IMG/VR virus record: IMGVR_UViG_3300025828_000016
Coordinates: 1-64,000 of that record
Length of the DNA stretch: 64,000 nucleotides
Reading direction: 5' to 3' (one strand)
From: a virus
Shown here: in pieces, positions 1 to 64,000 of the stretch
Numbering within the stretch: position 1 is the stretch's first letter
Layout: each line of letters opens with the position of its first letter
The notes under the pieces: model-generated
Told to the model about the DNA's origin: nothing
Seen by the model: the letters and a program-made list of their open reading frames with translations, nothing else
Databases searched by the model: none
Translations under genes and position numbers: made by a program

Positions 1-3000
1 ATAGTAAAGGTGTGGTGTTGGATAAGTTGTATCTGCACCGCTAGAAGTTATAAAAGCATTATTTGAATATGGGTAAAAAGAGTTTTGTAAGATGCCACCA
101 CCGTCAGATGCCGATACCGCTGGTAAAATATTGAACGCAAGCGGAGAAAGACTAACTTCAGCCTCTCTAATGCCGGATTTAATTCTTCCCGGTGTGCCTG
201 TGGCAAAACTAACTCTTTCATCTAATGACCACATACTTGAAGTGGCATATGCAAGTATTGGTCTATTGTAATATGTGTAGATGTCTGAAGTATATGTAAT
301 ATAACCAAAAGGTGTGATACCATATGTCAGTGTTCCTAATGTTCCAATAGTTCTACTTCTTCTTGCTTCCGCATCATCTCTCCAGAAACCATTTTCGAAA
401 TTGTCTCTTTGCCTATGTGTTTTAAGATAGGTGTATTGTTCTTTTGGATAGATTGTTTCTTTTGTTTTGTAGTAATTAAGACCCATAACTGGTCTAAACT
501 CTGGTGCCTCGGCAAAATCTTGCGACGAAAGAAGGTAATAATTTATTACATCTAACATTTCTTGATCTGTTTTAGAGTTTCTATTTGGGTCCAGTATATC
601 AAAATTAAGACTTATATTATCACTAGAGTGATCAGTAAAGTACATAATATTATTCATGTATGTATGGGATATTTCATTCGCAACGCTTACTTTGTCTGGT
701 GTCTCCAATGGACTTTTTGACATTGATAAATTATGTACTAATGGTTTATATTTACTTGTAATTGGTGGTTCTATTACAGAAGTTATTGATCCTCTATAAC
801 CATCTAATTGTATTTGTTGAAAGTTGTTGTTTTCCGCTTTTTTAACTTTAAGATAACTTAATCTATTCTCGCTTCTATGTGCTCTTACGATTGGGTGATT
901 ATCTTTTCTGTAAAGTTTCCAGTTTGCTCCACCGTATGGACCTTGGCGGTGAGTGAGAATAGCATTTAGTATTCCTGCTTTACCAAAACCTTGACTATAG
1001 TTTATTGCACCACCAAGTTGCTCTGCTTTTACATATACTGCACCGATACCATAATTCTCAACAGCAATAGAAGAATTATAACCTATAGTATTTACACTAG
1101 AACTTAATGGATCAACAATAAAATAGTTTATCCCAACAAAGTCAAAGTTCACAAATGGCCATAAGTTGCCTGGGTCCACATCTGGATCTTTCTCATCATA
1201 TACAGCATACGGGTCTGATAAACCGCCATCGAATGCAATACCTGCGGAACTAGCAGTTGCAAAGGTTAAATCAGTAGAAGCAAGACTTGCGTTACTAAAA
1301 TCTGGTTGTTCAAACCCATAAAGAGCGGAACCAGTATAACCAGAAATAATACTTGCTGTGATCCAAGCATACTGTACATCAGTTTGTGGTATTTGATGCT
1401 GGACAAAGAAGTTATCGTAAGAAGCAGAAGTGGAAATAGTACCCAACTCGCCTGTATACTCATTTGAATATTTTGGTTGTTTTCTGCCGTTTCTATTCAC
1501 CTTGTGGAAGGAACCGGTACCGATGTACGCTAAGTCTGCGCCAGGATCATCAATAGAAGATGACCCACCTGGATAAGTTGCCCAGGAGGCTCTTTCGTAG
1601 TCGGCAACTGTTCTAGCATCACTAAATAAACCAAACTGGTTTGTATGGTCTGAGTGTAACTCATTTAAAGGTAGTCTAACGCTTAAGTTTCTAAATGGTA
1701 AAGCATTGTAAACACTATATTGTGCAGAGGCAATATCCAACATGCCTTCACCCATTGTATCGGGACCGCCTGGAGCAGAGAATCTGTTGACAATTATTGC
1801 TTTAGTTGAACCGGTTAAGTCCCTTCTTGGGATGGTGAAATCAACAACACCGGAAACAAAAGTGGAATCTGTGTATGTTGTTGGTAAATTTCCCTCAGAT
1901 TTGACCATATATCTATTGTTAATTGACCTATCATTAGTCATTACAATTTCGTAAGTATTGGTGTAGTTTCCTATATTTGTGGCGTTAAGTTGGTCAATGG
2001 AGTCGGTAGCGCCGCCGACTGCTCCCGTTGTTTGTTGAATGTTTTTAATATTTACAGGTCTTTTTGCGTATTCTTCACGGAAGAATATTGAGTATGGACG
2101 GATTCTCCCAGAACCGTCTGAACCAACATTAGTTAAATCTAGAGCACCAGCGGAGGCGGTCAATTTCCAACCCTCAATTCTTTGTAACGGGCGAACCGTC
2201 GGGGCTTGATTTGGAGTCAAGTTAAACATCACATGGCGATATTGGCGACCACCTACAAATTTTTCTGTAAATGGACCCTGCATTGGAACATCACCATATG
2301 GACCATAACTATCGTGGTGCAAGTTTGTAATCGCTAGATTTGATTGAAAAACTTCTAAATTGGTCATTGCTGGATTTGAATTAACAGAAGAACTGTAGAG
2401 GCTGAATGGGAACACTATATCGCCTTTATAAACTTCTGAGAATGTGCCGCCATCTTGTGCAGTGCCAACTGAGAATTTATATTTTCTTTTCCCTTTGTTT
2501 AACTCTATATTGTCGTCGCAATCTTTAAAACTGTCTAATGACGAATCGGTTGGTTCAATAGAAATTAAACCGCCTTCTCCTGCTCCTGATGGAGTTGGTC
2601 TTTTTCTAAGAGCGTCCCAAATACCCACTTTTTTATTTTCGTAAGTATTTCCACCGGCATGTAATTGTGTTTCTTTAACTGCATTAATCTTATAAGGTTT
2701 GGCAAGTCGGCGTAAAGCAAAAGTTGAACCTTGATAAGTCCCACTTGAACCGCTTAAATTTGGAAGTGCGGCATTACTTTTGTTATTTATTACATCTAAT
2801 ATTTCTTGTCTATCAGAATCAGCATCAGCATCGCCGCTGCTAATAACACCATCTCTTTCTGCCCTTTCTTTAAACCAAAGACAATTGTTTTCTTGACTAC
2901 CTGCGGAAGCATTTAAAGGAGCATGTCCCTCTTTCCAAGGATATGTAAGTTCATTTATGCCAAGTAAATTTGCTTCTGGATCTGTTTGTTTAAATTCATA

Positions 3001-6000
3001 CGTTGGAAATTTAGTTTCATATTTGTTTCTTTCAAAAATATGTGATTCAATAATGTTTCTAAGTGGTTTTTCAGCAAGACCAGAAGTCATAGGGGCAATT
3101 TTTTGGATCATAGCGGAAATTGCCACATCAAACCATTTAAAATATTCAATGTATTTATCTAAATCTGGTTCACTTTTTATATTTTTAAAGAATAAATTTC
3201 TTAATAATTCTATTTCTTTATATTGATTTCTATATCTGTCAACACCTTGACCAATTAAATTATTGTAGTCAATTGCAGTTGATAAGAATTTAAGCATCTC
3301 TTCTGATATGCTTTGATAAGGACTTTTTTCTACATACATATCAAAGAAAGTTGGACGACTATCTCTTGTAAAATAAATGTCATCATTTGACAAAACTTGT
3401 ATTGTATCTTCGCTATTTATTGTTTCTGGTAGATTTTGTTTTGCTGTGATTAATTGATCAACAACCGAAACACTTGTACTAGAAGCATTAAAATATTCGC
3501 CCTTACCAGTAAACTGTTTATTTTTTAGATTTGCTAAAAATCCATATCTAGATATTTGGTCTGTAGATCCTGAAGTTAGATCTTGGACAGAAAACTCACC
3601 AGATGCATCTGATGCAGTAACACTATTAAAGTTCCAGTGAAGCAGTAGTGTTTCTTGATTAGGAACAAAAACTTTATTTATTTGTGTATTAAATAAATAC
3701 GCATTCTCTTGTGGGTCTTTAATACTAAAATTATCTGGATCAGAGGCATGGACTCTTAAGTCTTCTATAGAGAGTTTGTTTTGCCATGCTCTCAAATTGT
3801 TGAATTTAACATCAGTGTTTTCAAGAACAGAACCAGTGAAATTTGTTCTGTGTGCTCCAGCAAAAAGTCTCTTTGGTGAAGCTAAAAAGTTAGCAGCATT
3901 TTGAGCGGTAATCGAACCGGTTACAGTGAACTCTTCTAGCGTAACGTCTAAAACTCTTCTAACACCAGAAAATTCTACAGTATAGTCAGAGCGACCTCCT
4001 GCCGCTCCGCTAACTTCATTTACATTTGGATATTTTTCTGGATATATGCTTACTAAGAAATTAAAATCAGAATCATTATAAACATCACTTAGGAGCGATG
4101 AAGATAACACTGGTATAACCGAACCAAGAGTACCAGTTAACACAAACTTTGTTTTATCAGAAAACACGTCTGGTCTTATAGATTTAACGACAAAGTTGGC
4201 ATAATCATTCGATGCCCAAGTGGTTTGTGCTGGGGTTGAATCCACTGCAGTGTGCATACCAAACAAACTTGAAGTTTCCATAAGGGGGTAATAATTTGCA
4301 AACTCTTCGGATGTTTTTGTTTGAGTTTTCCAATCGGATTCAATTACTCTTTTTGGGAAAATAATGCTTGCTTCAACGCTAAATGGCAAACCAAATTCCT
4401 GTGAGGTGCCGAGTGTAAAATTATTACTTGCCGAAATGAACGTTGTTGAATTTGAATTACCATTGATTGTGTACTGATATACAGTTGCATCTGAGTTTCC
4501 AACTTCATTAAAGTTAATAACTCTATGTCTGGTAGAAACAGATCTAAATTTATCTTTTAAAAGAAAATCAACATTATTTGAATAGAGATTTATTTTATAT
4601 ATTTCATCATCAACGCCAAAACAACGAATTAGATTTCTAAAAGATTTTTCTGTACCTTTTGATTTGTTTATGTAATTTAAATTGTTATAAATGTTTTTAT
4701 AAATAATATTCTTTACATCTGCAATTTTTTTAGTGTAAAGAAAATTATCATCTCTATTTTCTAAATCTTCTAAAGCATCAAGTGCGTTAAATATTTCTGG
4801 AGTTATAAACCCTTTTGATTCTAGAATTCTATTCATGAAAGGCAAAGGTTTATTAGAACCGCTAAAATATTCTGTATTCATTAGTGATGGTAATGTTTTG
4901 ATTAAATTTGCCGCATCATCAAAATAACTACTCATAATCTGTGTTAGATTGAGTAAAGAATTTGCTATTATACCTTCATTTTCAGTATTATTAGTATCGT
5001 GTTCATCTAAAATCCACCCTGGCATTGTATAGTATATTGTAGATGGATTTCTATAATCGTACTCTTTTCCTTTTTGTCTTCTATCGTCTAGTAAAGAAAC
5101 AACAGAAGAATGGAAAGAATAAAGTATTGGATCTCTAAATTCACTACCTGAAAAGTTAGTTAAACCGCATTCATTTATAGCAGAACCAGTATTTCTAGAA
5201 AAATCTGCAGAGTAACCTGTCCAGGTGCCATTACTTACACGACCGGAATAATCTAAAACTTTTAAATCGACTGCTGGAGTATTAGTTACTCCCTCATTGA
5301 ATTTATAGTAAAGTCCCAAATCAGTATTTGCATCATCGGTATTTGTCCCTGCTCCAACTTGATCAAACCATCGTGTTTGGATTTGTTTTGATGTTCTCCA
5401 AACTTTCCAAAATCTAAATTCGTCCAAAGACCCAGATAATTTACCCCACCCTTTTTCTGCTTGTGGTGCCCCTGCCTGAGTACCTGATGGGTTGGTTGCG
5501 AGAGCGCCAATTGTACCAACAATGGTGCCACTTACATAATCAACAGTCGTACCGGTTTTAATATTATCGTTAAATTGACCGTCAATAAAAAGATCAACAG
5601 ATGTATTTGATCCATCATTTTTAAATCTAAAAGAATAATGATGCCAACTGTCGTCAGCAACCGAAGATGTCGTTATGGACGCACCGATGTTTTCTTTTGA
5701 AATTCCGCTTGTCCCAGACATATATGTAACATAAAATGGAGAAAGGGTGTTTGTTGCGACACCGTGACCAGACATTTCAATCGTTAACCGCCCATAATCT
5801 AAACTTGAAGATATTGAACTTGTAGTGAATATATCGAAGATAACCTCAGTCTGTGTAGCGGTAATACCAAAAGATTCTTTTTTAAGCCAAAACTCTACTG
5901 TATTTCCATCATTTCCGCCTATCTTTAGGTTACACTCACGATTTTTAGATAGATCATAGACGTTTGCTTTTTCTCTATACTTTGCTTCACCTGTATCTGG

Positions 6001-6486
6001 ATCAATATAAACTCTAGTGCCGGTACCGGCATGGGGACCGCCATTAAAAGAAATATACTCATATGTACCAGTTCCTGCGGCACCATATGATCCCCAATAA
6101 TCATAATTTGTTGAGGTGTCAGTTGCTGTTAGACTAGCGGTTGAAAATATAGCATAACCAGTTGTACGAGGGTAATCATTTTCAAAAATATAAAGATCTA
6201 TACCGGAGGATGAAAGTTCCCATAATATTTTTTCTTTTTTAGAACCATCATAAGGATAGGTCTTGTAAATTCTAGTAATTGAATCGTAATAATATTTTTC
6301 TGCGGAACCAAAACGAGCAAAACTCTCTGGTTTGGAGTAATCTACAAGAGGAATAAAACGATTTCTATCTTCTAAGTATGCTTTTACATATTCAGGTGAT
6401 TCTATTCCACTAGAAGTTAAACTATTAAGTGAAGAATTTGATAAAAATTTATATCCGTTTTCTTTGAATAAATCTTTTAAGGACAT
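1..6486 (-). CDS. Giant LamG-domain tail/baseplate structural protein (partial, C-terminus off window)
   Basis: The frame is open from the ATG at 6486 to the left edge, so at least 2162 residues are present and the stop lies outside. Residues about 197-385 form a concanavalin A-like/LamG (Laminin_G_3) domain: a VEFWLKK strand, a DDSWHHYSF segment, LFIDGQFND, and the closing SGSLDEFRFWKVWRT. The rest is Ser/Thr/Gly/Asn-rich beta-type sequence with no domain I recognise. It lies directly downstream of the gp6 and DNRLRE-like genes, two bases from the latter, which places it in the baseplate operon. A glycan-binding baseplate or fibre component is the most likely role. The LamG call is firm; the virion location is inferred from position. 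Confidence 0.8.
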   Translation of the reverse strand, partial: MSLKDLFKENGYKFLSNSSLNSLTSSGIESPEYVKAYLEDRNRFIPLVDYSKPESFARFGSAEKYYYDSITRIYKTYPYDGSKKEKILWELSSSGIDLYIFENDYPRTTGYAIFSTASLTATDTSTNYDYWGSYGAAGTGTYEYISFNGGPHAGTGTRVYIDPDTGEAKYREKANVYDLSKNRECNLKIGGNDGNTVEFWLKKESFGITATQTEVIFDIFTTSSISSSLDYGRLTIEMSGHGVATNTLSPFYVTYMSGTSGISKENIGASITTSSVADDSWHHYSFRFKNDGSNTSVDLFIDGQFNDNIKTGTTVDYVSGTIVGTIGALATNPSGTQAGAPQAEKGWGKLSGSLDEFRFWKVWRTSKQIQTRWFDQVGAGTNTDDANTDLGLYYKFNEGVTNTPAVDLKVLDYSGRVSNGTWTGYSADFSRNTGSAINECGLTNFSGSEFRDPILYSFHSSVVSLLDDRRQKGKEYDYRNPSTIYYTMPGWILDEHDTNNTENEGIIANSLLNLTQIMSSYFDDAANLIKTLPSLMNTEYFSGSNKPLPFMNRILESKGFITPEIFNALDALEDLENRDDNFLYTKKIADVKNIIYKNIYNNLNYINKSKGTEKSFRNLIRCFGVDDEIYKINLYSNNVDFLLKDKFRSVSTRHRVINFNEVGNSDATVYQYTINGNSNSTTFISASNNFTLGTSQEFGLPFSVEASIIFPKRVIESDWKTQTKTSEEFANYYPLMETSSLFGMHTAVDSTPAQTTWASNDYANFVVKSIRPDVFSDKTKFVLTGTLGSVIPVLSSSLLSDVYNDSDFNFLVSIYPEKYPNVNEVSGAAGGRSDYTVEFSGVRRVLDVTLEEFTVTGSITAQNAANFLASPKRLFAGAHRTNFTGSVLENTDVKFNNLRAWQNKLSIEDLRVHASDPDNFSIKDPQENAYLFNTQINKVFVPNQETLLLHWNFNSVTASDASGEFSVQDLTSGSTDQISRYGFLANLKNKQFTGKGEYFNASSTSVSVVDQLITAKQNLPETINSEDTIQVLSNDDIYFTRDSRPTFFDMYVEKSPYQSISEEMLKFLSTAIDYNNLIGQGVDRYRNQYKEIELLRNLFFKNIKSEPDLDKYIEYFKWFDVAISAMIQKIAPMTSGLAEKPLRNIIESHIFERNKYETKFPTYEFKQTDPEANLLGINELTYPWKEGHAPLNASAGSQENNCLWFKERAERDGVISSGDADADSDRQEILDVINNKSNAALPNLSGSSGTYQGSTFALRRLAKPYKINAVKETQLHAGGNTYENKKVGIWDALRKRPTPSGAGEGGLISIEPTDSSLDSFKDCDDNIELNKGKRKYKFSVGTAQDGGTFSEVYKGDIVFPFSLYSSSVNSNPAMTNLEVFQSNLAITNLHHDSYGPYGDVPMQGPFTEKFVGGRQYRHVMFNLTPNQAPTVRPLQRIEGWKLTASAGALDLTNVGSDGSGRIRPYSIFFREEYAKRPVNIKNIQQTTGAVGGATDSIDQLNATNIGNYTNTYEIVMTNDRSINNRYMVKSEGNLPTTYTDSTFVSGVVDFTIPRRDLTGSTKAIIVNRFSAPGGPDTMGEGMLDIASAQYSVYNALPFRNLSVRLPLNELHSDHTNQFGLFSDARTVADYERASWATYPGGSSSIDDPGADLAYIGTGSFHKVNRNGRKQPKYSNEYTGELGTISTSASYDNFFVQHQIPQTDVQYAWITASIISGYTGSALYGFEQPDFSNASLASTDLTFATASSAGIAFDGGLSDPYAVYDEKDPDVDPGNLWPFVNFDFVGINYFIVDPLSSSVNTIGYNSSIAVENYGIGAVYVKAEQLGGAINYSQGFGKAGILNAILTHRQGPYGGANWKLYRKDNHPIVRAHRSENRLSYLKVKKAENNNFQQIQLDGYRGSITSVIEPPITSKYKPLVHNLSMSKSPLETPDKVSVANEISHTYMNNIMYFTDHSSDNISLNFDILDPNRNSKTDQEMLDVINYYLLSSQDFAEAPEFRPVMGLNYYKTKETIYPKEQYTYLKTHRQRDNFENGFWRDDAEARRSRTIGTLGTLTYGITPFGYITYTSDIYTYYNRPILAYATSSMWSLDERVSFATGTPGRIKSGIREAEVSLSPLAFNILPAVSASDGGGILQNSFYPYSNNAFITSSGADTTYPTPHLYY

Positions 6487-6487
6487 A

Positions 6488-7984
6488 TTATTCTACTCTA
6501 AACCTAAACCTTTCTGGTTGTTCCACATAACTTCCATTAATTAGATATGAAAAACTTAATTCATAGACCGTATCAGTGTCGAATAAGTCCATTTCTAAAT
6601 CAAAGTAGCTACCACTCGTATCATAAGATAGTCGAGTGTGGTTTAGCGAACCGGTTCCAAAAGGAATAACCTCTAGATTATCGCTTACACGGGTAAAACG
6701 GTAATAAGTATTATCAATAATACTTGTTTCTATGGCGTTACTCGCTACTGTATAAATAGTTGGAGACCAATCTTTTTGACGAGTATAAAGTCTAAATCTT
6801 ACTTTTTCGCCGCGATTATATGTGGCACGTAAATTTGTGACTTTAGAGATGTATCTTTGATCAAAATTATAATCTTTGCTATCAAATGTTTGAACGCTAA
6901 TTGCCGAACCTGTATGATATTCTATTCCACCGCTGTGCCAAACATCATAGATAGAAGTGATGCTGGATGATGTATAAGCAAAAGAGCAGGAATATATACC
7001 TGTTTCAACATGAGAAGCAGTAATATTAACATCTCCTGTTGCGACGACTCCACCGCCAACTGGAAGATATAATTTATTCCCTGTTGGACCAGTACTACCA
7101 CTGTAAATGCTAACTAACATATCGTCAGTACCAACTGCTGGGATGTTAGTCAATTGTCCTCTAACCACATTATAAAGATAGAGATTCATTAAATTATCAG
7201 ATGCAGGAACAAGAGAAGAACTTAAATAAAAGTCGCCTCTGTTATCTTTTTTGCTGCTGTCCCAACGAGCTTCAATAACTGGACGCTTGTGGAAGAACTG
7301 CGATCCACGAGCAAAGAACATTTTAGTGTAGTAAGAATTTGTTGCTGATTCGTCGGAACCTGTTAAGCGCACACCAAAACCATAATTATTCAAATCACCA
7401 CTAATCCAATCTTCTACAAGGTGACTTACATCTATTTCTAGATTCTCAAAACCAGTATCAAATGATTGAGTAAAAAGATATTCAGTCGGATTAGCATCAG
7501 ACCCGGTAATATAACTTCCTCCTGGTTTTGCTACACTAGCATAATCAACCCATTTTTGTTTTCCTGGGTCCGATGAAGCAGATAACCAGTTTGAAGCATC
7601 TTCATCTGAATATTCTTCCATGTCCAACCCAAGACCTTCACTCCATGACTGAGATATTGCGGACACAATTAGAGTATAATCTTTTGGTGTTGTTTGGGTG
7701 TGCTCGGCATCATACATTTTAAGAAAGAAATTTACACTACCTGATGCTGGAATATTTCCAGCAGTTCTATCTGTGTTAATAGCATCTGTGTTAAACTGGA
7801 TTAGAATACGAGATAGTTCAGAAGAGTATCCTTCCTCACTAGAACTTACTTGAGCATAAATACTAAAAACCTCAAGAATATCTGACTGACCCATGTTGCC
7901 GCTAACCCCACGAGTCTGAAGATTTGCCTTGTAAGCATTTGTAATTGTGTTATCTTTTGTAGCATAGTATCTTTTAATTGCCAT
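6488..7984 (-). CDS. Baseplate/tail structural protein with DNRLRE-like domain
   Basis: 498 residues. About residues 15-240 look like a DNRLRE-type beta domain: an ILIQFNTDAI strand, a VSHLVEDWISG segment followed by NNYGFGVRL, and a PVIEARWDS end. The C-terminal half is made of Ig-like or fibre-like beta strands ending RFRFRVE. The gene overlaps the stop of the gp6-like gene (7984) and is followed after one base by the LamG giant protein. Position after gp25 and gp6 suggests a baseplate-attached protein, perhaps a functional stand-in for part of T4 gp7-gp10. I see no enzymatic motif. Domain call moderate, structural role likely. Confidence 0.7.
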   Translation of the reverse strand: MAIKRYYATKDNTITNAYKANLQTRGVSGNMGQSDILEVFSIYAQVSSSEEGYSSELSRILIQFNTDAINTDRTAGNIPASGSVNFFLKMYDAEHTQTTPKDYTLIVSAISQSWSEGLGLDMEEYSDEDASNWLSASSDPGKQKWVDYASVAKPGGSYITGSDANPTEYLFTQSFDTGFENLEIDVSHLVEDWISGDLNNYGFGVRLTGSDESATNSYYTKMFFARGSQFFHKRPVIEARWDSSKKDNRGDFYLSSSLVPASDNLMNLYLYNVVRGQLTNIPAVGTDDMLVSIYSGSTGPTGNKLYLPVGGGVVATGDVNITASHVETGIYSCSFAYTSSSITSIYDVWHSGGIEYHTGSAISVQTFDSKDYNFDQRYISKVTNLRATYNRGEKVRFRLYTRQKDWSPTIYTVASNAIETSIIDNTYYRFTRVSDNLEVIPFGTGSLNHTRLSYDTSGSYFDLEMDLFDTDTVYELSFSYLINGSYVEQPERFRFRVE

Positions 7985-9780
7985 TATTGAATAGTTCCTA
8001 TAATATCTGCGTTTGGAAATTTTACCTCAAATATAGAATCCTTTGGGCAGTAAATAATTCTACCAGTTTTATCTTTATTGTCTTCAACATTAAAATTTGT
8101 ATCTGCATAAGAAATTCCATTTTTTGTTGTAACAATCACTTCTTCCACATCAAGTACCAAAGGATCGTTTTTAAGAACATTAAAAATATCTGTTATTTTA
8201 AATGGTTCGCCTATATCAAAATTCTTTCTATTTCTAAAATAATTTGTTAAAGATTGCTTTGCAGAATCTAATGAACCAAACTTATTTGCATCTGGGTATG
8301 ACACAATCTTAAAAGAAATCTGTAGATTAATAATTTTTGCATCTAGAATGTCTATTGTATCATTAATCATTTTATATCCAGATAGATGGGTTTTTAAGTT
8401 ATTTTTTATGGTTGTTGATGCTGTGGAAAGGTTTCCATCAACATCTTCTGATATAACGTATAAATTAATATTTCTCTGATTTAAAGAATCTGAATCTTGA
8501 TCCGCACTTACTCTTTTGATTGTTCCAAACTTGGAAGGCATACTATAAGCAGCTGTAATTAAGTCTTGTTGTGTTACAATTCTATTTTGCATTGCGTAAG
8601 CACCAAAAGCACTTTCTCTTATTTGGTCATTTGAAACAAATGTATTACTTCCAATAAATTGTTCTTCATTGATAACCTCTAGACTCTCTTGGGTTGCTCT
8701 TATTTGTAATGCACTTAAGTTGTTTGTTTGTTCAAAATCAAATACAGCTTGATCTACAGATGTTATAGTACCTATGGAGGCATTTGAATTTTGAAAACTA
8801 TTTTTTCTGTAAATTATTGTCAAAGTTGTGTTACTTGGACTGACGCCAAGAGAATCTGTTTGAGTTAGAACATTGGGATCAAAAGAATTATCTGATATAT
8901 ATTTCTTACCGTGTTGCTCAATAAATACGTTCGCAGGGTCAATAATTTCTTCTACATTTTCATTAGTTCCTGCCCCAAACTGTAAATAAACCTGATCTTC
9001 TTCTATAACTGTAACAAATCTCCTTGGAACTGAAATTGGTTTCATAATATTGGCAACAGTGTTTTTATCTGCGTTCTTGTTTATTATAGGTACATAAATT
9101 GTATTTTGCGTTAGATAATCAACTTCAAAATAAACGTTTCCAGCAGAGTCGCTAACTGTTACTATTTCCGATATGTTATCGTCTAAAACTCTTATTTTTC
9201 TAAACTTTTCATAATTTCCTATACGAACCTCTTTAACGAACAATTGTCCTGAAACTGCTTGACCTCTCGCTCTAACTGCGTAGGTTATTGGAACTCCAGT
9301 ATCATTGTTAACATCACCAACAACAATCTCATTATTTTCCTGATCTTTAAAGTTTACATCCTCTAATAAAGAAAATGTTTTTCCCCCTCCTGTTTTAAAA
9401 ATACTACCTGCTTTTAATATTGGAGCATAGTTGTAGTCTGGAGCACCAGATACGTTTGCAGGTATCAAAATAAAAAATGTAAGAGTTCCATAGGATGCTG
9501 TTGTTAGTTTTGGTTTATATCCAAGTTGCTGTGCTAACTTAAGTATGTTTTTTCTTTCAATTGCGGTTGTTATAAAAGATTCATTAACTTGATAATCCAA
9601 ATAAAAAGATAACATATCTCCAATGTAAGACACAGTATCCAGCATTAAAGAACCAAACGAATTAGCAGAAAAATCTCTGTACTGATTTGGATAATATCTT
9701 TTAGTATAATTTAGCAAATCACTTTTTATTGATGTAAAATCTCGACTAGTATATTTTATCGATGGTTTTTTTTCTGCCAT
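7984..9780 (-). CDS. 6: Baseplate wedge protein, T4 gp6-like (baseplate J family)
   Basis: 598 residues. The N-terminus (YTSRDFTSIKSDLLNYTK, then FGSLMLDTVSYIGDMLSFYLD and an NILKLAQQLGYKP segment) is the typical start of gp6/baseplate J-like proteins of marine T4-like phages. In T4, gp6 dimers form the ring that joins the six baseplate wedges and drive the sheath-contraction switch. The C-terminal part (EVEEVIVTTKNGISYADTNF) fits the same family. It is 13 bases downstream of the gp25-like gene, the usual gp25-gp6 pairing. Its start is directly preceded by a purine-rich ribosome binding site. Length is close to cyanophage gp6. Confidence 0.9.
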   Translation of the reverse strand: MAEKKPSIKYTSRDFTSIKSDLLNYTKRYYPNQYRDFSANSFGSLMLDTVSYIGDMLSFYLDYQVNESFITTAIERKNILKLAQQLGYKPKLTTASYGTLTFFILIPANVSGAPDYNYAPILKAGSIFKTGGGKTFSLLEDVNFKDQENNEIVVGDVNNDTGVPITYAVRARGQAVSGQLFVKEVRIGNYEKFRKIRVLDDNISEIVTVSDSAGNVYFEVDYLTQNTIYVPIINKNADKNTVANIMKPISVPRRFVTVIEEDQVYLQFGAGTNENVEEIIDPANVFIEQHGKKYISDNSFDPNVLTQTDSLGVSPSNTTLTIIYRKNSFQNSNASIGTITSVDQAVFDFEQTNNLSALQIRATQESLEVINEEQFIGSNTFVSNDQIRESAFGAYAMQNRIVTQQDLITAAYSMPSKFGTIKRVSADQDSDSLNQRNINLYVISEDVDGNLSTASTTIKNNLKTHLSGYKMINDTIDILDAKIINLQISFKIVSYPDANKFGSLDSAKQSLTNYFRNRKNFDIGEPFKITDIFNVLKNDPLVLDVEEVIVTTKNGISYADTNFNVEDNKDKTGRIIYCPKDSIFEVKFPNADIIGTIQ

Positions 9781-9793
9781 TTATTTTTTTCCT

Positions 9794-10189
9794 TTAAAGA
9801 GGTTTTGTTTCTATAACCCTTACAGAATCTCTTACGTTTGTTCCTTTAATTGCATAAGTAAGACTAACTGATAAGACATTTGACTGTCCCACTTGTAAGT
9901 CTACATTTGCATCTTTTATAACAGACAATGATATTATAGCAACTTGAGGCAAAAATAACCTCATTTGCTCATATATCCTTTGTGTTATTTCAGCTTCAGG
10001 AGAGTTTTCAAAAAGATAATTTCTCAATCCTACACCATACCTAGCAAGCATAATTCTTTCACCTGGGGCAGTTAACAAAAGCATTTTTATGTTTTGTCTA
10101 TAATTGTCTTTTATGGTTTTTATTAATCCATAAAACTTATCCGTTTCATTATATGCAAGGGGCAATTGAGCATCAATACCAACAGACAT
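9794..10189 (-). CDS. 25: Baseplate wedge protein, gp25/GPW family
   Basis: 131 residues covering the whole gp25/GPW (lysozyme-like fold) family. Visible hallmarks are the KTIKDNYRQNIKMLLLTAPGER segment leading into RYGVGLRNYLFE, then TQRIYEQMRLFLPQV. In T4 and related contractile systems this small protein sits in the wedge core next to gp6 and gp53 and nucleates the sheath; it is structural, not a muramidase. It lies between the 2298-residue gene and gp6. The ATG at 10189 is followed by MSVGIDAQLPL, normal for the family. Confidence 0.92.
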   Translation of the reverse strand: MSVGIDAQLPLAYNETDKFYGLIKTIKDNYRQNIKMLLLTAPGERIMLARYGVGLRNYLFENSPEAEITQRIYEQMRLFLPQVAIISLSVIKDANVDLQVGQSNVLSVSLTYAIKGTNVRDSVRVIETKPL

Positions 10190-10237
10190 TTTCGTTTCTC
10201 CTTAGATTAATTAGATTAAAAGTAGGTTTTAACACAA

Positions 10238-13200
10238 TTATGTGTCATTAGGATCACCACAATTTAAACTATCATTAATCTTATCTTTTTCTTCGTCCTG
10301 TTTGCCAAGAAGTTTTTCTATATCGTCTATCGCGCCACTATCATCAAGCAATTTTGCAATAATTCCAAGAGGAGTAAGTGGTCCAGGGACAAACCACGGT
10401 GTTTTCCAAGTTGGATCGCTCATATTTGCCATCATTTTGATAAACATTTCTATTATAAGAGATAGTAAATCCATATTGACCGTTGGTATTTCTAATCCTA
10501 ATAAATCTATTGCATTGTTCTTTTTATAAAATTCCTTATCTTCCCCTCTTTTTGAAACATCAATAAGAGGCATTAATCCTGCTTTTATTATTGCTAGTGT
10601 TCTAGAAAAACCAGCATCCAAAGTTGGATATCTTTTTTGTATTACTTCAGTAACCAAAACCGATACAAAAGATAATATACTTTCATATTGTAAATTTTCT
10701 GTTAATCTTGCAAAAGATATTGATTCAGAAATATAAGCATATAAATCACTTGGAAATGGAGTCGGACTATCGTATGGTGCTTCGTGATTTTCTAAACCTT
10801 CGGTTATGTTACCTGGGTTAAATTTTCCACCCTCTAGCACGCCTCTGCGGAGGTCACTCATCTTGTCCCCGTAAGAATACAATTTTAAAACAGTAGTTGA
10901 ATTTAGCACTTCGATTATGGATTTAGAAACCGCATTATCAGAAGATACATCATCTGGATTATATTTATGTATAAAATAAACCAATGGTAATTTAAAAAAC
11001 ATTTTTCCTGGTGTTTTTGAACCCACTGGTGTCTCTTCTTTTAAGAAGTATTTTTTATCAAAAACTGCCTCTGCAAATCCTTCTTTGAAAGAAATTGCTT
11101 GATCTGAATTGGGATCTAAGTTTGAAATACCCGCTGCAAGCATAATTCGCTCATAGATTAATTCGGTCGGTGCGCCTTCTTCTATTGGAATCAATAAATT
11201 AAGAGTGGTATATCCATTAAACTTTTTATAAAATAAGTTTTTTTGTAAAATTTGATTCAATCTTATTTTTTGTTCAGTGGTGGCTTTATTTTTTGCTTGC
11301 TTGATAAAACCGTTTAGTTCCATTCTATACTCATCCATGCTATCTTTTCCATATATAGCATTAAAATCACCAACAGAAATTCTTCCTTGGGTATTTGCTA
11401 CGATATCGTCTACCACAATTTTTCCAGTCATAAGTTGATTTTTAGTAAATTTACTATAACCACCAATTAAATATTTGAATAATCCTTCTTGAGATGAATT
11501 ACCATGTGTATACGCATTGCCACCTGCTGCTGCTCTCGATGCAAATTCAAATGCAGGTTGAGAGTATTTTTGCATTTCAAGTGCTGCATCAAGTGCAGCG
11601 CCAGCGGCGATGTCGTCCCCGAGGTACGCAGTCGTTAGTGCTGCCCCCTGGAGTGTTGTGGCAGCAGTAACTGCTGCCGCTGCTTCTGCTTGAGTCGGCA
11701 ATAAACTATAAATTAAATTATAATCATCAATCATAGAGAATGGTTTAAGTTTTTTACCACCATCAAATCTTATATTTGAAAATTTATCTACATCCTCTTT
11801 ATATATTGGAGATACTTCAAAACCTTGCTCTAAAAAGAATCCACCATTCTTTAATCGATCAGTGCTTGTATAATATCCACTTGGCACAGTAAAGTAATAA
11901 TTTTCTCTATCTACTTTTACAACAGTTGGTGGGTCAACCACTTTCAATGCTTTATTTTTATTACCAGTATACTCATCTATTCTAAGAATGTTTGCCAACA
12001 GGGATTTTGTGACAAAATCGGTTTTAAAAATATAATTTGAATATTCAGTTTTCTTTACCTCATTATAAGTTTCGACTGCATTTGCTTCACCCTCGATAGC
12101 GGAAAGATCTTCAAGAAATTCACCATCGATTTCTCCCTCGAAAGCGTCTGTTAATTCATAACTGTCTTGAGCTAAAATTCTATCAGTAAATCCAATATTG
12201 TATATTCCTGCGTCATTAAGAATTGAATTCATGTGATCTTTTGCAAATGAAATAGTTGAAGTTATCAATTCATTAAAAATTTGATCTGAGGTGACACTAC
12301 TGATATTTTTAATATTATTATTTGCCGCGTATTCAATGCGTAAATATTTCATAAAATCAGTGTCATCTGGAAACCCCTGTCTAAGACTAATTGTCTTATT
12401 TTCACCTTGTGCACCAAAATACATTTGTTTTTTAATTTGAGATTTTAAATATTTCAAATAAAATGAATCAAGTGAATTATTTTGATTATTTCCCGCTAAT
12501 AAAGCATTAAAACCGTATGCACCAAATACAAATATACCCTTTAATATCTCATTTAATGTTAGAACTCTCAAATATAATTTTATAAAAGAAGAAATTTTCG
12601 CTATTTCAGGTGGAGATGGGGTAACGTCCATACCAAATAAACATTGAATGTTGTCTGACGTTTGTTCTACACTATTGAATATATCCTGTGTGTATAAAAG
12701 ACTTTTGGCACAAGCATTTTTTCTACTTAATTTTAAATTATTAAAATTACTTCTCTTGAACAATCCTTGTGTAGAAATAAATTCTGCATGTTCTTTTATT
12801 ATCTGTGATGTTATTTCTGTAAAAAATGAAATAGAATTAGAATCATTTACAAAGAATTGTTTTAATGCATAGTCATATTGTGTTTCACTAGAACCAGCAA
12901 ATAAATTATCTGTTATTTTTTTATAGTCTTGATTTGCTTTTAGTGGAGTAAAATATTCTACATTATTATTGTCGTTTCCAACTCTTAATCTCACTGTTCG
13001 TGGTGGAATTATATCTGTCCGCTCACTAATTTGATTTTGATATAAATTTTCAGAAAAATTAAATGATAATGAGATTTTATCATTTTTGATATAATTGGTT
13101 GTTAAAGAAATAACCTTGCCATCTTCCTGTCCGTCTGGTACTTCTATGTTGAATTTAGTTCCAAATCCTTCCAAATATTGTTTCGCGGATCTTGCAACAA

Positions 13201-16200
13201 CACCAGTTTGTTTTGACTGTTTCTCTAGTTTTTCCTGAATCTCTTCTATTTTTGGGATTGGAAAATCACCAACCCCTGGAGGCTTAAATGTTGCCAACAT
13301 TGCATCTACAGTATTGAGACTTGTACCAAATAAGGCGTCAAGTTTAGACCCAGGGTTTTTCAAAGCATCGATATTGGTTATATTATTCGTAAGAATTATT
13401 TTAAAGTTTAATATATCTGTTTCAAAAACATCTGTTATAACCCCATAAGAAGATTTTAACTGCTTATCTTGCATATATTTCGCGCTTGGGTGCATTGAAC
13501 TTGCAAATATTGGTTTTTGTTCTTTTAATTCCGCTTCTGGACCACAAAAAACAGGTGGAAAATTATTGGACAAGTCAGTCAAATCTTTAATATTTTCTAA
13601 AAGATTTTCTATCGCCTTATCTTCTTTTCTCAATATTTCACTTACAATTGCACGATCTGCCTTAGTTAACAATTCGCCAACTAAAGCTTCATTCGAAATT
13701 GGTTCACATAATTGAGAAATTATTTTTTTTGTATTTTCAATTCCTTGTACCGCTAGAACACATTTTTCTTTATCTATAAAAGGAGATAAAAGTGCAAAAA
13801 CAGTTATCAAGTTGCCTTTTGAACCGATTGATTTTTTTAATTTTTCATATTTTGATAAACCCAATAAACCAGACCAAATCTTATCCATTATTGAATTATT
13901 GATTAATCCACTTGCATCCTCACTAAATAAAGAACAAGTTTCAGATACAGTTAAAACTTCTGACAATTCAGATATAAACTCACTAATTTCTTCTGGTGGT
14001 CTATCAACATAACTTCCAATATCATTTACGACATCTGGGTCGGTAATTGTGTCATTAAGAAAATTTGGAGTAAACGGAAAAACGGGTGTCACATCTTTTG
14101 GAAAATCCACATTTGGTGGTTTGGCACTTAAATTTGCAAAATCTGACTTGCTTGACCCTTCACATAATTTAGCAATCTCTTTCAAAATAGAAGATATCAT
14201 CTTAACAATATATTCTTTAACAAAATCCATTAATGTTTCTTTTAGTTGTTCTGACCAATCACCAGTTAAATTAACACCTTTATATTTTTCAAGTGCATCT
14301 TCAACTGATTTTCCAACTGATTCGAATGGATTTGATAATTTTGGCGCACCTTTAAGCAACTCTTCTGTTTTGTCAACAATCTCGTCTAATTCTTTTTGAT
14401 ATTCATTTATTCCAGAAGTTACTTGAGAAAGATAACTAGTTGCTTGATTAAATGCCTCTTCTGCTGTTTTTTGTGCATCATCAAGAACATTATTGAACTG
14501 CTGAGTGGCATCTTTTATTATTTTATTTGCTTCATTTAATGCACTATCAATAGCATCGTCTATAGCATCTTCAGCGAGATCTGTAGCTTTACCAATAAAA
14601 GAATTTATTTCGTTACTGCTCAGAAAATCAGTTAAATTCAATTCATTTAAGTCTAAACCAAATCCGTCTAGTCCACCTAAGTCTCCTAAATTTAAACCAC
14701 TAAATTTAGCAAAACTGCCCAAACTCATATTTGATAAATCGCCCAGAGAACCTAAACTTAGTCCTCCTAAACTTGATAAACTACCTAAATCAAAATCCCC
14801 TAAACCTAAAGAATCTAAATCAATTCCACCCAAACCCAAAGAAGACAAATCAGTGACTGCCACCGAAGACAGATCTACTCCTTTGATTTTTCCAAGACTT
14901 TTATTTATCGTTTCATTAATGCTTACTTTATATTTTCCTGCGTATTTTTCAATTAATTTATAACCTTTGTCTGCTAATTGCTCAACATCAGATTCTGATT
15001 TAACACGATCTTCTGTACCTTCAATAAAATTTTCTGCTGCTTCATATATTTGAATTACCATTTGACCGGCAGCAGGTAAAGAGGAAAATATAGCAATCGA
15101 AATCAAATCCTTATTTATATTATTTTTTGCAAACAAACTTAAAAATACATTTTTTAAAGTTTCTAGATTTTTTGAAGTGTCGCCAGGACTAGTACCACTA
15201 GAAAGAGAAACACCAGAAAGATTAATTTCTTTAGCAATTATTCTTTGCAAAACTATACTTTCTGGTAGTTTTGAACTACTGAGATATGACATTATTTTGC
15301 CGATCTCTTCTTTTCTAATATTTTTTATAATGATATCTCTAACTTTATCAATTGGATCGTCTAGATATTTTTTAACACAAGACATGGCAATTGAAACAAT
15401 TTCAGACAATGGGACTACATTTAGAACTTCATTGTATACATCGTTAGTCGTTTTGATCTGATCTGCATTTTTAATTATATTCAAAAATGCAGCATCCGTT
15501 GTCTGAATAAAAGAACCATCAACTAACGAAAAGATCTTTTCCTTTAAATCTTTCGGAATTATACTTTCATTTTCTACATCTTCTGTTTTTTTATAATTTA
15601 CCTCACCTTTATTATATACTTTTTTTCTTATACTTCTTTGTGGTGTGTTTTTTAATTGTGACTCTTTTGTATAATCCACCAAGTAAGATTTAACAAAAAT
15701 GTCAACTGACATATTCTCACCATGTTTACGATAATCCTTTGCTATAGAATCTATGTTATACAATATATTTCTAAAATTATTTGAACAAACCTCATTAAAA
15801 TACGTTGCAGACGGGGTTTTCCAAGGAGCATCAGGATTCAATTGTGCTTTTTTTTCTGGTGTATTTGTGACAAATGATTCTGCAGAATTTTGTGCTTCAA
15901 GTTTACTTGATAAATTAGTTGGTTTGTATCTCTTAACTGAGGCACCTCTTTCATTAAGATAATAAATTCCAGTGTTTTTACCGGTACTTGGATTAAAAGT
16001 TGTGAAAGAATAATCAATGTATCCATTTTTAGCAACAAAATCATTTTGTAATTCATATCCAAGACAATTTTTTGCTAGAAAATAATAATAATCTCTAACT
16101 TCAGTTATGTGACTGTCTAAGTCAACTATATATTTGTCTTTTGGCTCTAGTTTTTTATTTTTTTCTGATATTATCTTCAGCAACTTCATTGTTGACTGAA

Positions 16201-17134
16201 AATGATCAAGATAATCGTCCCCATTTTCAAGTTTTGGATATTTTTTAGAACCAACGTGATCATATAAATTAAAAGATTTTATTTTAAATCTAGAGTTTGA
16301 AGAATTTAATCCAACTGTCGAAGCAGAACCTTGAATCAATCCTTTGAGAAGTTTTTCTGTTTCAACATCTACCGCAACAATTGTTTGAAAGTAAACCAAA
16401 GAACCGGATTCTTTTTTACCTGTAGGTATTGCAAAATCAGTAATTGATATATTAGCAAATAAAGATTCTTTTATTTTTCTAAGGTTAGTATCTTTTCCAC
16501 CTCTTAAAATTTGACCACCAACATTATTTGGTAATGATTTACAGTATTCCAATAAAGCATGTTGCTTTATACTTGAAACAAAGGCAGTATTTTTAAACAA
16601 TTCAAAAGATAATTTACCATCAAGAACATTCGCTTTCTCCATAAACAGACGTTGTGGACCTTTCACAACTACGTGGTGATATTCTTTTATGGCATGAGGT
16701 AGCGTAGGGGCATATGTAAATTTTTTTAAATATGGTTTTTTTACTAGTAAATTAAATTGTGTCCCCGGTGGTGGACTAACGATAAAACTCGCATTTATAA
16801 AAGTATTGTCAAGAAGTTCGGTAATGTCAGGTGGTGTATTTTTTGGTATTTTAGAAGTATCTGATACTACAGAATTTAGTGCATTGGAAAACTTAGAAAT
16901 ATTGCCTATTGGAACATCTGTTGGTTTTATTTCTGCTTCTTTAAAAGTTGTAACAAGTAAACGCTTATAAGAATCAGAAATTTCTGGTGTCAAACCAGAG
17001 GATATTTTATTGTAAATTCCAGAACTTATTATTTCTGATATTTCTTTTAATGTTGTTATCTGCTGGATCTGCGTATTCGTTTCCCAATTAACTGTAAAAG
17101 GATTCACAGATGGTTTTGCTTCTATCATACTCAT
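10238..17134 (-). CDS. 2298-residue baseplate-region structural protein
   Basis: I recognise no named family. The product is very long, Ser/Asn/Lys-rich and lacks a signal peptide. Residues about 748-835 are a low-complexity solenoid built from short Gly-Leu-Ser-Asp units (LGSLGDL, LDSLGLGDF). It is followed by a helical, coiled-coil-like Ala/Glu/Asp region at about 840-930. A second Ala-rich helical patch lies at about 1811-1858. The gene is embedded between a spike-region protein and gp25, so a central baseplate or hub/tape-like role is likely. It is far longer than any T4 baseplate protein, so it may combine several functions. The start could be either of two ATG codons (17134 or 17128); both are close to the upstream stop. 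Confidence 0.72.
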   Translation of the reverse strand: MSMIEAKPSVNPFTVNWETNTQIQQITTLKEISEIISSGIYNKISSGLTPEISDSYKRLLVTTFKEAEIKPTDVPIGNISKFSNALNSVVSDTSKIPKNTPPDITELLDNTFINASFIVSPPPGTQFNLLVKKPYLKKFTYAPTLPHAIKEYHHVVVKGPQRLFMEKANVLDGKLSFELFKNTAFVSSIKQHALLEYCKSLPNNVGGQILRGGKDTNLRKIKESLFANISITDFAIPTGKKESGSLVYFQTIVAVDVETEKLLKGLIQGSASTVGLNSSNSRFKIKSFNLYDHVGSKKYPKLENGDDYLDHFQSTMKLLKIISEKNKKLEPKDKYIVDLDSHITEVRDYYYFLAKNCLGYELQNDFVAKNGYIDYSFTTFNPSTGKNTGIYYLNERGASVKRYKPTNLSSKLEAQNSAESFVTNTPEKKAQLNPDAPWKTPSATYFNEVCSNNFRNILYNIDSIAKDYRKHGENMSVDIFVKSYLVDYTKESQLKNTPQRSIRKKVYNKGEVNYKKTEDVENESIIPKDLKEKIFSLVDGSFIQTTDAAFLNIIKNADQIKTTNDVYNEVLNVVPLSEIVSIAMSCVKKYLDDPIDKVRDIIIKNIRKEEIGKIMSYLSSSKLPESIVLQRIIAKEINLSGVSLSSGTSPGDTSKNLETLKNVFLSLFAKNNINKDLISIAIFSSLPAAGQMVIQIYEAAENFIEGTEDRVKSESDVEQLADKGYKLIEKYAGKYKVSINETINKSLGKIKGVDLSSVAVTDLSSLGLGGIDLDSLGLGDFDLGSLSSLGGLSLGSLGDLSNMSLGSFAKFSGLNLGDLGGLDGFGLDLNELNLTDFLSSNEINSFIGKATDLAEDAIDDAIDSALNEANKIIKDATQQFNNVLDDAQKTAEEAFNQATSYLSQVTSGINEYQKELDEIVDKTEELLKGAPKLSNPFESVGKSVEDALEKYKGVNLTGDWSEQLKETLMDFVKEYIVKMISSILKEIAKLCEGSSKSDFANLSAKPPNVDFPKDVTPVFPFTPNFLNDTITDPDVVNDIGSYVDRPPEEISEFISELSEVLTVSETCSLFSEDASGLINNSIMDKIWSGLLGLSKYEKLKKSIGSKGNLITVFALLSPFIDKEKCVLAVQGIENTKKIISQLCEPISNEALVGELLTKADRAIVSEILRKEDKAIENLLENIKDLTDLSNNFPPVFCGPEAELKEQKPIFASSMHPSAKYMQDKQLKSSYGVITDVFETDILNFKIILTNNITNIDALKNPGSKLDALFGTSLNTVDAMLATFKPPGVGDFPIPKIEEIQEKLEKQSKQTGVVARSAKQYLEGFGTKFNIEVPDGQEDGKVISLTTNYIKNDKISLSFNFSENLYQNQISERTDIIPPRTVRLRVGNDNNNVEYFTPLKANQDYKKITDNLFAGSSETQYDYALKQFFVNDSNSISFFTEITSQIIKEHAEFISTQGLFKRSNFNNLKLSRKNACAKSLLYTQDIFNSVEQTSDNIQCLFGMDVTPSPPEIAKISSFIKLYLRVLTLNEILKGIFVFGAYGFNALLAGNNQNNSLDSFYLKYLKSQIKKQMYFGAQGENKTISLRQGFPDDTDFMKYLRIEYAANNNIKNISSVTSDQIFNELITSTISFAKDHMNSILNDAGIYNIGFTDRILAQDSYELTDAFEGEIDGEFLEDLSAIEGEANAVETYNEVKKTEYSNYIFKTDFVTKSLLANILRIDEYTGNKNKALKVVDPPTVVKVDRENYYFTVPSGYYTSTDRLKNGGFFLEQGFEVSPIYKEDVDKFSNIRFDGGKKLKPFSMIDDYNLIYSLLPTQAEAAAAVTAATTLQGAALTTAYLGDDIAAGAALDAALEMQKYSQPAFEFASRAAAGGNAYTHGNSSQEGLFKYLIGGYSKFTKNQLMTGKIVVDDIVANTQGRISVGDFNAIYGKDSMDEYRMELNGFIKQAKNKATTEQKIRLNQILQKNLFYKKFNGYTTLNLLIPIEEGAPTELIYERIMLAAGISNLDPNSDQAISFKEGFAEAVFDKKYFLKEETPVGSKTPGKMFFKLPLVYFIHKYNPDDVSSDNAVSKSIIEVLNSTTVLKLYSYGDKMSDLRRGVLEGGKFNPGNITEGLENHEAPYDSPTPFPSDLYAYISESISFARLTENLQYESILSFVSVLVTEVIQKRYPTLDAGFSRTLAIIKAGLMPLIDVSKRGEDKEFYKKNNAIDLLGLEIPTVNMDLLSLIIEMFIKMMANMSDPTWKTPWFVPGPLTPLGIIAKLLDDSGAIDDIEKLLGKQDEEKDKINDSLNCGDPNDT

Positions 17135-17155
17135 ATTTTTGTCTACTCCAAAAAA

Positions 17156-18130
17156 TTAATTAGAAAAAATACTCTTGCTACCCGCTTGGTTTGTGCCAAA
17201 TATTTCAGTTGAATTTACTTGTGTTATTGTAGATTTAAGTTTATTCATTACATTATCTTGCTTAGAAATCATTTCTTGTGCTGAACATTTCATTCCCGCT
17301 GCCATTAATGAAAAACTGGGTAAAGTTTGACCAGCATTTATTGCAAGAGGATTGAATGCGCCAAGTAATCCAACCAATTGACTAAAAGAATCTGGATGTT
17401 GATGATTCATAACCTGTTGATTAAACTCAAATTGTGAAGTCATAAAAAAATCTAAAGTAGAATTTAACTCATCTAATCTTTTATAAATCTTCTCTATCGA
17501 TTTGTTGTTTGCACTAGCCTTAGTTGATGGTTGCATACCACTATCTCTATTTCCTGCTATCAATTCTATTCTTGGAACTGATCTAACTCCACCGCCTAAA
17601 GAATTTTGATCATCAACTCTGCTTATTAATTTTATGCCCTCTCTACCAACTATTCGAATAACATCTGCCTTAGCAACAATTGCGGACCTAGCAGTTGAAG
17701 AACCGCCTTTTCCAGAAGTTAAATTAAAGTTAACATCTGCATCTGTTTTTTGTTCTATATAAATCATTGCCGCATCTCTATATAAATTAGGATCAGCATA
17801 AAACAGTTTTTGCTTTTCTCTCTGTGGAGATATTTCAGAAGAAAGGGGTCTTGCGGACATTGGTCCAGCAACTATGCTAATTGATCCAGCGCCAGTTTCT
17901 CCACCTCGTCCTGAGTTTCTTTCTCCTGGTCTATCATACCCTTGTTTTATATAAGTATTTCTTGGACCCTGAATTAAACTTTCTCCGGGTGTTTTATTAT
18001 ATCGTACCTTAACCTCATCTAGTTGTTCACCATTTATTCCTAAATTCAAATAACTATTTTTACTTGTATTGAGGATTGCTTTTGATTTATTAGATAAGTT
18101 TTTGGTATCAAATGCTTTTTTAAGACCCAT
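17156..18130 (-). CDS. Baseplate/spike-region structural protein
   Basis: 324 residues. The middle reads as repeated beta strands typical of spike or OB/beta-helix regions: GSISIVAGPMSARPLSS, AAMIYIEQKTDADVNF, then AKADVIRIVGREGIKLISR. I recall similar ADxxRIxGREGIKL segments in hypothetical structural proteins of large marine myoviruses, but no assigned function. The C-terminal half contains a predicted coiled coil (IEKIYKRLDELNSTLDFF) and a HQHPDS motif. It sits between the esterase/peptidase gene and the 2298-residue gene, as expected for the central spike area. A good ribosome binding site (AGGAG) lies 8-12 bases before the ATG. Confidence 0.68.
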   Translation of the reverse strand: MGLKKAFDTKNLSNKSKAILNTSKNSYLNLGINGEQLDEVKVRYNKTPGESLIQGPRNTYIKQGYDRPGERNSGRGGETGAGSISIVAGPMSARPLSSEISPQREKQKLFYADPNLYRDAAMIYIEQKTDADVNFNLTSGKGGSSTARSAIVAKADVIRIVGREGIKLISRVDDQNSLGGGVRSVPRIELIAGNRDSGMQPSTKASANNKSIEKIYKRLDELNSTLDFFMTSQFEFNQQVMNHQHPDSFSQLVGLLGAFNPLAINAGQTLPSFSLMAAGMKCSAQEMISKQDNVMNKLKSTITQVNSTEIFGTNQAGSKSIFSN

Positions 18131-18148
18131 GTGTTCTCCTATTATTTA

Positions 18149-21100
18149 TTACCACCAACTACCGTAAAGTTCCAAACCCCTTTTATCTTTATTAACCGCA
18201 CTTGGTTTTGCTTTTTTAAATTTATTCTTTTGCCAGTTCGCCTCAAAGGTTGCATAGTCATCTGCTTTGTCTCTGCCTATTTGCAGATATTTTTCTTCTT
18301 TTGCAATTCGATTTACTACATCATAAGAGGTTGTATGTTTATTATTTGTTGCTAAATGTTCAAAATGCCACCATTCTGCACCAGGGAAACCCTTTAATGG
18401 CAATCCTTGAGAAATAGATCCTTCAGATAATCCATATTCCGCTGCTTTTGCTTTTGGAAAATCAAAAAACGGTGCCGACTTACCTTTATTATCTTTTGCT
18501 CCGATAGGTGTAAAACCATGCTTAAACATTATTGCTGTCAAATCTACAAAAGGTCCAGTTGTTGGTCTGAAAAATAATTTGCCTTTTTTATCTTCAGGAT
18601 TTTTTCTTATATATGCAGCATTGATTGTTATGTGCGGAACTTGATTTCCCGGCATCGAATCCCCGACATACCACTCATCTTTTTTTGATGAGATGACCTT
18701 TTTATTTGCTATAAGGTTATCTATTCCAGAAAATCCTATACTTCTTGCATATATTCTCCAATATAATCTATTTTTATAAACAAAATCAGGTGTACAAACA
18801 TATACATCCTGATCTGGATCAGTTAATGACGCAGCTGGAGCAAGATCTATCGCTAATCCCAACCAGTGATTGCCTGGAGGGGAATCTTTATTCGCTTTTA
18901 GTGGTCTTCTAGTGCTATCAAAATAGAATACACAACCTAAAGATCTCAATTCTCTGCCAACAGCATTTGCATATCTAGCAACGTCCTTTCTCATGTATTC
19001 TTGACTAACATTAACAACACTATTAAGGGGTGTATTCGGTCCTATTTTATTATTAGGATTGATTACGGGAGTGCTATATGCAGGAAAATGACTTCCTTCG
19101 CCGCCTTCAGGAAAATACATTTTATTATTACGTTCATTAAATATTTCTTTCGTAATCCCGTTTGCTTTATTCCATTTCCTCGAACCGTACTCACTGGTGT
19201 TGTGTGCAGCGAAAGAGGCAGGACCATATCCTGTTCCTCCGACCGACCCTGCTGAACCTACCGCTACAATTTCTCTTATGACTATATCAGACCCTATGTA
19301 ATCACTTGATGTTAATGGTATAATACCGCCAATCGCTGAAGCATATGCTCCTGGTTCTCCTGGTGTACTGCCGAGCGGAACAGGAGAACCAGGAGGACCA
19401 CTGACACCTGGAGCACCATATGAACCGCATGGACCAGGAGCAGCAGCGGGTGCAGGTTGTGCAACATTTGGAGTTGCATTTGCAACTTCTTGTGCTGACG
19501 GTTCCGCAGGAGTCGCTGATGGTTGCGGAGCGCCAACTGATGCTGCGCCTCCTGGGGTTGTTCCTGTACCAGTACCTTCTAATTGCTCTTTTAATTTAGT
19601 TAGAAATGGTTTAAAAACTTGTCCGATTTGAAGATAAGCTTGGTCTCCTTCTTCTTTGCCTTCTAATGGAGTTCCACCAAAAAATTCCTTTCCTTGTGGA
19701 TCAACCGTATAATAATCACTGATAAGAGAATCATAATGCTTCTTAACTGTTAAATATTTCATAAGCGGCGCAATTTCAGCAGGTACATCTTCAGGACCAC
19801 TATAAAATGCGGCAGCTGCCTTATAAATTAAGATTGGATTTTGTCTAACATAATTCTCAGGCAAAGCACCCGTTGGCGAAGGATCATTCAATAATTTAAA
19901 TAATTCCTCATCACGATTTGTATTTTCTGGCGCTGGCGCAGGTGTGGGTTCAGGTGTGGGTTCAGGTGCCGCTCCACCAGCAGGGGGCGTAGGTGCTGGT
20001 GTCCCTCCCGCTGGTGGAGTTGTACCAGTGCCTGTAGGCGTTGTACCGTCTGCTGGTGCTGGAGTTGTACCATCACCTGGAGGTTTTGTATCGCCAGTTG
20101 GTGCTGGTTCGGGTGCATTTGCCTCTGCAACATCTTTACCTTTAGAAAAGTTTACGAAACTTAGTCCTTCTCCAGTGAATAATATTTGTGTATTACCTGC
20201 GGTTCCTGGTACTTCTTGTTTTATTCTAACTATTGCTTTTTGTGGTGGAGGAGATGCTTGTGGGGTTGCAGTTGCGCCTCCAACAATATCAGCAGTTTGC
20301 CATCCACACTCTGTGTGACTTGCATCTAAAATATATATTGGTATACCATCTGGATAAAGAAAAGAGTGTCTTTCTTCATTTCCTTTTTTTGGATACTCTG
20401 GTGCCTTTGCCCAAGAGAACTCTAATGGTTTTGATAACGCCGAATTTGGTTTGCCCTTGGTTTGTACCACCCAACTAACCATTCTCTTCCAAACTTCTCT
20501 ACCAGCAGTTCCAAAAGTATCGTTTTGCACTTCTCTTGCAAAATTAATGTGGTCTTTATTTCCATAATCTGCGTCTAAATATCTAAAAACTTTAAATTTT
20601 TCAAATGCGCCTGACGGGTTTAGTCCGTGCGCGTGCGCTCTCAACCAAGATGACCCAAATTGTGATAGTGGACTGCCGCCGCCTGACCAACCATAGGCAC
20701 GAATAGATCTTATATTTGGATAGTCATCAAAACCAGTTACTGCAGCAGTCGGGTTAACCTTGCTTCGAAGTTGATTCATTATGTCTGATATAATATTTGA
20801 TTCTATATAGGGATTTTTTACACTACCTTCATTTCCTGGTGCGCCGCTCATCCTTGGAGCAATAAAAATAATATTTTCATTTGCTGGAAGTCCTGGTCCT
20901 TTATCAATAACTGCCTTTGCTCTATCTCCTAATCCACCATTTCCATGCAACCATAGCATTATATCCACTGGGGCACCAAAATCATGATTTTTTGGTTGGA
21001 ATACCTGTACTTTACCACCAGGGTATTTATTGTGTTTGGATGTGAACATGTGTTCGTCACAATCTGCGGTCCTAATAACACCTGTGTTACCTGAAGGGGT

Positions 21101-22069
21101 TCCACCGTCCCCAGAAACATCAGGTCCGGTGCCTCCTTCTGGGGTCAAAGAAAGTATTTTTGTTGTAAAAATGTCTTTCCAAAGACCTTCGTTACCAATC
21201 CACTCTGCTAAAAATTCAGCTACGCCATTGTCTGTTTTTTCAACACCTTGTGTTCCAATGGTGACTTCTTCCGTGGTTCCATCAACAATTACTTTTTCTG
21301 GTGGCGTTCCAAGCGTTGTTGGTTCAATTAAGTCTGGATTAAAATTTATGTTATAAGTTGTCTGACTTGTACTGATTAATTTTAAAATACTTGGTTGTGC
21401 AAGAAACTCTTCTGCATTTGTAACTGTTATTTTTGCACTAGCATATGGACCTAAATCCTCTTCCACTACTGGGGCGGGTGCATTATTGGCATTACCGGCG
21501 TTCCCAACCGTTGTATTTACAGCGCCCACCTGACCGCATAGACCTGCAGCGGCACCTGGACCAAAACCTCCACCTGGGAGTTTTGCGCCACCGCCAGCGA
21601 GTGGGTTCTCGAAAAGAGGATCTTCAAAAGAATCAGTATCAGCAAAGGAAACCTTAACAGGTGCCATATATGTTGGTTCTTCGCCCTGATAATCATACCT
21701 TTTGAAGACACCTTTACGACTTGCAAGTAATTTTTCAATCAGTGCTTCAAATTCTTTTCCAGAGGGTTCAGATGGCAAAGAATCTTTGTCAATGTGATGA
21801 AGTTCTGGAACATAAACAAGACAAATAAATATATCATTTTTTATATCAGAAAAATTTTCAAAATTAGAAGAAACATAACTTGCCAAATGGGAATCAAAAA
21901 GGAAATCACCCTCCAGGTAATCTATTTTTTTTATAAAAAACCCATCAAACTCTTTTCTTGTTCTTAGAGTATTTGGTACCGCACTTTCTTGTACTACTTT
22001 TCTAACATATCCAATAGAAGAATCATTAAAACTATCGTATAGTATTGAATCTCTAGATATCCGAGACAT
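18149..22069 (-). CDS. Tail-associated bifunctional hydrolase: alpha/beta-hydrolase plus M15-type peptidase
   Basis: 1306 residues with two enzyme-like domains. At about 345-605 is an alpha/beta-hydrolase fold: oxyanion segment LWLHGNGG (about 375), nucleophile elbow GWSGGG (Ser about 462), an acidic candidate in YLDADYG (about 500) and a His in ASHTECGW (about 586). A long Pro/Gly/Thr linker (about 646-720) and a collagen-like Gly/Pro stretch (about 840-910) follow. At about 1000-1240 is a D-Ala-D-Ala carboxypeptidase/endolysin-like (M15) domain with STRRP, the zinc-binding NHWLGLAIDL and AEWWHFEH. In T4 the spike carries a muramidase to pierce peptidoglycan; here a peptidase could do that, with the esterase-like domain acting on a surface polymer. 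Catalytic activity is inferred from motifs only. Confidence 0.82.
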   Translation of the reverse strand: MSRISRDSILYDSFNDSSIGYVRKVVQESAVPNTLRTRKEFDGFFIKKIDYLEGDFLFDSHLASYVSSNFENFSDIKNDIFICLVYVPELHHIDKDSLPSEPSGKEFEALIEKLLASRKGVFKRYDYQGEEPTYMAPVKVSFADTDSFEDPLFENPLAGGGAKLPGGGFGPGAAAGLCGQVGAVNTTVGNAGNANNAPAPVVEEDLGPYASAKITVTNAEEFLAQPSILKLISTSQTTYNINFNPDLIEPTTLGTPPEKVIVDGTTEEVTIGTQGVEKTDNGVAEFLAEWIGNEGLWKDIFTTKILSLTPEGGTGPDVSGDGGTPSGNTGVIRTADCDEHMFTSKHNKYPGGKVQVFQPKNHDFGAPVDIMLWLHGNGGLGDRAKAVIDKGPGLPANENIIFIAPRMSGAPGNEGSVKNPYIESNIISDIMNQLRSKVNPTAAVTGFDDYPNIRSIRAYGWSGGGSPLSQFGSSWLRAHAHGLNPSGAFEKFKVFRYLDADYGNKDHINFAREVQNDTFGTAGREVWKRMVSWVVQTKGKPNSALSKPLEFSWAKAPEYPKKGNEERHSFLYPDGIPIYILDASHTECGWQTADIVGGATATPQASPPPQKAIVRIKQEVPGTAGNTQILFTGEGLSFVNFSKGKDVAEANAPEPAPTGDTKPPGDGTTPAPADGTTPTGTGTTPPAGGTPAPTPPAGGAAPEPTPEPTPAPAPENTNRDEELFKLLNDPSPTGALPENYVRQNPILIYKAAAAFYSGPEDVPAEIAPLMKYLTVKKHYDSLISDYYTVDPQGKEFFGGTPLEGKEEGDQAYLQIGQVFKPFLTKLKEQLEGTGTGTTPGGAASVGAPQPSATPAEPSAQEVANATPNVAQPAPAAAPGPCGSYGAPGVSGPPGSPVPLGSTPGEPGAYASAIGGIIPLTSSDYIGSDIVIREIVAVGSAGSVGGTGYGPASFAAHNTSEYGSRKWNKANGITKEIFNERNNKMYFPEGGEGSHFPAYSTPVINPNNKIGPNTPLNSVVNVSQEYMRKDVARYANAVGRELRSLGCVFYFDSTRRPLKANKDSPPGNHWLGLAIDLAPAASLTDPDQDVYVCTPDFVYKNRLYWRIYARSIGFSGIDNLIANKKVISSKKDEWYVGDSMPGNQVPHITINAAYIRKNPEDKKGKLFFRPTTGPFVDLTAIMFKHGFTPIGAKDNKGKSAPFFDFPKAKAAEYGLSEGSISQGLPLKGFPGAEWWHFEHLATNNKHTTSYDVVNRIAKEEKYLQIGRDKADDYATFEANWQKNKFKKAKPSAVNKDKRGLELYGSWW

Positions 22070-22365
22070 TATTTTTCCCCCTGAATTACGTCAAAAAGTT
22101 CTCTTTTGTCGTCTTCTGATAGTTCGACGCTGGCATCAGTTTTCTTCGCCATAATGGACGTAAGTTTTACTAATTGTTCATTGGATCTTTGTAAAGTCTC
22201 GACATACTTTGCTGCGATTAAACCAAGGTCTTTGTGAGTTTCTTGACCATTGGTTATTTCCGCAAAGACTTGTGTGAGGAGTGTAGAGGTAATATCACGA
22301 TCATCACGGATATTACTGATTGCTTCTTGAATATAATTTTCTAAATCTTTTACTGATCGTCCCAT
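22069..22365 (-). CDS. Small helical phage protein next to late sigma factor
   Basis: 98 residues, mostly helical (VKDLENYIQEAISNIRDD; YVETLQRSNEQLVKLTSIMAKK). No family recognised. The start overlaps the 3' end of the gp55-like sigma gene by 16 bases and its stop overlaps the start of the tail hydrolase, so it is translationally coupled to both. Position next to the late sigma factor makes a late-transcription cofactor (T4 gp33-like) conceivable, but I see no sequence support for that. It could equally be a small tail chaperone. Confidence 0.6.
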   Translation of the reverse strand: MGRSVKDLENYIQEAISNIRDDRDITSTLLTQVFAEITNGQETHKDLGLIAAKYVETLQRSNEQLVKLTSIMAKKTDASVELSEDDKRELFDVIQGEK

Positions 22366-23048
22366 TCTTTTTTAAACTCCGCATACCTCTTGCGTACTTT
22401 ATTTAGAGAACTTACGACTTGTTTCGTATTTAGTCCGGTTATTTCTCTAATATACAAGTAAATAGCTTTTTTATTAAAAATTTCTATATTGTTTGCTTCG
22501 TTAAAAAGAATCTCAATCGCTTGAATTGTCTTTACTTCATTTTCTCGAAGGGGCATTTTTTTCCAAGATTGTATTTCTTTGTTCAGGTGAGAAAAGAATT
22601 CATGTTTATTTCTATCATCAATGTAGGTATTGTGAACTACGAGTTGTTGGATTGTTGTAGTATTGGATTTATCTGACTGCGAAAGAAAGTATTCTTCCAG
22701 ATGTGTTTCTCTTTTTGCTTTCTTAGAGGTCTTTTTAACCTCTGCTATAAACCAGTTCTTGGAAACGACGCTGAAGTAGGTAAATGCTTTTGATCCTTTC
22801 TCTGGGTCGAAGTTGTTGAGAACTGTAATCAACCAGTTCTTACAGTCGTCTTTGAGAGAATCAATATTAGGGAGAGAAGTGAACTTGTAGGTGTAGACAA
22901 TCTTGTCCACCATTTCATCAAACACTGGTCCGATGAATTCTTTATAAAGTTCATTACGACGCTTGGGATTTTGCGTAGAACAATATTCTACAATAGCATC
23001 TTGGTGTTCTTTTCTAAAATAATGGTTTTTAGTTCTCTTCCTCGCCAT
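22350..23048 (-). CDS. 55: Late-transcription sigma factor, T4 gp55-like
   Basis: 232 residues. The block at about 85-120 (NFDPEKGSKAFTYFSVVSKN, then WFIAEVKKTSKKAKRET) is the sigma region 2-like core seen in T4 gp55 and its marine relatives; it binds host RNA polymerase and recognises the TATAAATA late promoter element. The basic C-terminus (SLNKVRKRYAEFKKEW) may correspond to the segment that contacts the sliding clamp or beta flap in T4. The ATG overlaps the previous gene by 20 bases and is preceded by a GAGGAAG ribosome binding site. TATAAATA sequences at 43026 and 61125 are candidate targets. Confidence 0.87.
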   Translation of the reverse strand: MARKRTKNHYFRKEHQDAIVEYCSTQNPKRRNELYKEFIGPVFDEMVDKIVYTYKFTSLPNIDSLKDDCKNWLITVLNNFDPEKGSKAFTYFSVVSKNWFIAEVKKTSKKAKRETHLEEYFLSQSDKSNTTTIQQLVVHNTYIDDRNKHEFFSHLNKEIQSWKKMPLRENEVKTIQAIEILFNEANNIEIFNKKAIYLYIREITGLNTKQVVSSLNKVRKRYAEFKKEWDDQ

Positions 23049-23319
23049 AGTCTTCTTCCTCTTGTCTTAGGACACGCTGAAAACTTTGGCATTCCTCCAC
23101 GAGTGCTTTTGAGTGACGAAGTAAATTACCAAGGGTTTCGTCACCATAAAAACGTTCAAGACCGTGAACTATGTCTATATGGTTTTGATATTCTTCTAGA
23201 GTTTCGCTGAATTTATCCAACTCTTCTTGAAAGGTTAAGAACCTTCTTAATAGTTGTGTAATATACCAGATAAAAACTATGTTGAGAATAACTGAGAGGG
23301 CCAAGAAAAGGTGTGTCAT
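23029..23319 (-). CDS. Small membrane-anchored coiled-coil protein, conserved in T4-like phages
   Basis: 96 residues. Residues 1-22 form one hydrophobic segment (LFLALSVILNIVFIWYI), followed by a helical region with FYGDETLGNLLRHSK and an acidic tail. I recall closely similar hypothetical proteins in T4-like cyanophages, always near gp55-type genes, with no known function. The start ATG forms an ATGA overlap with the stop of the zinc ribbon gene, so it is translationally coupled. Probably an inner-membrane protein with a cytoplasmic helical tail. Confidence 0.75.
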   Translation of the reverse strand: MTHLFLALSVILNIVFIWYITQLLRRFLTFQEELDKFSETLEEYQNHIDIVHGLERFYGDETLGNLLRHSKALVEECQSFQRVLRQEEEDYGEEEN

Positions 23320-23564
23320 CTGCTACTATCTAGTTCCTTTTTTTGATTTTTGAGATCTTCTTTTGAGTTCTCAATAAATTCTTTGGTTAAATCGCCAGTT
23401 TTCTTTGCTTTTTCTTGTTTATTTCCACTGTAAGAAAAGTCTGATGGTTTTCTTGCGATATTTTTAGAATCGCACCAAGAGCAATTTTCTATAGTTTCGC
23501 ACATTAAGTGGCTTGTTTTCCACTCGCCTAAACAATCTCCACATTGATAAACATAAATTGGCAA
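23316..23564 (-). CDS. FmdB-type zinc ribbon protein (TTG start)
   Basis: 82 residues. MPIYVYQCGDC followed by CSWCDSKNIARKPSDFSY is the FmdB/CxxC...CxxC zinc ribbon signature. The initiation codon is TTG (23564-23562), supported by an AGGAGGG ribosome binding site eight bases upstream and by the family's conserved MPxYxYxC start. The C-terminal half is Lys/Glu-rich. FmdB-like proteins are thought to be regulatory or nucleic-acid-binding; in phages their role is unknown. Confidence 0.8.
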   Translation of the reverse strand: MPIYVYQCGDCLGEWKTSHLMCETIENCSWCDSKNIARKPSDFSYSGNKQEKAKKTGDLTKEFIENSKEDLKNQKKELDSSR

Positions 23565-23580
23565 TTTAAAACCCTCCTAG

Positions 23581-23802
23581 TTACTTTGGTTGATCTGCGA
23601 TAACATCCCAATCATGAGATGTTTCTTCATTAACTTTAACTAGTGGTGGATTCAAAACAACAAGACCTTCTGGTGAATTGGTCATTTTAAAACCTTCTAA
23701 AACTGGAACAATATCAGATTGCTCCATTAGGGATTTTTGTAGTGCCATCATAAGAGCGCCAATTGCTTGCTTTGATAAATTTGTGTGTTGTACGTCAGTC
23801 AT
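23581..23802 (-). CDS. Small conserved phage protein of unknown function
   Basis: 73 residues from the ATG at 23802, chosen because AAAGGAG lies 9 bases upstream and the longer frame would overlap the dehydrogenase gene. The sequence SKQAIGALMMALQKSLMEQS followed by DIVPVLEGFKM resembles a hypothetical protein I recall from many marine T4-like phages, without assigned function. It ends in a charged tail. It separates the glycan island from the late sigma genes. Confidence 0.72.
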   Translation of the reverse strand: MTDVQHTNLSKQAIGALMMALQKSLMEQSDIVPVLEGFKMTNSPEGLVVLNPPLVKVNEETSHDWDVIADQPK

Positions 23803-23803
23803 A

Positions 23804-24613
23804 TTATTTACTCCTTTGAGTGTTATTAAACTCAATTGATTTTTCAAGCATTTCAAACATTATATCTTGTTTTTTTGAAAAGTTTAATAACTCTGTGGAA
23901 TCTTTTGGTAAGCATTTTCCACCATAACCAAATTTTCCGTCTGGACCAGGGACCATTGTATGTTGTTCCCCAACCCATTCTGCTCTAGCAAAATGCTTTC
24001 TAAAGTTAGAATAATCAATATCTTTCTTCTCACAAAGGTTAAAAATATGGTTACAATAAGAAACTTTTAAACTATAAAACGTGTTTCTAGCTAATTTGAG
24101 TAGTTCTATCTCTTCCCACTTTTCAGTCTCAAAAAATTGTATATTTTTATTATTATGGTGATTATAAAATTTAGAGTATAACTCTTTGACTTTTTGTGTG
24201 TGTTCTTTTGGTCCTGATAGGTATAATTCTGTTTCATTGACAAAATCTTGCATTGCAGTTCTTTCGGTAAGAAACTCTGGATTGAATACAATATTGTCTA
24301 AATTATACTTCTTAGACAACATATCACATGTGCCCACAGGAATTGTGGACTTAATAACAATGGTGGAGGAATGATTATTTAATTCCTTATAACGAACCAA
24401 GCACTCTTCTAAAATAGAAGTATTCAATGTTCCATTTTGCAAATCTGTTGGAACATTTACAAAAATAATATCACAATTATAAGTTTTCACTATATGATCT
24501 GTTGAATTATAATTTTGATTATTTGGATCATATATCTGCAAATTGGCTACGACAGAAAGTTGACTTACTGCCTTACCAACAAATCCAAACCCAACAATGC
24601 CTACATCATTCAT
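23804..24613 (-). CDS. Short UDP-glucose/GDP-mannose dehydrogenase-family protein
   Basis: 269 residues. The N-terminus has a Rossmann motif (VGIVGFGFVGKAV), then FVNVPTDLQNGTL, a VIKSTIPVGT segment and NPEFLTER, all family hallmarks. The catalytic Cys motif is present as GYGGKCLPKD at about residue 229. Usual members run to about 390-450 residues with a C-terminal UDP-binding domain; here the protein ends soon after the central dimerisation helix, so the third domain is missing. It could still oxidise a nucleotide sugar with a different partner or act on another sugar-acid substrate. It is the last gene of the glycan island and overlaps the preceding gene's stop by 8 bases. Confidence 0.8.
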   Translation of the reverse strand: MNDVGIVGFGFVGKAVSQLSVVANLQIYDPNNQNYNSTDHIVKTYNCDIIFVNVPTDLQNGTLNTSILEECLVRYKELNNHSSTIVIKSTIPVGTCDMLSKKYNLDNIVFNPEFLTERTAMQDFVNETELYLSGPKEHTQKVKELYSKFYNHHNNKNIQFFETEKWEEIELLKLARNTFYSLKVSYCNHIFNLCEKKDIDYSNFRKHFARAEWVGEQHTMVPGPDGKFGYGGKCLPKDSTELLNFSKKQDIMFEMLEKSIEFNNTQRSK

Positions 24614-25409
24614 GCCACAACTCTCTATTTAAAAATTTACATTTGTTTTTATTCCAAAGATTGTTTTTGTAAAAATGCCATTTATAAAGACAATGATTAT
24701 TTAAACAATAATCCTCCGTATATCTATACAATTTTGAACTTTTGTTTTGCTTATCTTTAAGAAATTCATTTGAAAACCAATCGTCCGCGTTGGTGTCAAA
24801 ACATCCTTTCATCATTTCATTAATGTACTCGCTATCTTTTGACAAATAGTTTAATACATGATCAAATAAATTACAAACTATACTTATATTGTGTGAGTTA
24901 CCATAAAACCAATGATCTGACAATCCTGCGTTTATTTGACTCCAATATGCACTATACACGCTATCCATTTCTAAAGTTGGATCAAAATCTATGTAACTGG
25001 TTTTATTTTTACCGTGATTGTGATAACCAACATCAAATCTACTAGTAACTACGCAATCATATTTTTTACCAGTTTCTGACTCATAAAGCAACCTTAAGTC
25101 GTTACTTTTTTTTCTAGTGTAGAGAAAACTCAAAGTTTTAAATATATCGCCTCGACTACCACTAAATCTACTCATATCAAGTTGAGCGATCTTGTTTTCA
25201 AAAAGTAATTGCTCTTGAAAGATCATTTTTTTTGGATTAAAAAGATCAATAGTTTCTTTCTCCAAAGACTTATCCCAGCAGTGAATAAACACATCAGGTT
25301 TATGCACCATAACTTGATCAAAAAGATGTTTATAATTTTCTTTTTGACCTTGACCGGCGTATATAGTGCTACCTTTGGGATAACCAAATAGACATAAAGC
25401 AATATTCAT
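24606..25409 (-). CDS. Putative glycosyltransferase
   Basis: 267 residues. MNIALCLFGYPKGST is a GT-A-like start, and VVTSRFDVGYH contains a possible DxD-related metal site (RFD). This matches a loose group of capsule-type glycosyltransferases annotated only by context. No signal peptide or membrane segment. It lies 4 bases from the methyltransferase and overlaps the dehydrogenase by 8 bases, so it belongs to the glycan operon. Acceptor and donor cannot be told from sequence. Confidence 0.6.
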   Translation of the reverse strand: MNIALCLFGYPKGSTIYAGQGQKENYKHLFDQVMVHKPDVFIHCWDKSLEKETIDLFNPKKMIFQEQLLFENKIAQLDMSRFSGSRGDIFKTLSFLYTRKKSNDLRLLYESETGKKYDCVVTSRFDVGYHNHGKNKTSYIDFDPTLEMDSVYSAYWSQINAGLSDHWFYGNSHNISIVCNLFDHVLNYLSKDSEYINEMMKGCFDTNADDWFSNEFLKDKQNKSSKLYRYTEDYCLNNHCLYKWHFYKNNLWNKNKCKFLNRELWHE

Positions 25410-25413
25410 ATTT

Positions 25414-26151
25414 TTAACTGTGTAATTTTACTTGTTCGTCATACCATTCGGACTCTTCTTTATAAATGTCTTGTTCTTGCAAATCATCATGATCAAAATT
25501 AATAATACCGCCGAAGCTTTTTGCAAATGATCGTTTTACAAGAAAAGCCATACCAATTCTACAATATGGTTGAGTGCCGGGACCGCCTCCAAAGGGCAAA
25601 TTAATGATGTCAAAAGTCCCATCGTTAAACTCTTTATACAGATCTAAAACAAATTTTCTGGGACCAGTATGAGAAAAAGTATCATGAAAGACGATTGTTC
25701 CCTCTGGTGATAAAAGTGGATACACTTTTAAAAAATCATTTTTTGTTCCTTCATATGAATGACACCCATCAATGAAAGCAAAATCAATTTCTCCACCGGT
25801 ATCTTCGCGTAATATATTAGAAAACTCATCACTTCTTGTGTCAACTTTTGTTAACTTAAAAGTGTCTTCATCATATCCTCGACTAATTAATCCACTTCTT
25901 ATAGTATTTATATCAGGAGTAATTGGTATTTTTCCACCCGAATAAGCACCGATTGGACCAAAAAAATCATATCCATAAACTTTTCCACCAATTTTAGAAG
26001 CAACTTTACACAATTCATGTGTGGTGTTACCATATTGCACACCTATTTCTACTATAGTTTTATAATTGCAAAAATCAATATAACTTGATAAAAGAGGAGC
26101 CCAATTGATGTCTGGATTTATATCCTTATCGTTATTGTTTTTAAGTTTCAT
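25414..26151 (-). CDS. SAM-dependent methyltransferase (Methyltransf_24-like)
   Basis: 245 residues. The SAM-binding region is visible as TIVEIGVQYGNTTHELCKVA, with an acidic strand end GKVYGYDFFG. The downstream DFAFIDGCHSYEGTKNDF and PEGTIVFHDT segments are typical of class I Methyltransf_24 enzymes that act on sugars and secondary metabolites. Probably O-methylates a sugar or nucleotide sugar made by neighbouring genes. Start is supported by its spacing from the transaldolase-like gene. Substrate unknown. Confidence 0.8.
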   Translation of the reverse strand: MKLKNNNDKDINPDINWAPLLSSYIDFCNYKTIVEIGVQYGNTTHELCKVASKIGGKVYGYDFFGPIGAYSGGKIPITPDINTIRSGLISRGYDEDTFKLTKVDTRSDEFSNILREDTGGEIDFAFIDGCHSYEGTKNDFLKVYPLLSPEGTIVFHDTFSHTGPRKFVLDLYKEFNDGTFDIINLPFGGGPGTQPYCRIGMAFLVKRSFAKSFGGIINFDHDDLQEQDIYKEESEWYDEQVKLHS

Positions 26152-26177
26152 TTTTATTATATTCTTTGTCTTGCAAC

Positions 26178-26870
26178 TTATAAAATTAAATTAGCGCCGT
26201 CCATATGAAAATCATATGAAGTTTTTACAGAAAAATCATGAAGCGATACTCCAATCCTATTCATCTTATCATAGACATCCTTTGGTACAGTAATGATATC
26301 GCATCCACTTTTTTCAGCGTGTAGGATATCTAGAACTCTTTGACAACCAGCCCACAAAATTTTTACATTATCATTATTTCTAAATTTAGAAACTGCGTAA
26401 TTTACAATATCAAAAGGATCAGCACCAACATCGCCAATTCTACCACAAAAAATAGAAACTATAGTCATTTTATCCGAGGTGTTTAAAAATTCTAAATTAT
26501 CAATTTGATCTTTTGTATAAACGCATGTGGTATTAATATTTAATTTTTTATCCAGAACCATTTCTTTTACTAAACCTGTAAAATCTTCTCCATATGGTCC
26601 AACAACTGGTATTTTAACAAATACTTCTTCCCCAAAAGAAGATATTTTTAGTGCTTGTTCTCGACATTCGTCTAAAGTTTCACCAAAAACTTGAAATGAA
26701 ACAGGTTTTTTATTAACATTCAGTTCTACAGTTTTTTCTATAAACGACTCATAGTCTGTAATTTTTGATTTTTTAAGAAAACCAATATTAGTTGTTACGC
26801 CATCTGCGGTATTTATATATTCTTCAATATAGTCACTTCCATCATAATAGATATCAATTTTACTTTTCAT
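26178..26870 (-). CDS. Transaldolase/fructose-6-phosphate aldolase-family protein
   Basis: 230 residues from the ATG at 26870, which has GGAG six bases upstream; a longer frame starts at 26882. The barrel motifs fit the family: DGVTTNIGFLKKS near the N-terminus, FQVFGETLDE, and EEVFVKIPVVG with the Schiff-base Lys at about residue 88. Marine phages often carry talC for host carbon metabolism, but here the gene is locked in a sugar-nucleotide operon, overlapping the kinase/nucleotidyltransferase fusion by 11 bases, so building or trimming an unusual sugar is more likely. Confidence 0.78.
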   Translation of the reverse strand: MKSKIDIYYDGSDYIEEYINTADGVTTNIGFLKKSKITDYESFIEKTVELNVNKKPVSFQVFGETLDECREQALKISSFGEEVFVKIPVVGPYGEDFTGLVKEMVLDKKLNINTTCVYTKDQIDNLEFLNTSDKMTIVSIFCGRIGDVGADPFDIVNYAVSKFRNNDNVKILWAGCQRVLDILHAEKSGCDIITVPKDVYDKMNRIGVSLHDFSVKTSYDFHMDGANLIL

Positions 26871-28935
26871 TGAACTCTCCATCTCTAAAGTTTAATTTAT
26901 TTAACCATGCGGTTGCCATTAATAAGGCAAATATACCATGATCTCTTCCCATTTTTAATCTAAAAGGCGTAAATCGTATGAAATAGGTTGACATATAAAA
27001 AATGCAATCTTCAATCGTATCGCTGGTATACGGAAGGATTGATTTTATTAATTCCAATGAGTCGCTAGTTGCCTCGAACCAACGAGAGTCGCATATAAAG
27101 TTATCTCCATCTATGAATATTTCTGGATCAATTAAGTTCCATTCAGAATATCTAGCCAAGATTGATTGAGATAGTTTCCCCAAATCAAGTTTGTGAGTAT
27201 CCATATATTTAGAACCATCCATATCAATTAATTTATAAGTATCATTAATTATATTGTATAAAATATTCTCTAATGTTAGATCTCCATGTACTGGTGTTAA
27301 TCTTGAAGGGGCAAACTTTAAAATAGATGTGGAATTAAAAACGTGTTTTAAATTTTTGTGTGCAACACCATTTATTTTCAACTCGTCTGAACTAATAATC
27401 TTTTTCATATCTTTATCTTTAGACGAAAAAAGATTGAGTTTTTTGATAATTTTTTCGTCTATAAAGTTATTGAATGTATCTTTAGATTGTTGTGGTGTTA
27501 AATCTTTTCCGTAGCAATATACATTTTCTTTTAATTTATTTATTATCCTTCCTAGTACTTGCTTTTTTGTATTCTTTGGAAAATTATCTAATTTATAAAA
27601 GTTTTCCAAATACTCCATGTCATAATAGCATTGTAAATTATTTTCTACTAAACATAAAGTCTCTGGACATATATTGTTAATAAAAAAGTTAAATCTTTCT
27701 AGGTCTTTAAACTGTCTTTTTAGAGTATTAATATGTTTATCACTATCTACAATATTTTTGTTTACGCATTTTCTAATAAATTTTTTTCCTGACCCATCCT
27801 CAATTAAGAATGTTGAAGCGCCGGAATTGGCGCTTAAGTCTTTTAAAATTTTCTGCTCATTTGAATTTAAAATACCACTTATGTTAACTTCTAATGGTTC
27901 ATTTCTAAAATTTTCAAATGAATTTGCTTGAGTTGTAAAAGGTTTTGATGGTTTCCTATCATTTACTAAAAATCTAGGTCCAGACGCCAATCCAGTAACC
28001 AAATGATCATAAGGTATATTTAACTCTTTCAAAAGATTAATAAATTCTTTTTTATATTTAGTACTTCTAGCTGTCGTTAATACTATTTTATGTTTATCTT
28101 GCTTTAATTGTCTTAAGAAATTTATATTGTCCTTAAGGGGAGTATTATCATCTAAAACGTTAGTTGAATTATCTTTGTGTTTAAGTAACACACCGTCTAC
28201 ATCAAAGAAAAATGAACATTCATTTCTTCTTTTCTCGATGCAATTCTGTAGCATCTCGGGATCTCCAAAAAAATAAGCATCATTTATTTTTGAAAAAGTT
28301 ACAGGATCATCGGATAGAAAAATATCTTTTATAACATCAGAAACGTATTCATTGAGTTTATCATTTTTAAATCTTCCAAGGTCAGGAAAATATATACAAC
28401 CTAAGATTCCCCAGACTTCAAACATGTTAAAATCAACGCTTTGTTTTTCTAAAATATCTACTATTTTATCATCTTTTAATATAATTTTAGACCAATTGTT
28501 GCTTTCACTTTCTGATATTTCCCAAACAGGCACAACAACCTTTTTGAATTTAACTTCTAGCATTTTTTCAAATAAATTATCAACATTTATTTTATGATCG
28601 CAATCGCACACAATCGCATTACTAATGTTTTGTTTTTTTAATGCCTCACAAATTGTATTCCTTGGTCCTTTTGTTTTTGTATTAATGACAATGTTCTTTA
28701 TTTTTTCACCCTCAAAGAGAATATTTTTTTCTAGATAAGAAGACACATTATAATCCTCTTCTTGATCTCTTCTGAAAATAAAATAAACATTATCAATGTA
28801 ATCTTTCCACTTATAAAAAGGTTCAACTGCTTGCTCTATAAATGTTTGATCACCAAGTTTCATAAAAGGTTTAAATTTATAATCAAATCTACTACCTTCT
28901 CCTGCCATCAAAAAAACAACATTTGTTTTAGTCAT
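26860..28935 (-). CDS. Trifunctional fusion: nucleotidyltransferase, HAD phosphatase, APH-like kinase
   Basis: 691 residues. Residues about 1-235 are a GT-A nucleotidyltransferase (VVFLMAGEGSRF with KPFMKLGDQTF). Residues about 238-340 are a HAD domain (FFFDVDGVLLKHKD, VLTTARSTKY, FLVNDRKPSK). Residues about 370-690 are an aminoglycoside/choline-kinase-like domain with the catalytic loop VHGDLTLENILYN and the metal site LIDMDGS. Kinase plus phosphatase plus nucleotidyltransferase in one chain could activate a sugar or alcohol to a nucleotide derivative. The N-terminus overlaps the carbamoyltransferase by 8 bases. Each domain call is firm; the combined pathway is inference. Confidence 0.85.
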   Translation of the reverse strand: MTKTNVVFLMAGEGSRFDYKFKPFMKLGDQTFIEQAVEPFYKWKDYIDNVYFIFRRDQEEDYNVSSYLEKNILFEGEKIKNIVINTKTKGPRNTICEALKKQNISNAIVCDCDHKINVDNLFEKMLEVKFKKVVVPVWEISESESNNWSKIILKDDKIVDILEKQSVDFNMFEVWGILGCIYFPDLGRFKNDKLNEYVSDVIKDIFLSDDPVTFSKINDAYFFGDPEMLQNCIEKRRNECSFFFDVDGVLLKHKDNSTNVLDDNTPLKDNINFLRQLKQDKHKIVLTTARSTKYKKEFINLLKELNIPYDHLVTGLASGPRFLVNDRKPSKPFTTQANSFENFRNEPLEVNISGILNSNEQKILKDLSANSGASTFLIEDGSGKKFIRKCVNKNIVDSDKHINTLKRQFKDLERFNFFINNICPETLCLVENNLQCYYDMEYLENFYKLDNFPKNTKKQVLGRIINKLKENVYCYGKDLTPQQSKDTFNNFIDEKIIKKLNLFSSKDKDMKKIISSDELKINGVAHKNLKHVFNSTSILKFAPSRLTPVHGDLTLENILYNIINDTYKLIDMDGSKYMDTHKLDLGKLSQSILARYSEWNLIDPEIFIDGDNFICDSRWFEATSDSLELIKSILPYTSDTIEDCIFYMSTYFIRFTPFRLKMGRDHGIFALLMATAWLNKLNFRDGEFNEK

Positions 28936-30526
28936 CTAATTTACTCACAAGAATACCAAAATCAGCAAAGTATAAGTAATCAATATCTGTATTTAAAAAA
29001 CAATTAAGTGCATGTTCTGGTGTTTCAACAATCGGTTCACGGTCATTGAAACTAGTATTTAACACAATCGGAACTCCAGACACTTCTTCCCATGTTTTTA
29101 AAAAATCATAATACCATTTATTATCATTTTCAGTTACAGTTTGTAATCTTGCAGTTCCATCAAAGTGAACAACTGCTGGAACTTTATCTTTCACCTCATC
29201 TTTAAAAGGCACTACAAAAGACATATAAGGACTTGATATATCATATTTAAACCAATCAGAAACTCTTTCTCTTAAAATAGATGGTGCAAAAGGTCTAAAC
29301 CACTGTCTATGCTTTACTTTTTCATTAATAATGTCCTTCATATCTGGATTTCTTGGATCTGCTAAAATACTTCTGTTTCCAAGTGCTCGACGACCAGATT
29401 CTGACCCGCCACTAAATACAGAAACAATATTAGACTGAGATAGCAATTCAGCAACATCTTTTTTTGTTGCTTCTGTCGTTTTTACTACATCGGATTTTTC
29501 TTGAATTGCTGCTGTTACTTGTTCTTCGCTATAAGAGAAACCCAAATATGGGGTAAAATTATCTTCCCAAACGATTCTGGGATTTCCTAAATGTTGATGC
29601 CAAACGTATTGCGCTGCTCCGATTGCAAGACCAGCGTCATAAGGAACAGGGCACACATAAACTTTTTCAAAATTATCTTTATACCAATCGAAAGTTAGTT
29701 TTCCTGTCATAACCGAGTTTAATACAACCCCACCAGATAAACATAAATTTTTTGATTTTGTATTCTTAACAAACGGATCTAATATTTCTTTTAAAATAAC
29801 TTCTGTTGACTTTTGCAGTGCCGCAGCAACATTAAACCTTCCCTCTTCAGAGGAATCTGCAATTAATTTAAATTTTTCAAAATCAAAAAACTTTTGACTT
29901 GGATGGGCACAGCGATGATTATAAAATTCATCATAATATACATCTGGATCGCCCATGCAAGCCATTGCCATTACAGTGCCACATTGATTTCCCTTTGGAT
30001 AACCTTTTGACAATCCAAAAATCTTTTCAGTACAAGAAGACCACATTGTTCCAATATTAATTTGAGATTCTTCAATAATTTCGATTTCTTCTATTTTGTT
30101 GTCTTTACCTTCCCAAACTGTAATAGTTCCAGCAGCGGCATACCCATTCTTCATATCCCTGCCGCCGCCGTCAATAGTAATAATCAAAGCATCTTCTAAA
30201 TTACTAGAAAAAAATGCATTCGCAGCGTGCGATTTGTGATGACCAACAACAAATAACTTACCATTGTTTTTTTCTGCGAGGTCTTTCATTCTTTCCCACG
30301 ATTCAGGGTACCACTTACTAGGACCGCCGTCCCAAGTATCTAAAGGGTGTGCAAAATATTGAATGTCTTTATAATCATCGTATTCCTCAGTTAAGAATTT
30401 AAAAGCATCACCTTTGGGTTCTTTAAGTCTAATATATCTTTCTAATTCAGCATGTACGATTGGTTTTCCATCTTCTAAAACAGCAAACGAACAATCGTGA
30501 CTAGAAATTACCCCTGCAATTTTCAT
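28928..30526 (-). CDS. O-carbamoyltransferase (NodU/TobZ/CmcH family)
   Basis: 532 residues, normal family length. N-terminal YrdC/Kae1-like features include SHDCSFAVLEDGKP, the metal-binding VGHHKSHAANAFF and IITIDGGGRD; later LCLSGGVVLNSV and the C-terminal RPFAPSIL and VLNTSFND motifs match. Family members transfer carbamoyl from carbamoyl phosphate, through carbamoyl-AMP, to a hydroxyl of a sugar or antibiotic. In this island it probably carbamoylates a sugar residue. Ribosome binding site AGAGGAAAAAAC precedes the ATG. Confidence 0.9.
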   Translation of the reverse strand: MKIAGVISSHDCSFAVLEDGKPIVHAELERYIRLKEPKGDAFKFLTEEYDDYKDIQYFAHPLDTWDGGPSKWYPESWERMKDLAEKNNGKLFVVGHHKSHAANAFFSSNLEDALIITIDGGGRDMKNGYAAAGTITVWEGKDNKIEEIEIIEESQINIGTMWSSCTEKIFGLSKGYPKGNQCGTVMAMACMGDPDVYYDEFYNHRCAHPSQKFFDFEKFKLIADSSEEGRFNVAAALQKSTEVILKEILDPFVKNTKSKNLCLSGGVVLNSVMTGKLTFDWYKDNFEKVYVCPVPYDAGLAIGAAQYVWHQHLGNPRIVWEDNFTPYLGFSYSEEQVTAAIQEKSDVVKTTEATKKDVAELLSQSNIVSVFSGGSESGRRALGNRSILADPRNPDMKDIINEKVKHRQWFRPFAPSILRERVSDWFKYDISSPYMSFVVPFKDEVKDKVPAVVHFDGTARLQTVTENDNKWYYDFLKTWEEVSGVPIVLNTSFNDREPIVETPEHALNCFLNTDIDYLYFADFGILVSKLDD

Positions 30527-30541
30527 TTGTTTTTTCCTCTT

Positions 30542-31258
30542 TTATTCATGATTTTTAAGAAAATATCTTAAATCTTCTGGGGTTCCTATTCCCCACATTT
30601 TATTAACATAAAATGGAATTAATGTTTTACCAGAATTTATCAGTTCATTATAAACCGGTGCTATATAAAATTCGTTATTTACCCTAATATCTTTTTCTAT
30701 CATTTGCTTGGCACAAGAAACAAAATCAGATCCGTGCCTATACCAATAAATTCCGCATGTAGCAATATTTGAAATAGGTTTTTTCTCTGCAACCTCTGTT
30801 ACATAACCCCTAGCATTGGTCTTAACAAAGGACCATTTTGGGTGTACAGCATTGAATGAGAAAACTATTCCATCTACACTTGTTAGATTCTTAAGCATAT
30901 GAAAATTTAAAGATTCATAATCAATATATTGATCTGAATTTGCTATTAATAAATCTTCGTCACTATCAATTAAATTTTCTGCCAATAAGGCTGTACATGC
31001 TGCGCCTTCGGTAAGACCATCCACTTCTACATATTTAAATTTATCATTAGTTATTCGAGATAATGAATCTAAAAGACCTGGATATCTAGATATATGTTCT
31101 TTTCTTATTAAGAAAATATATTCACAATCAAAATCTAAGTTTTCCACAACCACCTGTATCATTGGTTTGCCGTTAACATCAATCAATGGTTTAGGAAAGG
31201 TATACCCTTCTTTACTAAATCGACTACCTTCACCTGCCATTGGAATTAAAACTTTCAT
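30542..31258 (-). CDS. Sugar-phosphate nucleotidyltransferase
   Basis: 238 residues. MKVLIPMAGEGSRFSKEGY, then FPKPLIDVNGKPMIQ is the classic NTP-transferase signature with the GxGxR phosphate loop and the PKP lysine. LLIANSDQYIDY supplies the acidic metal-binding region. It is related to the N-terminal domain of the tri-domain fusion three genes away. The ATG shares bases with the upstream HAD gene's TGA (ATGA), so the two are translationally coupled and likely work on the same phosphorylated sugar. Confidence 0.85.
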   Translation of the reverse strand: MKVLIPMAGEGSRFSKEGYTFPKPLIDVNGKPMIQVVVENLDFDCEYIFLIRKEHISRYPGLLDSLSRITNDKFKYVEVDGLTEGAACTALLAENLIDSDEDLLIANSDQYIDYESLNFHMLKNLTSVDGIVFSFNAVHPKWSFVKTNARGYVTEVAEKKPISNIATCGIYWYRHGSDFVSCAKQMIEKDIRVNNEFYIAPVYNELINSGKTLIPFYVNKMWGIGTPEDLRYFLKNHE

Positions 31259-31869
31259 ATAATTTCCTTGAATAAGTTTATATCAACATCATCAACACCA
31301 GAAACCTCTAAAACACGACAACCTGTTGCTTTCGCTGCAATAATACCTTTTGGCGAATCTTCAACTATTAAGACTTTATTTTTTGTTAAAGACAATTGGT
31401 TGATAACTTTTAGATATCCTTCTGGGTCTGGTTTTGGATTGGAAACATCCTCATTGGTAACTAACATACTAAGTTTATCATATATATTTGATCTCTTTAA
31501 CATCAAATTCGCAGTTAATGAAATACTATTTGTAAAACAAGCAACTGTAATATTTTTATTCTTTAACCAATCAAAGAGTAGTGTTTTTTCCTTTCTTGGT
31601 TTGCACATTTTATTTATTATTTCAATAGTTTTATCTTGTTTGGTTTTGTGAATAATTAAAAAATCTTTTTCTTTAACAATCCCTCTTGCGTTTAATATTT
31701 CCAATTTTTTTATAGTTGGTATACCATTAAAAGTTTTTAAATGATCATCATATTCTATCTCATAATTACAAATTTCCTTTAAAGCAGAATTCAAAGCGAT
31801 TCGGTGCCAATCGCAAGCATCAACTAGCACGCCGTCTAAATCAAAAATTACCGTATTATATTTCAACAT
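31255..31869 (-). CDS. HAD-family phosphatase (beta-phosphoglucomutase-like)
   Basis: 204 residues. Motif I is VIFDLDGVLVDA, motif II is in VACFTNS, and the distal motifs are TNEDVSNPKPDPEGY and VLIVEDSPKGI. The helical cap (residues about 15-80) and the SPKGIxAAxxTG C-terminus place it in the beta-phosphoglucomutase/GPH-like subgroup. It probably dephosphorylates or isomerises a sugar phosphate. Overlaps the upstream gene by 7 bases and the downstream nucleotidyltransferase by 4. Confidence 0.86.
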   Translation of the reverse strand: MLKYNTVIFDLDGVLVDACDWHRIALNSALKEICNYEIEYDDHLKTFNGIPTIKKLEILNARGIVKEKDFLIIHKTKQDKTIEIINKMCKPRKEKTLLFDWLKNKNITVACFTNSISLTANLMLKRSNIYDKLSMLVTNEDVSNPKPDPEGYLKVINQLSLTKNKVLIVEDSPKGIIAAKATGCRVLEVSGVDDVDINLFKEII

Positions 31870-32573
31870 ATGCCTCTTAAATTATAATCAATGTGATACT
31901 CTTGTAAAAGTTTTGATAGAATGTTTTCATACTCTGTCATATTCCATTTCTTTTTATTTATTGCTGTAGCTATATAAGGAAAGACATTTGAATTAAAGTG
32001 GAAATTACCAACCTTATCTTCATTGTCATAATGATAACAGGATTTGATTTTTAAAGAATTACACGCACTAGAACCATACATTTCAACATCTCGATAAGTC
32101 TTTGGTCTATAAAATTTTAAAAGTTTAATCAAATCTTTTCTTTTCCATATTGCGGTTTGTTGGGAAAGTAAGAATCTAGAAGTCATTGGTACGTCAAATA
32201 ACGTTTCAGTTAGTTTATTACCGCCCATCTCACCAGACTTTATTAACCTTAAGCAACTATAATCAGTTTTACTTAAAAATTCATTGTATTCTTGAATCAG
32301 AGTGTGATTTGGATTATCGTACAATATATGATCTTCTTGCATATATATGATGTATTCTTCTTCTATTTGTTCCAAACAGGATGATAATCTTTTATAGAAT
32401 GGATCACTTTCTTTATTAATTATTTGTATGTGCTTGTCTGGAATTTTTTCTGATGTATTGTTAATGGCGATGTATGATTTATAATCATAACAATATTTAT
32501 CAAATTGTCCAAAATACAATGGGAAAACATCTTCACATTCAGTATTTGTCCATGTAACAAATGCAATATTCAT
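31863..32573 (-). CDS. Putative GT-A glycosyltransferase
   Basis: 236 residues. MNIAFVTWTNTECEDVFPLY begins like a small glycosyltransferase, and IIYMQEDHILYDNP provides an acidic (EDH) candidate metal site. A later FLLSQQTAIWKRKDLIKLL and CYHYDNEDKVGNFHF fit family members seen in bacterial surface-polysaccharide loci. No membrane segment. The start overlaps the preceding stop (TAATG). Donor and acceptor unknown. Confidence 0.62.
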   Translation of the reverse strand: MNIAFVTWTNTECEDVFPLYFGQFDKYCYDYKSYIAINNTSEKIPDKHIQIINKESDPFYKRLSSCLEQIEEEYIIYMQEDHILYDNPNHTLIQEYNEFLSKTDYSCLRLIKSGEMGGNKLTETLFDVPMTSRFLLSQQTAIWKRKDLIKLLKFYRPKTYRDVEMYGSSACNSLKIKSCYHYDNEDKVGNFHFNSNVFPYIATAINKKKWNMTEYENILSKLLQEYHIDYNLRGIC

Positions 32574-33022
32574 TATTGTACCTCGTATTTATTTACATAA
32601 TCTGTACATATCCCAAAACTACATTTAAGATCGTCTATAGACCACACGCCTGAACTTTCAGGCATAACAGCAATACTTTTGCTAGTTAATGATTTACCTG
32701 GATATGTCCAAATGTATCCAAAACTAGTTAAAGTAAAATCATCTTCTTGATGCCAGAAAACATTAAGGTTTTGTTCAGATAGTTTTGTCAGTGCATGTAT
32801 GTTTTTACAGTGAATCCATAAATTATTTTTATTATTCAACAACCAATCTAAATTTATGGGATATTCATGAACATCATGACCTAAAAATAAATTTGAATTT
32901 ATTTCCCATACATCAACCTCTACATCATAACCTTTTTGTATTACAAAATTAATCTTATTAGGGTTATTTTCTTCAGTAGGCAAAGGTCCAGATAAGTTAC
33001 CACGGTGTGATATTAATCTCAC
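32573..33022 (-). CDS. PI-PLC/GDPD-fold small protein in glycan island (GTG start)
   Basis: 149 residues. SHRGN near the N-terminus, DVEVDVWE and FLGHDVHEYP form the usual glycerophosphodiester phosphodiesterase-like active-site pattern, and FWHQEDDFTLTSFGYIWTYP is a conserved C-terminal block I recall from surface-polysaccharide loci. Start is GTG at 33022, overlapping the upstream TAG, with GGGGTG eight bases before it. It is about half the length of a full GDPD barrel. It may cleave or transfer a phosphodiester-linked group on the glycan; this is inference. Confidence 0.65.
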   Translation of the reverse strand: MRLISHRGNLSGPLPTEENNPNKINFVIQKGYDVEVDVWEINSNLFLGHDVHEYPINLDWLLNNKNNLWIHCKNIHALTKLSEQNLNVFWHQEDDFTLTSFGYIWTYPGKSLTSKSIAVMPESSGVWSIDDLKCSFGICTDYVNKYEVQ

Positions 33023-33762
33023 TATTCACCCCAAATACAAACCTTATTTAAACTTGATTCCCCTCTTAAATATCCACGAGTCGCAATTCCTTCATCACCT
33101 AGCAAAAGTGGATTTAATGTAGAACCAATATCGATATAAGTATTTTTTTTATTATAATCATACAATTGGTGAGTTAAAATATTTCCAAATGGTCCAGCAC
33201 AAAACAAAAACAAAGAATTTTCTACATTGTTTTCTTGTATATCTTTTTTTATTTCATCAATTAAATTATAATCTTCAACCCAACAGTTTTTTCCTATCTT
33301 ATAATGTTTTTTTAAATCAAATGGCAGTTTTTCTAAATTAGACTTACTATTCGACACAAGATAGACATCATAGTTTGAATATTCTGGAACTACGTTTTTT
33401 AGGTAATAGTTATAGTTTCCATTAACAAACAGATTAGCCCAGGTTAAATTCTCAAGATTTTGTTCAGATCTTGTTTTCATCCAATCGTGAACTTTTTTTC
33501 CACCAATACAGCAAGGACATGAAATACCAACTAAATAATTTTTGTCTTTGTACTTAAATGATTCAATCAGTTTTGTTCTATTAAATGAATTATTCTCTGG
33601 TTCAAACCAAAATTCTCCATTGTTTATTGGTTTATTTGCAAGGATATGCAGTTCCCCGTCTGCATATTTAGAAAATGCAAAATGAACTTTGTTTTCCAAA
33701 AGAGATTTTATCTTCACTAAATCTTCTCTATAGTTCTTTTTATAACAATCTATTTCAAACAT
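33022..33762 (-). CDS. Putative GT-D-fold glycosyltransferase
   Basis: 246 residues from the ATG at 33762, which has AAAGGAT at good spacing; the longer frame from 33849 adds an implausible hydrophobic leader read from inside the methyltransferase gene. FAFSKYADGELHIL has the DGE (DxE) motif typical of GT-D/DUF1792-like transferases, and LVGISCPCC and LFLFCAGPFGNILTHQLY fit that group. Soluble, part of the glycan operon, overlapping the next methyltransferase by 8 bases. Substrate unknown. Confidence 0.65.
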   Translation of the reverse strand: MFEIDCYKKNYREDLVKIKSLLENKVHFAFSKYADGELHILANKPINNGEFWFEPENNSFNRTKLIESFKYKDKNYLVGISCPCCIGGKKVHDWMKTRSEQNLENLTWANLFVNGNYNYYLKNVVPEYSNYDVYLVSNSKSNLEKLPFDLKKHYKIGKNCWVEDYNLIDEIKKDIQENNVENSLFLFCAGPFGNILTHQLYDYNKKNTYIDIGSTLNPLLLGDEGIATRGYLRGESSLNKVCIWGE

Positions 33763-34351
33763 TTTCAATCCTTTGAAAAAACAAAAAATTAGCATCAGAA
33801 AAAGGATTTTTTTCACAAAAATTTTCAGATTCAAAATGAAGTGGAGCAAAATTTTTAAAATTTTCTTTTACATAATTTGAAATATTTCTACTAAAACAAT
33901 GCTTAACAGTTGTTCCAATTTCATCATCACGATCTGTGGTAAATATAATTACATATTTTTTTGAAGCATCAAACAAACTCTTCATGTGGTTCTCATATAC
34001 TCCATATTCAACCAAATGGTAAACAACATCCAAGGATACTGTTAAATCTGATTTTTGATCTGAGTAATCATCAATTACACTAAAATTAAATTTTTCATCG
34101 CCCTTAAAAACCTCTTTGCATATTTTTATAGCAGGTGCAAAATCAAATCCCAAATAATTTTTATAATTTATATTTTTTATTTGATTTCCATCTCCGCACC
34201 CAAATTCAATAGTGGAATTTGGTTTGAATCTTTCTAAAAAATCATTAATTACTTTTGTTTTGTATTCTGCTGCGTCACCATAAGAACCCCAACCTGAAGT
34301 ACCACCTTTAGAATATCTATCTTCCCAATATGCTCTAGAACTAAAACTCAT
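33755..34351 (-). CDS. SAM-dependent methyltransferase
   Basis: 198 residues from the ATG at 34351, which has TTGGAG nine bases upstream and follows the epimerase stop directly. The SAM motif is STIEFGCGDGNQIKNI with the second strand YLGFDFAP, then DLTVSLDVVYHLVE as motif IV/post-IV. The N-terminal SSRAYWEDRYSKGGTSGWGS occurs in small methyltransferases of surface-glycan loci. Likely O- or N-methylates a sugar. Confidence 0.8.
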   Translation of the reverse strand: MSFSSRAYWEDRYSKGGTSGWGSYGDAAEYKTKVINDFLERFKPNSTIEFGCGDGNQIKNINYKNYLGFDFAPAIKICKEVFKGDEKFNFSVIDDYSDQKSDLTVSLDVVYHLVEYGVYENHMKSLFDASKKYVIIFTTDRDDEIGTTVKHCFSRNISNYVKENFKNFAPLHFESENFCEKNPFSDANFLFFQRIENV

Positions 34352-34352
34352 G

Positions 34353-35357
34353 CTATAACTCCAATAATATTTTATAAATTTTTTCTGCTGATTTGCCATC
34401 TCCGAATGGACAATCTATAGTATCATCAATTTTTGGTTTTTTTAAAAACGCCTCAAACATGTCAGAGAGGTTATTTGGATCTTCACAAAGTTCAAAAAAT
34501 ACTCCCAAACCTTCCACTCTTTCTGTTGTTTTTCTACAAACAATCATTCTTTTTCTAAAAAATGATGACTCTTCTTGAATGCCGCCACTGTCTGATATTA
34601 TTAATCTTGATTTTGATAATAATTCTATAAATTCTGGGTAATTCAATGGATCAATAATTTTTACTTTATTTAAAATTGACTTATGTTGTTGTACTTTTGG
34701 ATTTGGATGCATGGGAAAAATAAAGTCCAATTCAGGATACTTTTCTGCTAACTCTTCAAATTTTGTAAACCACAACTCCATAACATCATGATTTTCTCTT
34801 CGATGCATCGTTATCGGAACAATATTAGATTCTTTTGGTTCTATTTGTAATAAATTATCTAAAACTGTGTTACCTGTAACAAAAATATTTTTTTTGATAC
34901 CCTCGTTATAAAGATTATTAGCAGAAATATCAGTAGGGCAGAAATGAATAGAGGCAAGACGAGATATTGCTTGTCTGTTAAACTCTTCAGGATAAGGATT
35001 GTATAAGTCATACGTTCTCAAACCCGCTTCTAAGTGAATTACAGGAATTCTTCTATGAAAAGCAGAAAGAGCCAATGAAAATGCCGAAGTAGTGTCGCCC
35101 TGAACTAAAACATAATTTGGTTTATTGGTCCATATGGTACTTTGATCCATCAATGATTTTACGATGGCATCGAGTCTGTTTGTACCATTTTTTATATCAA
35201 TAGATACATCAACTTCTTTATGTGCCTCTACCGGTAATAATGTTGTGTGTTGACCTGTGAATAAAACTTTATACGGATAATTGTTTTTTCTAAAAACATT
35301 TACCAGTGGTTTAATTTTGATCCACTCAGGTCTTGTTCCAAAAGTAAGTAAAATCAC
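34353..35357 (-). CDS. wecB: Non-hydrolysing UDP-GlcNAc 2-epimerase (GTG start)
   Basis: About 334 residues. I chose the GTG at 35357 because it overlaps the upstream TGA (GTGA), has GGAG about ten bases before it, and yields the family's standard start (ILLTFGTRPEWIKIKPL). Other hallmarks: VLVQGDTTSAFSLALSAF, IHLEAGLRTYD, PEEFNRQAI, MHRRENHD and SDSGGIQEESSFF. The enzyme interconverts UDP-GlcNAc and UDP-ManNAc, which would supply ManNAc-type sugars for the glycan. Catalytic His and Glu/Asp segments are intact. Confidence 0.9.
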   Translation of the reverse strand: MILLTFGTRPEWIKIKPLVNVFRKNNYPYKVLFTGQHTTLLPVEAHKEVDVSIDIKNGTNRLDAIVKSLMDQSTIWTNKPNYVLVQGDTTSAFSLALSAFHRRIPVIHLEAGLRTYDLYNPYPEEFNRQAISRLASIHFCPTDISANNLYNEGIKKNIFVTGNTVLDNLLQIEPKESNIVPITMHRRENHDVMELWFTKFEELAEKYPELDFIFPMHPNPKVQQHKSILNKVKIIDPLNYPEFIELLSKSRLIISDSGGIQEESSFFRKRMIVCRKTTERVEGLGVFFELCEDPNNLSDMFEAFLKKPKIDDTIDCPFGDGKSAEKIYKILLEL

Positions 35358-36931
35358 TTTCTCATCTCCACTGTTTTCCATCCGTTGTCTATTGCATTTG
35401 CAACGCAAGCATCTCTTTGTTTATAAAAAATATTATGATTTCTAGTATTTGAAGTTGCTTTGTTGTCTACACCATATTCATAACCTTTTAAAGAACTGTG
35501 TTTTGTAAAATCATCTTTTGGGTGTGGAGGGCAATAAGTTTTAATTCCACCGTATTTCTGACAACAATAAGAAAATTGAATATCTTCTCCATTTTCCCAA
35601 GTAAATGGTTTTTCCATCCAAAGGTACTTCAACCAAGATTGTCTAAAAAACCATGCATGTCCCACTAAATCAACTTCTACAGTTTCTTCATTTCTAGAAG
35701 ACCATCCAAATCTAGTATGGTGTTTGTACTGTTTTCCTTTAAGTTTAACCCCTGCGCCACCCATTATACCATTTTTAATATCCATTGTTTCAATACAGTT
35801 TTGAAACCATTGATTTCCAGGCAGCGTATCATCATCAAAGAGAGCGACATATTCAGTATCAGCCAGCATCGCAATTGAAAACCTTCCATAAAATTTCCAA
35901 TTAAAATCATTTCTTATTACCCTATCCACATCTAGATCAGAAAAATCAAAATTTTCGTTATCCTCATGGTGGTTAACCCAAACCCAAATCTGATCTGGTT
36001 TTACTGTCTGCTCTTTAATTAATTTTATTTGCTCTTTTAAATATTGCGGTCGGCGGTAGCAATTAAGTATAACTGTTATTCCGTTATCTGACTCTTTTTT
36101 ATTTATTAAATTTTCAAATAATTTAAGTGCTTTTTGTACTCTATCGTCTATTTCTTGGATTAGACGAACCCCAGATAGATTAAAAATTTCCTCGCTTGCA
36201 AAACCTAAAAGTTTTGGTTTTGTTAAAAGTTTACAGTTTAACATTTTTGCTTCCGCTGATATTCTAGAAAAAGTTTCTAAAACACCTGGGAAGAATACAA
36301 ATCCTTCATACTCTGATAGTTTTTTTAGTAACTCTTGCTCGGAGCAAAAATCGATTAAATCAAACGGAATATTTTTTGATTCACAATACTCAACAGATTT
36401 TTTAGTATTTTTTATTGGATTAGAAGAATTTAATACAGCAAATTTTCCATTTTTTGTTTCGGTTTGTATAGATTTTATGAACTCTAATTTTTCTTTAGAC
36501 CATAAACTGCAACCTATATTTACCACATTATCTATATTTAAATTTTCTTCTATAACTTTTTTACAAATATTACTTAGAACAACGACTGCTTCAGCATTTT
36601 TATAAAATTCTTTGTGTATTATTTGTGATTCTGGGGCAATAAAATTATCAAAATGTGAAGGATCTCTAGTTTGAAGATATTTGTGGTCGTGCTCGTAGAT
36701 TATGTATCTTTCTTTTTGTATTTTTATTTTGTGTTCTTCAGATAGAGAAACAAAATTTGAAACAATAAAAAAATTGCTTTTATTGTAATAAGAGTTATCT
36801 AATTTAAAACAATTTATTTTCTCAATATCATAGTTTTTATTTTCTAAATAAGTCAAGAGAACAGAATCATTGGATTCTGCTCCCCCTAGTATTTCTGTTC
36901 TAAAAAAATCTGATAAAAAAACTATTTTCAT
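35354..36931 (-). CDS. Two-domain glycosyltransferase (GT-B-like plus GT2)
   Basis: 525 residues. Residues about 1-275 resemble a GT4/GT-B transferase (FLSDFFRTEILGGAESND, FVFFPGVLETFSRISAEA with the family's E-x7-E-like acid). Residues about 285-520 are GT2: ITVILNCYRRPQYLKEQI, then YVALFDDDTLPGNQW with the DDD metal-binding site, and a DIQFSYCCQKYGG acceptor-side motif. A single chain with two catalytic domains may add two successive sugars. It follows the GT4 gene after one base. Confidence 0.83.
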   Translation of the reverse strand: MKIVFLSDFFRTEILGGAESNDSVLLTYLENKNYDIEKINCFKLDNSYYNKSNFFIVSNFVSLSEEHKIKIQKERYIIYEHDHKYLQTRDPSHFDNFIAPESQIIHKEFYKNAEAVVVLSNICKKVIEENLNIDNVVNIGCSLWSKEKLEFIKSIQTETKNGKFAVLNSSNPIKNTKKSVEYCESKNIPFDLIDFCSEQELLKKLSEYEGFVFFPGVLETFSRISAEAKMLNCKLLTKPKLLGFASEEIFNLSGVRLIQEIDDRVQKALKLFENLINKKESDNGITVILNCYRRPQYLKEQIKLIKEQTVKPDQIWVWVNHHEDNENFDFSDLDVDRVIRNDFNWKFYGRFSIAMLADTEYVALFDDDTLPGNQWFQNCIETMDIKNGIMGGAGVKLKGKQYKHHTRFGWSSRNEETVEVDLVGHAWFFRQSWLKYLWMEKPFTWENGEDIQFSYCCQKYGGIKTYCPPHPKDDFTKHSSLKGYEYGVDNKATSNTRNHNIFYKQRDACVANAIDNGWKTVEMRK

Positions 36932-36932
36932 T

Positions 36933-38186
36933 TTATATTAATTCAACAGAATCTAGTTCATCCATCCAATTACTAGACTTTTTAAATCCTTTAATTAAGT
37001 CATTAAATTTATCATATTGCTTTTGTTGTTCAAAGTTCTCGCAAATCCATTGTTGTAATTTTTTAGATTGAGATTTAAATCTACTATAATCTTTATATAC
37101 TTCACGCATTTTCATTTTATAGGAACCTTGCTTGGCATATGCCCACATAGAATCTTTTTGCAAAACACCGTCCCAAACAGCATCAGGAGCAATAGGTTGC
37201 AAATCATAATCTATTTTGGCAAAATAAGGTTTAGACTTAATTTTTCCTTTTTTATCTTTTGTTGGTTTATATAAGAAATCTAAATGACCTGACCAATCAG
37301 TAGCTACTACAGGGAGTCCACTATATGCTGCCTCAAAAAGAGGAAGACCAAAACCCTCTCCATGAGTTAAACTCAAGATAGCATGAATTAGTTCGTGATT
37401 ATATAAAGAATGCATTTCTTTATCATCTAAATCGCCATGAAGAAGATAAACTTTACATTCTCGATTCGGATATTCTTTTAAAGTCTTCTCTAATTGAGAC
37501 TCAATCGCAATTTTATCTAACAAACACCCGCCGCGAAGAAAAGTTTTTACTACCAGACCAACATCTGGATTATCAATAAATTCCTCAACAAACCATTTAA
37601 TTGTTGCTCCTAAGTTTTTACGTGGTCCCCATTGAGCGACTGTAAGAAAGTTAAATTTTGTTTCCAGTTGCAAATCTAAATCTGGTAATTCATCATAAAT
37701 TTTAACTGGGTAGTGTACTACATCGATATCTTTATTAGACTTAAGAATTGCTCGTTGACCAGTGCGTCTATCAACTGCTTCATATACTGTCTCTAATATA
37801 CCTTTCTTTGAGTGTTCAGAAATAGTAATAACTTTATCCATTTCATTACATTTTTGTAACCATATAGGAGCAACCTTTGTTGTTTCGATACCCGCAGTAA
37901 CTCCAATATTTATTGGTGCCATTGGTTGCCACTCGTTAGGGATTGTTACTTGAATCGACATATCATATTGTTGCTGTGACTGTTCATGTATTGCAGTTTT
38001 TTTAACTAAAAAATCAATCCATTCTCTTTCTTCGTTATCTTCCCACACCCAAGCAGATTCGCCCCAGTTAATTGGTATTAAATAAATATCCAAGTCTTCT
38101 ACTTGTCGTAAAGCACGAAGAACAAAACGACAATGTTCGCCATATCCAGTTCTGGTTAGTGCTGGTCCTCTTACTATAACTTTCAT
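36933..38186 (-). CDS. Glycosyltransferase family 4
   Basis: 417 residues. MKVIVRGPALTRTGYGEHCR is a typical GT-B N-terminus. The C-terminal donor site is clear: FNFLTVAQWGPRKNLGATIK and the loop SLTHGEGFGLPLFEAAYSGL followed by PVVATDWSGHLDFL. Starts one base after its neighbour's stop, sharing the ATG with the next gene end. Retaining transferase of unknown sugar. No membrane segment. Confidence 0.87.
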   Translation of the reverse strand: MKVIVRGPALTRTGYGEHCRFVLRALRQVEDLDIYLIPINWGESAWVWEDNEEREWIDFLVKKTAIHEQSQQQYDMSIQVTIPNEWQPMAPINIGVTAGIETTKVAPIWLQKCNEMDKVITISEHSKKGILETVYEAVDRRTGQRAILKSNKDIDVVHYPVKIYDELPDLDLQLETKFNFLTVAQWGPRKNLGATIKWFVEEFIDNPDVGLVVKTFLRGGCLLDKIAIESQLEKTLKEYPNRECKVYLLHGDLDDKEMHSLYNHELIHAILSLTHGEGFGLPLFEAAYSGLPVVATDWSGHLDFLYKPTKDKKGKIKSKPYFAKIDYDLQPIAPDAVWDGVLQKDSMWAYAKQGSYKMKMREVYKDYSRFKSQSKKLQQWICENFEQQKQYDKFNDLIKGFKKSSNWMDELDSVELI

Positions 38187-39457
38187 TAGGCAACCTCCTT
38201 AACAGTCCAACGCTTTGTGTACTTGCGGGTTTCCCAAGAACCCTCTTCTTCGTGGAGTTTAGTCATGACATCTACCCATGTTTTATTAAAATCTTGAAAA
38301 TTGTAATTCCTCATTACATGTTCTCGACCAAGAAGACCCATTTTATTTCTTTCTTCTTTTGACATGTTAAAGATTTTTTCCATAGCAGCTACAACTTCTT
38401 CCCCATTTAATCTATCCTCATAGATCCAAGGAATTTGTTGTGAACCAATAATCGCTCTTGAGGAAGGATAGACAGGTATACCAAATTCTTTTTCCCCGTC
38501 TGTAATCTGCTCTTGCAGACCACCTGTCATATTGACAATAATCGGAGTTCCACAGGAAAGAGATTCTAGAGTAGCAAGACCAAAACCCTCTGCGTCAGAA
38601 ATATTTACCGTACAATCTGCCATATTGTATAGCATTGATAATTTTTGCAAATCTATTTTTTGTTGACTAAACAGAACTTCTCCATTTGTTAGTCCTAAAT
38701 TTTCAATAATTGCTTGAAGATCTTGACCGTTTGGATCTTTAACCTCAGTGTGCATCACGAGACATGCTTTATCATGACCAACCTTATCAAGAAAATCTTT
38801 AAACCAAAAAATCAAAGAACCAGATTGTTTACGACGAGCATTTCGATTATTCCAGAAGAAAATAAATTTATCTGGATCATAGAAATCACCAAAGACTTGT
38901 TTTTTAAATTCTTTTAATAGTTCCTCATTGTTTTCCATTGGTTTGAATATATCGCTATTTACAGCGTGAGGAATATATTGAGATTTTACACTAGGTGCAA
39001 CAGTCTTAACAATATCATCTGTTACTTTTGAGATCGTTGCGATGAAGTCGTTCGACTCATAAAATGGTCTATTAAAAGTAGGATAGGGGTAGTTATCCCA
39101 AACGTGGTAATAAACCATAGGCATAAGAGGTCTAATTTCATTTTCCATCTCCCATAACCAACCCCAGAAGCGAGGGTCAGTCATAAACCAAATGATATCT
39201 GGTCTTTCTTGTCTAATTAAAGACCGGACTGATTCTTTTGTGCCATACCCATCAACTGGGTACATAATCCAATCTTCACCATATTGGTCTGTTTTAATTG
39301 GGTCATATTTAGGGTGCTTGATTGCGCCGCCGAATGAGCGGATTTGGAACTTACCAGTTTTTAATAACGCTTCACAAATATACCTAGTTTGAGTTCCAAC
39401 GCCACTAGGACTAAGAGGCATATCGCTAAGAGTGAAGACCTTAATTTTTTTATCCAT
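38186..39457 (-). CDS. Glycosyltransferase family 4
   Basis: 423 residues. Visible GT-B features are SDMPLSPSGVGTQTRYICEA at the N-terminus, FIFFWNNRNARRKQSG in the linker and the donor-binding NISDAEGFGLATLESLSCGT. It is the first gene of the glycan island in transcription order, starting 7 bases after the exonuclease gene's stop, so the island is probably co-transcribed with the exonuclease and PhoH genes. Related in architecture to the following GT4 but not a recent duplicate. Confidence 0.87.
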   Translation of the reverse strand: MDKKIKVFTLSDMPLSPSGVGTQTRYICEALLKTGKFQIRSFGGAIKHPKYDPIKTDQYGEDWIMYPVDGYGTKESVRSLIRQERPDIIWFMTDPRFWGWLWEMENEIRPLMPMVYYHVWDNYPYPTFNRPFYESNDFIATISKVTDDIVKTVAPSVKSQYIPHAVNSDIFKPMENNEELLKEFKKQVFGDFYDPDKFIFFWNNRNARRKQSGSLIFWFKDFLDKVGHDKACLVMHTEVKDPNGQDLQAIIENLGLTNGEVLFSQQKIDLQKLSMLYNMADCTVNISDAEGFGLATLESLSCGTPIIVNMTGGLQEQITDGEKEFGIPVYPSSRAIIGSQQIPWIYEDRLNGEEVVAAMEKIFNMSKEERNKMGLLGREHVMRNYNFQDFNKTWVDVMTKLHEEEGSWETRKYTKRWTVKEVA

Positions 39458-39464
39458 TTAAACC

Positions 39465-40271
39465 TCATGAACAATGCTTTGTTTTATAATATTCGCATAC
39501 GCCATATTTGCCGTAGCAGGAAAGTCTATTTTTGACGTGATTGCATTTATCAATATTATATACGGCTTTGTTCAATAGTTTAAGAGCATTATCTATTTTC
39601 TTTTCGCCGTTTGTCACTTTAAATAGTTCAACATTATTTTTATTTGCGGTTCTTTTTAAGAGGGCGAAGTGAGTTGTTATCTCATTATATTTTTTTCCAT
39701 GTTTTTTTGCCCAGAAATGCTTATAGAGGGTTAATTGATAGGTTATCATTTTATCTGCTTTCTTCCGACTGTCCCATCCCCAGGAACAAGTCTTCCAATC
39801 GACAATATGAAACTTTTTAGTGTCTGGTGTGTAGACAACAAGGTCAATAAAACCTTTGAATTTCTTTTGGATTTTATCGTTTTCAATATCTTGGTAAAGT
39901 GGTTCCTCTATGGAAATCATTTCAAACTTACCAAAGTATTTTTTTAAAGCAGGTAAGATAAACTGAATAATGTGTTTACCTTGAGTTCTCATTGAGGTGA
40001 GTAGTTCTGGTGAGAACTCAACATCAGGGGAGGATTGTTTTACTTTTTGTAGATTTTGGACAAACTCCTGCTCAAACAGTTGTTCTAGACCCTCAGACTT
40101 TTTATTTTCGTCGTGGTCTTGAACAACGACCTCACAGACTGTGTGGAGAGCGGAACCAAAGCAAGTGTGCTCGTTGCCTTTGAACTGCTTGATCTTATCA
40201 ATATAGTTGAGTTTGTGTTTCCAAGCGCAGTCGGTCCATTCTTTAAGCTCGGAGTAAGATATGTGAGACAT
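39465..40271 (-). CDS. RecB/Cas4-type PD-(D/E)XK exonuclease with likely Fe-S cluster
   Basis: 268 residues. ISYSELKEWTDCAWKHKLNY is the RecB-like N-terminus. The nuclease core is FGSALHTVCE, GFIDLVVYTPD (metal Asp) and FHIVDWKTCSWGW (D-x-K). Cysteines at WTDC and in the C-terminal CYGKYGVCEYYKTKHC block fit a 4Fe-4S staple as in Cas4 and AddB. T4-like marine phages commonly carry such exonucleases near replication genes. Likely a DNA-end processing or recombination enzyme, not an adaptation protein, as no CRISPR is present. Confidence 0.85.
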   Translation of the reverse strand: MSHISYSELKEWTDCAWKHKLNYIDKIKQFKGNEHTCFGSALHTVCEVVVQDHDENKKSEGLEQLFEQEFVQNLQKVKQSSPDVEFSPELLTSMRTQGKHIIQFILPALKKYFGKFEMISIEEPLYQDIENDKIQKKFKGFIDLVVYTPDTKKFHIVDWKTCSWGWDSRKKADKMITYQLTLYKHFWAKKHGKKYNEITTHFALLKRTANKNNVELFKVTNGEKKIDNALKLLNKAVYNIDKCNHVKNRLSCYGKYGVCEYYKTKHCS

Positions 40272-40664
40272 TTATCCCTCTGTTTTTTTATTTTTTGTTG
40301 TCTTTTTCTTTACGGTGGTTGATTTTAGACCATACTGTAAAGAGTCGGTAGACAACGAAGTTTCATCTATTTTTAGATCTTCAACTTCAACTTTCGGTTC
40401 ATCTATTCTAACAGATTCTTTAACAATGTCAACTTGTTTTTTTTCAAAAGTGTAATTTCCAATTGTATTTGAGACCGTTAAGTCATGTTTATCACTTTCA
40501 CCAGTTAAAAACACATAATCATCTAAATTATATTTTTTTCTTAATAACGATTCTACAGAATTATTTTTAAATATTATTTTCTGAGAAGATCTTCTTCTTG
40601 CGTTTGGGTCCGCTACTATTTCAAAAAATATTTTTTTACCTTTGGTTTTTGTTGTAATTTTCAT
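40272..40664 (-). CDS. Small basic protein of unknown function
   Basis: 130 residues. No family recognised. The N-terminus (MKITTKTKGKKIFFEIVADP) looks like a beta hairpin, residues 75-105 are acidic, and the tail is Lys/Thr-rich (TVKKKTTKNKKTEG). It lies directly between the zincin and the exonuclease, abutting the latter with no gap. Possibly a small DNA- or protein-binding accessory of the exonuclease; not shown. Confidence 0.6.
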   Translation of the reverse strand: MKITTKTKGKKIFFEIVADPNARRRSSQKIIFKNNSVESLLRKKYNLDDYVFLTGESDKHDLTVSNTIGNYTFEKKQVDIVKESVRIDEPKVEVEDLKIDETSLSTDSLQYGLKSTTVKKKTTKNKKTEG

Positions 40665-40674
40665 TGCTCACTCC

Positions 40675-41343
40675 TTAAAACTCAAAAAAAGAATCTATAA
40701 TTTCATATAATACTGGACTCAACTCTTTGAGTTTATTTCTATCTCCCAATAAATAGTTCTCAAAACCATTTGCCCAATACTCTCGTAGTGCTGTAATTGC
40801 GTATGGTGAATAAAACAACCCAGATGATATAGTTCTTAATTTATCGTATCCTATTCCTTTATAGAGATGCTGATCAAACTTATAATCGTATTCTGGATTT
40901 TCATAGTCTTCTATATCGTAGTCTTCATCATCTAGAAGGTGGTATAAGGTATTTCGTTTGGCAAGAAACTCTCTTTCTAATCTGCCATCACCATAAATCT
41001 CTTCTTCATTTCTTTTTTCAACAGCGTGGGCAAGTTCGTGAAGAATGTCATCTAAAAGATCTTTCTCGTTATCTTGATCGGGTGAGAGATAGATTGCCCC
41101 GTCTTTAAACATGGCGTTGTATTCACGATCACCTTTGAAAAACTCATCAGCATAACCAACAAGAAAACTATCAACATTATCAAAAAAGAAGTCTGGAGTT
41201 AGAGTTTCGATTGTTTTTTTAATGTAATCTAGATTAATATCGTTTTTGAATGGTTCTATAAAAACAAAAGGTTTTCCATGAATATTATATTGATTTAATT
41301 TTTTTTTAGACTTGCTCGCTTGTTGTGCTATGTACTCTTTCAA
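40675..41343 (-). CDS. Zincin-like metallopeptidase (HELAH; TTG start)
   Basis: 222 residues. LDDILHELAHAVEKRNEEEI supplies the HExxH zinc site at about residue 103, and the downstream LREYWANGFENYLLG gives a plausible third glutamate as in anthrax-lethal-factor-like and related phage zincins. The start codon is TTG at 41343, forming a TTGA overlap with the upstream stop, with no better in-frame ATG nearby. No signal peptide, so it acts in the cytoplasm or inside the virion. Substrate unknown. Confidence 0.72.
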   Translation of the reverse strand: MKEYIAQQASKSKKKLNQYNIHGKPFVFIEPFKNDINLDYIKKTIETLTPDFFFDNVDSFLVGYADEFFKGDREYNAMFKDGAIYLSPDQDNEKDLLDDILHELAHAVEKRNEEEIYGDGRLEREFLAKRNTLYHLLDDEDYDIEDYENPEYDYKFDQHLYKGIGYDKLRTISSGLFYSPYAITALREYWANGFENYLLGDRNKLKELSPVLYEIIDSFFEF

Positions 41344-41588
41344 CCTTGCACACCGCCAGCATCTACATCAGCTAGTGCTTGTCGATATCCACGAATAAAA
41401 TTTTCTTCTGCGACAGGCATCAAGAATTCTGGAAATTCTTCAGACATTACCTGAATGATCATTTCAACATTAACTTCATCATTTTTAGGTTGAAGTTTTT
41501 CTCCAACATAGTTTACCAACCATCTTTTCATTTCATTTACTGGTTCTACTACTTGTAGCAGATCTGGGTTTTCATTATCTACAGACAT
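41340..41588 (-). CDS. Small acidic phage protein
   Basis: 82 residues, acidic and mainly helical (EMIIQVMSEEFPEFLMPVAE, then NFIRGYRQALADVDAG). No domain recognised; similar short proteins occur next to phoH in marine T4-like phages as far as I recall. A strong AGGAGG lies 7 bases before the ATG. It is translationally coupled to the zincin. Confidence 0.68.
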   Translation of the reverse strand: MSVDNENPDLLQVVEPVNEMKRWLVNYVGEKLQPKNDEVNVEMIIQVMSEEFPEFLMPVAEENFIRGYRQALADVDAGGVQG

Positions 41589-41632
41589 AATTGTCCTCCT
41601 TTTGGATAAATATAACAGATATTTGGATAAGT

Positions 41633-42946
41633 TTAAAGAATTTTAGAAGCGATTGTTGCTACTTTGGACCTCTCACCTTTGAGAAGAGTTACGTGCCCAG
41701 AAACATCAAAAGTTTTGAATTTTTCAACTGCGTGTGTAAGACCGTTTGAGGTTTCGTCTAGGTAGACGTTATCAATCTGTTCTACGTCACCAGTTAAAAT
41801 AATTTTTGTTCCCTCGCCAACACGAGTGAGGATAGTTTTGAGTTCGTGTGCTGTAAGGTTCTGTGCCTCGTCAATAATGATAAAAGCATTTGCTATGGAG
41901 CGTCCACGAATGTAAGTTAGTGCTTCTACTTCTATTTTGCCTCTTTCCATGTAATTTTCTAATGTTGCTTTATCGTTTGCCATTAGAAACTCAAGGTTAT
42001 CACGGATAGGAGCAACCCAAGGTGACATTTTTTCTTCTATTGTTCCTGGTAAGAAACCAATATCTCTGCCCATAGGTTGAATAGGTCTGGAAACTACAAG
42101 TCTGCTGTAAATTTCTTTTTCTACAACTTGGCTAAGACCGGCTGCGATTGCTAAAAGGGTTTTACCGCAACCAGCCTTGCCGACTAACGTTACTACATTT
42201 ATTTTTGGGTCTTCTAATAAATCCATAGCAAAAATCTGCTCTTTATTTCTAGGTTTCAAACCCCAAAGTCTTTTTTTACTGCTAGTGTTGATTAACTTTA
42301 GGGGTTTCTCATAAGATTCAAACTTTCCAAGAGCAGTTTTCTTTTCATTTTGGTTTGAAATCAGCATAAGGAACTGATTTGGATTTAGTTGTAAATCTTC
42401 TTTTTCTATAAACACTTCTTCTCCTGAATAAAACCGGTCAAGGACAGGTTCATCCACCAAGTGAGTTAGGAAACCAGTATAAATATTATCTGTATCTTTT
42501 ACAACTTGATCTGATTGGAAATCCTCGGTCGTCAAACCCAGAGAATCGCACTTAACACGCATGTTAATGTCTCGTGTGACCACGATTACTTTTCTTTTTG
42601 GGTTTTCATTTTTCTGGTTTAACGCAACGCTAATAATCTCATTATCAGGCACAGAAAGATCTAGATCCTCCGGTAGACCTTCTCTTTTGACCATTTTCAC
42701 GCATATTAGACCTTTCCCTTTATCAATCCTCACACCATTAGACAAACTACCTTTTTCACGGAGGGAATCAAGGACACGAATAACAGTTCTCGCATTTGTT
42801 CCTACACCGTCTTGTCTTTTTTTGTTATTATCTATTTCTTCAAGAACTTTTAAAGGAAGGACGATATCGTTATTACCATAGGAGCGAATACAATTTGCGT
42901 CTGTTAAACAAACACTCGTATCAAGAATATAAATTTTTTTAGCCAT
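41633..42946 (-). CDS. phoH: PIN-PhoH fusion (PhoH2-type RNA helicase/RNase)
   Basis: 437 residues. Residues about 1-140 are a PIN nuclease: YILDTSVCLTD, LKVLEEIDNNKK, DNEIISVAL and VVTRDINMRVK hold the acidic residues. Residues about 215-437 are a PhoH ATPase: Walker A TLVGKAGCGKTLLA, Walker B AFIIIDEAQNLT, then KIILTGDVEQID. This PIN-PhoH layout is the PhoH2 type, thought to unwind and cut RNA. phoH is very common in marine phages; its benefit is unknown. Its promoter lies in the divergent region 42947-43125 shared with the lipoprotein protease. Confidence 0.9.
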   Translation of the reverse strand: MAKKIYILDTSVCLTDANCIRSYGNNDIVLPLKVLEEIDNNKKRQDGVGTNARTVIRVLDSLREKGSLSNGVRIDKGKGLICVKMVKREGLPEDLDLSVPDNEIISVALNQKNENPKRKVIVVTRDINMRVKCDSLGLTTEDFQSDQVVKDTDNIYTGFLTHLVDEPVLDRFYSGEEVFIEKEDLQLNPNQFLMLISNQNEKKTALGKFESYEKPLKLINTSSKKRLWGLKPRNKEQIFAMDLLEDPKINVVTLVGKAGCGKTLLAIAAGLSQVVEKEIYSRLVVSRPIQPMGRDIGFLPGTIEEKMSPWVAPIRDNLEFLMANDKATLENYMERGKIEVEALTYIRGRSIANAFIIIDEAQNLTAHELKTILTRVGEGTKIILTGDVEQIDNVYLDETSNGLTHAVEKFKTFDVSGHVTLLKGERSKVATIASKIL

Positions 42947-43025
42947 GTTAACTCACTTTGTTAAGCATTTGATCTTTCTCACGAAACATCTACTTTTGAT
43001 AAATGTAACACGAGAAAGCAATCAT

Positions 43026-43033
43026 TATAAATA
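43026..43033 (+). promoter_or_regulatory. T4-late-like promoter element TATAAATA
   Basis: Exact TATAAATA, the T4 late -10 element recognised by gp55-type sigma factors, 93 bases upstream of the plus-strand protease gene. A gp55 homologue is encoded at 22350-23048. In AT-rich DNA such an octamer can occur by chance, so function is inferred from position. Confidence 0.45.
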
Positions 43034-43086
43034 GTCTTTTTATTTGTTTAGTTGGTAAAAAGGGGCACGGGGCACTTATTTATTTT

Positions 43087-43105
43087 AAGGGAGTAATAAT
43101 CCCTT
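43087..43105 (+). promoter_or_regulatory. Leader hairpin upstream of the protease ribosome binding site
   Basis: AAGGGA (43087-43092), loop GTAATAA, TCCCTT (43100-43105) form a six-base-pair stem in the 5' leader, a few bases before the AAAGGAGGA ribosome binding site. It might stabilise the mRNA 5' end or modulate initiation. Confidence 0.4.
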
Positions 43106-43125
43106 TTACAAAGGAGGATAAGAAA

Positions 43126-43878
43126 ATGCGTGGGGTTATGATGTCTACCCTAATATTCGTTCTGTCGTTGACTATCTCTTGCGGCACAATGAATTCAAAC
43201 ATAGAGGACAACTTTCCAAGAGATGGTTTTGCTTTCATTAGTAAGACAGTTGAGTTAAAAAAATGTATTGGTGAGAAATGTATGACTATGGACCTTCGTT
43301 CTACTGGTTCAGGTTATGTTGTGAGGGTCACAGAAAAGGGCGCTTATATTGTTACAGCAGCGCACGTCTGTGATGGAGAATCGGGGTTATTAGAAACAGT
43401 CACTCAAAAAGTGAAAATGAAAGTCTCAACTATTCTGTTGGAAACTTATGATGCAGAGATACTAAAAAAAGATGCTGAAATAGATGCTTGTTTACTTTTT
43501 GCTGAAGGTTTGACTACTGGGGTAAGTGTTATTCCATTGGCAATGAAACCTCCAAAGAAAGGTGAAAGAGTTTATAATATTGCCGCTCCTTTGGGTGTGT
43601 TTAACTATGATATGGTTCCTATCTTTGAAGGCAGATATGCTGGTGAGGATGGGGGACAAGATCTTTATACACTTCCAGCAACTTTTGGTTCTTCTGGATC
43701 TATGCTTCTAAATTCTAAAGGTGAGTTGGTAGGAATGGTTCACTCTGTTCTTGCTAAGTTTAGAAATGTTGCTATTTCTTCACCTTTTCACAAACTAATG
43801 CGTTTTATTAGATCTGGTCTCAGAGACGCTTCCATTCACGAGTGGGCTTGTGTAGCACCTGAAAAGTGTGCTAAATAA
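43126..43878 (+). CDS. Secreted trypsin-like serine protease lipoprotein
   Basis: 250 residues. The N-terminus is a signal peptide ending in a lipobox (LSLTISC, Cys about 20). The chymotrypsin-like triad is intact: IVTAAHVCDG (His about 81), DAEIDACLLF (Asp about 120) and TFGSSGSMLLNSKGELVGMV (Ser about 190). It would act at the host membrane or periplasm. It is the only gene here on the plus strand within a long minus-strand block, has its own strong AGGAGG site, and converges tail to tail with a minus-strand gene, overlapping it by 8 bases. This looks like an acquired cargo gene; a host-envelope or superinfection role is possible. Confidence 0.85.
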   Translation: MRGVMMSTLIFVLSLTISCGTMNSNIEDNFPRDGFAFISKTVELKKCIGEKCMTMDLRSTGSGYVVRVTEKGAYIVTAAHVCDGESGLLETVTQKVKMKVSTILLETYDAEILKKDAEIDACLLFAEGLTTGVSVIPLAMKPPKKGERVYNIAAPLGVFNYDMVPIFEGRYAGEDGGQDLYTLPATFGSSGSMLLNSKGELVGMVHSVLAKFRNVAISSPFHKLMRFIRSGLRDASIHEWACVAPEKCAK

Positions 43879-44224
43879 TCGAATTTCTCTTCCAAATAGT
43901 CAAACCTAGTTTATTTTTAATCCAATACAGGTCTGTATATAAATTTATATAATCTGCGTAATTATCTTCGTTTGTGTTCTCTTTCATAAAAGTTAATTCA
44001 TCTAGATTAAAAAATATATCAAAATAATTTTTTATTTTTTTATCTAAATCTTTTTTAGAATTTATCATTTTAGATTTTGAGTTTGGTAAATAAAAATAAT
44101 AATCAGATTTATCATTAATAACAGATGTAACAACCGCTCCATTATTCACTTCAACCTTTAAACTTATATGATCTATGTTAGTAACGTACCAATGTTCATT
44201 TTCAAATATTTTCTTTCTATTCAT
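43871..44224 (-). CDS. Unknown small protein
   Basis: 117 residues, Asn/Lys-rich, no recognised domain. Segments such as HWYVTNIDHISLKVEVNNGA suggest a beta-rich N-terminus and a helical C-terminus (YADYINLYTDLYWIKNKLGL). It starts one base inside the stop of the next gene and overlaps the plus-strand protease at its 3' end, so both transcripts are antisense at the ends. Confidence 0.6.
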   Translation of the reverse strand: MNRKKIFENEHWYVTNIDHISLKVEVNNGAVVTSVINDKSDYYFYLPNSKSKMINSKKDLDKKIKNYFDIFFNLDELTFMKENTNEDNYADYINLYTDLYWIKNKLGLTIWKRNSII

Positions 44225-44430
44225 TAATCAACTGCCGATATTAAGTTTGCTCTTACAAACTCTACTTTTTTATTTTTATTTTTTGGATCTTGTAGGGTTA
44301 GATATTGTTCTGAATTCCATTTGAGGTATTGAATATCCTCTAACAACCAAACTCTATTCTGATAATAAACTGGTGAACCTATGTAGGCTCTTTTTCCATT
44401 TCCATCTAGTGTAAATCTTGTTGTAGACAT
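44224..44430 (-). CDS. Small protein of unknown function
   Basis: 68 residues from the ATG at 44430, chosen over a TTG at 44436 because GGAGG lies eight bases upstream. The sequence (GKRAYIGSPVYYQNRVWLLE, then QYLTLQDPKNKNKKVEFVR) looks like a small SH3/Tudor-like beta barrel, but no family is certain. Its ribosome binding site lies in a potential RNA switch (44434-44465). Confidence 0.62.
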   Translation of the reverse strand: MSTTRFTLDGNGKRAYIGSPVYYQNRVWLLEDIQYLKWNSEQYLTLQDPKNKNKKVEFVRANLISAVD

Positions 44431-44433
44431 TTT

Positions 44434-44465
44434 CAACCCCTCCGTTTAAGGGGTTGTTAACCCCT
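44434..44465 (-). promoter_or_regulatory. Two mutually exclusive hairpins over a ribosome binding site
   Basis: On the minus strand three segments lie in order: AGGGGTT (44465-44459), AACCCCT (44455-44449), AGGGGTTG (44441-44434). The middle one can pair with either neighbour. Pairing with the last one buries the GGAGG ribosome binding site of the 68-residue gene; pairing with the first leaves it free. The first arm overlaps the stop codon region of the upstream gene, so ribosomes finishing that gene would influence the choice. Confidence 0.45.
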
Positions 44466-44676
44466 CTTCTTTTCTTTGAGTAGCATAATCATCAAGCGCA
44501 TCAACACTATCTAATGCTTCTGATAATAGTTTAGTCCATTTATCAATTTCTTTTAAGATATCTGTGTGTTCTCCGACCATTACTGTTTTGGTAAATAGCA
44601 TATCCAACATTGCTCTTGCTTCTTCTGCCTGTGCTTCATATTTTATTCTCGCTGCATTAAATAATTTTATGTTCAT
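44446..44676 (-). CDS. Small helical protein
   Basis: 76 residues, wholly helical by composition (AARIKYEAQAEEARAMLDML; EIDKWTKLLSEALDSVDALD). No family recognised. Its ATG overlaps the stop of the helix-turn-helix gene by 4 bases, so they are coupled. Confidence 0.65.
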   Translation of the reverse strand: MNIKLFNAARIKYEAQAEEARAMLDMLFTKTVMVGEHTDILKEIDKWTKLLSEALDSVDALDDYATQRKEEGLTTP

Positions 44677-45047
44677 ATATCCTCTTCGGTTTCTTCAAAA
44701 AAAGAAATAGTATTATACTTCTTAATATAACGGTTAAATTCCATATAGTCAACCCCTAAAAATCGTGCTGCTTCTTTTTTTGTTCTTGCAATGCTCAGGG
44801 CAGTCTTTAAAAGAGCATCTGTGACTGCGTGTCTAGTCAGTCTCCAGATAGGTATGCCATAGAACTTACCATATAAATATCTAGTAGACAACTCTAACTT
44901 AATAGCTATTAGATCTTCTAAAGCAATATTATTGATATTATTTAAGGTATTGTCAGTTATTTTCTTTTCTAACTTAAGTTTATTTATTATACTAAATTTA
45001 GAATATTTGGTATAAGGTTTTTTATCTCTTTTATTTTTCCAAGGCAT
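44673..45047 (-). CDS. Small DNA-binding protein with Fis/HTH-like C-terminus
   Basis: 124 residues. Residues about 80-115 (DALLKTALSIARTKKEAARF, then LGVDYMEFNRYIKKY) match the Fis/NtrC-type helix-turn-helix found in short regulators of T4-like marine phages. The N-terminal half is basic. Likely a DNA-binding regulator; target unknown. The upstream 40 bases are almost purely A and T with a TATAAT on the minus strand (45064-45069), a possible promoter. Confidence 0.68.
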   Translation of the reverse strand: MPWKNKRDKKPYTKYSKFSIINKLKLEKKITDNTLNNINNIALEDLIAIKLELSTRYLYGKFYGIPIWRLTRHAVTDALLKTALSIARTKKEAARFLGVDYMEFNRYIKKYNTISFFEETEEDI

Positions 45048-45088
45048 GTTTAAATAATAGTATATTATATGATATAATTTAATTTATA

Positions 45089-45823
45089 TTATTTATTATA
45101 ATCTGGTGATTCTGGTTCTGGAACGGTTGGTTGGAGTTCTTCCTCAAATCTATCAAAATAAAGTTTAAGGTTAGTTAGCATATATTCTTTATAAAGTTTT
45201 CTATCTTCTGCATCTGCTAAAGACTCATAAGCATCCTGAATTTGGTTTTCGATTTTATTGAATGTTGTTGAGGCGAAATTACGACCGGTAACATTCATGC
45301 CTGATAGATCTTGAAAAGATTCTTGTTCTGCTGGTTCTTCTTCTGCTGGTTTATCTTGATCTCGAACTGGAATGAATCGGTCCTCTTCAACATCAACGTC
45401 CAAAGTGACTTCTTCTTCTAATTCTTCTTCATTTTCTTCTTGACTTCCCTCGGCGCTTGCTGTAACATCTATTGGAGTTAGTGAATTTTCAACTGCGTTG
45501 AGAATGTGCGCTCTGAAAGAATCTCTTTGTTCTTTTGAGGTTGTAAGCCCCTTATAAGCATCCTCGACAATAGGAATAATAACTTTTAGAGTGTCTTCGA
45601 GAACATTAATACCAGTTGATCTTTGTGGTTGCTCATCAGGAACGTCAGCGGTTGCTTCTTTGATTAGAGAGCGAATAATGCCACGAAGTCTATTTTCTTC
45701 TAACATTACTTTATCTTGTTTTTCAGCAAGGTAGTTTTCTAGAAGTGAGCGGACAACTTTACGGAGACGCTGTTCTTCTTTTGCTTCTTTCAGTTCTTTT
45801 AAAAGTTCATTGCGATCAATCAT
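45089..45823 (-). CDS. Acidic protein with repeated (I/L)xE amphipathic helices
   Basis: 244 residues from the ATG at 45823, with TTGGAG about ten bases upstream. The N-terminus carries two related helices, RLRKVVRSLLENYLAEK and RLRGIIRSLIKEATAD, which resemble the terminal modules on proteins at 52-63 kb. The middle (EENEEELEEEVTLDVDVEED) is strongly acidic, like scaffold-core proteins of T4-type proheads. The C-terminal half is helical. A scaffold or internal head protein is possible; nothing enzymatic is seen. It is immediately downstream of the ligase-like/cytidylyltransferase fusion. Confidence 0.6.
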   Translation of the reverse strand: MIDRNELLKELKEAKEEQRLRKVVRSLLENYLAEKQDKVMLEENRLRGIIRSLIKEATADVPDEQPQRSTGINVLEDTLKVIIPIVEDAYKGLTTSKEQRDSFRAHILNAVENSLTPIDVTASAEGSQEENEEELEEEVTLDVDVEEDRFIPVRDQDKPAEEEPAEQESFQDLSGMNVTGRNFASTTFNKIENQIQDAYESLADAEDRKLYKEYMLTNLKLYFDRFEEELQPTVPEPESPDYNK

Positions 45824-45827
45824 TAAT

Positions 45828-47948
45828 TTAGACTCCAAGTTTCTGTAATAAATAGTTTAACGCCTCATTAACTTCAGTTTCAGAAATATTTCTTCTTTTA
45901 ACTCGTCCAACTGGACCAGGACTGCCCTGGACTGCTGCAGCGACAGTTGTTTCTTCTATTTCTTCTTCTTTCAAAGGGTCAGTACACATTTTTTTTGCTT
46001 CTTTTTTACTTAAAGCAGGTTTTCCCTTAAACTTCTTTCGACTCTTACCCATTTGAGCACAAGCCCATTTTCTTTGTTGCTCGCTTTCTGCTCTTTCCTG
46101 TAATACCTCGTCAACTAACCCACGAAAAATACCCAAGAATGGGTCGTTTGCCTCCTTTTGAATTGTTTTTGGTTTTAGCGTAAGTTCCTTTTTTACCATA
46201 TCAACGATATCTTGTTCTCTATCTTTTGATGTATCTGGTAAATACTTATCAATGTCGCTACCATTTGCAATAGCCTCTCTAAAGTGACTAGCATGTAAAA
46301 CTTCACCAACAGGCTTGAAAGCATAGTCTAGAGGATTTAGGACTTCTGCGTCTTCAGCATATTTTTGAACATTACCAGCGAAACGTTCAGCAGCATCGCC
46401 ATCTTTTGTTGAGGCACCAAGAATAATCTTTGTTCCTTTCATCTCCGGTCTTTTTCCATAGTTCATTGCGGCACCTACGGGCGAAGGAGCGTCTGGAATT
46501 TCAACATCAACGTTAGTAAGGTTGGCGTCATCTAAATAAATATGTAGAATTTTTGCAGCAGTTTGCGCTGTGATACCGTCTCTCGGCTTTGGACTGACCA
46601 AAACAACCACTCTATCAGCCAACCTAGCATAATGCTCAATCATGTCCAAATGACCTCTATGAGCAGGCTTGAATTTTCCTGGTAAAATAGCGACAGTTTC
46701 GCCTTCATTTTGCTCACGAAGCATTTCCTTGACCATCTGTGGGATCTTTCCTCTTCCGTAGCGAAATAACCCCAAAAGTTGGTTCATAGGAGCAAAGTTT
46801 CCTGTAAACTTATACATTTGACCATCGTGTTGGAAAACAAAACCTTCTACAACTGTGTCGATGTTATCATGGTGCTTAAGTTTGGTGAGTTGTCTTACTA
46901 AAATGTCTTGTGCTGCTTCTTGCTCTGGACCTTCATAATCTTGAATGGCACGAATAGCAGATTCAGTTTCGTTTTTTAGTCTTTCGACCTCGGATTCATT
47001 ATCGAGAATGTAAGCACTTTTTAGACCACGGAGAAGTTCAACTGCAAAGTCGTGGATAGCCATTTCGATAGGTTCAATTAATTTTTTTATTAAAAACTTT
47101 GAGTTCTTGTTAAATGCTGAAACCTTTGCTTTAACTTCTGCGTCCATTCCTTTTGTTATTTGAGTTGTTGTTGGGGCACTTTTATCACCCAACATTCTTC
47201 TAACGAGAAGTTCAACCCTTTGATCGTCTAATTCTGGCAAACTTTCAGCAGTGTAAGGTGTAAGTTTATCATGGAGATAATCATTGATTGTCATGTTGCC
47301 TGAATAACCAGTTTGCTTAATCCGGTTCAGAACTTCCTCTACAAACGCTTCGTCGGTTATTTTATTGAGGGTAAGAAAGGCAGTTCGACGAACTCTAAAG
47401 TCTTCGTTTGCTGTTGCTTCTTCGAATCTATCAATAACGCTATCTAAAAATGCTGATTCTTTTTCATTTGCTACAACTTCTAGGGTGTTGTCTTCTTTAT
47501 TATATTTTTTATGACCCATTCGGTGAATGTTCACGACATTTTCGTCATAGTTAACAACATTTGGAGCAACTGGACCTTGGATTTCGGTGTTGTAGAAGAT
47601 TTCACCATTAGGTCCGAAGATTTGTGCCTTTTCTTCTTCTGAAAGTGAATCAAGAGCACTAACATAGGAATTAAAAGCAGTTACATAAGCACGTTTTGAA
47701 TCTTCACCACCACGAAACTCACGGTTAATAAGATCTTCAAATGTCATTCCACCACGAGACATATCACCTTTGTTTCTGGCAGCACGAGGTTTTCCATCAA
47801 CATAACCGAGATAAATGTTATAACCGTCAGTTTTTTCTGTTCCTACAAGTTCACCCGAAGCGGCTTTTTGTAGAATCTTTGCCATTTCGTTGAAAGTAAG
47901 ATCACGATTATCATAAAGATGTGATAAGTGTCCTGCTACGCCGCCCAT
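45828..47948 (-). CDS. Fusion: ligase-like nucleotidyltransferase domain plus cytidylyltransferase-like domain
   Basis: 706 residues. The N-terminal domain has the covalent-nucleotidyltransferase pattern: KTDG as motif I (about residue 40), EGFVF as motif IV (about 366) and YKFTG as motif V (about 380). Residues about 415-590 are a nucleotidylyltransferase of the HxGH type: ILPGKFKPAHRGHLDMI, VVVLVSPKPRDG and KIILGASTKDGD. A C-terminal CAQMGKSRKKFKGKPALSKK segment with flanking Cys resembles a conserved tail in marine-phage proteins. NAD-salvage, RNA repair or end-capping functions are possible; the combined reaction is not known. Confidence 0.75.
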   Translation of the reverse strand: MGGVAGHLSHLYDNRDLTFNEMAKILQKAASGELVGTEKTDGYNIYLGYVDGKPRAARNKGDMSRGGMTFEDLINREFRGGEDSKRAYVTAFNSYVSALDSLSEEEKAQIFGPNGEIFYNTEIQGPVAPNVVNYDENVVNIHRMGHKKYNKEDNTLEVVANEKESAFLDSVIDRFEEATANEDFRVRRTAFLTLNKITDEAFVEEVLNRIKQTGYSGNMTINDYLHDKLTPYTAESLPELDDQRVELLVRRMLGDKSAPTTTQITKGMDAEVKAKVSAFNKNSKFLIKKLIEPIEMAIHDFAVELLRGLKSAYILDNESEVERLKNETESAIRAIQDYEGPEQEAAQDILVRQLTKLKHHDNIDTVVEGFVFQHDGQMYKFTGNFAPMNQLLGLFRYGRGKIPQMVKEMLREQNEGETVAILPGKFKPAHRGHLDMIEHYARLADRVVVLVSPKPRDGITAQTAAKILHIYLDDANLTNVDVEIPDAPSPVGAAMNYGKRPEMKGTKIILGASTKDGDAAERFAGNVQKYAEDAEVLNPLDYAFKPVGEVLHASHFREAIANGSDIDKYLPDTSKDREQDIVDMVKKELTLKPKTIQKEANDPFLGIFRGLVDEVLQERAESEQQRKWACAQMGKSRKKFKGKPALSKKEAKKMCTDPLKEEEIEETTVAAAVQGSPGPVGRVKRRNISETEVNEALNYLLQKLGV

Positions 47949-47952
47949 AGGT

Positions 47953-48201
47953 TTATTTTCCTTCTTCTAGTATTTTTACTTGTTCTTCTAGGAGTGAAAT
48001 TTTATTTTCTAGTTGATTAACAACTCTTCTTATTTCTTGTAAGTGTTGTCTGGCAACTGAAAGTTGTCTATTTTCTTTTTGACTTTTTGGTCGTACTTCG
48101 TCTAAAATGCGGAGAACAGACTCGACATAAGCACGAGCACTTGGATTTTTTGATTCACCTAACAGAAAATCCCTCGTCATTTTTCGAAAATCAATTTTCA
48201 T
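47953..48201 (-). CDS. Small coiled-coil protein
   Basis: 82 residues. A long coiled coil fills residues about 45-80 (RRVVNQLENKISLLEEQVKI). The N-terminus MTRDFLLGESKNPSARAYVE contains an LGE site in a basic amphipathic context like the tagged proteins downstream. No domain recognised. Four bases from its upstream neighbour's stop and abutting the next gene. Confidence 0.65.
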   Translation of the reverse strand: MKIDFRKMTRDFLLGESKNPSARAYVESVLRILDEVRPKSQKENRQLSVARQHLQEIRRVVNQLENKISLLEEQVKILEEGK

Positions 48202-48951
48202 TTATTTGCCCTTAGACATCTCTGCGAGAATATCACGGACGGCATCACGAAGTGCTGCTTCGTCAAGGTCTTCTTGTTCTAACATTCTTGCTTCTGGTGA
48301 AGCGGGGTGTGCTTCATCGTGTGAGCATTTACACTCGTCTGCTGGCATATCACAGTCTGGGCATTTCTCCCCAGGTGCTTCTTCTAATTGAGCAGTAGCG
48401 TAGTCTGCGTTGGATAGGTTGTAAGTTCCCATTCCTTCGTTTAGGAATGATTTCTCTTTTGGTTTGTATCCCCATTTATCCATAAGCATCTCGCCAAATT
48501 CTTTATCTCTCCAATTTTTGTAAGACATTTTCTGTTCTCCTTTTTTGTCTTCATTGACATAAATAGTCATCTTTTTTTGTTTTAATCCGTCTTCCCAATC
48601 ACGGAAACACATATTGCCTTTCTCATAGGCTTCACGTTCCATTTCTCTCATTTGACCGTCCTCCTGGGCATAACCAGGACGAGTTGGACCCATTCCCGTT
48701 AGGTCGCCTCTTTCATTTTGTAGGTGGTGAACTAATTCATGGGCGAGAGAACGCAAGCAGTCTTTCATGTGTCTTCCGGTTGTGTAGACTGTGATAGATT
48801 GCGCGGCAGGTTCGTAATGTGCTGTTTTTCCTAACGGTTTTAAACTATTTTGTTGGTCTTGGGCAAAGATTATGGAGGGTTTGTTTTGTAGTTTATAACG
48901 CTGGTGGAAAAACTCTATTAAGTCATTAGCATAAGTGCGGATATTGTTCAT
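48202..48951 (-). CDS. Zincin-like metallopeptidase with Cys cluster
   Basis: 249 residues. SLAHELVHHLQNERGDLTGM gives the HExxH zinc motif at about residue 69; REMEREAYEKGNMCFRDWED supplies a likely third Glu ligand. A later CPDCDMPADECKC cluster may bind a second metal. The C-terminus LRDAVRDILAEMSKGK is another (I/L)xE amphipathic segment. Together with the zincin at 40675 this makes two peptidase-like genes in the window. The role could be virion-protein or host-protein cleavage; there is no signal peptide. Confidence 0.75.
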   Translation of the reverse strand: MNNIRTYANDLIEFFHQRYKLQNKPSIIFAQDQQNSLKPLGKTAHYEPAAQSITVYTTGRHMKDCLRSLAHELVHHLQNERGDLTGMGPTRPGYAQEDGQMREMEREAYEKGNMCFRDWEDGLKQKKMTIYVNEDKKGEQKMSYKNWRDKEFGEMLMDKWGYKPKEKSFLNEGMGTYNLSNADYATAQLEEAPGEKCPDCDMPADECKCSHDEAHPASPEARMLEQEDLDEAALRDAVRDILAEMSKGK

Positions 48952-48954
48952 AAC

Positions 48955-48970
48955 TATAAGTAGTTAAAAG
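48955..48970. promoter_or_regulatory. Recurrent TAACTAYTTA intergenic element
   Basis: Reads TTAACTACTTATA on the minus strand just before the ATG of the zincin gene. The same core recurs at 50025, 57306, 61125 and 63124. See findings. Confidence 0.35.
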
Positions 48971-48987
48971 TTTGCTAATGTCTCAAC

Positions 48988-49986
48988 TTATACTTCGTGA
49001 GGGGAACGAGAAAACACAACAGACTTAACAAAATGATTTGTGTTAAGTCGGCGTCGAATGTGATCTTCCATTCCGTGAGCATCTGAAAAGCGTTTGAGAG
49101 TTCCATTTTCGTTAACAGCGAAGTGACCAACATTTTCTAATACGTCCATTTTGTTGAAAACAATATGTGTTGCTCCATTAATGTTAACGGCTTTCTCCAA
49201 GAAGTTTAAGTTCATCCAGTTTACTTGGCGCTTTCTTCCTGTTGTTGCTCCGAACTCTTGCCCTTCCTCTTGAATTTTATTGAAAATATCGCCTGGAGGT
49301 TGAAATGTTTTAGAACCCACGTAAGTTTCATAAGACTTTGCTACTCCGTAAATGTTTCTTACTGCTTGTGGTGGAACACCGTTCATAAGCGCCGCTGCTG
49401 AAATACAGTTTGAAGAAGTTACATAAGGATAGGAACCCCAATCAATGTCTAGTCCAAAACCTTGTGCTCCCTCGAAAAGAATAACTGGGTTATGTGTTCT
49501 CTCGTGTAGTTCTTCGTAGAGGTCAATAAGATAAGGGCGAAGTTCAACAATATCCTCGGCACGAGTTCCAGTTCTAGCAAACTTATCACGGTAAGCGGGA
49601 CCGTTGCCTCGTTTAGTTGTGCCGATTTTTGATTCTTTTGCTTCTTCGTTAATGTGGTCTTGTGTGATAATGTGAGCGTTTTTAGCAATAAAAACGAGAC
49701 CTTTGGTTTTTACACCGCCGTCCTCTAACTCTTGAATTTCTTTAAAAAATTGTTCCACGTTGACGACACACCCCGGACCAATAATGGACCGAACGCCAAA
49801 AAATACACCGGCAGGTATATGATGAGTAATAAATTTTTTCCCTTGATGAAAGATAGTGTGACCGGCATTGCAACCGCCATTATATCTGATAACATGTGTG
49901 TATTCTCCTGTGCGACAAAGGTGATGAGTTACCTTTCCCTTTCCGCAATCGCCATACTGTAAATCAACTACGATATCTGAAATCAT
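48988..49986 (-). CDS. Adenylosuccinate synthetase homologue, short phage form (PurA/PurZ family)
   Basis: 332 residues against about 430 for bacterial PurA. Conserved pieces: LQYGDCGKGK (P-loop; Asp13 kept, the usual following Glu is Cys), GGCNAGHT (His43 kept), IGTTKRGNGPAYRD, EGAQGFGLDIDWGSYPYVTS, ATTGRKRQ, and the guanine-site FNKMDVL. The enzyme joins aspartate to a 6-oxopurine nucleotide using GTP. The short length matches phage PurZ, which makes 2-aminoadenine DNA from dGMP, but known PurZ proteins, as I recall, replace the catalytic Asp; its retention here points to IMP use or to a PurZ0-like variant. No MazZ or DatZ gene is in the window. Confidence 0.87.
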   Translation of the reverse strand: MISDIVVDLQYGDCGKGKVTHHLCRTGEYTHVIRYNGGCNAGHTIFHQGKKFITHHIPAGVFFGVRSIIGPGCVVNVEQFFKEIQELEDGGVKTKGLVFIAKNAHIITQDHINEEAKESKIGTTKRGNGPAYRDKFARTGTRAEDIVELRPYLIDLYEELHERTHNPVILFEGAQGFGLDIDWGSYPYVTSSNCISAAALMNGVPPQAVRNIYGVAKSYETYVGSKTFQPPGDIFNKIQEEGQEFGATTGRKRQVNWMNLNFLEKAVNINGATHIVFNKMDVLENVGHFAVNENGTLKRFSDAHGMEDHIRRRLNTNHFVKSVVFSRSPHEV

Positions 49987-49988
49987 TT

Positions 49989-50009
49989 AAAACCTCCAAA
50001 TGAGGTTTT
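49989..50009 (-). promoter_or_regulatory. Hairpin masking the ribosome binding site of the purA/purZ-like gene
   Basis: A perfect eight-base-pair inverted repeat AAAACCTC / GAGGTTTT with a five-base loop. In minus-strand RNA its 3' arm includes GGAGG, the ribosome binding site, three bases from the ATG. It would block initiation on long read-through transcripts. Confidence 0.6.
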
Positions 50010-50037
50010 ATTATAACATAAAGGATTAAATAGTTAA
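50010..50037 (-). promoter_or_regulatory. Sigma70-like promoter of the purA/purZ-like gene
   Basis: On the minus strand: -35 TTAACT (50037-50032), 16-base spacer, -10 TATAAT (50015-50010). Initiation about seven bases on, near 50003, would remove the 5' arm of the hairpin. Confidence 0.55.
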
Positions 50038-50042
50038 AGTTT

Positions 50043-51896
50043 TTAGTTTCCGCTACAAGCAGTTTCATCAAGGATTTGTAAAAGGTTTCCGTACATTTGT
50101 TCTGCGGAATCAGTAAGTTGCATCATTTTTGCTTTTGTAGAAGCATCAGTAATCGAAGACCATTGAAGATTCGCAAAACCAGAAGTAAAGGCATAAAGAT
50201 TAAAGTCAAGTGCCGCTTCTATTGCCGCTATTACGTTTGATTCTGTTATCTGTGGAAACAAATAAGATTGTGGTTTCTCGTCTGTAAATAATATAACAAC
50301 TCTTTTTGTGTCTTCACGCCATTCTACTTCCCATTCTTCTTTTGGAGGTATAGAACCAGCATTATAGTTAATATTTAACCAAGTCGCCGCATTTACATCA
50401 TAATCTCCACCGCCAACAAGATTTTTAATTGAAAAATAAATGGCGTCTAAACTTTGTTCGTTTCCTCCACTTTGCTGCAGAGGGTCTATCCCAGCGAAAG
50501 AAGACATAAAATCTTCAAAGTTATTTAGGTTTGTTTGTAGTTTCATTTTCTCTATTGGGAAAGAAGTTTCAGGGTCGTTTTCTCGAATAGCAATAAGAAC
50601 AAGTCCCCATCTTATAACCTCTGAATCGCTGTAATAAAGAGCAAACTGACTTAAGGCAGAAAACACAGCATTAATCTCAAAAGTCATAGAACCAGACATA
50701 TCTACAATAAATAAAATGTCTGTTGGGTCCAGTTCCTTTTCTATAATGCCGTCGCAGTTTGTATCTTCGCCATTACAAATGTCTTCGGTCATAGGAGCAA
50801 CTTCGTCTAAACAGAAATCAGGAATAAAAGAACCTTCAACATTATTTCCCCATTCTCCTTCTTTACAGAAAGAAAATCCAGGTTTACAAATGCCTACACC
50901 CATAGTTTGAGGTGGTCCGCTATAACAAAGAGCATAAAGATCTTCGTCTACAAGTTCGTTGCAGTTGTCGTCGTGATTATTGCACTCTTCTGGGATTATC
51001 TTGCCCAAATAAGGGTCGCAGACTTCACCTTCTGCTACAAAGTCTGGGAACCAATGACATTGAGCGAGACAATCCGTCATTTGGAAGGTGGTGCAAAGTT
51101 CGTCAGAACATTCACAAGTTTTAAAACCTTCTCCACAAACTAATGGGTTTTCAGCACAAGGAACTAACATTCCAAGGTCTTTTTCTTGACAGAAGCATTC
51201 TATTCCTTCGTCGATTTGACCGTCGCAGTCGTCGTCCAAACCATTACAGATTTCTTCTTTTGGTTTTTTTGCGGTGCAGACCCAGTTTCCAGCAACGCAA
51301 TATTCTAGGTTGTCCTCACAAGCAGTAGAGCAAGGACGCACAATATCTTCGTCTACTGCACCGTCGCAGTCATTATCAATATTATCGCAGGTTTCTTGCG
51401 GAACTATCCCACAAAAACCACAAGCATTTAGTTGCCCTTCGTCTGTTTCCCCATCACAGTCGTCGTCAAACCCATTACAAACTTCCTCACCGCAGTTTGC
51501 TATGCAATCTGTAAATTTTATTATTCCTTTTACGCAAACTTTGTCCTGTAAACCCTGCCTTCCTTCGTCGTCAACACAAGAAATATCTGTTTCGATAAGA
51601 TACTGGGTTGGGTTGCATTCTAGCTTTTTTTCGCATTCACCTTCATAGACAATAGTTTTAGGTTCATTACATTCATTTACGCAAATCTGTTTTTGCCAAA
51701 CCTCGGATAAATCTTCACAGAAATACCAAGAGCAAACAACACATGGGTCTTCCCAAATAGAGTAAGTGTCTTCTTGGATAACTAAATCAACAACGTCTTG
51801 TGTGTCTTCTGGTTGGACTGAAACTTCTTTTAGATCTTCCTGTTTATTGGAGCAAGAGGCGACAAGCACCAGAAATGAAAAGAGAATTGACTTCAT
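50043..51896 (-). CDS. Lipoprotein with MopE-type metal-binding repeats and von Willebrand A domain
   Basis: 617 residues. The start MKSILFSFLVLVASC is a lipoprotein signal with lipobox VASC. Five Cys/Asp repeats of MopE type follow, for example CNGFDDDCDGETDEG (about 135), CDNIDNDCDGAVDED, CNGLDDDCDGQIDEG, CNNHDDNCNELVDED and CNGEDTNCDGIIEKE (about 375). A vWA domain then starts at about 388 with an intact MIDAS (DILFIVDMSGSM). Such proteins are typical of Myxococcota and relatives, exported and disulfide-bonded. In a phage it could be a host-derived surface protein or an envelope-acting accessory. Convergent or late-type context unknown. Confidence 0.88.
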   Translation of the reverse strand: MKSILFSFLVLVASCSNKQEDLKEVSVQPEDTQDVVDLVIQEDTYSIWEDPCVVCSWYFCEDLSEVWQKQICVNECNEPKTIVYEGECEKKLECNPTQYLIETDISCVDDEGRQGLQDKVCVKGIIKFTDCIANCGEEVCNGFDDDCDGETDEGQLNACGFCGIVPQETCDNIDNDCDGAVDEDIVRPCSTACEDNLEYCVAGNWVCTAKKPKEEICNGLDDDCDGQIDEGIECFCQEKDLGMLVPCAENPLVCGEGFKTCECSDELCTTFQMTDCLAQCHWFPDFVAEGEVCDPYLGKIIPEECNNHDDNCNELVDEDLYALCYSGPPQTMGVGICKPGFSFCKEGEWGNNVEGSFIPDFCLDEVAPMTEDICNGEDTNCDGIIEKELDPTDILFIVDMSGSMTFEINAVFSALSQFALYYSDSEVIRWGLVLIAIRENDPETSFPIEKMKLQTNLNNFEDFMSSFAGIDPLQQSGGNEQSLDAIYFSIKNLVGGGDYDVNAATWLNINYNAGSIPPKEEWEVEWREDTKRVVILFTDEKPQSYLFPQITESNVIAAIEAALDFNLYAFTSGFANLQWSSITDASTKAKMMQLTDSAEQMYGNLLQILDETACSGN

Positions 51897-51912
51897 ATAG
51901 TAATTATGAATT

Positions 51913-52266
51913 TTAGGTGAAAGTGTCGTCTATTTGAGGTAATTTTGTGATACGAGTTGAGATAATTCGGTCTCCGTCAGCGTCTTTCATAGTGCCGATT
52001 TTTTGACCGACTTGTTGTAGGTAAGTTAATGCTTTTCCTGGTTCAACGTAAAAACGAACATAAAGTTTCATTAGTTTATTATTGTTTGGGTCTCGCTGAA
52101 TACCTTCGGCGGCACGAATAACAGTGATACCTTCTATTCCACGGATAGCCTCAAACACACGACCATAAAGTTTAGTTGCGCTTTCTGCTTTTACGAGAAG
52201 TTCCGCTTCATAAACCGCTTTTTGTTCGGTTAAAAAGTATTTGAAGTTTTCAAAAAGGTTTTTCAC
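51913..52266 (-). CDS. Tagged protein: ENFKYFLTE N-terminal module (GTG start)
   Basis: 117 residues. Starts at GTG (52266) with MKNLFENFKYFLTEQK, a member of the ENWRxFLxE tag group, with LTE as candidate prohead-protease site. The body (VEAIRGIEGITVIRA-like strands and YVRFYVEPGKALTYLQQVGQ) resembles a small ferredoxin-like alpha/beta fold. No function recognised. Confidence 0.68.
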   Translation of the reverse strand: MKNLFENFKYFLTEQKAVYEAELLVKAESATKLYGRVFEAIRGIEGITVIRAAEGIQRDPNNNKLMKLYVRFYVEPGKALTYLQQVGQKIGTMKDADGDRIISTRITKLPQIDDTFT

Positions 52267-52277
52267 AGTTTATTGTC

Positions 52278-53114
52278 TTACTTACCTGTAACTGCTTTTG
52301 CAGTTTTAAGAACGCCCCTAAAAGCATCAGGGGCATCATTTATAATCTCAGCAGTTGTTCGGCTTCCGAAATCCATAATAGACTTAATTACATTTATTGT
52401 TTGTGCCTTGTATTCTTTTGGTATATCTGGGCTATCTATTGAACTAATCATATCTTTAAGTTCACTCGTGCCAAGTTTATAAACGACTTTTGCAGCACCT
52501 TTTAAGGTGTTAACATCTACCAGTTCTTTTGCATTTTGCAATTTTTCTAGTTCTGCAACTCCTCTTATGAAATGTTCAGCGGTATCAAAGGTTTGCGATT
52601 TGGCTGCAATTCCTTTTATAAAGTTGTATTTATCAATACTTATTGGTTTGCCACCAGCGGCTAATTTTGCTTGTGCTTCTGGAGCAAGAAACACTGACAT
52701 AACTAAAAATAGTAATAATGTCGCAAGTATTTTACATAAGATTGGTCTATTTTTACAAAATTTTCCGACTTTTTCAAAAATTTTTGCACCTGCTTTCAAA
52801 GCGGCAAATCCTGCTCTTTTTGCCATTTGCATAATCTGGATTGTTTTTTCAAGAACAAAATCACTTATTTTGTCTTTTACTTTTCCAACTGCTTGACCAA
52901 TTTTTTGACCAACCTCGCGAGCCTTATCAACAATGCTTTGTTCTAAAATTAGCAATTCTTTTTCAAGTTGATTAAACTCTCTATCAAATTCTTTTTCCCA
53001 TCTTTCATAGAGTTGAGTTTCGTTTATTACTTTTCTATCGTACTGTTCAAGCATTAACTGATATGGATTTTCATTAAACTTTTTCCAGTTTTCCATTATT
53101 AATTTTGTTTCCAT
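52278..53114 (-). CDS. Tagged membrane protein
   Basis: 278 residues from the ATG at 53114, which has AAAGGGGA nine bases upstream; the longer frame from 53174 lacks such a site. Begins METKLIMENWKKFNENP, a divergent ENW tag. A helical, coiled-coil region follows, then one strong membrane segment (CKILATLLLFLVMSVFLAP) at about residues 127-145. The C-terminal half is soluble and helical. Possible holin-like or injected channel role is speculation. Confidence 0.68.
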   Translation of the reverse strand: METKLIMENWKKFNENPYQLMLEQYDRKVINETQLYERWEKEFDREFNQLEKELLILEQSIVDKAREVGQKIGQAVGKVKDKISDFVLEKTIQIMQMAKRAGFAALKAGAKIFEKVGKFCKNRPILCKILATLLLFLVMSVFLAPEAQAKLAAGGKPISIDKYNFIKGIAAKSQTFDTAEHFIRGVAELEKLQNAKELVDVNTLKGAAKVVYKLGTSELKDMISSIDSPDIPKEYKAQTINVIKSIMDFGSRTTAEIINDAPDAFRGVLKTAKAVTGK

Positions 53115-53145
53115 TGCAAATTTCCCCTTTGAATCGTAAATATAA

Positions 53146-53487
53146 TTAGTTGCTTTCTTCCAAAGATCCACCAAAACCGGGAGGTGCCGACTTTGATCTT
53201 TTATAAGAAGGTTTAGTCATTCCTTTTACTTTATAATTATTACCACCTTTTCCAACAAGACGGATTTTCATTTTCTTGTGTTTCTTTTTTACTGCTTTCT
53301 GAAAAGGTTCTTCTTCGTTTAGGTTATCGCAAAACTGCTTCATAGAAAAACCCTTTGGGTTGTCGCACTTCTTTGCTCGTTTTCTTCTTTCTGACTTCGA
53401 CCACTTTTCTTGGAGACCGTTAGGTTCCATATAGGGATGGTCTTTGAGATACTTCGCCATTTTTGATGATACTTTAAACTTAATCAA
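53146..53487 (-). CDS. Basic Cys-containing protein (TTG start or internal ATG)
   Basis: 113 residues if the TTG at 53487 is used; an ATG at 53460 gives 104. The sequence KWSKSERRKRAKKCDNPKGF, then SMKQFCDNLNEEE resembles a conserved segment in marine-phage proteins I recall. Very Lys/Arg-rich, so nucleic-acid binding is plausible. Overlaps the neighbour by 8 bases. Confidence 0.62.
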   Translation of the reverse strand: MIKFKVSSKMAKYLKDHPYMEPNGLQEKWSKSERRKRAKKCDNPKGFSMKQFCDNLNEEEPFQKAVKKKHKKMKIRLVGKGGNNYKVKGMTKPSYKRSKSAPPGFGGSLEESN

Positions 53488-54112
53488 CTTTCACAAGTTC
53501 CTTCTTTTCTTTATCTAGTTTATAACCAGTTATTTCTGGGTCTACCTCGCCAACATTAAAGAAGTCGAAACCAGGGAGAATAGCAATCTTCTGTTCTGGA
53601 AAGAACCCTCTTTTTATAAAATGACTTGCCTGTCCTACGACCTCGGTGAAAAGTGCCCCTGCTGCTTCGGGAGGAACTGTTTTCATATGTCTATTGTAGG
53701 AGGCGATTTCACCACGAAGGTCAAAACCGGTTTTACCTTGACAGTGGGTCATGTAGTCATGAACTGCTCTCAACTTTAAGTTTAGTTCTGGGTCAAAGAC
53801 AGGGTGAGTAGTTCCACCAGACCAGATTTTTAGAACGCCGTTTTCTAGGGCGTCTTTACACATTTCTTTTTCGGAGGGATAAGGATCTTCATCTACAAAC
53901 TGAACGTCTACTCTGGACCCTATTTGTTTAAACATTTTATTTATGAAAGGTTCTAATGCCTCAAACGCAGGAACGGCAGATTCTTCGAAGGTCGGTGCTT
54001 TTTCATATGCTTGCGCTACGAGTTCTCCATAGAGATCCCAACCGTTTTCTCCTGGTTTGAGAACCAGTTTTTCATTTAGGAACTGTCTCCAGTTTTCAAA
54101 TAGAAGTTTCAT
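53480..54112 (-). CDS. Tagged protein: ENWRQFLNE N-terminal module
   Basis: 210 residues from the ATG at 54112, supported by GGAGG eight bases upstream; a TTG two codons earlier is less likely. Starts MKLLFENWRQFLNEKL with LNE as candidate cleavage site. The body contains LKLRAVHDYMTHCQGKTGFD and FTEVVGQASHFIKRGFFPEQ, which I recall from uncharacterised marine-phage proteins; the His/Asp pattern could be an active site but no family is certain. Confidence 0.7.
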   Translation of the reverse strand: MKLLFENWRQFLNEKLVLKPGENGWDLYGELVAQAYEKAPTFEESAVPAFEALEPFINKMFKQIGSRVDVQFVDEDPYPSEKEMCKDALENGVLKIWSGGTTHPVFDPELNLKLRAVHDYMTHCQGKTGFDLRGEIASYNRHMKTVPPEAAGALFTEVVGQASHFIKRGFFPEQKIAILPGFDFFNVGEVDPEITGYKLDKEKKELVKVD

Positions 54113-54695
54113 TTTCAACCTCCGGTATTACAACCGCCCAGTCTTCACCCCATTGGTTTGCTGGTGGAACGTCTCCACGACCAGACCAAGCAGAAAGAAC
54201 AGAATAAAGTTTATTATCTTCAAGTGCTCTTATTACCTCTGGGTCTTCTCTGAGACTTTCAGGGACATACTGTAAGTCGCTTGTTGGTCTAACTACTACT
54301 GATAGTTTGTCTGTCTTGAAATCTTCAAGAGGTTGAGAGGTTTTATAACCTTTGACGAATATTGGTCCTTGTCTGTCTTCTTTCTCTACTTCTACTTCTT
54401 GTGCGTTTTCTAACTCTTTTGCCTCACTATCGGGCAAAACCAAGTCATAACCAACACCTGGAACGTTAATAGTATAAACCGCTTGACTTGGGTTTACATC
54501 TATCTCTTCTAGTGCTTTATTTACCAAAGATAAATCAAAATCAGCAAATATAGAACCTTTTCCTGGTTCTTTGTGTCCTCTTTCGATATGACCCTTAGCC
54601 CAATCAGAAAATATTATTACAGAATCGTTAGTTTTTACAAGTTCGTCGGCTTCCTTTAATATATACTTACGCCAGTTTTCCATTAGAAGCTTCAT
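54096..54695 (-). CDS. Tagged protein: ENWRKYILKEA N-terminal module
   Basis: 199 residues beginning MKLLMENWRKYILKEADEL; LKE followed by Ala fits the T4-type cleavage rule well. The rest (IIFSDWAKGHIERGHKEPGK) contains a His/Asp-rich patch and ends with WGEDWAVVIPE. No domain recognised. Its 3' end overlaps the next tagged gene's start by 17 bases, so the two are tightly coupled. Confidence 0.7.
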   Translation of the reverse strand: MKLLMENWRKYILKEADELVKTNDSVIIFSDWAKGHIERGHKEPGKGSIFADFDLSLVNKALEEIDVNPSQAVYTINVPGVGYDLVLPDSEAKELENAQEVEVEKEDRQGPIFVKGYKTSQPLEDFKTDKLSVVVRPTSDLQYVPESLREDPEVIRALEDNKLYSVLSAWSGRGDVPPANQWGEDWAVVIPEVENETSI

Positions 54696-54967
54696 TTCTT
54701 GATAATCTCCACAATAAGTTTGTTCTTACCCATAAGTAGTCTGTGCCAAGTGTAAGCAGGAATAAAATAAGTCTGACCTTTCTCTAACTTCACCGGAACC
54801 TCGTTTTCCAGTTGTAAATGCCAATCTTTTGACTTTTCTACTGTTATTTGGCGGTCTTCACGGTCTTTATGCCAGATTAACTCACTATTTGAGGTGTTTT
54901 CAGCGTCAAAAATGCGAATAACCTTGTTTTCGGTTATTTTTATCTCTTCAAAGGGGAACTCACGCAC
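54692..54967 (-). CDS. Small cupin-like protein (GTG start)
   Basis: 91 residues. ELIWHKDREDRQITVEKSKD, the WHLQLE segment and QTYFIPAYTWHRLLMGKNKL form a single cupin barrel with two His-containing motifs. Starts at GTG 54967, overlapping the upstream TAG (TAGTG), with GGTAGG before it. No terminal tag. Metal or small-molecule binding is likely; substrate unknown. Confidence 0.7.
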   Translation of the reverse strand: MREFPFEEIKITENKVIRIFDAENTSNSELIWHKDREDRQITVEKSKDWHLQLENEVPVKLEKGQTYFIPAYTWHRLLMGKNKLIVEIIKK

Positions 54968-55551
54968 TACCAGAACCTACCGGGGACATTCTTACCAAAA
55001 TACTTGTGTGCTCGACAAGCCCAGTATCCTGCTTTGGTTTTATCTTTCTTTTCAGCGCAATTATGGCGATTTGCGAAGTTGGCACGAGCTTCAGCGTTAT
55101 TCCAGTTGCCTTTTAGACCGCCTTTCTTGTCTCCGAAGGTTACTTTTTTAATATTTCCGGTTTTTGGGTCTCTAACAAAGACTTTATACTTCTTTCCACC
55201 ACCAGAATTAAGAGTTGGTTTGTTAAGTGGCGGATTTTTCTTCTTTTTTGCCTTCTTTTTCTTCTCATCAAGGGGCATTGGGAAGTCAAGAGGCACTTTT
55301 TTGCCTTCATAGAGGGCGAATTCGCCAATATCAGTCTCATTTATCCAATATTTTTCGTTTTCGTCCAATTTATAGAGCCCATTTTTGGATAATTTGCGAA
55401 CTTCAGCAAATAACTCGAAATACTTGGTTGAACCCGGTCTAAAAATGTTCTCATTTAAGCGAATATTGTTCTTTAAATGGAACTTTAGACCCTCGGACAG
55501 TAGGTTGTCCATTTCTTCACGAATAATACGTTTTAGTTCGAAAAGTTTCAT
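54967..55551 (-). CDS. Tagged basic protein: KRIIREEM module and Cys/His C-terminal domain
   Basis: 194 residues from the ATG at 55551 (AAAGGA upstream). Starts MKLFELKRIIREEMDNLLSE, related to the MKITK tag, IRE as candidate site. A Lys-rich segment at about 97-106 is followed by a conserved C-terminal domain, KYKVFVRDPKTGNIKKVTFG, then NFANRHNCAEKKDKTKAGYW and ACRAHKYFG. This domain recurs in many marine-phage proteins as I recall. Highly basic; DNA association in the head is plausible. Confidence 0.72.
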   Translation of the reverse strand: MKLFELKRIIREEMDNLLSEGLKFHLKNNIRLNENIFRPGSTKYFELFAEVRKLSKNGLYKLDENEKYWINETDIGEFALYEGKKVPLDFPMPLDEKKKKAKKKKNPPLNKPTLNSGGGKKYKVFVRDPKTGNIKKVTFGDKKGGLKGNWNNAEARANFANRHNCAEKKDKTKAGYWACRAHKYFGKNVPGRFW

Positions 55552-55573
55552 TATTTCTAGTCCTTTAATCCTT

Positions 55574-56059
55574 TTATGCTTGTTGTTTTTGCATTGCATC
55601 TGGACCTTTTGCAATTGGTACCATATAAACGGTGTTTGGATCTCTAGGTTCGAATACGAAAGCCCTAGTTACACCAGAACCAGGGTTCTCATCAACAAAG
55701 TCAATAAAAATTTGACCAGGGTTTGCCTTTTCAAACGCTTTTATTTTTTCTGGTTTAAACTCTCCCTGTCGTTTTAGTTGTATATAACGCTCTTTGGTGT
55801 CGATATGTGGAACATGTACGGATAATGCATCTTTGGTTAGTTCCACATCTTTTGCGTTGGGAGAGCGTCTTCGATGTTTTCTAGTATCAAACTTTGCATC
55901 CGAGTAACTCATCTTTCTGAATTGAGAAATGTGACCGCCCCAACCGGGATCTAAAACATCCCAGGTGCTTGCTTCTTTGTCCATACCTGATAATTCTTCT
56001 TTTAGGATTTGTATCTCTTCTTTAATAATATCTTTTAGTTGATTTTTTGTGATTTTCAT
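55574..56059 (-). CDS. Tagged protein: MKITKNQLKDIIKEEI module
   Basis: 161 residues. The first 16 residues are a clear member of the MKITK tag group, IKE followed by Glu as candidate site. The body (RRSPNAKDVELTKDALSVHV; FIDFVDENPGSGVTRAFVFE) has no recognised domain. Overlaps the upstream basic Cys-rich gene by 4 bases. Confidence 0.7.
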   Translation of the reverse strand: MKITKNQLKDIIKEEIQILKEELSGMDKEASTWDVLDPGWGGHISQFRKMSYSDAKFDTRKHRRRSPNAKDVELTKDALSVHVPHIDTKERYIQLKRQGEFKPEKIKAFEKANPGQIFIDFVDENPGSGVTRAFVFEPRDPNTVYMVPIAKGPDAMQKQQA

Positions 56060-56670
56060 CCTTTTTTCCCCTTTGCTGTTTTCTTACCCCAAGACTTTCC
56101 ACGTCCTCGCTCTTTACAAGCACCAGGAGTGGGACGACAAGCAGGATATTTTGCTCGTTTTTCGCCTTTTTCACGACCACATGCTTTACATTTAGTTCGA
56201 CCGGTCTTTTTATCTTTACGGCAAGTGTTACAGTCTACCCAACCGCCTTTTTTACCTTTTGCGCCTTTGCGTTTAAACCAGTCTCTTAGTGAGGATTCTT
56301 TGCTTGATTCAGTTCCCGCTTTCTTTTTTTTTTCGTCTAACTCTATTTCGACAATGTATCCTTCTTCTGGTTCGTCGGCACAGTTGCCTTCTTTGATGCC
56401 TTTCCAGATTTCACCACGACGGCATCTTACAACAGCACCAGAAGCATAAGCAGACGGCCAAGTATCGTATTTGCGTTTAGCAATGCGGACACAACGGTCG
56501 TCTTTTTTCTTTTTCTTCTTCTTTTTTTTCTTTTTCTTTTTTTCGTCGAGGGTTTCATCGACAGAGGATAAGACTTCGATGTCGTTGTCTTCTGTATCAA
56601 CAGGGTTCTGAATATTTCTACCAGCGGGAGGTGATAGGACTATTTCTCTTATGTTGATACTTATTGACAT
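56056..56670 (-). CDS. Lys-rich, Cys-rich protein with 13-Lys run
   Basis: 204 residues. After an acidic N-terminus there is an uninterrupted run of 13 lysines at about residues 45-57. Two Cys-rich segments follow: DRCVRIAKRKYDTWPSAYAS, and GGWVDCNTCRKDKKTGRTKC with CKACGREKGEKRAKYPACRP, ending in a Lys/Gly tail. I recall the latter motif (CRPTPxACK...GKSWGKK) in phage and giant-virus hypotheticals. Zinc-ribbon-like, nucleic-acid-binding nature is likely. The N-terminus (SINIREIVLS) has an IRE site but is not clearly a tag. Confidence 0.7.
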   Translation of the reverse strand: MSISINIREIVLSPPAGRNIQNPVDTEDNDIEVLSSVDETLDEKKKKKKKKKKKKKDDRCVRIAKRKYDTWPSAYASGAVVRCRRGEIWKGIKEGNCADEPEEGYIVEIELDEKKKKAGTESSKESSLRDWFKRKGAKGKKGGWVDCNTCRKDKKTGRTKCKACGREKGEKRAKYPACRPTPGACKERGRGKSWGKKTAKGKKG

Positions 56671-56894
56671 TATTTAGGTTTTCCTTCCATTTTTCTTACC
56701 AAAGAGTAGATTTCCCATCTCTTAAGTTTGCGTGCCATAGCAGCAATGTTAAATAGTTGTGGAGTTTGGACAAATGGAAAAATGCCGTGGACTAGTAGAC
56801 AACAAGATGACACGAGCATGTGAAATGCTGCTCTCCAGGCAAATTTGAGGTGTCCGAAGTAAGTTTCATTATTTTCTTTTAGATGCTTAATCAT
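56670..56894 (-). CDS. DUF6356-like small membrane protein
   Basis: 74 residues. HLKENNETYFGHLKFAWRAA followed by a hydrophobic helix (HMLVSSCCLLVHGIFPFV) is the pattern of the DUF6356 family, short membrane proteins of phages and marine bacteria, function unknown. Cytoplasmic basic tail. Its ends overlap both neighbours by one base. Confidence 0.72.
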   Translation of the reverse strand: MIKHLKENNETYFGHLKFAWRAAFHMLVSSCCLLVHGIFPFVQTPQLFNIAAMARKLKRWEIYSLVRKMEGKPK

Positions 56895-57289
56895 TAACCC
56901 ACACCCAAAGAACCTGACCAGTTAGAACCAGATGGTGAAATATTAGTGATACGGTCTGATGAAATACCTGTAAGACCAGCAAAAACATCAACGTCTCCAG
57001 AACCACTCAGCCAAACTTGTGAAACTTTAACTTCAAATCTTTCAGAAGCGGTTTGACCTCTTACTGTGAAGTAGTTTGTACCGGCGCCATCAACTCCCAG
57101 TTCTGAAAACCCAACTCTACATACGTTAGCAGTGTTATTCACAACATAAATCCACCTAGATACAGATGGGAATTCTACACTCATAGTTTCAGAAGCATCA
57201 AGACCACCACTAACAAACGGCTTGCCGCTGGATTGATAAGAACCGACATTACTTAATCCGGTACCGTATTTATAATCTGGATAAGACAT
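56894..57289 (-). CDS. Structural protein, paralogue of 58863-59279
   Basis: 131 residues, Ser/Gly/Val-rich beta protein beginning MSYPDYKYGTGLSNVGSYQ and ending NWSGSLGVG. Both ends match the 138-residue gene on the other side of the 520-residue gene, so these are paralogues. Likely a capsid-decoration or fibre-tip subunit. No enzymatic motif. Confidence 0.78.
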   Translation of the reverse strand: MSYPDYKYGTGLSNVGSYQSSGKPFVSGGLDASETMSVEFPSVSRWIYVVNNTANVCRVGFSELGVDGAGTNYFTVRGQTASERFEVKVSQVWLSGSGDVDVFAGLTGISSDRITNISPSGSNWSGSLGVG

Positions 57290-57305
57290 TTAAATCTCCT
57301 TTTTA

Positions 57306-57319
57306 TGTAAGTAGTTAGT
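57306..57319. promoter_or_regulatory. Recurrent TAACTAYTTA intergenic element
   Basis: Minus strand reads ACTAACTACTTACA between the 520-residue gene's end and the start of the 131-residue gene. Same core as at 48955, 50025, 61125 and 63124. Confidence 0.3.
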
Positions 57320-57327
57320 TTGTCTTC

Positions 57328-58863
57328 TTATTGCTGTTCAAACCAACTTATTCCACCTAACCCTGCAACTGCTGCGGTTGTACTAACAGCAAGTAATAAG
57401 TTGTTACCAACTCCAAAAGCAAAACTTAAACTTTTTAAATCCTTTGACACGCCTTGACCCGCTCCTGCTACAACTTCGTAAATGGGTGTAAGATTGGAAA
57501 TATTTACAATAGCATTACTTGCTGGATCTAAGGCAGCATAAGAAACAATGCTTTCCTGCTCGTCAATATATTGATAGTTTACCTCTCCAGTTACTTCAAC
57601 ATTTAAAAAGAGTGCTATTGTTACTGTTTTCGGTGTTGCACCACCAGATTCATTCGATGCTCTTATGTCCAATACATCAAACTCGCCAAAGCAACTTTGA
57701 TCTTTAAAAACTCTGTTTGTTTTAAAAAGAGCAAGCGGTTTATAAACTCCGCTAGTATCGACAGAAAAACTAAAAGATTTAGAAAATTTAGGATCTAGTG
57801 AATTAACTTCACCCTCAATAAAACCAGCCATAGAAGCAGTTTTTAATTTTTTACTTGTTGTGCCTCCAATATTGGCAGAGGTAGCCAAAATAGCAACATT
57901 TGGATTTTTTAGAACTGGTGTTGTCCTAGCGTTTGCGTTTTTTATTCTATGAAACTTTGCTGTATGTCCTGTTTCTGGGTCTTCTACAAAGAAATCAGCA
58001 TTACCGTATCCTAAATACTGGAAATCAATTTCATAAACATTTCCCTTTTGAGGGTCCAAAGTCATTCCACTTGGTCCTGTGCCGTCCATTTTATCAACAT
58101 TAAAAGAAGCAGAAGGAATGAAATCGTTAGACTGCGCTTCACCCTCTACCACTCTTGTGAAAGCTCCAACAATAGAACCACCAGAAGAAACAGAATAGGT
58201 GCTAGTAAGACCAGCGGCAGAACGAGCAGAAATAAAATAAACAGAACCAGACTGTGCGTCTGCTAACCAGCCACCTGTTCCAAGTTGCGAATAATCTGCT
58301 TTAGCAAGTTGATAAGCGGTTTGCTCTGGGGAGCCAGCGCCCACTACTGGAACGACTTGACTATAACCGTTTAGAGTAACTGTAACGTTTTCGGTTCCTG
58401 CTCCTGTTGTAATGTCTAGTCTTCTTATCTCACGAGAACCAGAGATAGAGTGTAGAATACCAAAATTAGTTCCAAAGTAACCAACAAAATAACCGCATTC
58501 TGCCGTTCCACCACCGATAAATTGAGCGTTTCCTGCGTCTGGTTCAGAGAAAAGAGCGGTTGCTTTTAAAGCAGAACCTTGTCCTGGTCTGTATTTTAGC
58601 CCTCTTCTTAGTTGAACTGTCGCAGAGCCAGAAGCAGAAGTTCCGCTGCTTAATTCACATTGACCATCTACTACGGCAATTGATGCGCCAGCAAAAGACG
58701 AAGAAATAAAATTTTGATTTCCTATGCCATAAACAAAATCGCCTTGAGCGATAGGGTTTTTTCTAGAAACCAAAACTTCACCAAAGGTTGAGTTTGGAGA
58801 AGCAATGTGAACGTTATCAGCGCCGAGCGTCTTTTTTGGTTTATTTAAATCAGTAAATCCCAT
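57328..58863 (-). CDS. Virion structural protein, fibre- or decoration-like
   Basis: 511 residues from the ATG at 58863 (GGTAGGAT upstream, TAATG overlap with the previous stop). Beta-rich, Ala/Ser/Gly-rich, no Cys-rich or catalytic motif. Segments such as AQFIGGGTAECGYFVGYFGT and NVYEIDFQYLGYGNADFFVE resemble virion decoration proteins of large phages. It is sandwiched between two paralogous small structural proteins, suggesting one assembly. Confidence 0.72.
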   Translation of the reverse strand: MGFTDLNKPKKTLGADNVHIASPNSTFGEVLVSRKNPIAQGDFVYGIGNQNFISSSFAGASIAVVDGQCELSSGTSASGSATVQLRRGLKYRPGQGSALKATALFSEPDAGNAQFIGGGTAECGYFVGYFGTNFGILHSISGSREIRRLDITTGAGTENVTVTLNGYSQVVPVVGAGSPEQTAYQLAKADYSQLGTGGWLADAQSGSVYFISARSAAGLTSTYSVSSGGSIVGAFTRVVEGEAQSNDFIPSASFNVDKMDGTGPSGMTLDPQKGNVYEIDFQYLGYGNADFFVEDPETGHTAKFHRIKNANARTTPVLKNPNVAILATSANIGGTTSKKLKTASMAGFIEGEVNSLDPKFSKSFSFSVDTSGVYKPLALFKTNRVFKDQSCFGEFDVLDIRASNESGGATPKTVTIALFLNVEVTGEVNYQYIDEQESIVSYAALDPASNAIVNISNLTPIYEVVAGAGQGVSKDLKSLSFAFGVGNNLLLAVSTTAAVAGLGGISWFEQQ

Positions 58864-59279
58864 TATCCTACCCCCACAGAACCAGACCAATTATTAGCAA
58901 GGTGACTTTGATCGATCCCTGTTAAACCAGCGATAACAGAAGCACTACACTCATTTGGGCTATCGCTCATAAGATAAACAGAAGTTACTTTAAACTCTGC
59001 TTCAAATGATTCTCCATTATTTAAAATAGCATAATTACTGTCTTCTATTCCCTGCACACCGTTTGCCGAAAAACCAAAACGAAGAGGAACATTAGGAGCA
59101 CTTCCTGCTAGTGTGTTCGTGATAATTACAAATCTTGTTACTGAATCAAAAGAAACTTCTTTTGGTGTATTCCCAGAAGCAGGAACATTTAGTGAAGAAG
59201 TTAGATAAGGTCGTGCTGAAACTTGATAAGAACCAACATTCCTTAGACCTGTTCCATAGCTGTAATTTGGATAAGACAT
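58863..59279 (-). CDS. Structural protein, paralogue of 56894-57289
   Basis: 138 residues: MSYPNYSYGTGLRNVGSYQV start and NWSGSVGVG end as in its paralogue, with VIAGLTGIDQSHLANNWSGS near the C-terminus matching FAGLTGIS. Probably forms hetero-assemblies with its paralogue and the 520-region protein. Confidence 0.78.
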   Translation of the reverse strand: MSYPNYSYGTGLRNVGSYQVSARPYLTSSLNVPASGNTPKEVSFDSVTRFVIITNTLAGSAPNVPLRFGFSANGVQGIEDSNYAILNNGESFEAEFKVTSVYLMSDSPNECSASVIAGLTGIDQSHLANNWSGSVGVG

Positions 59280-60055
59280 TATTGATTAACTCCCATTAAA
59301 GCATCGTATGAATCTGTTCTAATATTATTTAGTTTCTCTAAATAATCGTTTCTTCGGAGGACTTTAAAAACTAGATTTTCAACCGAATAGATCCCACCGC
59401 TTTCCAAACCTGCTTTTCTATAACGCTTGATACGTTCCATAATAGCATCACCCGCTTGTTTTGCTTGTAGGAAATCTTTTTCAGCATACATATCGTAAGC
59501 ATCATCGATCTCGTCCATTATTCTGGCAGCTTTCTCTTTTACCATTTTATAATCGACGTTCATTCTACTGCTTGATGGTCTTTGCACCCAGCGATTGTTC
59601 ATAAGAGAATAAACCCCAGCAGAATGATGAGGTTCGTTTGTATCTTGAACATAGATTTCAACTTCAAAACCCTTGAAGAGAATTTTGTGAATTATATTCC
59701 ACAGTCTTGATTTCTGACTTAGATAATCTTTTAGAAGTTCTTTATCTTTTAACTGGTTAAAATCAATAAGAATATGAAGATCAAAGTCTGACATATCAGA
59801 CCAATTGTAAGACGCAAGAGAACCTGTGAGGGTAATATCTTTTATCTTTACATTGGGATCTAACTTGAGATCTTCGAAATATTCGTTGGCGATATTGAGG
59901 GCTGCCTGAAGAATCTCTGGATCAAGTTGTTGGTTCCTGGTCCAGAGATCTTCAGGCAGGGAGGTTTTCGAAATTAAGGTGGAGGTGTTAACTGACTCGG
60001 GTTCTATTAGTTCCTCAAGATAAGTTCTCCAAGTGTTCCAATTGTTTGAGTTCAT
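59279..60055 (-). CDS. Tagged nucleotidyltransferase-fold protein (pol-beta superfamily)
   Basis: 258 residues. The N-terminal NNWNTWRTYLEELIEPE resembles the ENWRxFL tag, LEE as candidate site. The core ITLTGSLASYNWSDMSDFDL, then HILIDF has the GS...DxD pattern of MNT/pol-beta-type nucleotidyltransferases, with a later VEIYVQD acidic strand. Helical C-terminus. It might modify tRNA, protein or nucleotide; packaged-enzyme role is inference. Confidence 0.75.
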   Translation of the reverse strand: MNSNNWNTWRTYLEELIEPESVNTSTLISKTSLPEDLWTRNQQLDPEILQAALNIANEYFEDLKLDPNVKIKDITLTGSLASYNWSDMSDFDLHILIDFNQLKDKELLKDYLSQKSRLWNIIHKILFKGFEVEIYVQDTNEPHHSAGVYSLMNNRWVQRPSSSRMNVDYKMVKEKAARIMDEIDDAYDMYAEKDFLQAKQAGDAIMERIKRYRKAGLESGGIYSVENLVFKVLRRNDYLEKLNNIRTDSYDALMGVNQ

Positions 60056-60058
60056 GCA

Positions 60059-60271
60059 TTAATTAGTTAGTCCTTCTAAGAATTTCTCATTTACATGTCC
60101 ACATTTAGAACACTTAAATAATTGAATTGGCACCATAGTTTCTTTGCCGGTTGGTGACATCAAAGCACTAATATTTTTTATAATGAATGCAGGAATAAAT
60201 GTCTCATTCTCGCATTCTTCACATTTTATATTATCTACATTGCTTAGGTCGATATTGATATTTTGGTTCAT
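60059..60271 (-). CDS. Small zinc ribbon protein
   Basis: 70 residues with CEECENETFIPAF and FKCSKCGHVNEK, a four-cysteine ribbon. Marine-phage homologues are common as I recall. Likely a small zinc-binding protein; no further function. Confidence 0.75.
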   Translation of the reverse strand: MNQNINIDLSNVDNIKCEECENETFIPAFIIKNISALMSPTGKETMVPIQLFKCSKCGHVNEKFLEGLTN

Positions 60272-60316
60272 AATAATAAAAATCTTTTAATTTTGTTTAT
60301 AAATTCTTTTCTTTTT

Positions 60317-60496
60317 TTATTTTTGAAATCGTTTAACCACCGCCTCAAAACGTTGAGACACCTCTGTTACGAGGGTTGTGTAGTTGTTTTTAAGGACAGT
60401 TACCTCGTCAAGAAGACGAGAATTTGTCACGCTAAGTTGTGATACTCGCTTTTCTAGCGCAGTAACTTGTTGTTCTAGTTCTTTATTAGTAGCCAT
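60317..60496 (-). CDS. Short coiled-coil protein (59 residues)
   Basis: Translated by hand from the ATG at 60496 to the TAA at 60317: MATNKELEQQVTALEKRVSQ, then a second heptad run to RFEAVVKRFQK. Strong AGGAGG nine bases upstream. A parallel coiled coil is predicted for most of the length. Preceded by its own -10 element. Confidence 0.72.
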   Translation of the reverse strand: MATNKELEQQVTALEKRVSQLSVTNSRLLDEVTVLKNNYTTLVTEVSQRFEAVVKRFQK

Positions 60497-60523
60497 AAAA
60501 ATAACCTCCTTTGGCTTTCCTAT

Positions 60524-60552
60524 ATTATAACTTAATTTTATTGGGATTTTAA
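60524..60552 (-). promoter_or_regulatory. Sigma70-like promoter for the 59-residue gene
   Basis: Minus strand: TTAAAA (60552-60547), 17-base spacer, TATAAT (60529-60524), about 28 bases before the ATG. Confidence 0.5.
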
Positions 60553-60734
60553 TCTAAAATGAGTTTTTCTAGTCTATCTTCAAGTTCTAGTTCCCAAAGT
60601 TGTAGATCTTCCAAGACTTCCTTGGGGACATCTACTCCGATAGATACAAGATACCTTGCCCTTCCTAAAGTTTCTCTAACCTCAGCAAGGTCTTTTCTTA
60701 ATCTAAACTCGTCTATGTATACTACATTATTCAT
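60549..60734 (-). CDS. Small helical protein
   Basis: 61 residues, acidic and helical (RKDLAEVRETLGRARYLVSI; VLEDLQLWELELEDRLEKL). No family recognised. Followed after 52 bases by the 59-residue coiled-coil gene. Confidence 0.6.
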   Translation of the reverse strand: MNNVVYIDEFRLRKDLAEVRETLGRARYLVSIGVDVPKEVLEDLQLWELELEDRLEKLILD

Positions 60735-60764
60735 TGTTTCTCACGGAAACTACATTAAGTCAGG

Positions 60765-61091
60765 TCAGGTTTCTTCGTCAATTGTATCTTCTTCTTGAGC
60801 GTCAGCCTGTTCACCTTTCATATAATTCATAACAGCACTCATATAATCTTGTGCTTTTGTGATTTTTGATTCTACCCACTCTGGAAGGTTTGTATCGTCA
60901 TCAACCATTTCATCAATCATCGTAGCAAGGTCAGCAATGCGGTTTAGTTGAGAGTCAGCCATAGCGCCTTCGCCATCTCCATCGCCATCATCCATTTGCT
61001 TTCTAGCACGGGCTGCGAGATATGTGCCGAGAACTTCGGACTGTATTTCTTCTTTGATAAGTTCTTTTAATCTTGCTTTTGTTATCTTCAT
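60765..61091 (-). CDS. Tagged protein: MKITKARLKELIKEEI module
   Basis: 108 residues. The first 20 residues are a textbook MKITK tag with IKE site. The remainder is acidic and helical (LATMIDEMVDDDTNLPEWVE), ending in an acidic tail. The ATG has GAGGATAA upstream. No domain recognised. Confidence 0.72.
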   Translation of the reverse strand: MKITKARLKELIKEEIQSEVLGTYLAARARKQMDDGDGDGEGAMADSQLNRIADLATMIDEMVDDDTNLPEWVESKITKAQDYMSAVMNYMKGEQADAQEEDTIDEET

Positions 61092-61124
61092 GTGTTATTA
61101 TCCTCTTGTAGAAAAAGAAGTTTC

Positions 61125-61132
61125 TATAAATA
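61125..61132 (+). promoter_or_regulatory. T4-late-like TATAAATA element
   Basis: Exact TATAAATA eight bases before the ATG at 61141. If used as a late promoter the transcript would be almost leaderless. The same bases, read on the minus strand as TAACTATTTATA, belong to the recurrent element upstream of the tagged 108-residue gene. Confidence 0.4.
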
Positions 61133-61140
61133 GTTATTCA

Positions 61141-61476
61141 ATGTTTAAAGGTATTTTAATATTTATTTTAGGTCAAACCTTCGCTTGGTTTAGCATTAAT
61201 TTGCAATTTATGAGCGAATGGTGGAAAGAAAGACCAGTATTCACAGCATTGGTGTTTTCTTTCCCAGTTGGTTTGATGTTTTTATATGGCACAAAATGGA
61301 TTGTTCAGGATGCTGGTTATTATTGGGCGTCAAGGATTATAGGGTTTTCTATATCCACAATAATCTATTCGATTCTAACTTGGTTCTTTCTTGGAGAATC
61401 TTTTTTAGAAACAAAAACTTTAATCTGTTTAGTGTTGTCAATTATCATAGTTTGTATACAAGTATTCTGGAGATAA
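61141..61476 (+). CDS. Small four-helix membrane protein (DMT/EamA-like)
   Basis: 111 residues from the ATG at 61141, chosen over an upstream in-frame start at 61024 that reads through the tagged gene's antisense. Four hydrophobic helices, starting FKGILIFILGQTFAWFSINL, and the third GFSISTIIYSILTWFFLGES resembling half a drug/metabolite transporter. Similar short proteins occur in marine phages and bacteria. Lacks a ribosome binding site; possible leaderless start. Confidence 0.68.
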   Translation: MFKGILIFILGQTFAWFSINLQFMSEWWKERPVFTALVFSFPVGLMFLYGTKWIVQDAGYYWASRIIGFSISTIIYSILTWFFLGESFLETKTLICLVLSIIIVCIQVFWR

Positions 61477-61477
61477 T

Positions 61478-61696
61478 ATGGAAGTTTGGTTAATCAGAAG
61501 AGCAATGGGACCGCAGACATCTGTGGAGGGTGTATTTAAAAGTCATTCATCTGCTGTCAGGTGGTTTAATAAAAATGCGAAAGAACACGAACAATGGTTG
61601 CCGTCCAAAAGAGACAGCGCAAAAAAGATTGTTTCTTGGAAAAGCGAATATCATGGTGGTGAAATGCGTTTAGAAAAGTGGGAAGTCAAAAGGTAA
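61478..61696 (+). CDS. Small basic protein
   Basis: 72 residues with GGAGA six bases upstream. Sequence RRAMGPQTSVEGVFKSHSSA, then VRWFNKNAKEHEQWLP; basic, no domain recognised. One base after the membrane protein, so co-transcribed. Confidence 0.6.
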   Translation: MEVWLIRRAMGPQTSVEGVFKSHSSAVRWFNKNAKEHEQWLPSKRDSAKKIVSWKSEYHGGEMRLEKWEVKR

Positions 61697-61803
61697 TTTA
61701 AAAAAAATTTTTATCTACCATATATCCAACACCCCCTAATCATAGCACTTTCTCCCACTTATAGCAGAGCAGTCTATCGTTTAGGTCTTTTGGGCATTCC
61801 GTG

Positions 61804-61818
61804 CGTCTATTTAAGACG
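61804..61818 (+). promoter_or_regulatory. Short hairpin before the 81-residue gene
   Basis: CGTCT-ATTTA-AGACG, a five-base-pair stem ending three bases before the ATG at 61821. No Shine-Dalgarno sequence is present, so it may control or replace it. Confidence 0.35.
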
Positions 61819-61820
61819 TA

Positions 61821-62066
61821 ATGTTGATAAACTCCAAAGGGCGGAAAAAGGGGGATCTCGCTCTAATAAAATACAAAGATGAACCACCTAAGTTTGTGAT
61901 CTTTCTTGGTCACTATTATGATCTATACAAAAAGAATTTTTTTCATTGGGCAGGGGAAGGTTCCATTGGACCGCCTGTGTTTCTAGAACAGTTGCCCAAT
62001 GGAGAATGGGTTGAAATGTCACGTCAATACAATAAGAAGTATCTTTCGATTGAGTGGTTTAGTTAG
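61821..62066 (+). CDS. Small protein, paralogue of 63682-63906
   Basis: 81 residues. KKGDLALIKYKDEPPKFVIF, later PVFLEQLPNGEWVEMS and the C-terminal EWFS match the 74-residue plus-strand gene at 63682 (GALAIIK, PLVFSEQREDGSWV, YLEWLT). An SH3-like beta barrel is plausible. Converges with a minus-strand gene two bases downstream. The start has no clear ribosome binding site. Confidence 0.62.
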   Translation: MLINSKGRKKGDLALIKYKDEPPKFVIFLGHYYDLYKKNFFHWAGEGSIGPPVFLEQLPNGEWVEMSRQYNKKYLSIEWFS

Positions 62067-62067
62067 A

Positions 62068-62829
62068 TTAACTTTTGATCTCTTCTCTAATCATTTGCTT
62101 TAAACGAGATTGGGTTAGTTTGTTTTCTTCAAATCTTCTTCTACCTCTTCTGCTTCTCTGTGGAAGATAGCTTTGTGCTTGTCTCGCTTGTCGTCTAGCA
62201 ATACCGGCTGGGCTATCGTGATAATCGTCTCTTTCATCCTCATAGTCATATCTACGACTTGGGCGACTTTTAGGACGCTCTTTTTCTGGTTCTTTTTTCT
62301 TTGTTTTAGCCACAAAGTAGGTATTATCAGGCATATTCTCAAGGTCTTCTTCAGTAACACTCATAAAAGCACTTTTTACTGCTGGATCTTCGATTAACTC
62401 TGCGCCGCTTTTAAGGTAGTCCAAAGCTCTCTCTGGAGATAAATTAAGTCCACCCTTTGTGCCGCCACCAGACCACCCTTCTGTACCCCAGCCGACGCCA
62501 CGATCTAAGCCAGTAAACGGATTAACGTCTCGAAACACAATCAGCACATTTACGCTGCCGTTGTTTTTACCAAGAATAAGACCCTCGCCGCCTTCCATAA
62601 CGTGATCTTCAAGATCTTTCATGCCGGGGTCTTCTTCTTTTGCCCTATCTCTTTCTGGTCCAGTAATCCAATAATTGGAAGGAAATTCATAAACGCCAGA
62701 GGGTAGATTATCAAAATCTAAACCTTCGCCTTCAGTTTCTTCAACCTCGGCTTCCATTTCTTCAGCTTCCATAATGCTTTGTAGTTCTTCTTTGATTAAC
62801 TGCTTGAGTTTTGATTTGGTGATTTTCAT
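62068..62829 (-). CDS. Doubly tagged protein: MKITK module at both ends
   Basis: 253 residues. N-terminus MKITKSKLKQLIKEELQS, C-terminus LTQSRLKQMIREEIKS: the same module at both ends, both with (I)xE sites. The body contains YWITGPERDRAKEEDPGMKD, a Gly/Trp-rich WGTEGWSGGGTKGG and an Arg-rich, Tyr/Asp-rich region at about 185-225. No domain recognised. Confidence 0.75.
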   Translation of the reverse strand: MKITKSKLKQLIKEELQSIMEAEEMEAEVEETEGEGLDFDNLPSGVYEFPSNYWITGPERDRAKEEDPGMKDLEDHVMEGGEGLILGKNNGSVNVLIVFRDVNPFTGLDRGVGWGTEGWSGGGTKGGLNLSPERALDYLKSGAELIEDPAVKSAFMSVTEEDLENMPDNTYFVAKTKKKEPEKERPKSRPSRRYDYEDERDDYHDSPAGIARRQARQAQSYLPQRSRRGRRRFEENKLTQSRLKQMIREEIKS

Positions 62830-62843
62830 TTTTGGTTCCTTTA

Positions 62844-63083
62844 TTAATCGTCTTCGAACTCACGTTGAGCCACTTTAACTATTTTTGCTAAAAACTTTGC
62901 TGATGTAGTGTATCCGTGTGTTGGGTTAAACTCTCCTGGGTCAACAACTTCTATGTTTGTATCATATCCATCATCAGATATGCTAACTTCTACAAATTGA
63001 CCTTCAGAAAACTCTTCTTCGTCATATTGTTCTTTTAGTGTTTCAACAATAAGTTGTTTAAGTTTGGATTTGGTAATTTTCAT
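62844..63083 (-). CDS. Tagged protein: MKITKSKLKQLIVETL module
   Basis: 79 residues. First 12 residues identical to the preceding gene's N-terminus, then IVE in place of IKE. Body VEVSISDDGYDTNIEVVDPG and FLAKIVKVAQREFEDD. Its ribosome binding site (GAGGAG) and the promoter at 63109-63137 are both clear. Confidence 0.74.
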   Translation of the reverse strand: MKITKSKLKQLIVETLKEQYDEEEFSEGQFVEVSISDDGYDTNIEVVDPGEFNPTHGYTTSAKFLAKIVKVAQREFEDD

Positions 63084-63108
63084 TCAGGTGCTCCTCGTTA
63101 ACAGCAAT

Positions 63109-63137
63109 ATTATACCATTTTCGTAATAAATAGTTAA
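63109..63137 (-). promoter_or_regulatory. Sigma70-like promoter of the tagged 79-residue gene
   Basis: Minus strand: TTAACT (63137-63132), 17-base spacer, TATAAT (63114-63109), about 25 bases before the ATG. It shares the TTAACTATTTA start with the element at 50025. Confidence 0.6.
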
Positions 63138-63180
63138 GTTTGAATGAAAAATAACGAGCAAGAGAGATTTTTTGGAAGGT

Positions 63181-63561
63181 TTAGTGGTGGTTGTGGCGGT
63201 GATGGTGGCGGGGTCTTCTACGATTGTGTCTAACGTGGCGATGTCTATGTCTATGACGGTTATTAGTCCATCTCGTGGATTGTCTTCTTTGACCATTTAA
63301 CCACCGTCTATGTCGTCTCCAGCGTCTATGATGGTTTTGGGAATAACGATATCCATCCCAGTTTCTCCAAGAGCGAGCATAAGGTCGCCAACTATTAGCC
63401 CAATGTGGCGGCGGGGAAAAAACTTGTGTGGTGTAAAGTTGGGGCAAGCGTTGTGTATACACCACATCTTGTGGTTCTGCCATCCAACCATTTTGAACCC
63501 AGCAACCGTCAGTCGCCCACATGCTACCGTTTAGTAAAATAAATAAAATACATGCATTCAT
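63181..63561 (-). CDS. Secreted His/Arg-rich protein
   Basis: 126 residues with AGGAGGA upstream. Hydrophobic signal-like N-terminus MNACILFILLNGSMWA, then Trp/Arg/His-rich sequence ending in alternating His-Arg (RHRHRHRHV, HRHNHH). The extreme composition suggests metal or nucleic-acid binding in the periplasm. No family recognised; a short hydrophobic start makes export likely but not certain. Confidence 0.6.
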   Translation of the reverse strand: MNACILFILLNGSMWATDGCWVQNGWMAEPQDVVYTQRLPQLYTTQVFSPPPHWANSWRPYARSWRNWDGYRYSQNHHRRWRRHRRWLNGQRRQSTRWTNNRHRHRHRHVRHNRRRPRHHHRHNHH

Positions 63562-63644
63562 AATGAATCCTCCTATGGGTTATATTGTTGCATATGTTGT
63601 GCCAACATTTTAGCAAAATTTTTTTCATATATGGCAACTTTCAC

Positions 63645-63673
63645 TTGACTTGTACCCAAAAATAAACTAGTAT
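63645..63673 (+). promoter_or_regulatory. Sigma70-like promoter giving a leaderless transcript
   Basis: TTGACT (63645-63650), 17-base spacer, TAGTAT (63668-63673). The expected start is one or two bases before the ATG at 63682, and no ribosome binding site is present. Confidence 0.5.
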
Positions 63674-63681
63674 ATATAACA

Positions 63682-63906
63682 ATGGTTGAAGGCGCTTTAG
63701 CGATAATAAAAGTTGGCAAGAAAACTAGATTCAGTGTCTATAGGGGTAGATACTCTGAATTCTATGGTAAAAAAGATGCCTTATTTACAAAGAAATTTGC
63801 CGGGGAAGACCCGCTTGTGTTCTCGGAGCAACGAGAGGACGGGTCATGGGTAATAAGGCATTATTTTTTTAAAAGTAGCGATTTATACTTAGAGTGGTTA
63901 ACTTAG
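63682..63906 (+). CDS. Small protein, paralogue of 61821-62066
   Basis: 74 residues. GALAIIKVGKKTRFSVYRGR, PLVFSEQREDGSWV and C-terminal YLEWLT align with the 81-residue gene at 61821. Basic, probably SH3-like. Likely expressed early from its own leaderless promoter. Confidence 0.62.
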   Translation: MVEGALAIIKVGKKTRFSVYRGRYSEFYGKKDALFTKKFAGEDPLVFSEQREDGSWVIRHYFFKSSDLYLEWLT

Positions 63907-64000
63907 TTAGGGACTTCTTCCACAACCCCAGTAACCGTTAGGTCGCCCTTAAAAGGCTCGAAATTGTCTTCGGGAATTTTGTTAGAGTGGAAAGGTTTTC
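63903..64000 (-). CDS. Partial minus-strand gene, C-terminus only
   Basis: The frame is open from the right edge to a TAA at 63905-63903, giving KPFHSNKIPEDNFEPFKGDL and TVTGVVEEVPN. It converges with the plus-strand gene, overlapping its stop by four bases. Not recognised. Confidence 0.45.
   Translation of the reverse strand, partial: KPFHSNKIPEDNFEPFKGDLTVTGVVEEVPN

Follow-up and report, generated by a model that had tools for sequence, protein, structure and literature searches.

Ten proteins encoded in the 64,000-nucleotide stretch of DNA analysed here (the window), which comes from a marine T4-like phage, have unrelated bodies and begin with one of two short modules, A (MKITKxxLKxLIKEE) or B (KLxxENWxxFLxE). 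These modules are very probably two interchangeable capsid-targeting tags of a T4-type head, cut by the prohead protease gp21 after (I/L)xE. An earlier note on this DNA had proposed that they are packaging tags, a reading now supported by the presence of gp21 in relatives, the crowding of tagged genes around gp21 and gp22, the exchange of tags on one body and the spacing that B shares with the T4 capsid-targeting sequence (CTS). Systems of this kind are known from T4; what looks new is tag A, the exchange of tags, and cargo families in the hundreds. The features of the window are as follows.

52225..52266, minus strand: module B VKNLFENFKYFLTE, start of the 117-aa protein 51913-52266; conserved among relatives (11 sequences in the cluster)
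53076..53114, minus strand: module B METKLIMENWKKF, start of the membrane protein 52278-53114; its LxE is displaced and lies further along, in QLMLE
53146..53487, minus strand: basic Cys-containing protein, untagged here; domain fused to a B-tagged nucleotidyltransferase in L225:4508-5728
54071..54112, minus strand: module B MKLLFENWRQFLNE, start of the phrog_3170-like protein 53480-54112
54651..54695, minus strand: module B MKLLMENWRKYILKE, start of protein 54096-54695; tagged homologue L229:5617-6189
55513..55551, minus strand: module A variant MKLFELKRIIREE, start of the basic Cys/His protein 54967-55551
56015..56059, minus strand: module A MKITKNQLKDIIKEE, start of protein 55574-56059
56056..56670, minus strand: basic Cys-rich, phrog_727-like protein, untagged here; B-tagged homologues L241:790 and L264:3173
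60011..60055, minus strand: divergent module B MNSNNWNTWRTYLEE, start of the nucleotidyltransferase-like protein 59279-60055
61047..61091, minus strand: module A MKITKARLKELIKEE, start of protein 60765-61091
62071..62121, minus strand: C-terminal copy of module A KLTQSRLKQMIREEIKS, second tag of protein 62068-62829
62785..62829, minus strand: module A MKITKSKLKQLIKEE, start of protein 62068-62829
63039..63083, minus strand: module A MKITKSKLKQLIVET, start of the 79-aa protein 62844-63083
63903..64000, minus strand: 3' part of the B-tagged gene 63903-64352 MKLILERWNQYLLTEN, whose start lies beyond the window

All modules named by the earlier note were found again: A at 56059, 61091, 62829 and 63083, with its variant at 55551, and B at 52266, 53114, 54112 and 54695. 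The divergent B at 60055 is real, because aligned homologues of the same protein (L225, L230 and L296) carry B in canonical or nearly canonical form. The bodies are unrelated to one another, as the note had said. Its placing of an (I/L)xE tripeptide in each module holds, at residues 9-15, for every window module except that at 53114, which has IME at residues 6-8 and MLE later. As a motif, (I/L)xE is weak. Three further tags had gone unseen, namely the C-terminal A in 62068-62829, B on 63903-64352 and A on 65215-65658, a gene outside the window. Not all genes of the stretch are tagged (56056, 54692, 56894, 57328 and 58863 are not). T4 late-promoter octamers (TATAAATA) number 11 in the record against about 13 expected, and none lies immediately before a tagged gene.

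The diversity of the tagged bodies extends well beyond the window. Some 390 body clusters were counted among 604 tagged proteins, and alignment among 110 tagged representatives from different body clusters is confined to the tag. Apparent enzymes among these bodies include a tRNA-ligase phosphodiesterase, PNK/HAD plus Nudix, nucleotidyltransferase and Zeta-toxin/AAA kinase, as well as M23 and YkuD wall enzymes, GNAT and GDSL. The body of 63903-64352 matches the tRNA ligase phosphodiesterase domain (PF08302, 27.0 bits, cut-off 23), and 59279-60055 matches NTP_transf_2 at 18.3 bits, below the cut-off of 21. A region homologous to 53480-54112 lies inside gp205 of Rhodococcus phage E3, annotated as a structural protein. 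AlphaFold models built from thin alignments were too poor for interpretation or searching (mean pLDDT 54.9 for 54096-54695 and 52.7 for 53480-54112), and PDB sequence searches with 63903-64352 and 54096-54695 gave no significant match. Like 62068-62829, the gp21-gp22 insert of the relatives G007, L066, L073, L076 and L095 carries A at both ends.

The two tags replace one another on a single body. The body of window protein 54967-55551 has one homologue with canonical A (L180:3238-3780) and another with B (L264:3173-4237). Likewise, the bodies of L296:7074-7328 (B) and L177:1068-1337 (A) are colinear from the end of the tag onwards. Of the computational evidence, this natural exchange comes nearest to indicating that a tag might suffice to carry a foreign body into the head.

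The record that supplies the window stops short of the head genes; relatives contain them. The earlier note had named lack of a gp21-type protease in the genome as a refutation; the protease is present in relatives that contain the head module. All three relatives of at least 104 kb encode Peptidase_S77 (the T4-type protease gp21) and a T4 portal, and in two of them the gene order is portal-gp21-tagged insert(s)-gp22-gp23, the third (G005) being without an insert. Among 29 tag-bearing records with a T4 portal, gp21 is present in 25, and the remaining four end near the portal. Among records of at least 97 kb, a gp21 match occurs in 21/27 tag records versus 5/7 random controls; none of the five matching controls has an ORF of T4 length, one falls below the cut-off, and three of the seven give the same match and are probably one phage type. 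In shorter records the match occurs in 7/26 versus 3/15. Overall, a gp21-type protease exceeds the cut-off in 7 of 22 random control contigs, five times in much longer ORFs. With so few controls, adjacency and portal co-occurrence weigh more as evidence than this comparison.

Tagged genes crowd around gp21 and gp22. Between gp21 and the scaffold genes, 17 of the 18 distinct variable ORFs are tagged, versus 18/358 elsewhere (Fisher p = 6.7e-19; the inserts are those of related phages, and not every one is an independent event). These figures are from a rerun that replaced an earlier enrichment test, with a model built only from the ten tags of this record. Immediately upstream of gp21 there are seven A-tagged ORFs, and tags around gp21 are also found in many of 21 divergent T4-like records, which were chosen for tags anywhere. 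KVP40-like phage VH7D and cyanophage S-WAM2 have no gene between gp21 and gp22.

In the T4 CTS, MKTYQEFIAE, residues 4 and 7 govern targeting and residues 8 and 10 processing (PMC9026906). Tag B keeps its spacing, aromatic-x-x-aromatic-(I/L)-x-E, exactly in 29/48 tags, all taken from loci that the B pattern had not selected; a count over all B-tagged proteins, being partly circular, gave way to this one. W/F and F/Y stand three apart in 41/48, as do targeting residues 4 and 7 of T4 IPIII, and (I/L)xE occurs 44 times at columns 11-12 over the 48 tags, again from loci that the pattern had not selected. Among 87 T4 ORFs, only IPII and IPIII contain the full spacing pattern. In tag A, (I/L/V)-x-E occupies one fixed position in 47/48 tags (loci not chosen by the A pattern), and no conserved aromatics were found at the CTS targeting positions. 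Tag A may work in a CTS-like way, yet by the aromatic feature it is not a T4-type CTS. A B profile with seeds from this record and its relatives, and none from T4, places gp21 at the top of 86 T4 proteins (QLLIETW), and gp21 N-termini outscore shuffles; the propeptides of gp21 may themselves target it to the core (PMC9026906). Taken together, T4 core proteins score no higher than other T4 proteins (B profile, p = 0.28; A profile, p = 0.14), and profile scores thus do not demonstrate descent from the T4 CTS.

Proteins of AT-rich phages commonly begin with Lys/Ile/Glu-rich sequence. The modules could accordingly be artefacts of chance or of translation starts with Lys/Ile-rich AT codons, or could mark recent paralogues rather than a shared function, but such an origin is highly improbable. 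At a score of at least 14, a two-motif profile found 53 A and 44 B modules (seed sequences included) in 1,365 ORFs, versus 0.2 and 0.0 in shuffled proteins. A permuted A pattern had no match in 2.9 million viral contigs, versus at least 120 for each genuine pattern. In 85,000 cellular genomes, only 7 tag-like stretches were found. Moreover, C-terminal copies exist, the bodies do not align, and the tags swap on one body. A tblastn search of the phage collection with a 29-aa artificial A tag returned no match, the query probably being masked or too short.

Two other readings accept the modules as functional and assign them another role. They might mark parts of the prohead core, analogues of T4 gp67 and gp68 that are degraded and expelled at maturation rather than retained or injected. 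Many tagged genes do adjoin gp21/gp22, some tagged proteins are small, acidic or of low complexity, and a conserved MKKSQLK ORF beside gp22 resembles a core protein and has an A-like start. However, this role is unlikely given the apparent enzymes among the bodies; unlike core structural genes, the bodies vary fast, and many are encoded a long way from the head module. Somewhat less likely still is binding to a different hub (tail, baseplate, or a transcription or replication complex), with the gp21 neighbourhood a convenient insertion site for late genes. The window's tagged cluster is indeed remote from the head genes and adjoins tail and periphery genes; against this stand the contrast between the inserts beside gp21 and the 5% tagged elsewhere, the match of B's spacing to a proven capsid-targeting sequence, and the conservation of (I/L)xE at fixed positions.

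For capsid targeting, we infer a route in which a tagged protein would bind the prohead scaffolding core (gp22 and partners) during core assembly and be enclosed with it by the shell, before the head is filled with DNA. The gp21-type protease would then cut the tag after (I/L)-x-E, in A at I-K-E (residues 12-14), often with another site some 8 residues further along, and in B at (F/Y)-L-x-E near residue 14. The trimmed body would remain in the head alongside the DNA. Its ejection into the host is plausible, and several bodies might there act as take-over or counter-defence enzymes.

There is perhaps an even chance that marine and other T4-like myoviruses share a general delivery system, in which two exchangeable head-loading tags serve hundreds of unrelated injected families, including RNA-end repair enzymes, nucleotidyltransferases, kinases and wall enzymes. 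If so, the injected proteome of an uncultured phage could be listed from sequence. If the modules are capsid-targeting tags, as proposed above, a 14-residue pattern would reveal the head-carried proteins of an uncultured phage, and hundreds of unknown phage genes would become candidate injected effectors and counter-defence proteins. Two new tags would be available for putting foreign proteins into phage heads, and cargo selection by T4-type cores would be directly testable with two unlike tags that apparently do the same job.

The arrangement resembles that of T4 IPI, IPII, IPIII and Alt, in which a short N-terminal tag precedes unrelated, diverse and fast-changing bodies, and both B's spacing and the gp21-type protease of relatives have T4 counterparts. 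The T-even internal proteins are a diverse set with the CTS as sole common part (PMC3012670), and the CTS has been named as a possible route by which T4-like phages package various proteins (PMC9026906). Unlike T4, there are two distinct tags here, A having no T4 counterpart that could be found, some ten tagged genes within 14 kb, body families numbering hundreds in other phages, and a C-terminal A copy on some proteins. Module A had no earlier description in the open-licence papers searched. Both termini of T4 Alt are processed by gp21 (PMC9026906), a precedent for proteins with A at both ends; its N-terminus, MELITELFDED, the end compared, is not A-like. In phage P1, an N-terminal sequence of DarB suffices to carry a foreign protein into the head, and the cargo is counter-defence (PMC9024508). 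The likeness to Dar noted here is one of function, and P1, unlike T4-type heads, is apparently without a separate scaffolding protein. In phiKZ and SPN3US, ejection proteins bear propeptides, cut after AxE in SPN3US (PMC10052503); head-enclosed proteins are thus trimmed at short x-x-E sites by a gp21-related protease, as predicted here. SPN3US propeptides are mostly long (111-254 residues) and not reported as a shared short module (PMC10052503), whereas the tags described here are short.

The two terminal modules, A (MKITKxxLKxLIKEE type) and B (KLxxENWxxFLxE type), very probably act as capsid-targeting tags of a T4-type head. Their trimming by gp21, the T4-type prohead protease, is likely, whereas the chances that tagged proteins are injected are about even. 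Capsid-targeting tags as a kind are already known from T4; the novelty here lies in a second tag unlike the first, in the exchange of the two, in proteins tagged at both ends, and in how large the cargo pool is.

The IMG/VR record is 85,499 bases long, the window being its first 64,000, and was assigned to T4-like myoviruses by inspecting genes and comparing related records. In the window, tail and baseplate genes precede a sugar/nucleotide gene block and then the tagged cluster, with most genes of these regions on the minus strand. Tagged genes of the whole record are confined to approximately 51.9-65.7 kb. Every module listed in the earlier note is present (A at 56059, 61091, 62829 and 63083, variant at 55551; B at 52266, 53114, 54112 and 54695), including the divergent module at 60055, which aligns with the canonical B of homologues. 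A scan of the whole record yielded further copies:

62068-62829, second copy of A, at the C-terminus of the protein
63903-64352, B-tagged gene
65215-65658, A-tagged gene

Next to the cluster, a position kept in the relative G007, lies a predicted lipoprotein (50043-51896) whose Cys-rich repeats are DxDCDG-like and whose DMSGS motif is VWA-like; an NCBIfam search gave no match for it. A 332-aa protein (48988-49986) resembles adenylosuccinate synthetase, all its matches to NCBIfam models, PurZ among them, falling under their cut-offs. Repeated sigma-70-like sequences such as TTGACAAATAAAAAAAATAAAAATAATATA, perhaps early promoters, stand upstream of several short genes at ~71-75 kb (locus L002); none of this kind was noticed upstream of tagged genes in the record.

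Chance accounts poorly for the modules. One profile per module was run on 1,365 ORFs (58 sources, 1.2 Mb); at a threshold of at least 14 at the N-terminus, A matched 53 ORFs and B matched 44, seeds included, versus 0.2 and 0.0 in shuffled proteins. Across IMG/VR, exact degenerate patterns gave at least 120 matches for each module, and a permuted A pattern gave zero. In a search of 85,000 cellular genomes, A was confined to seven stretches from four MAGs; because two of the four also hold a gp21-type protease, these are likely binned phage DNA. A may have relatives in two further proteins: LRGIIRSLIKEA is internal to the 45089-45838 protein, and LRDAVRDILAEM is C-terminal in the 48202-48951 protein, which also contains an HELVHH motif.

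Both modules carry cleavage-like sites. In A, I-x-E occupies fixed columns 11-13, the E being present in 26 of the 27 body clusters, and about half of the clusters have a second E about 8 residues on (column 21), mostly as (L/V/I/M)-x-E. Of 16 B clusters, 13 have (I/L)-x-E after the second aromatic (4.5 in shuffles). When only loci not selected by the pattern concerned are counted, the site keeps its register in 47 of 48 A tags; for B, the full aromatic-x-x-aromatic-(LIVM)-x-E does so exactly in 29 of 48. A spacer displaces the site in some B tags (KFEQQTLNE, RFSTLTE), much as in T4 IPI, whose site-like ITE comes after a spacer.

Head genes are absent from the 85,499-base record, where searches for T4 portal and gp21 found neither. 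The gp21-type protease, named in the earlier note as a check, was instead found in relatives that reach the head genes. Among 26 related loci reached via the neighbouring 45828-47948 protein, all three longest (104, 131 and 139 kb) encode a Peptidase_S77 protease and T4 portal, in the order terminase, portal, small genes, gp21, variable genes, MKKSQLK ORF, basic 80-aa ORF and gp22-like scaffold, followed by a gp23-like capsid gene wherever the record extends that far. One of the three, G005, has no variable genes in the interval separating gp21 from the MKKSQLK ORF; across 34 gp21 loci, all but one of the variable genes there begin with A or B. Using a model rebuilt solely from tags of the window's own record, 17 of 18 variable ORFs in this interval are tagged versus 18 of 358 elsewhere (p = 6.7e-19, which overstates independence, as the inserts derive from related phages, though several unrelated bodies are among them). 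Seven A-tagged ORFs lie immediately upstream of gp21. Tagged ORFs also flank gp21 in many of 21 far more divergent T4-like records selected for a tag anywhere in the record (e.g., L333, L335, L336, L339, L341, L343 and L346). Of 29 tag-bearing records with T4 portal, 25 contain gp21, and the remaining four end within about 2.5 kb of portal. Two window paralogues (56894-57289 and 58863-59279) belong to a small family with the signature xxGLxNVGSYQxSGxPFxxG, perhaps a head or virion protein, whose relatives adjoin gp21/gp22 in the T4-like records L088, L089, L334, L337, L348 and L351.

B has the same aromatic-x-x-aromatic-(I/L)-x-E spacing as the capsid-targeting sequence of T4 IPIII (MKTYQEFIAE in the T4 ORF set), in which residues 4 and 7 direct targeting and residues 8 and 10 processing (PMC9026906). 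Near the N-terminus, the strict pattern occurs only in IPII and IPIII among 87 T4 ORFs. The best T4 match of the B profile is gp21 itself, at its LIE site, discussed as possibly belonging to a targeting propeptide (PMC9026906). Because T4 core proteins as a group score no higher than other T4 proteins, the relation is taken as one of working alike, which shared descent may or may not underlie.

Loci found by the A and B patterns, together with those around divergent proteases, supplied 604 non-identical tagged proteins in about 390 body clusters. When 110 representatives, each from a different cluster, were aligned, the similarity was limited to the tag (consensus MKLxxENWRxxIxEE), with almost nothing beyond. 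One body carries B in L296:7074-7328 and A in L177:1068-1337, colinear from the tag end onward; the 54967-55551 body is A-tagged in L180 and B-tagged in L264. Such pairs show that the tags are exchangeable modules and that the same body can bear either.

The B-tagged gene at the window end matches a tRNA-ligase cyclic phosphodiesterase domain above cut-off. Other tagged bodies match PNK/HAD plus Nudix, nucleotidyltransferase, Zeta toxin/AAA kinase, M23 and YkuD wall enzyme, GNAT, GDSL and ParB-like families, and the 53480-54112 body has a relative within gp205 of Rhodococcus phage E3, annotated as structural. These matches would fit delivered take-over or counter-defence functions, as known for T4 IPI and Alt. 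The basic Cys-containing domains of 53146-53487, 54967-55551 and 56056-56670 are shuffled and fused in other phages: a nucleotidyltransferase is joined to a 53146-type domain (L225:4508-5728), a PNK/Nudix protein has a 53146-type tail (L030:3534-4517), and the 56056 and 54967 bodies stand behind a single B tag (L264:3173-4237).
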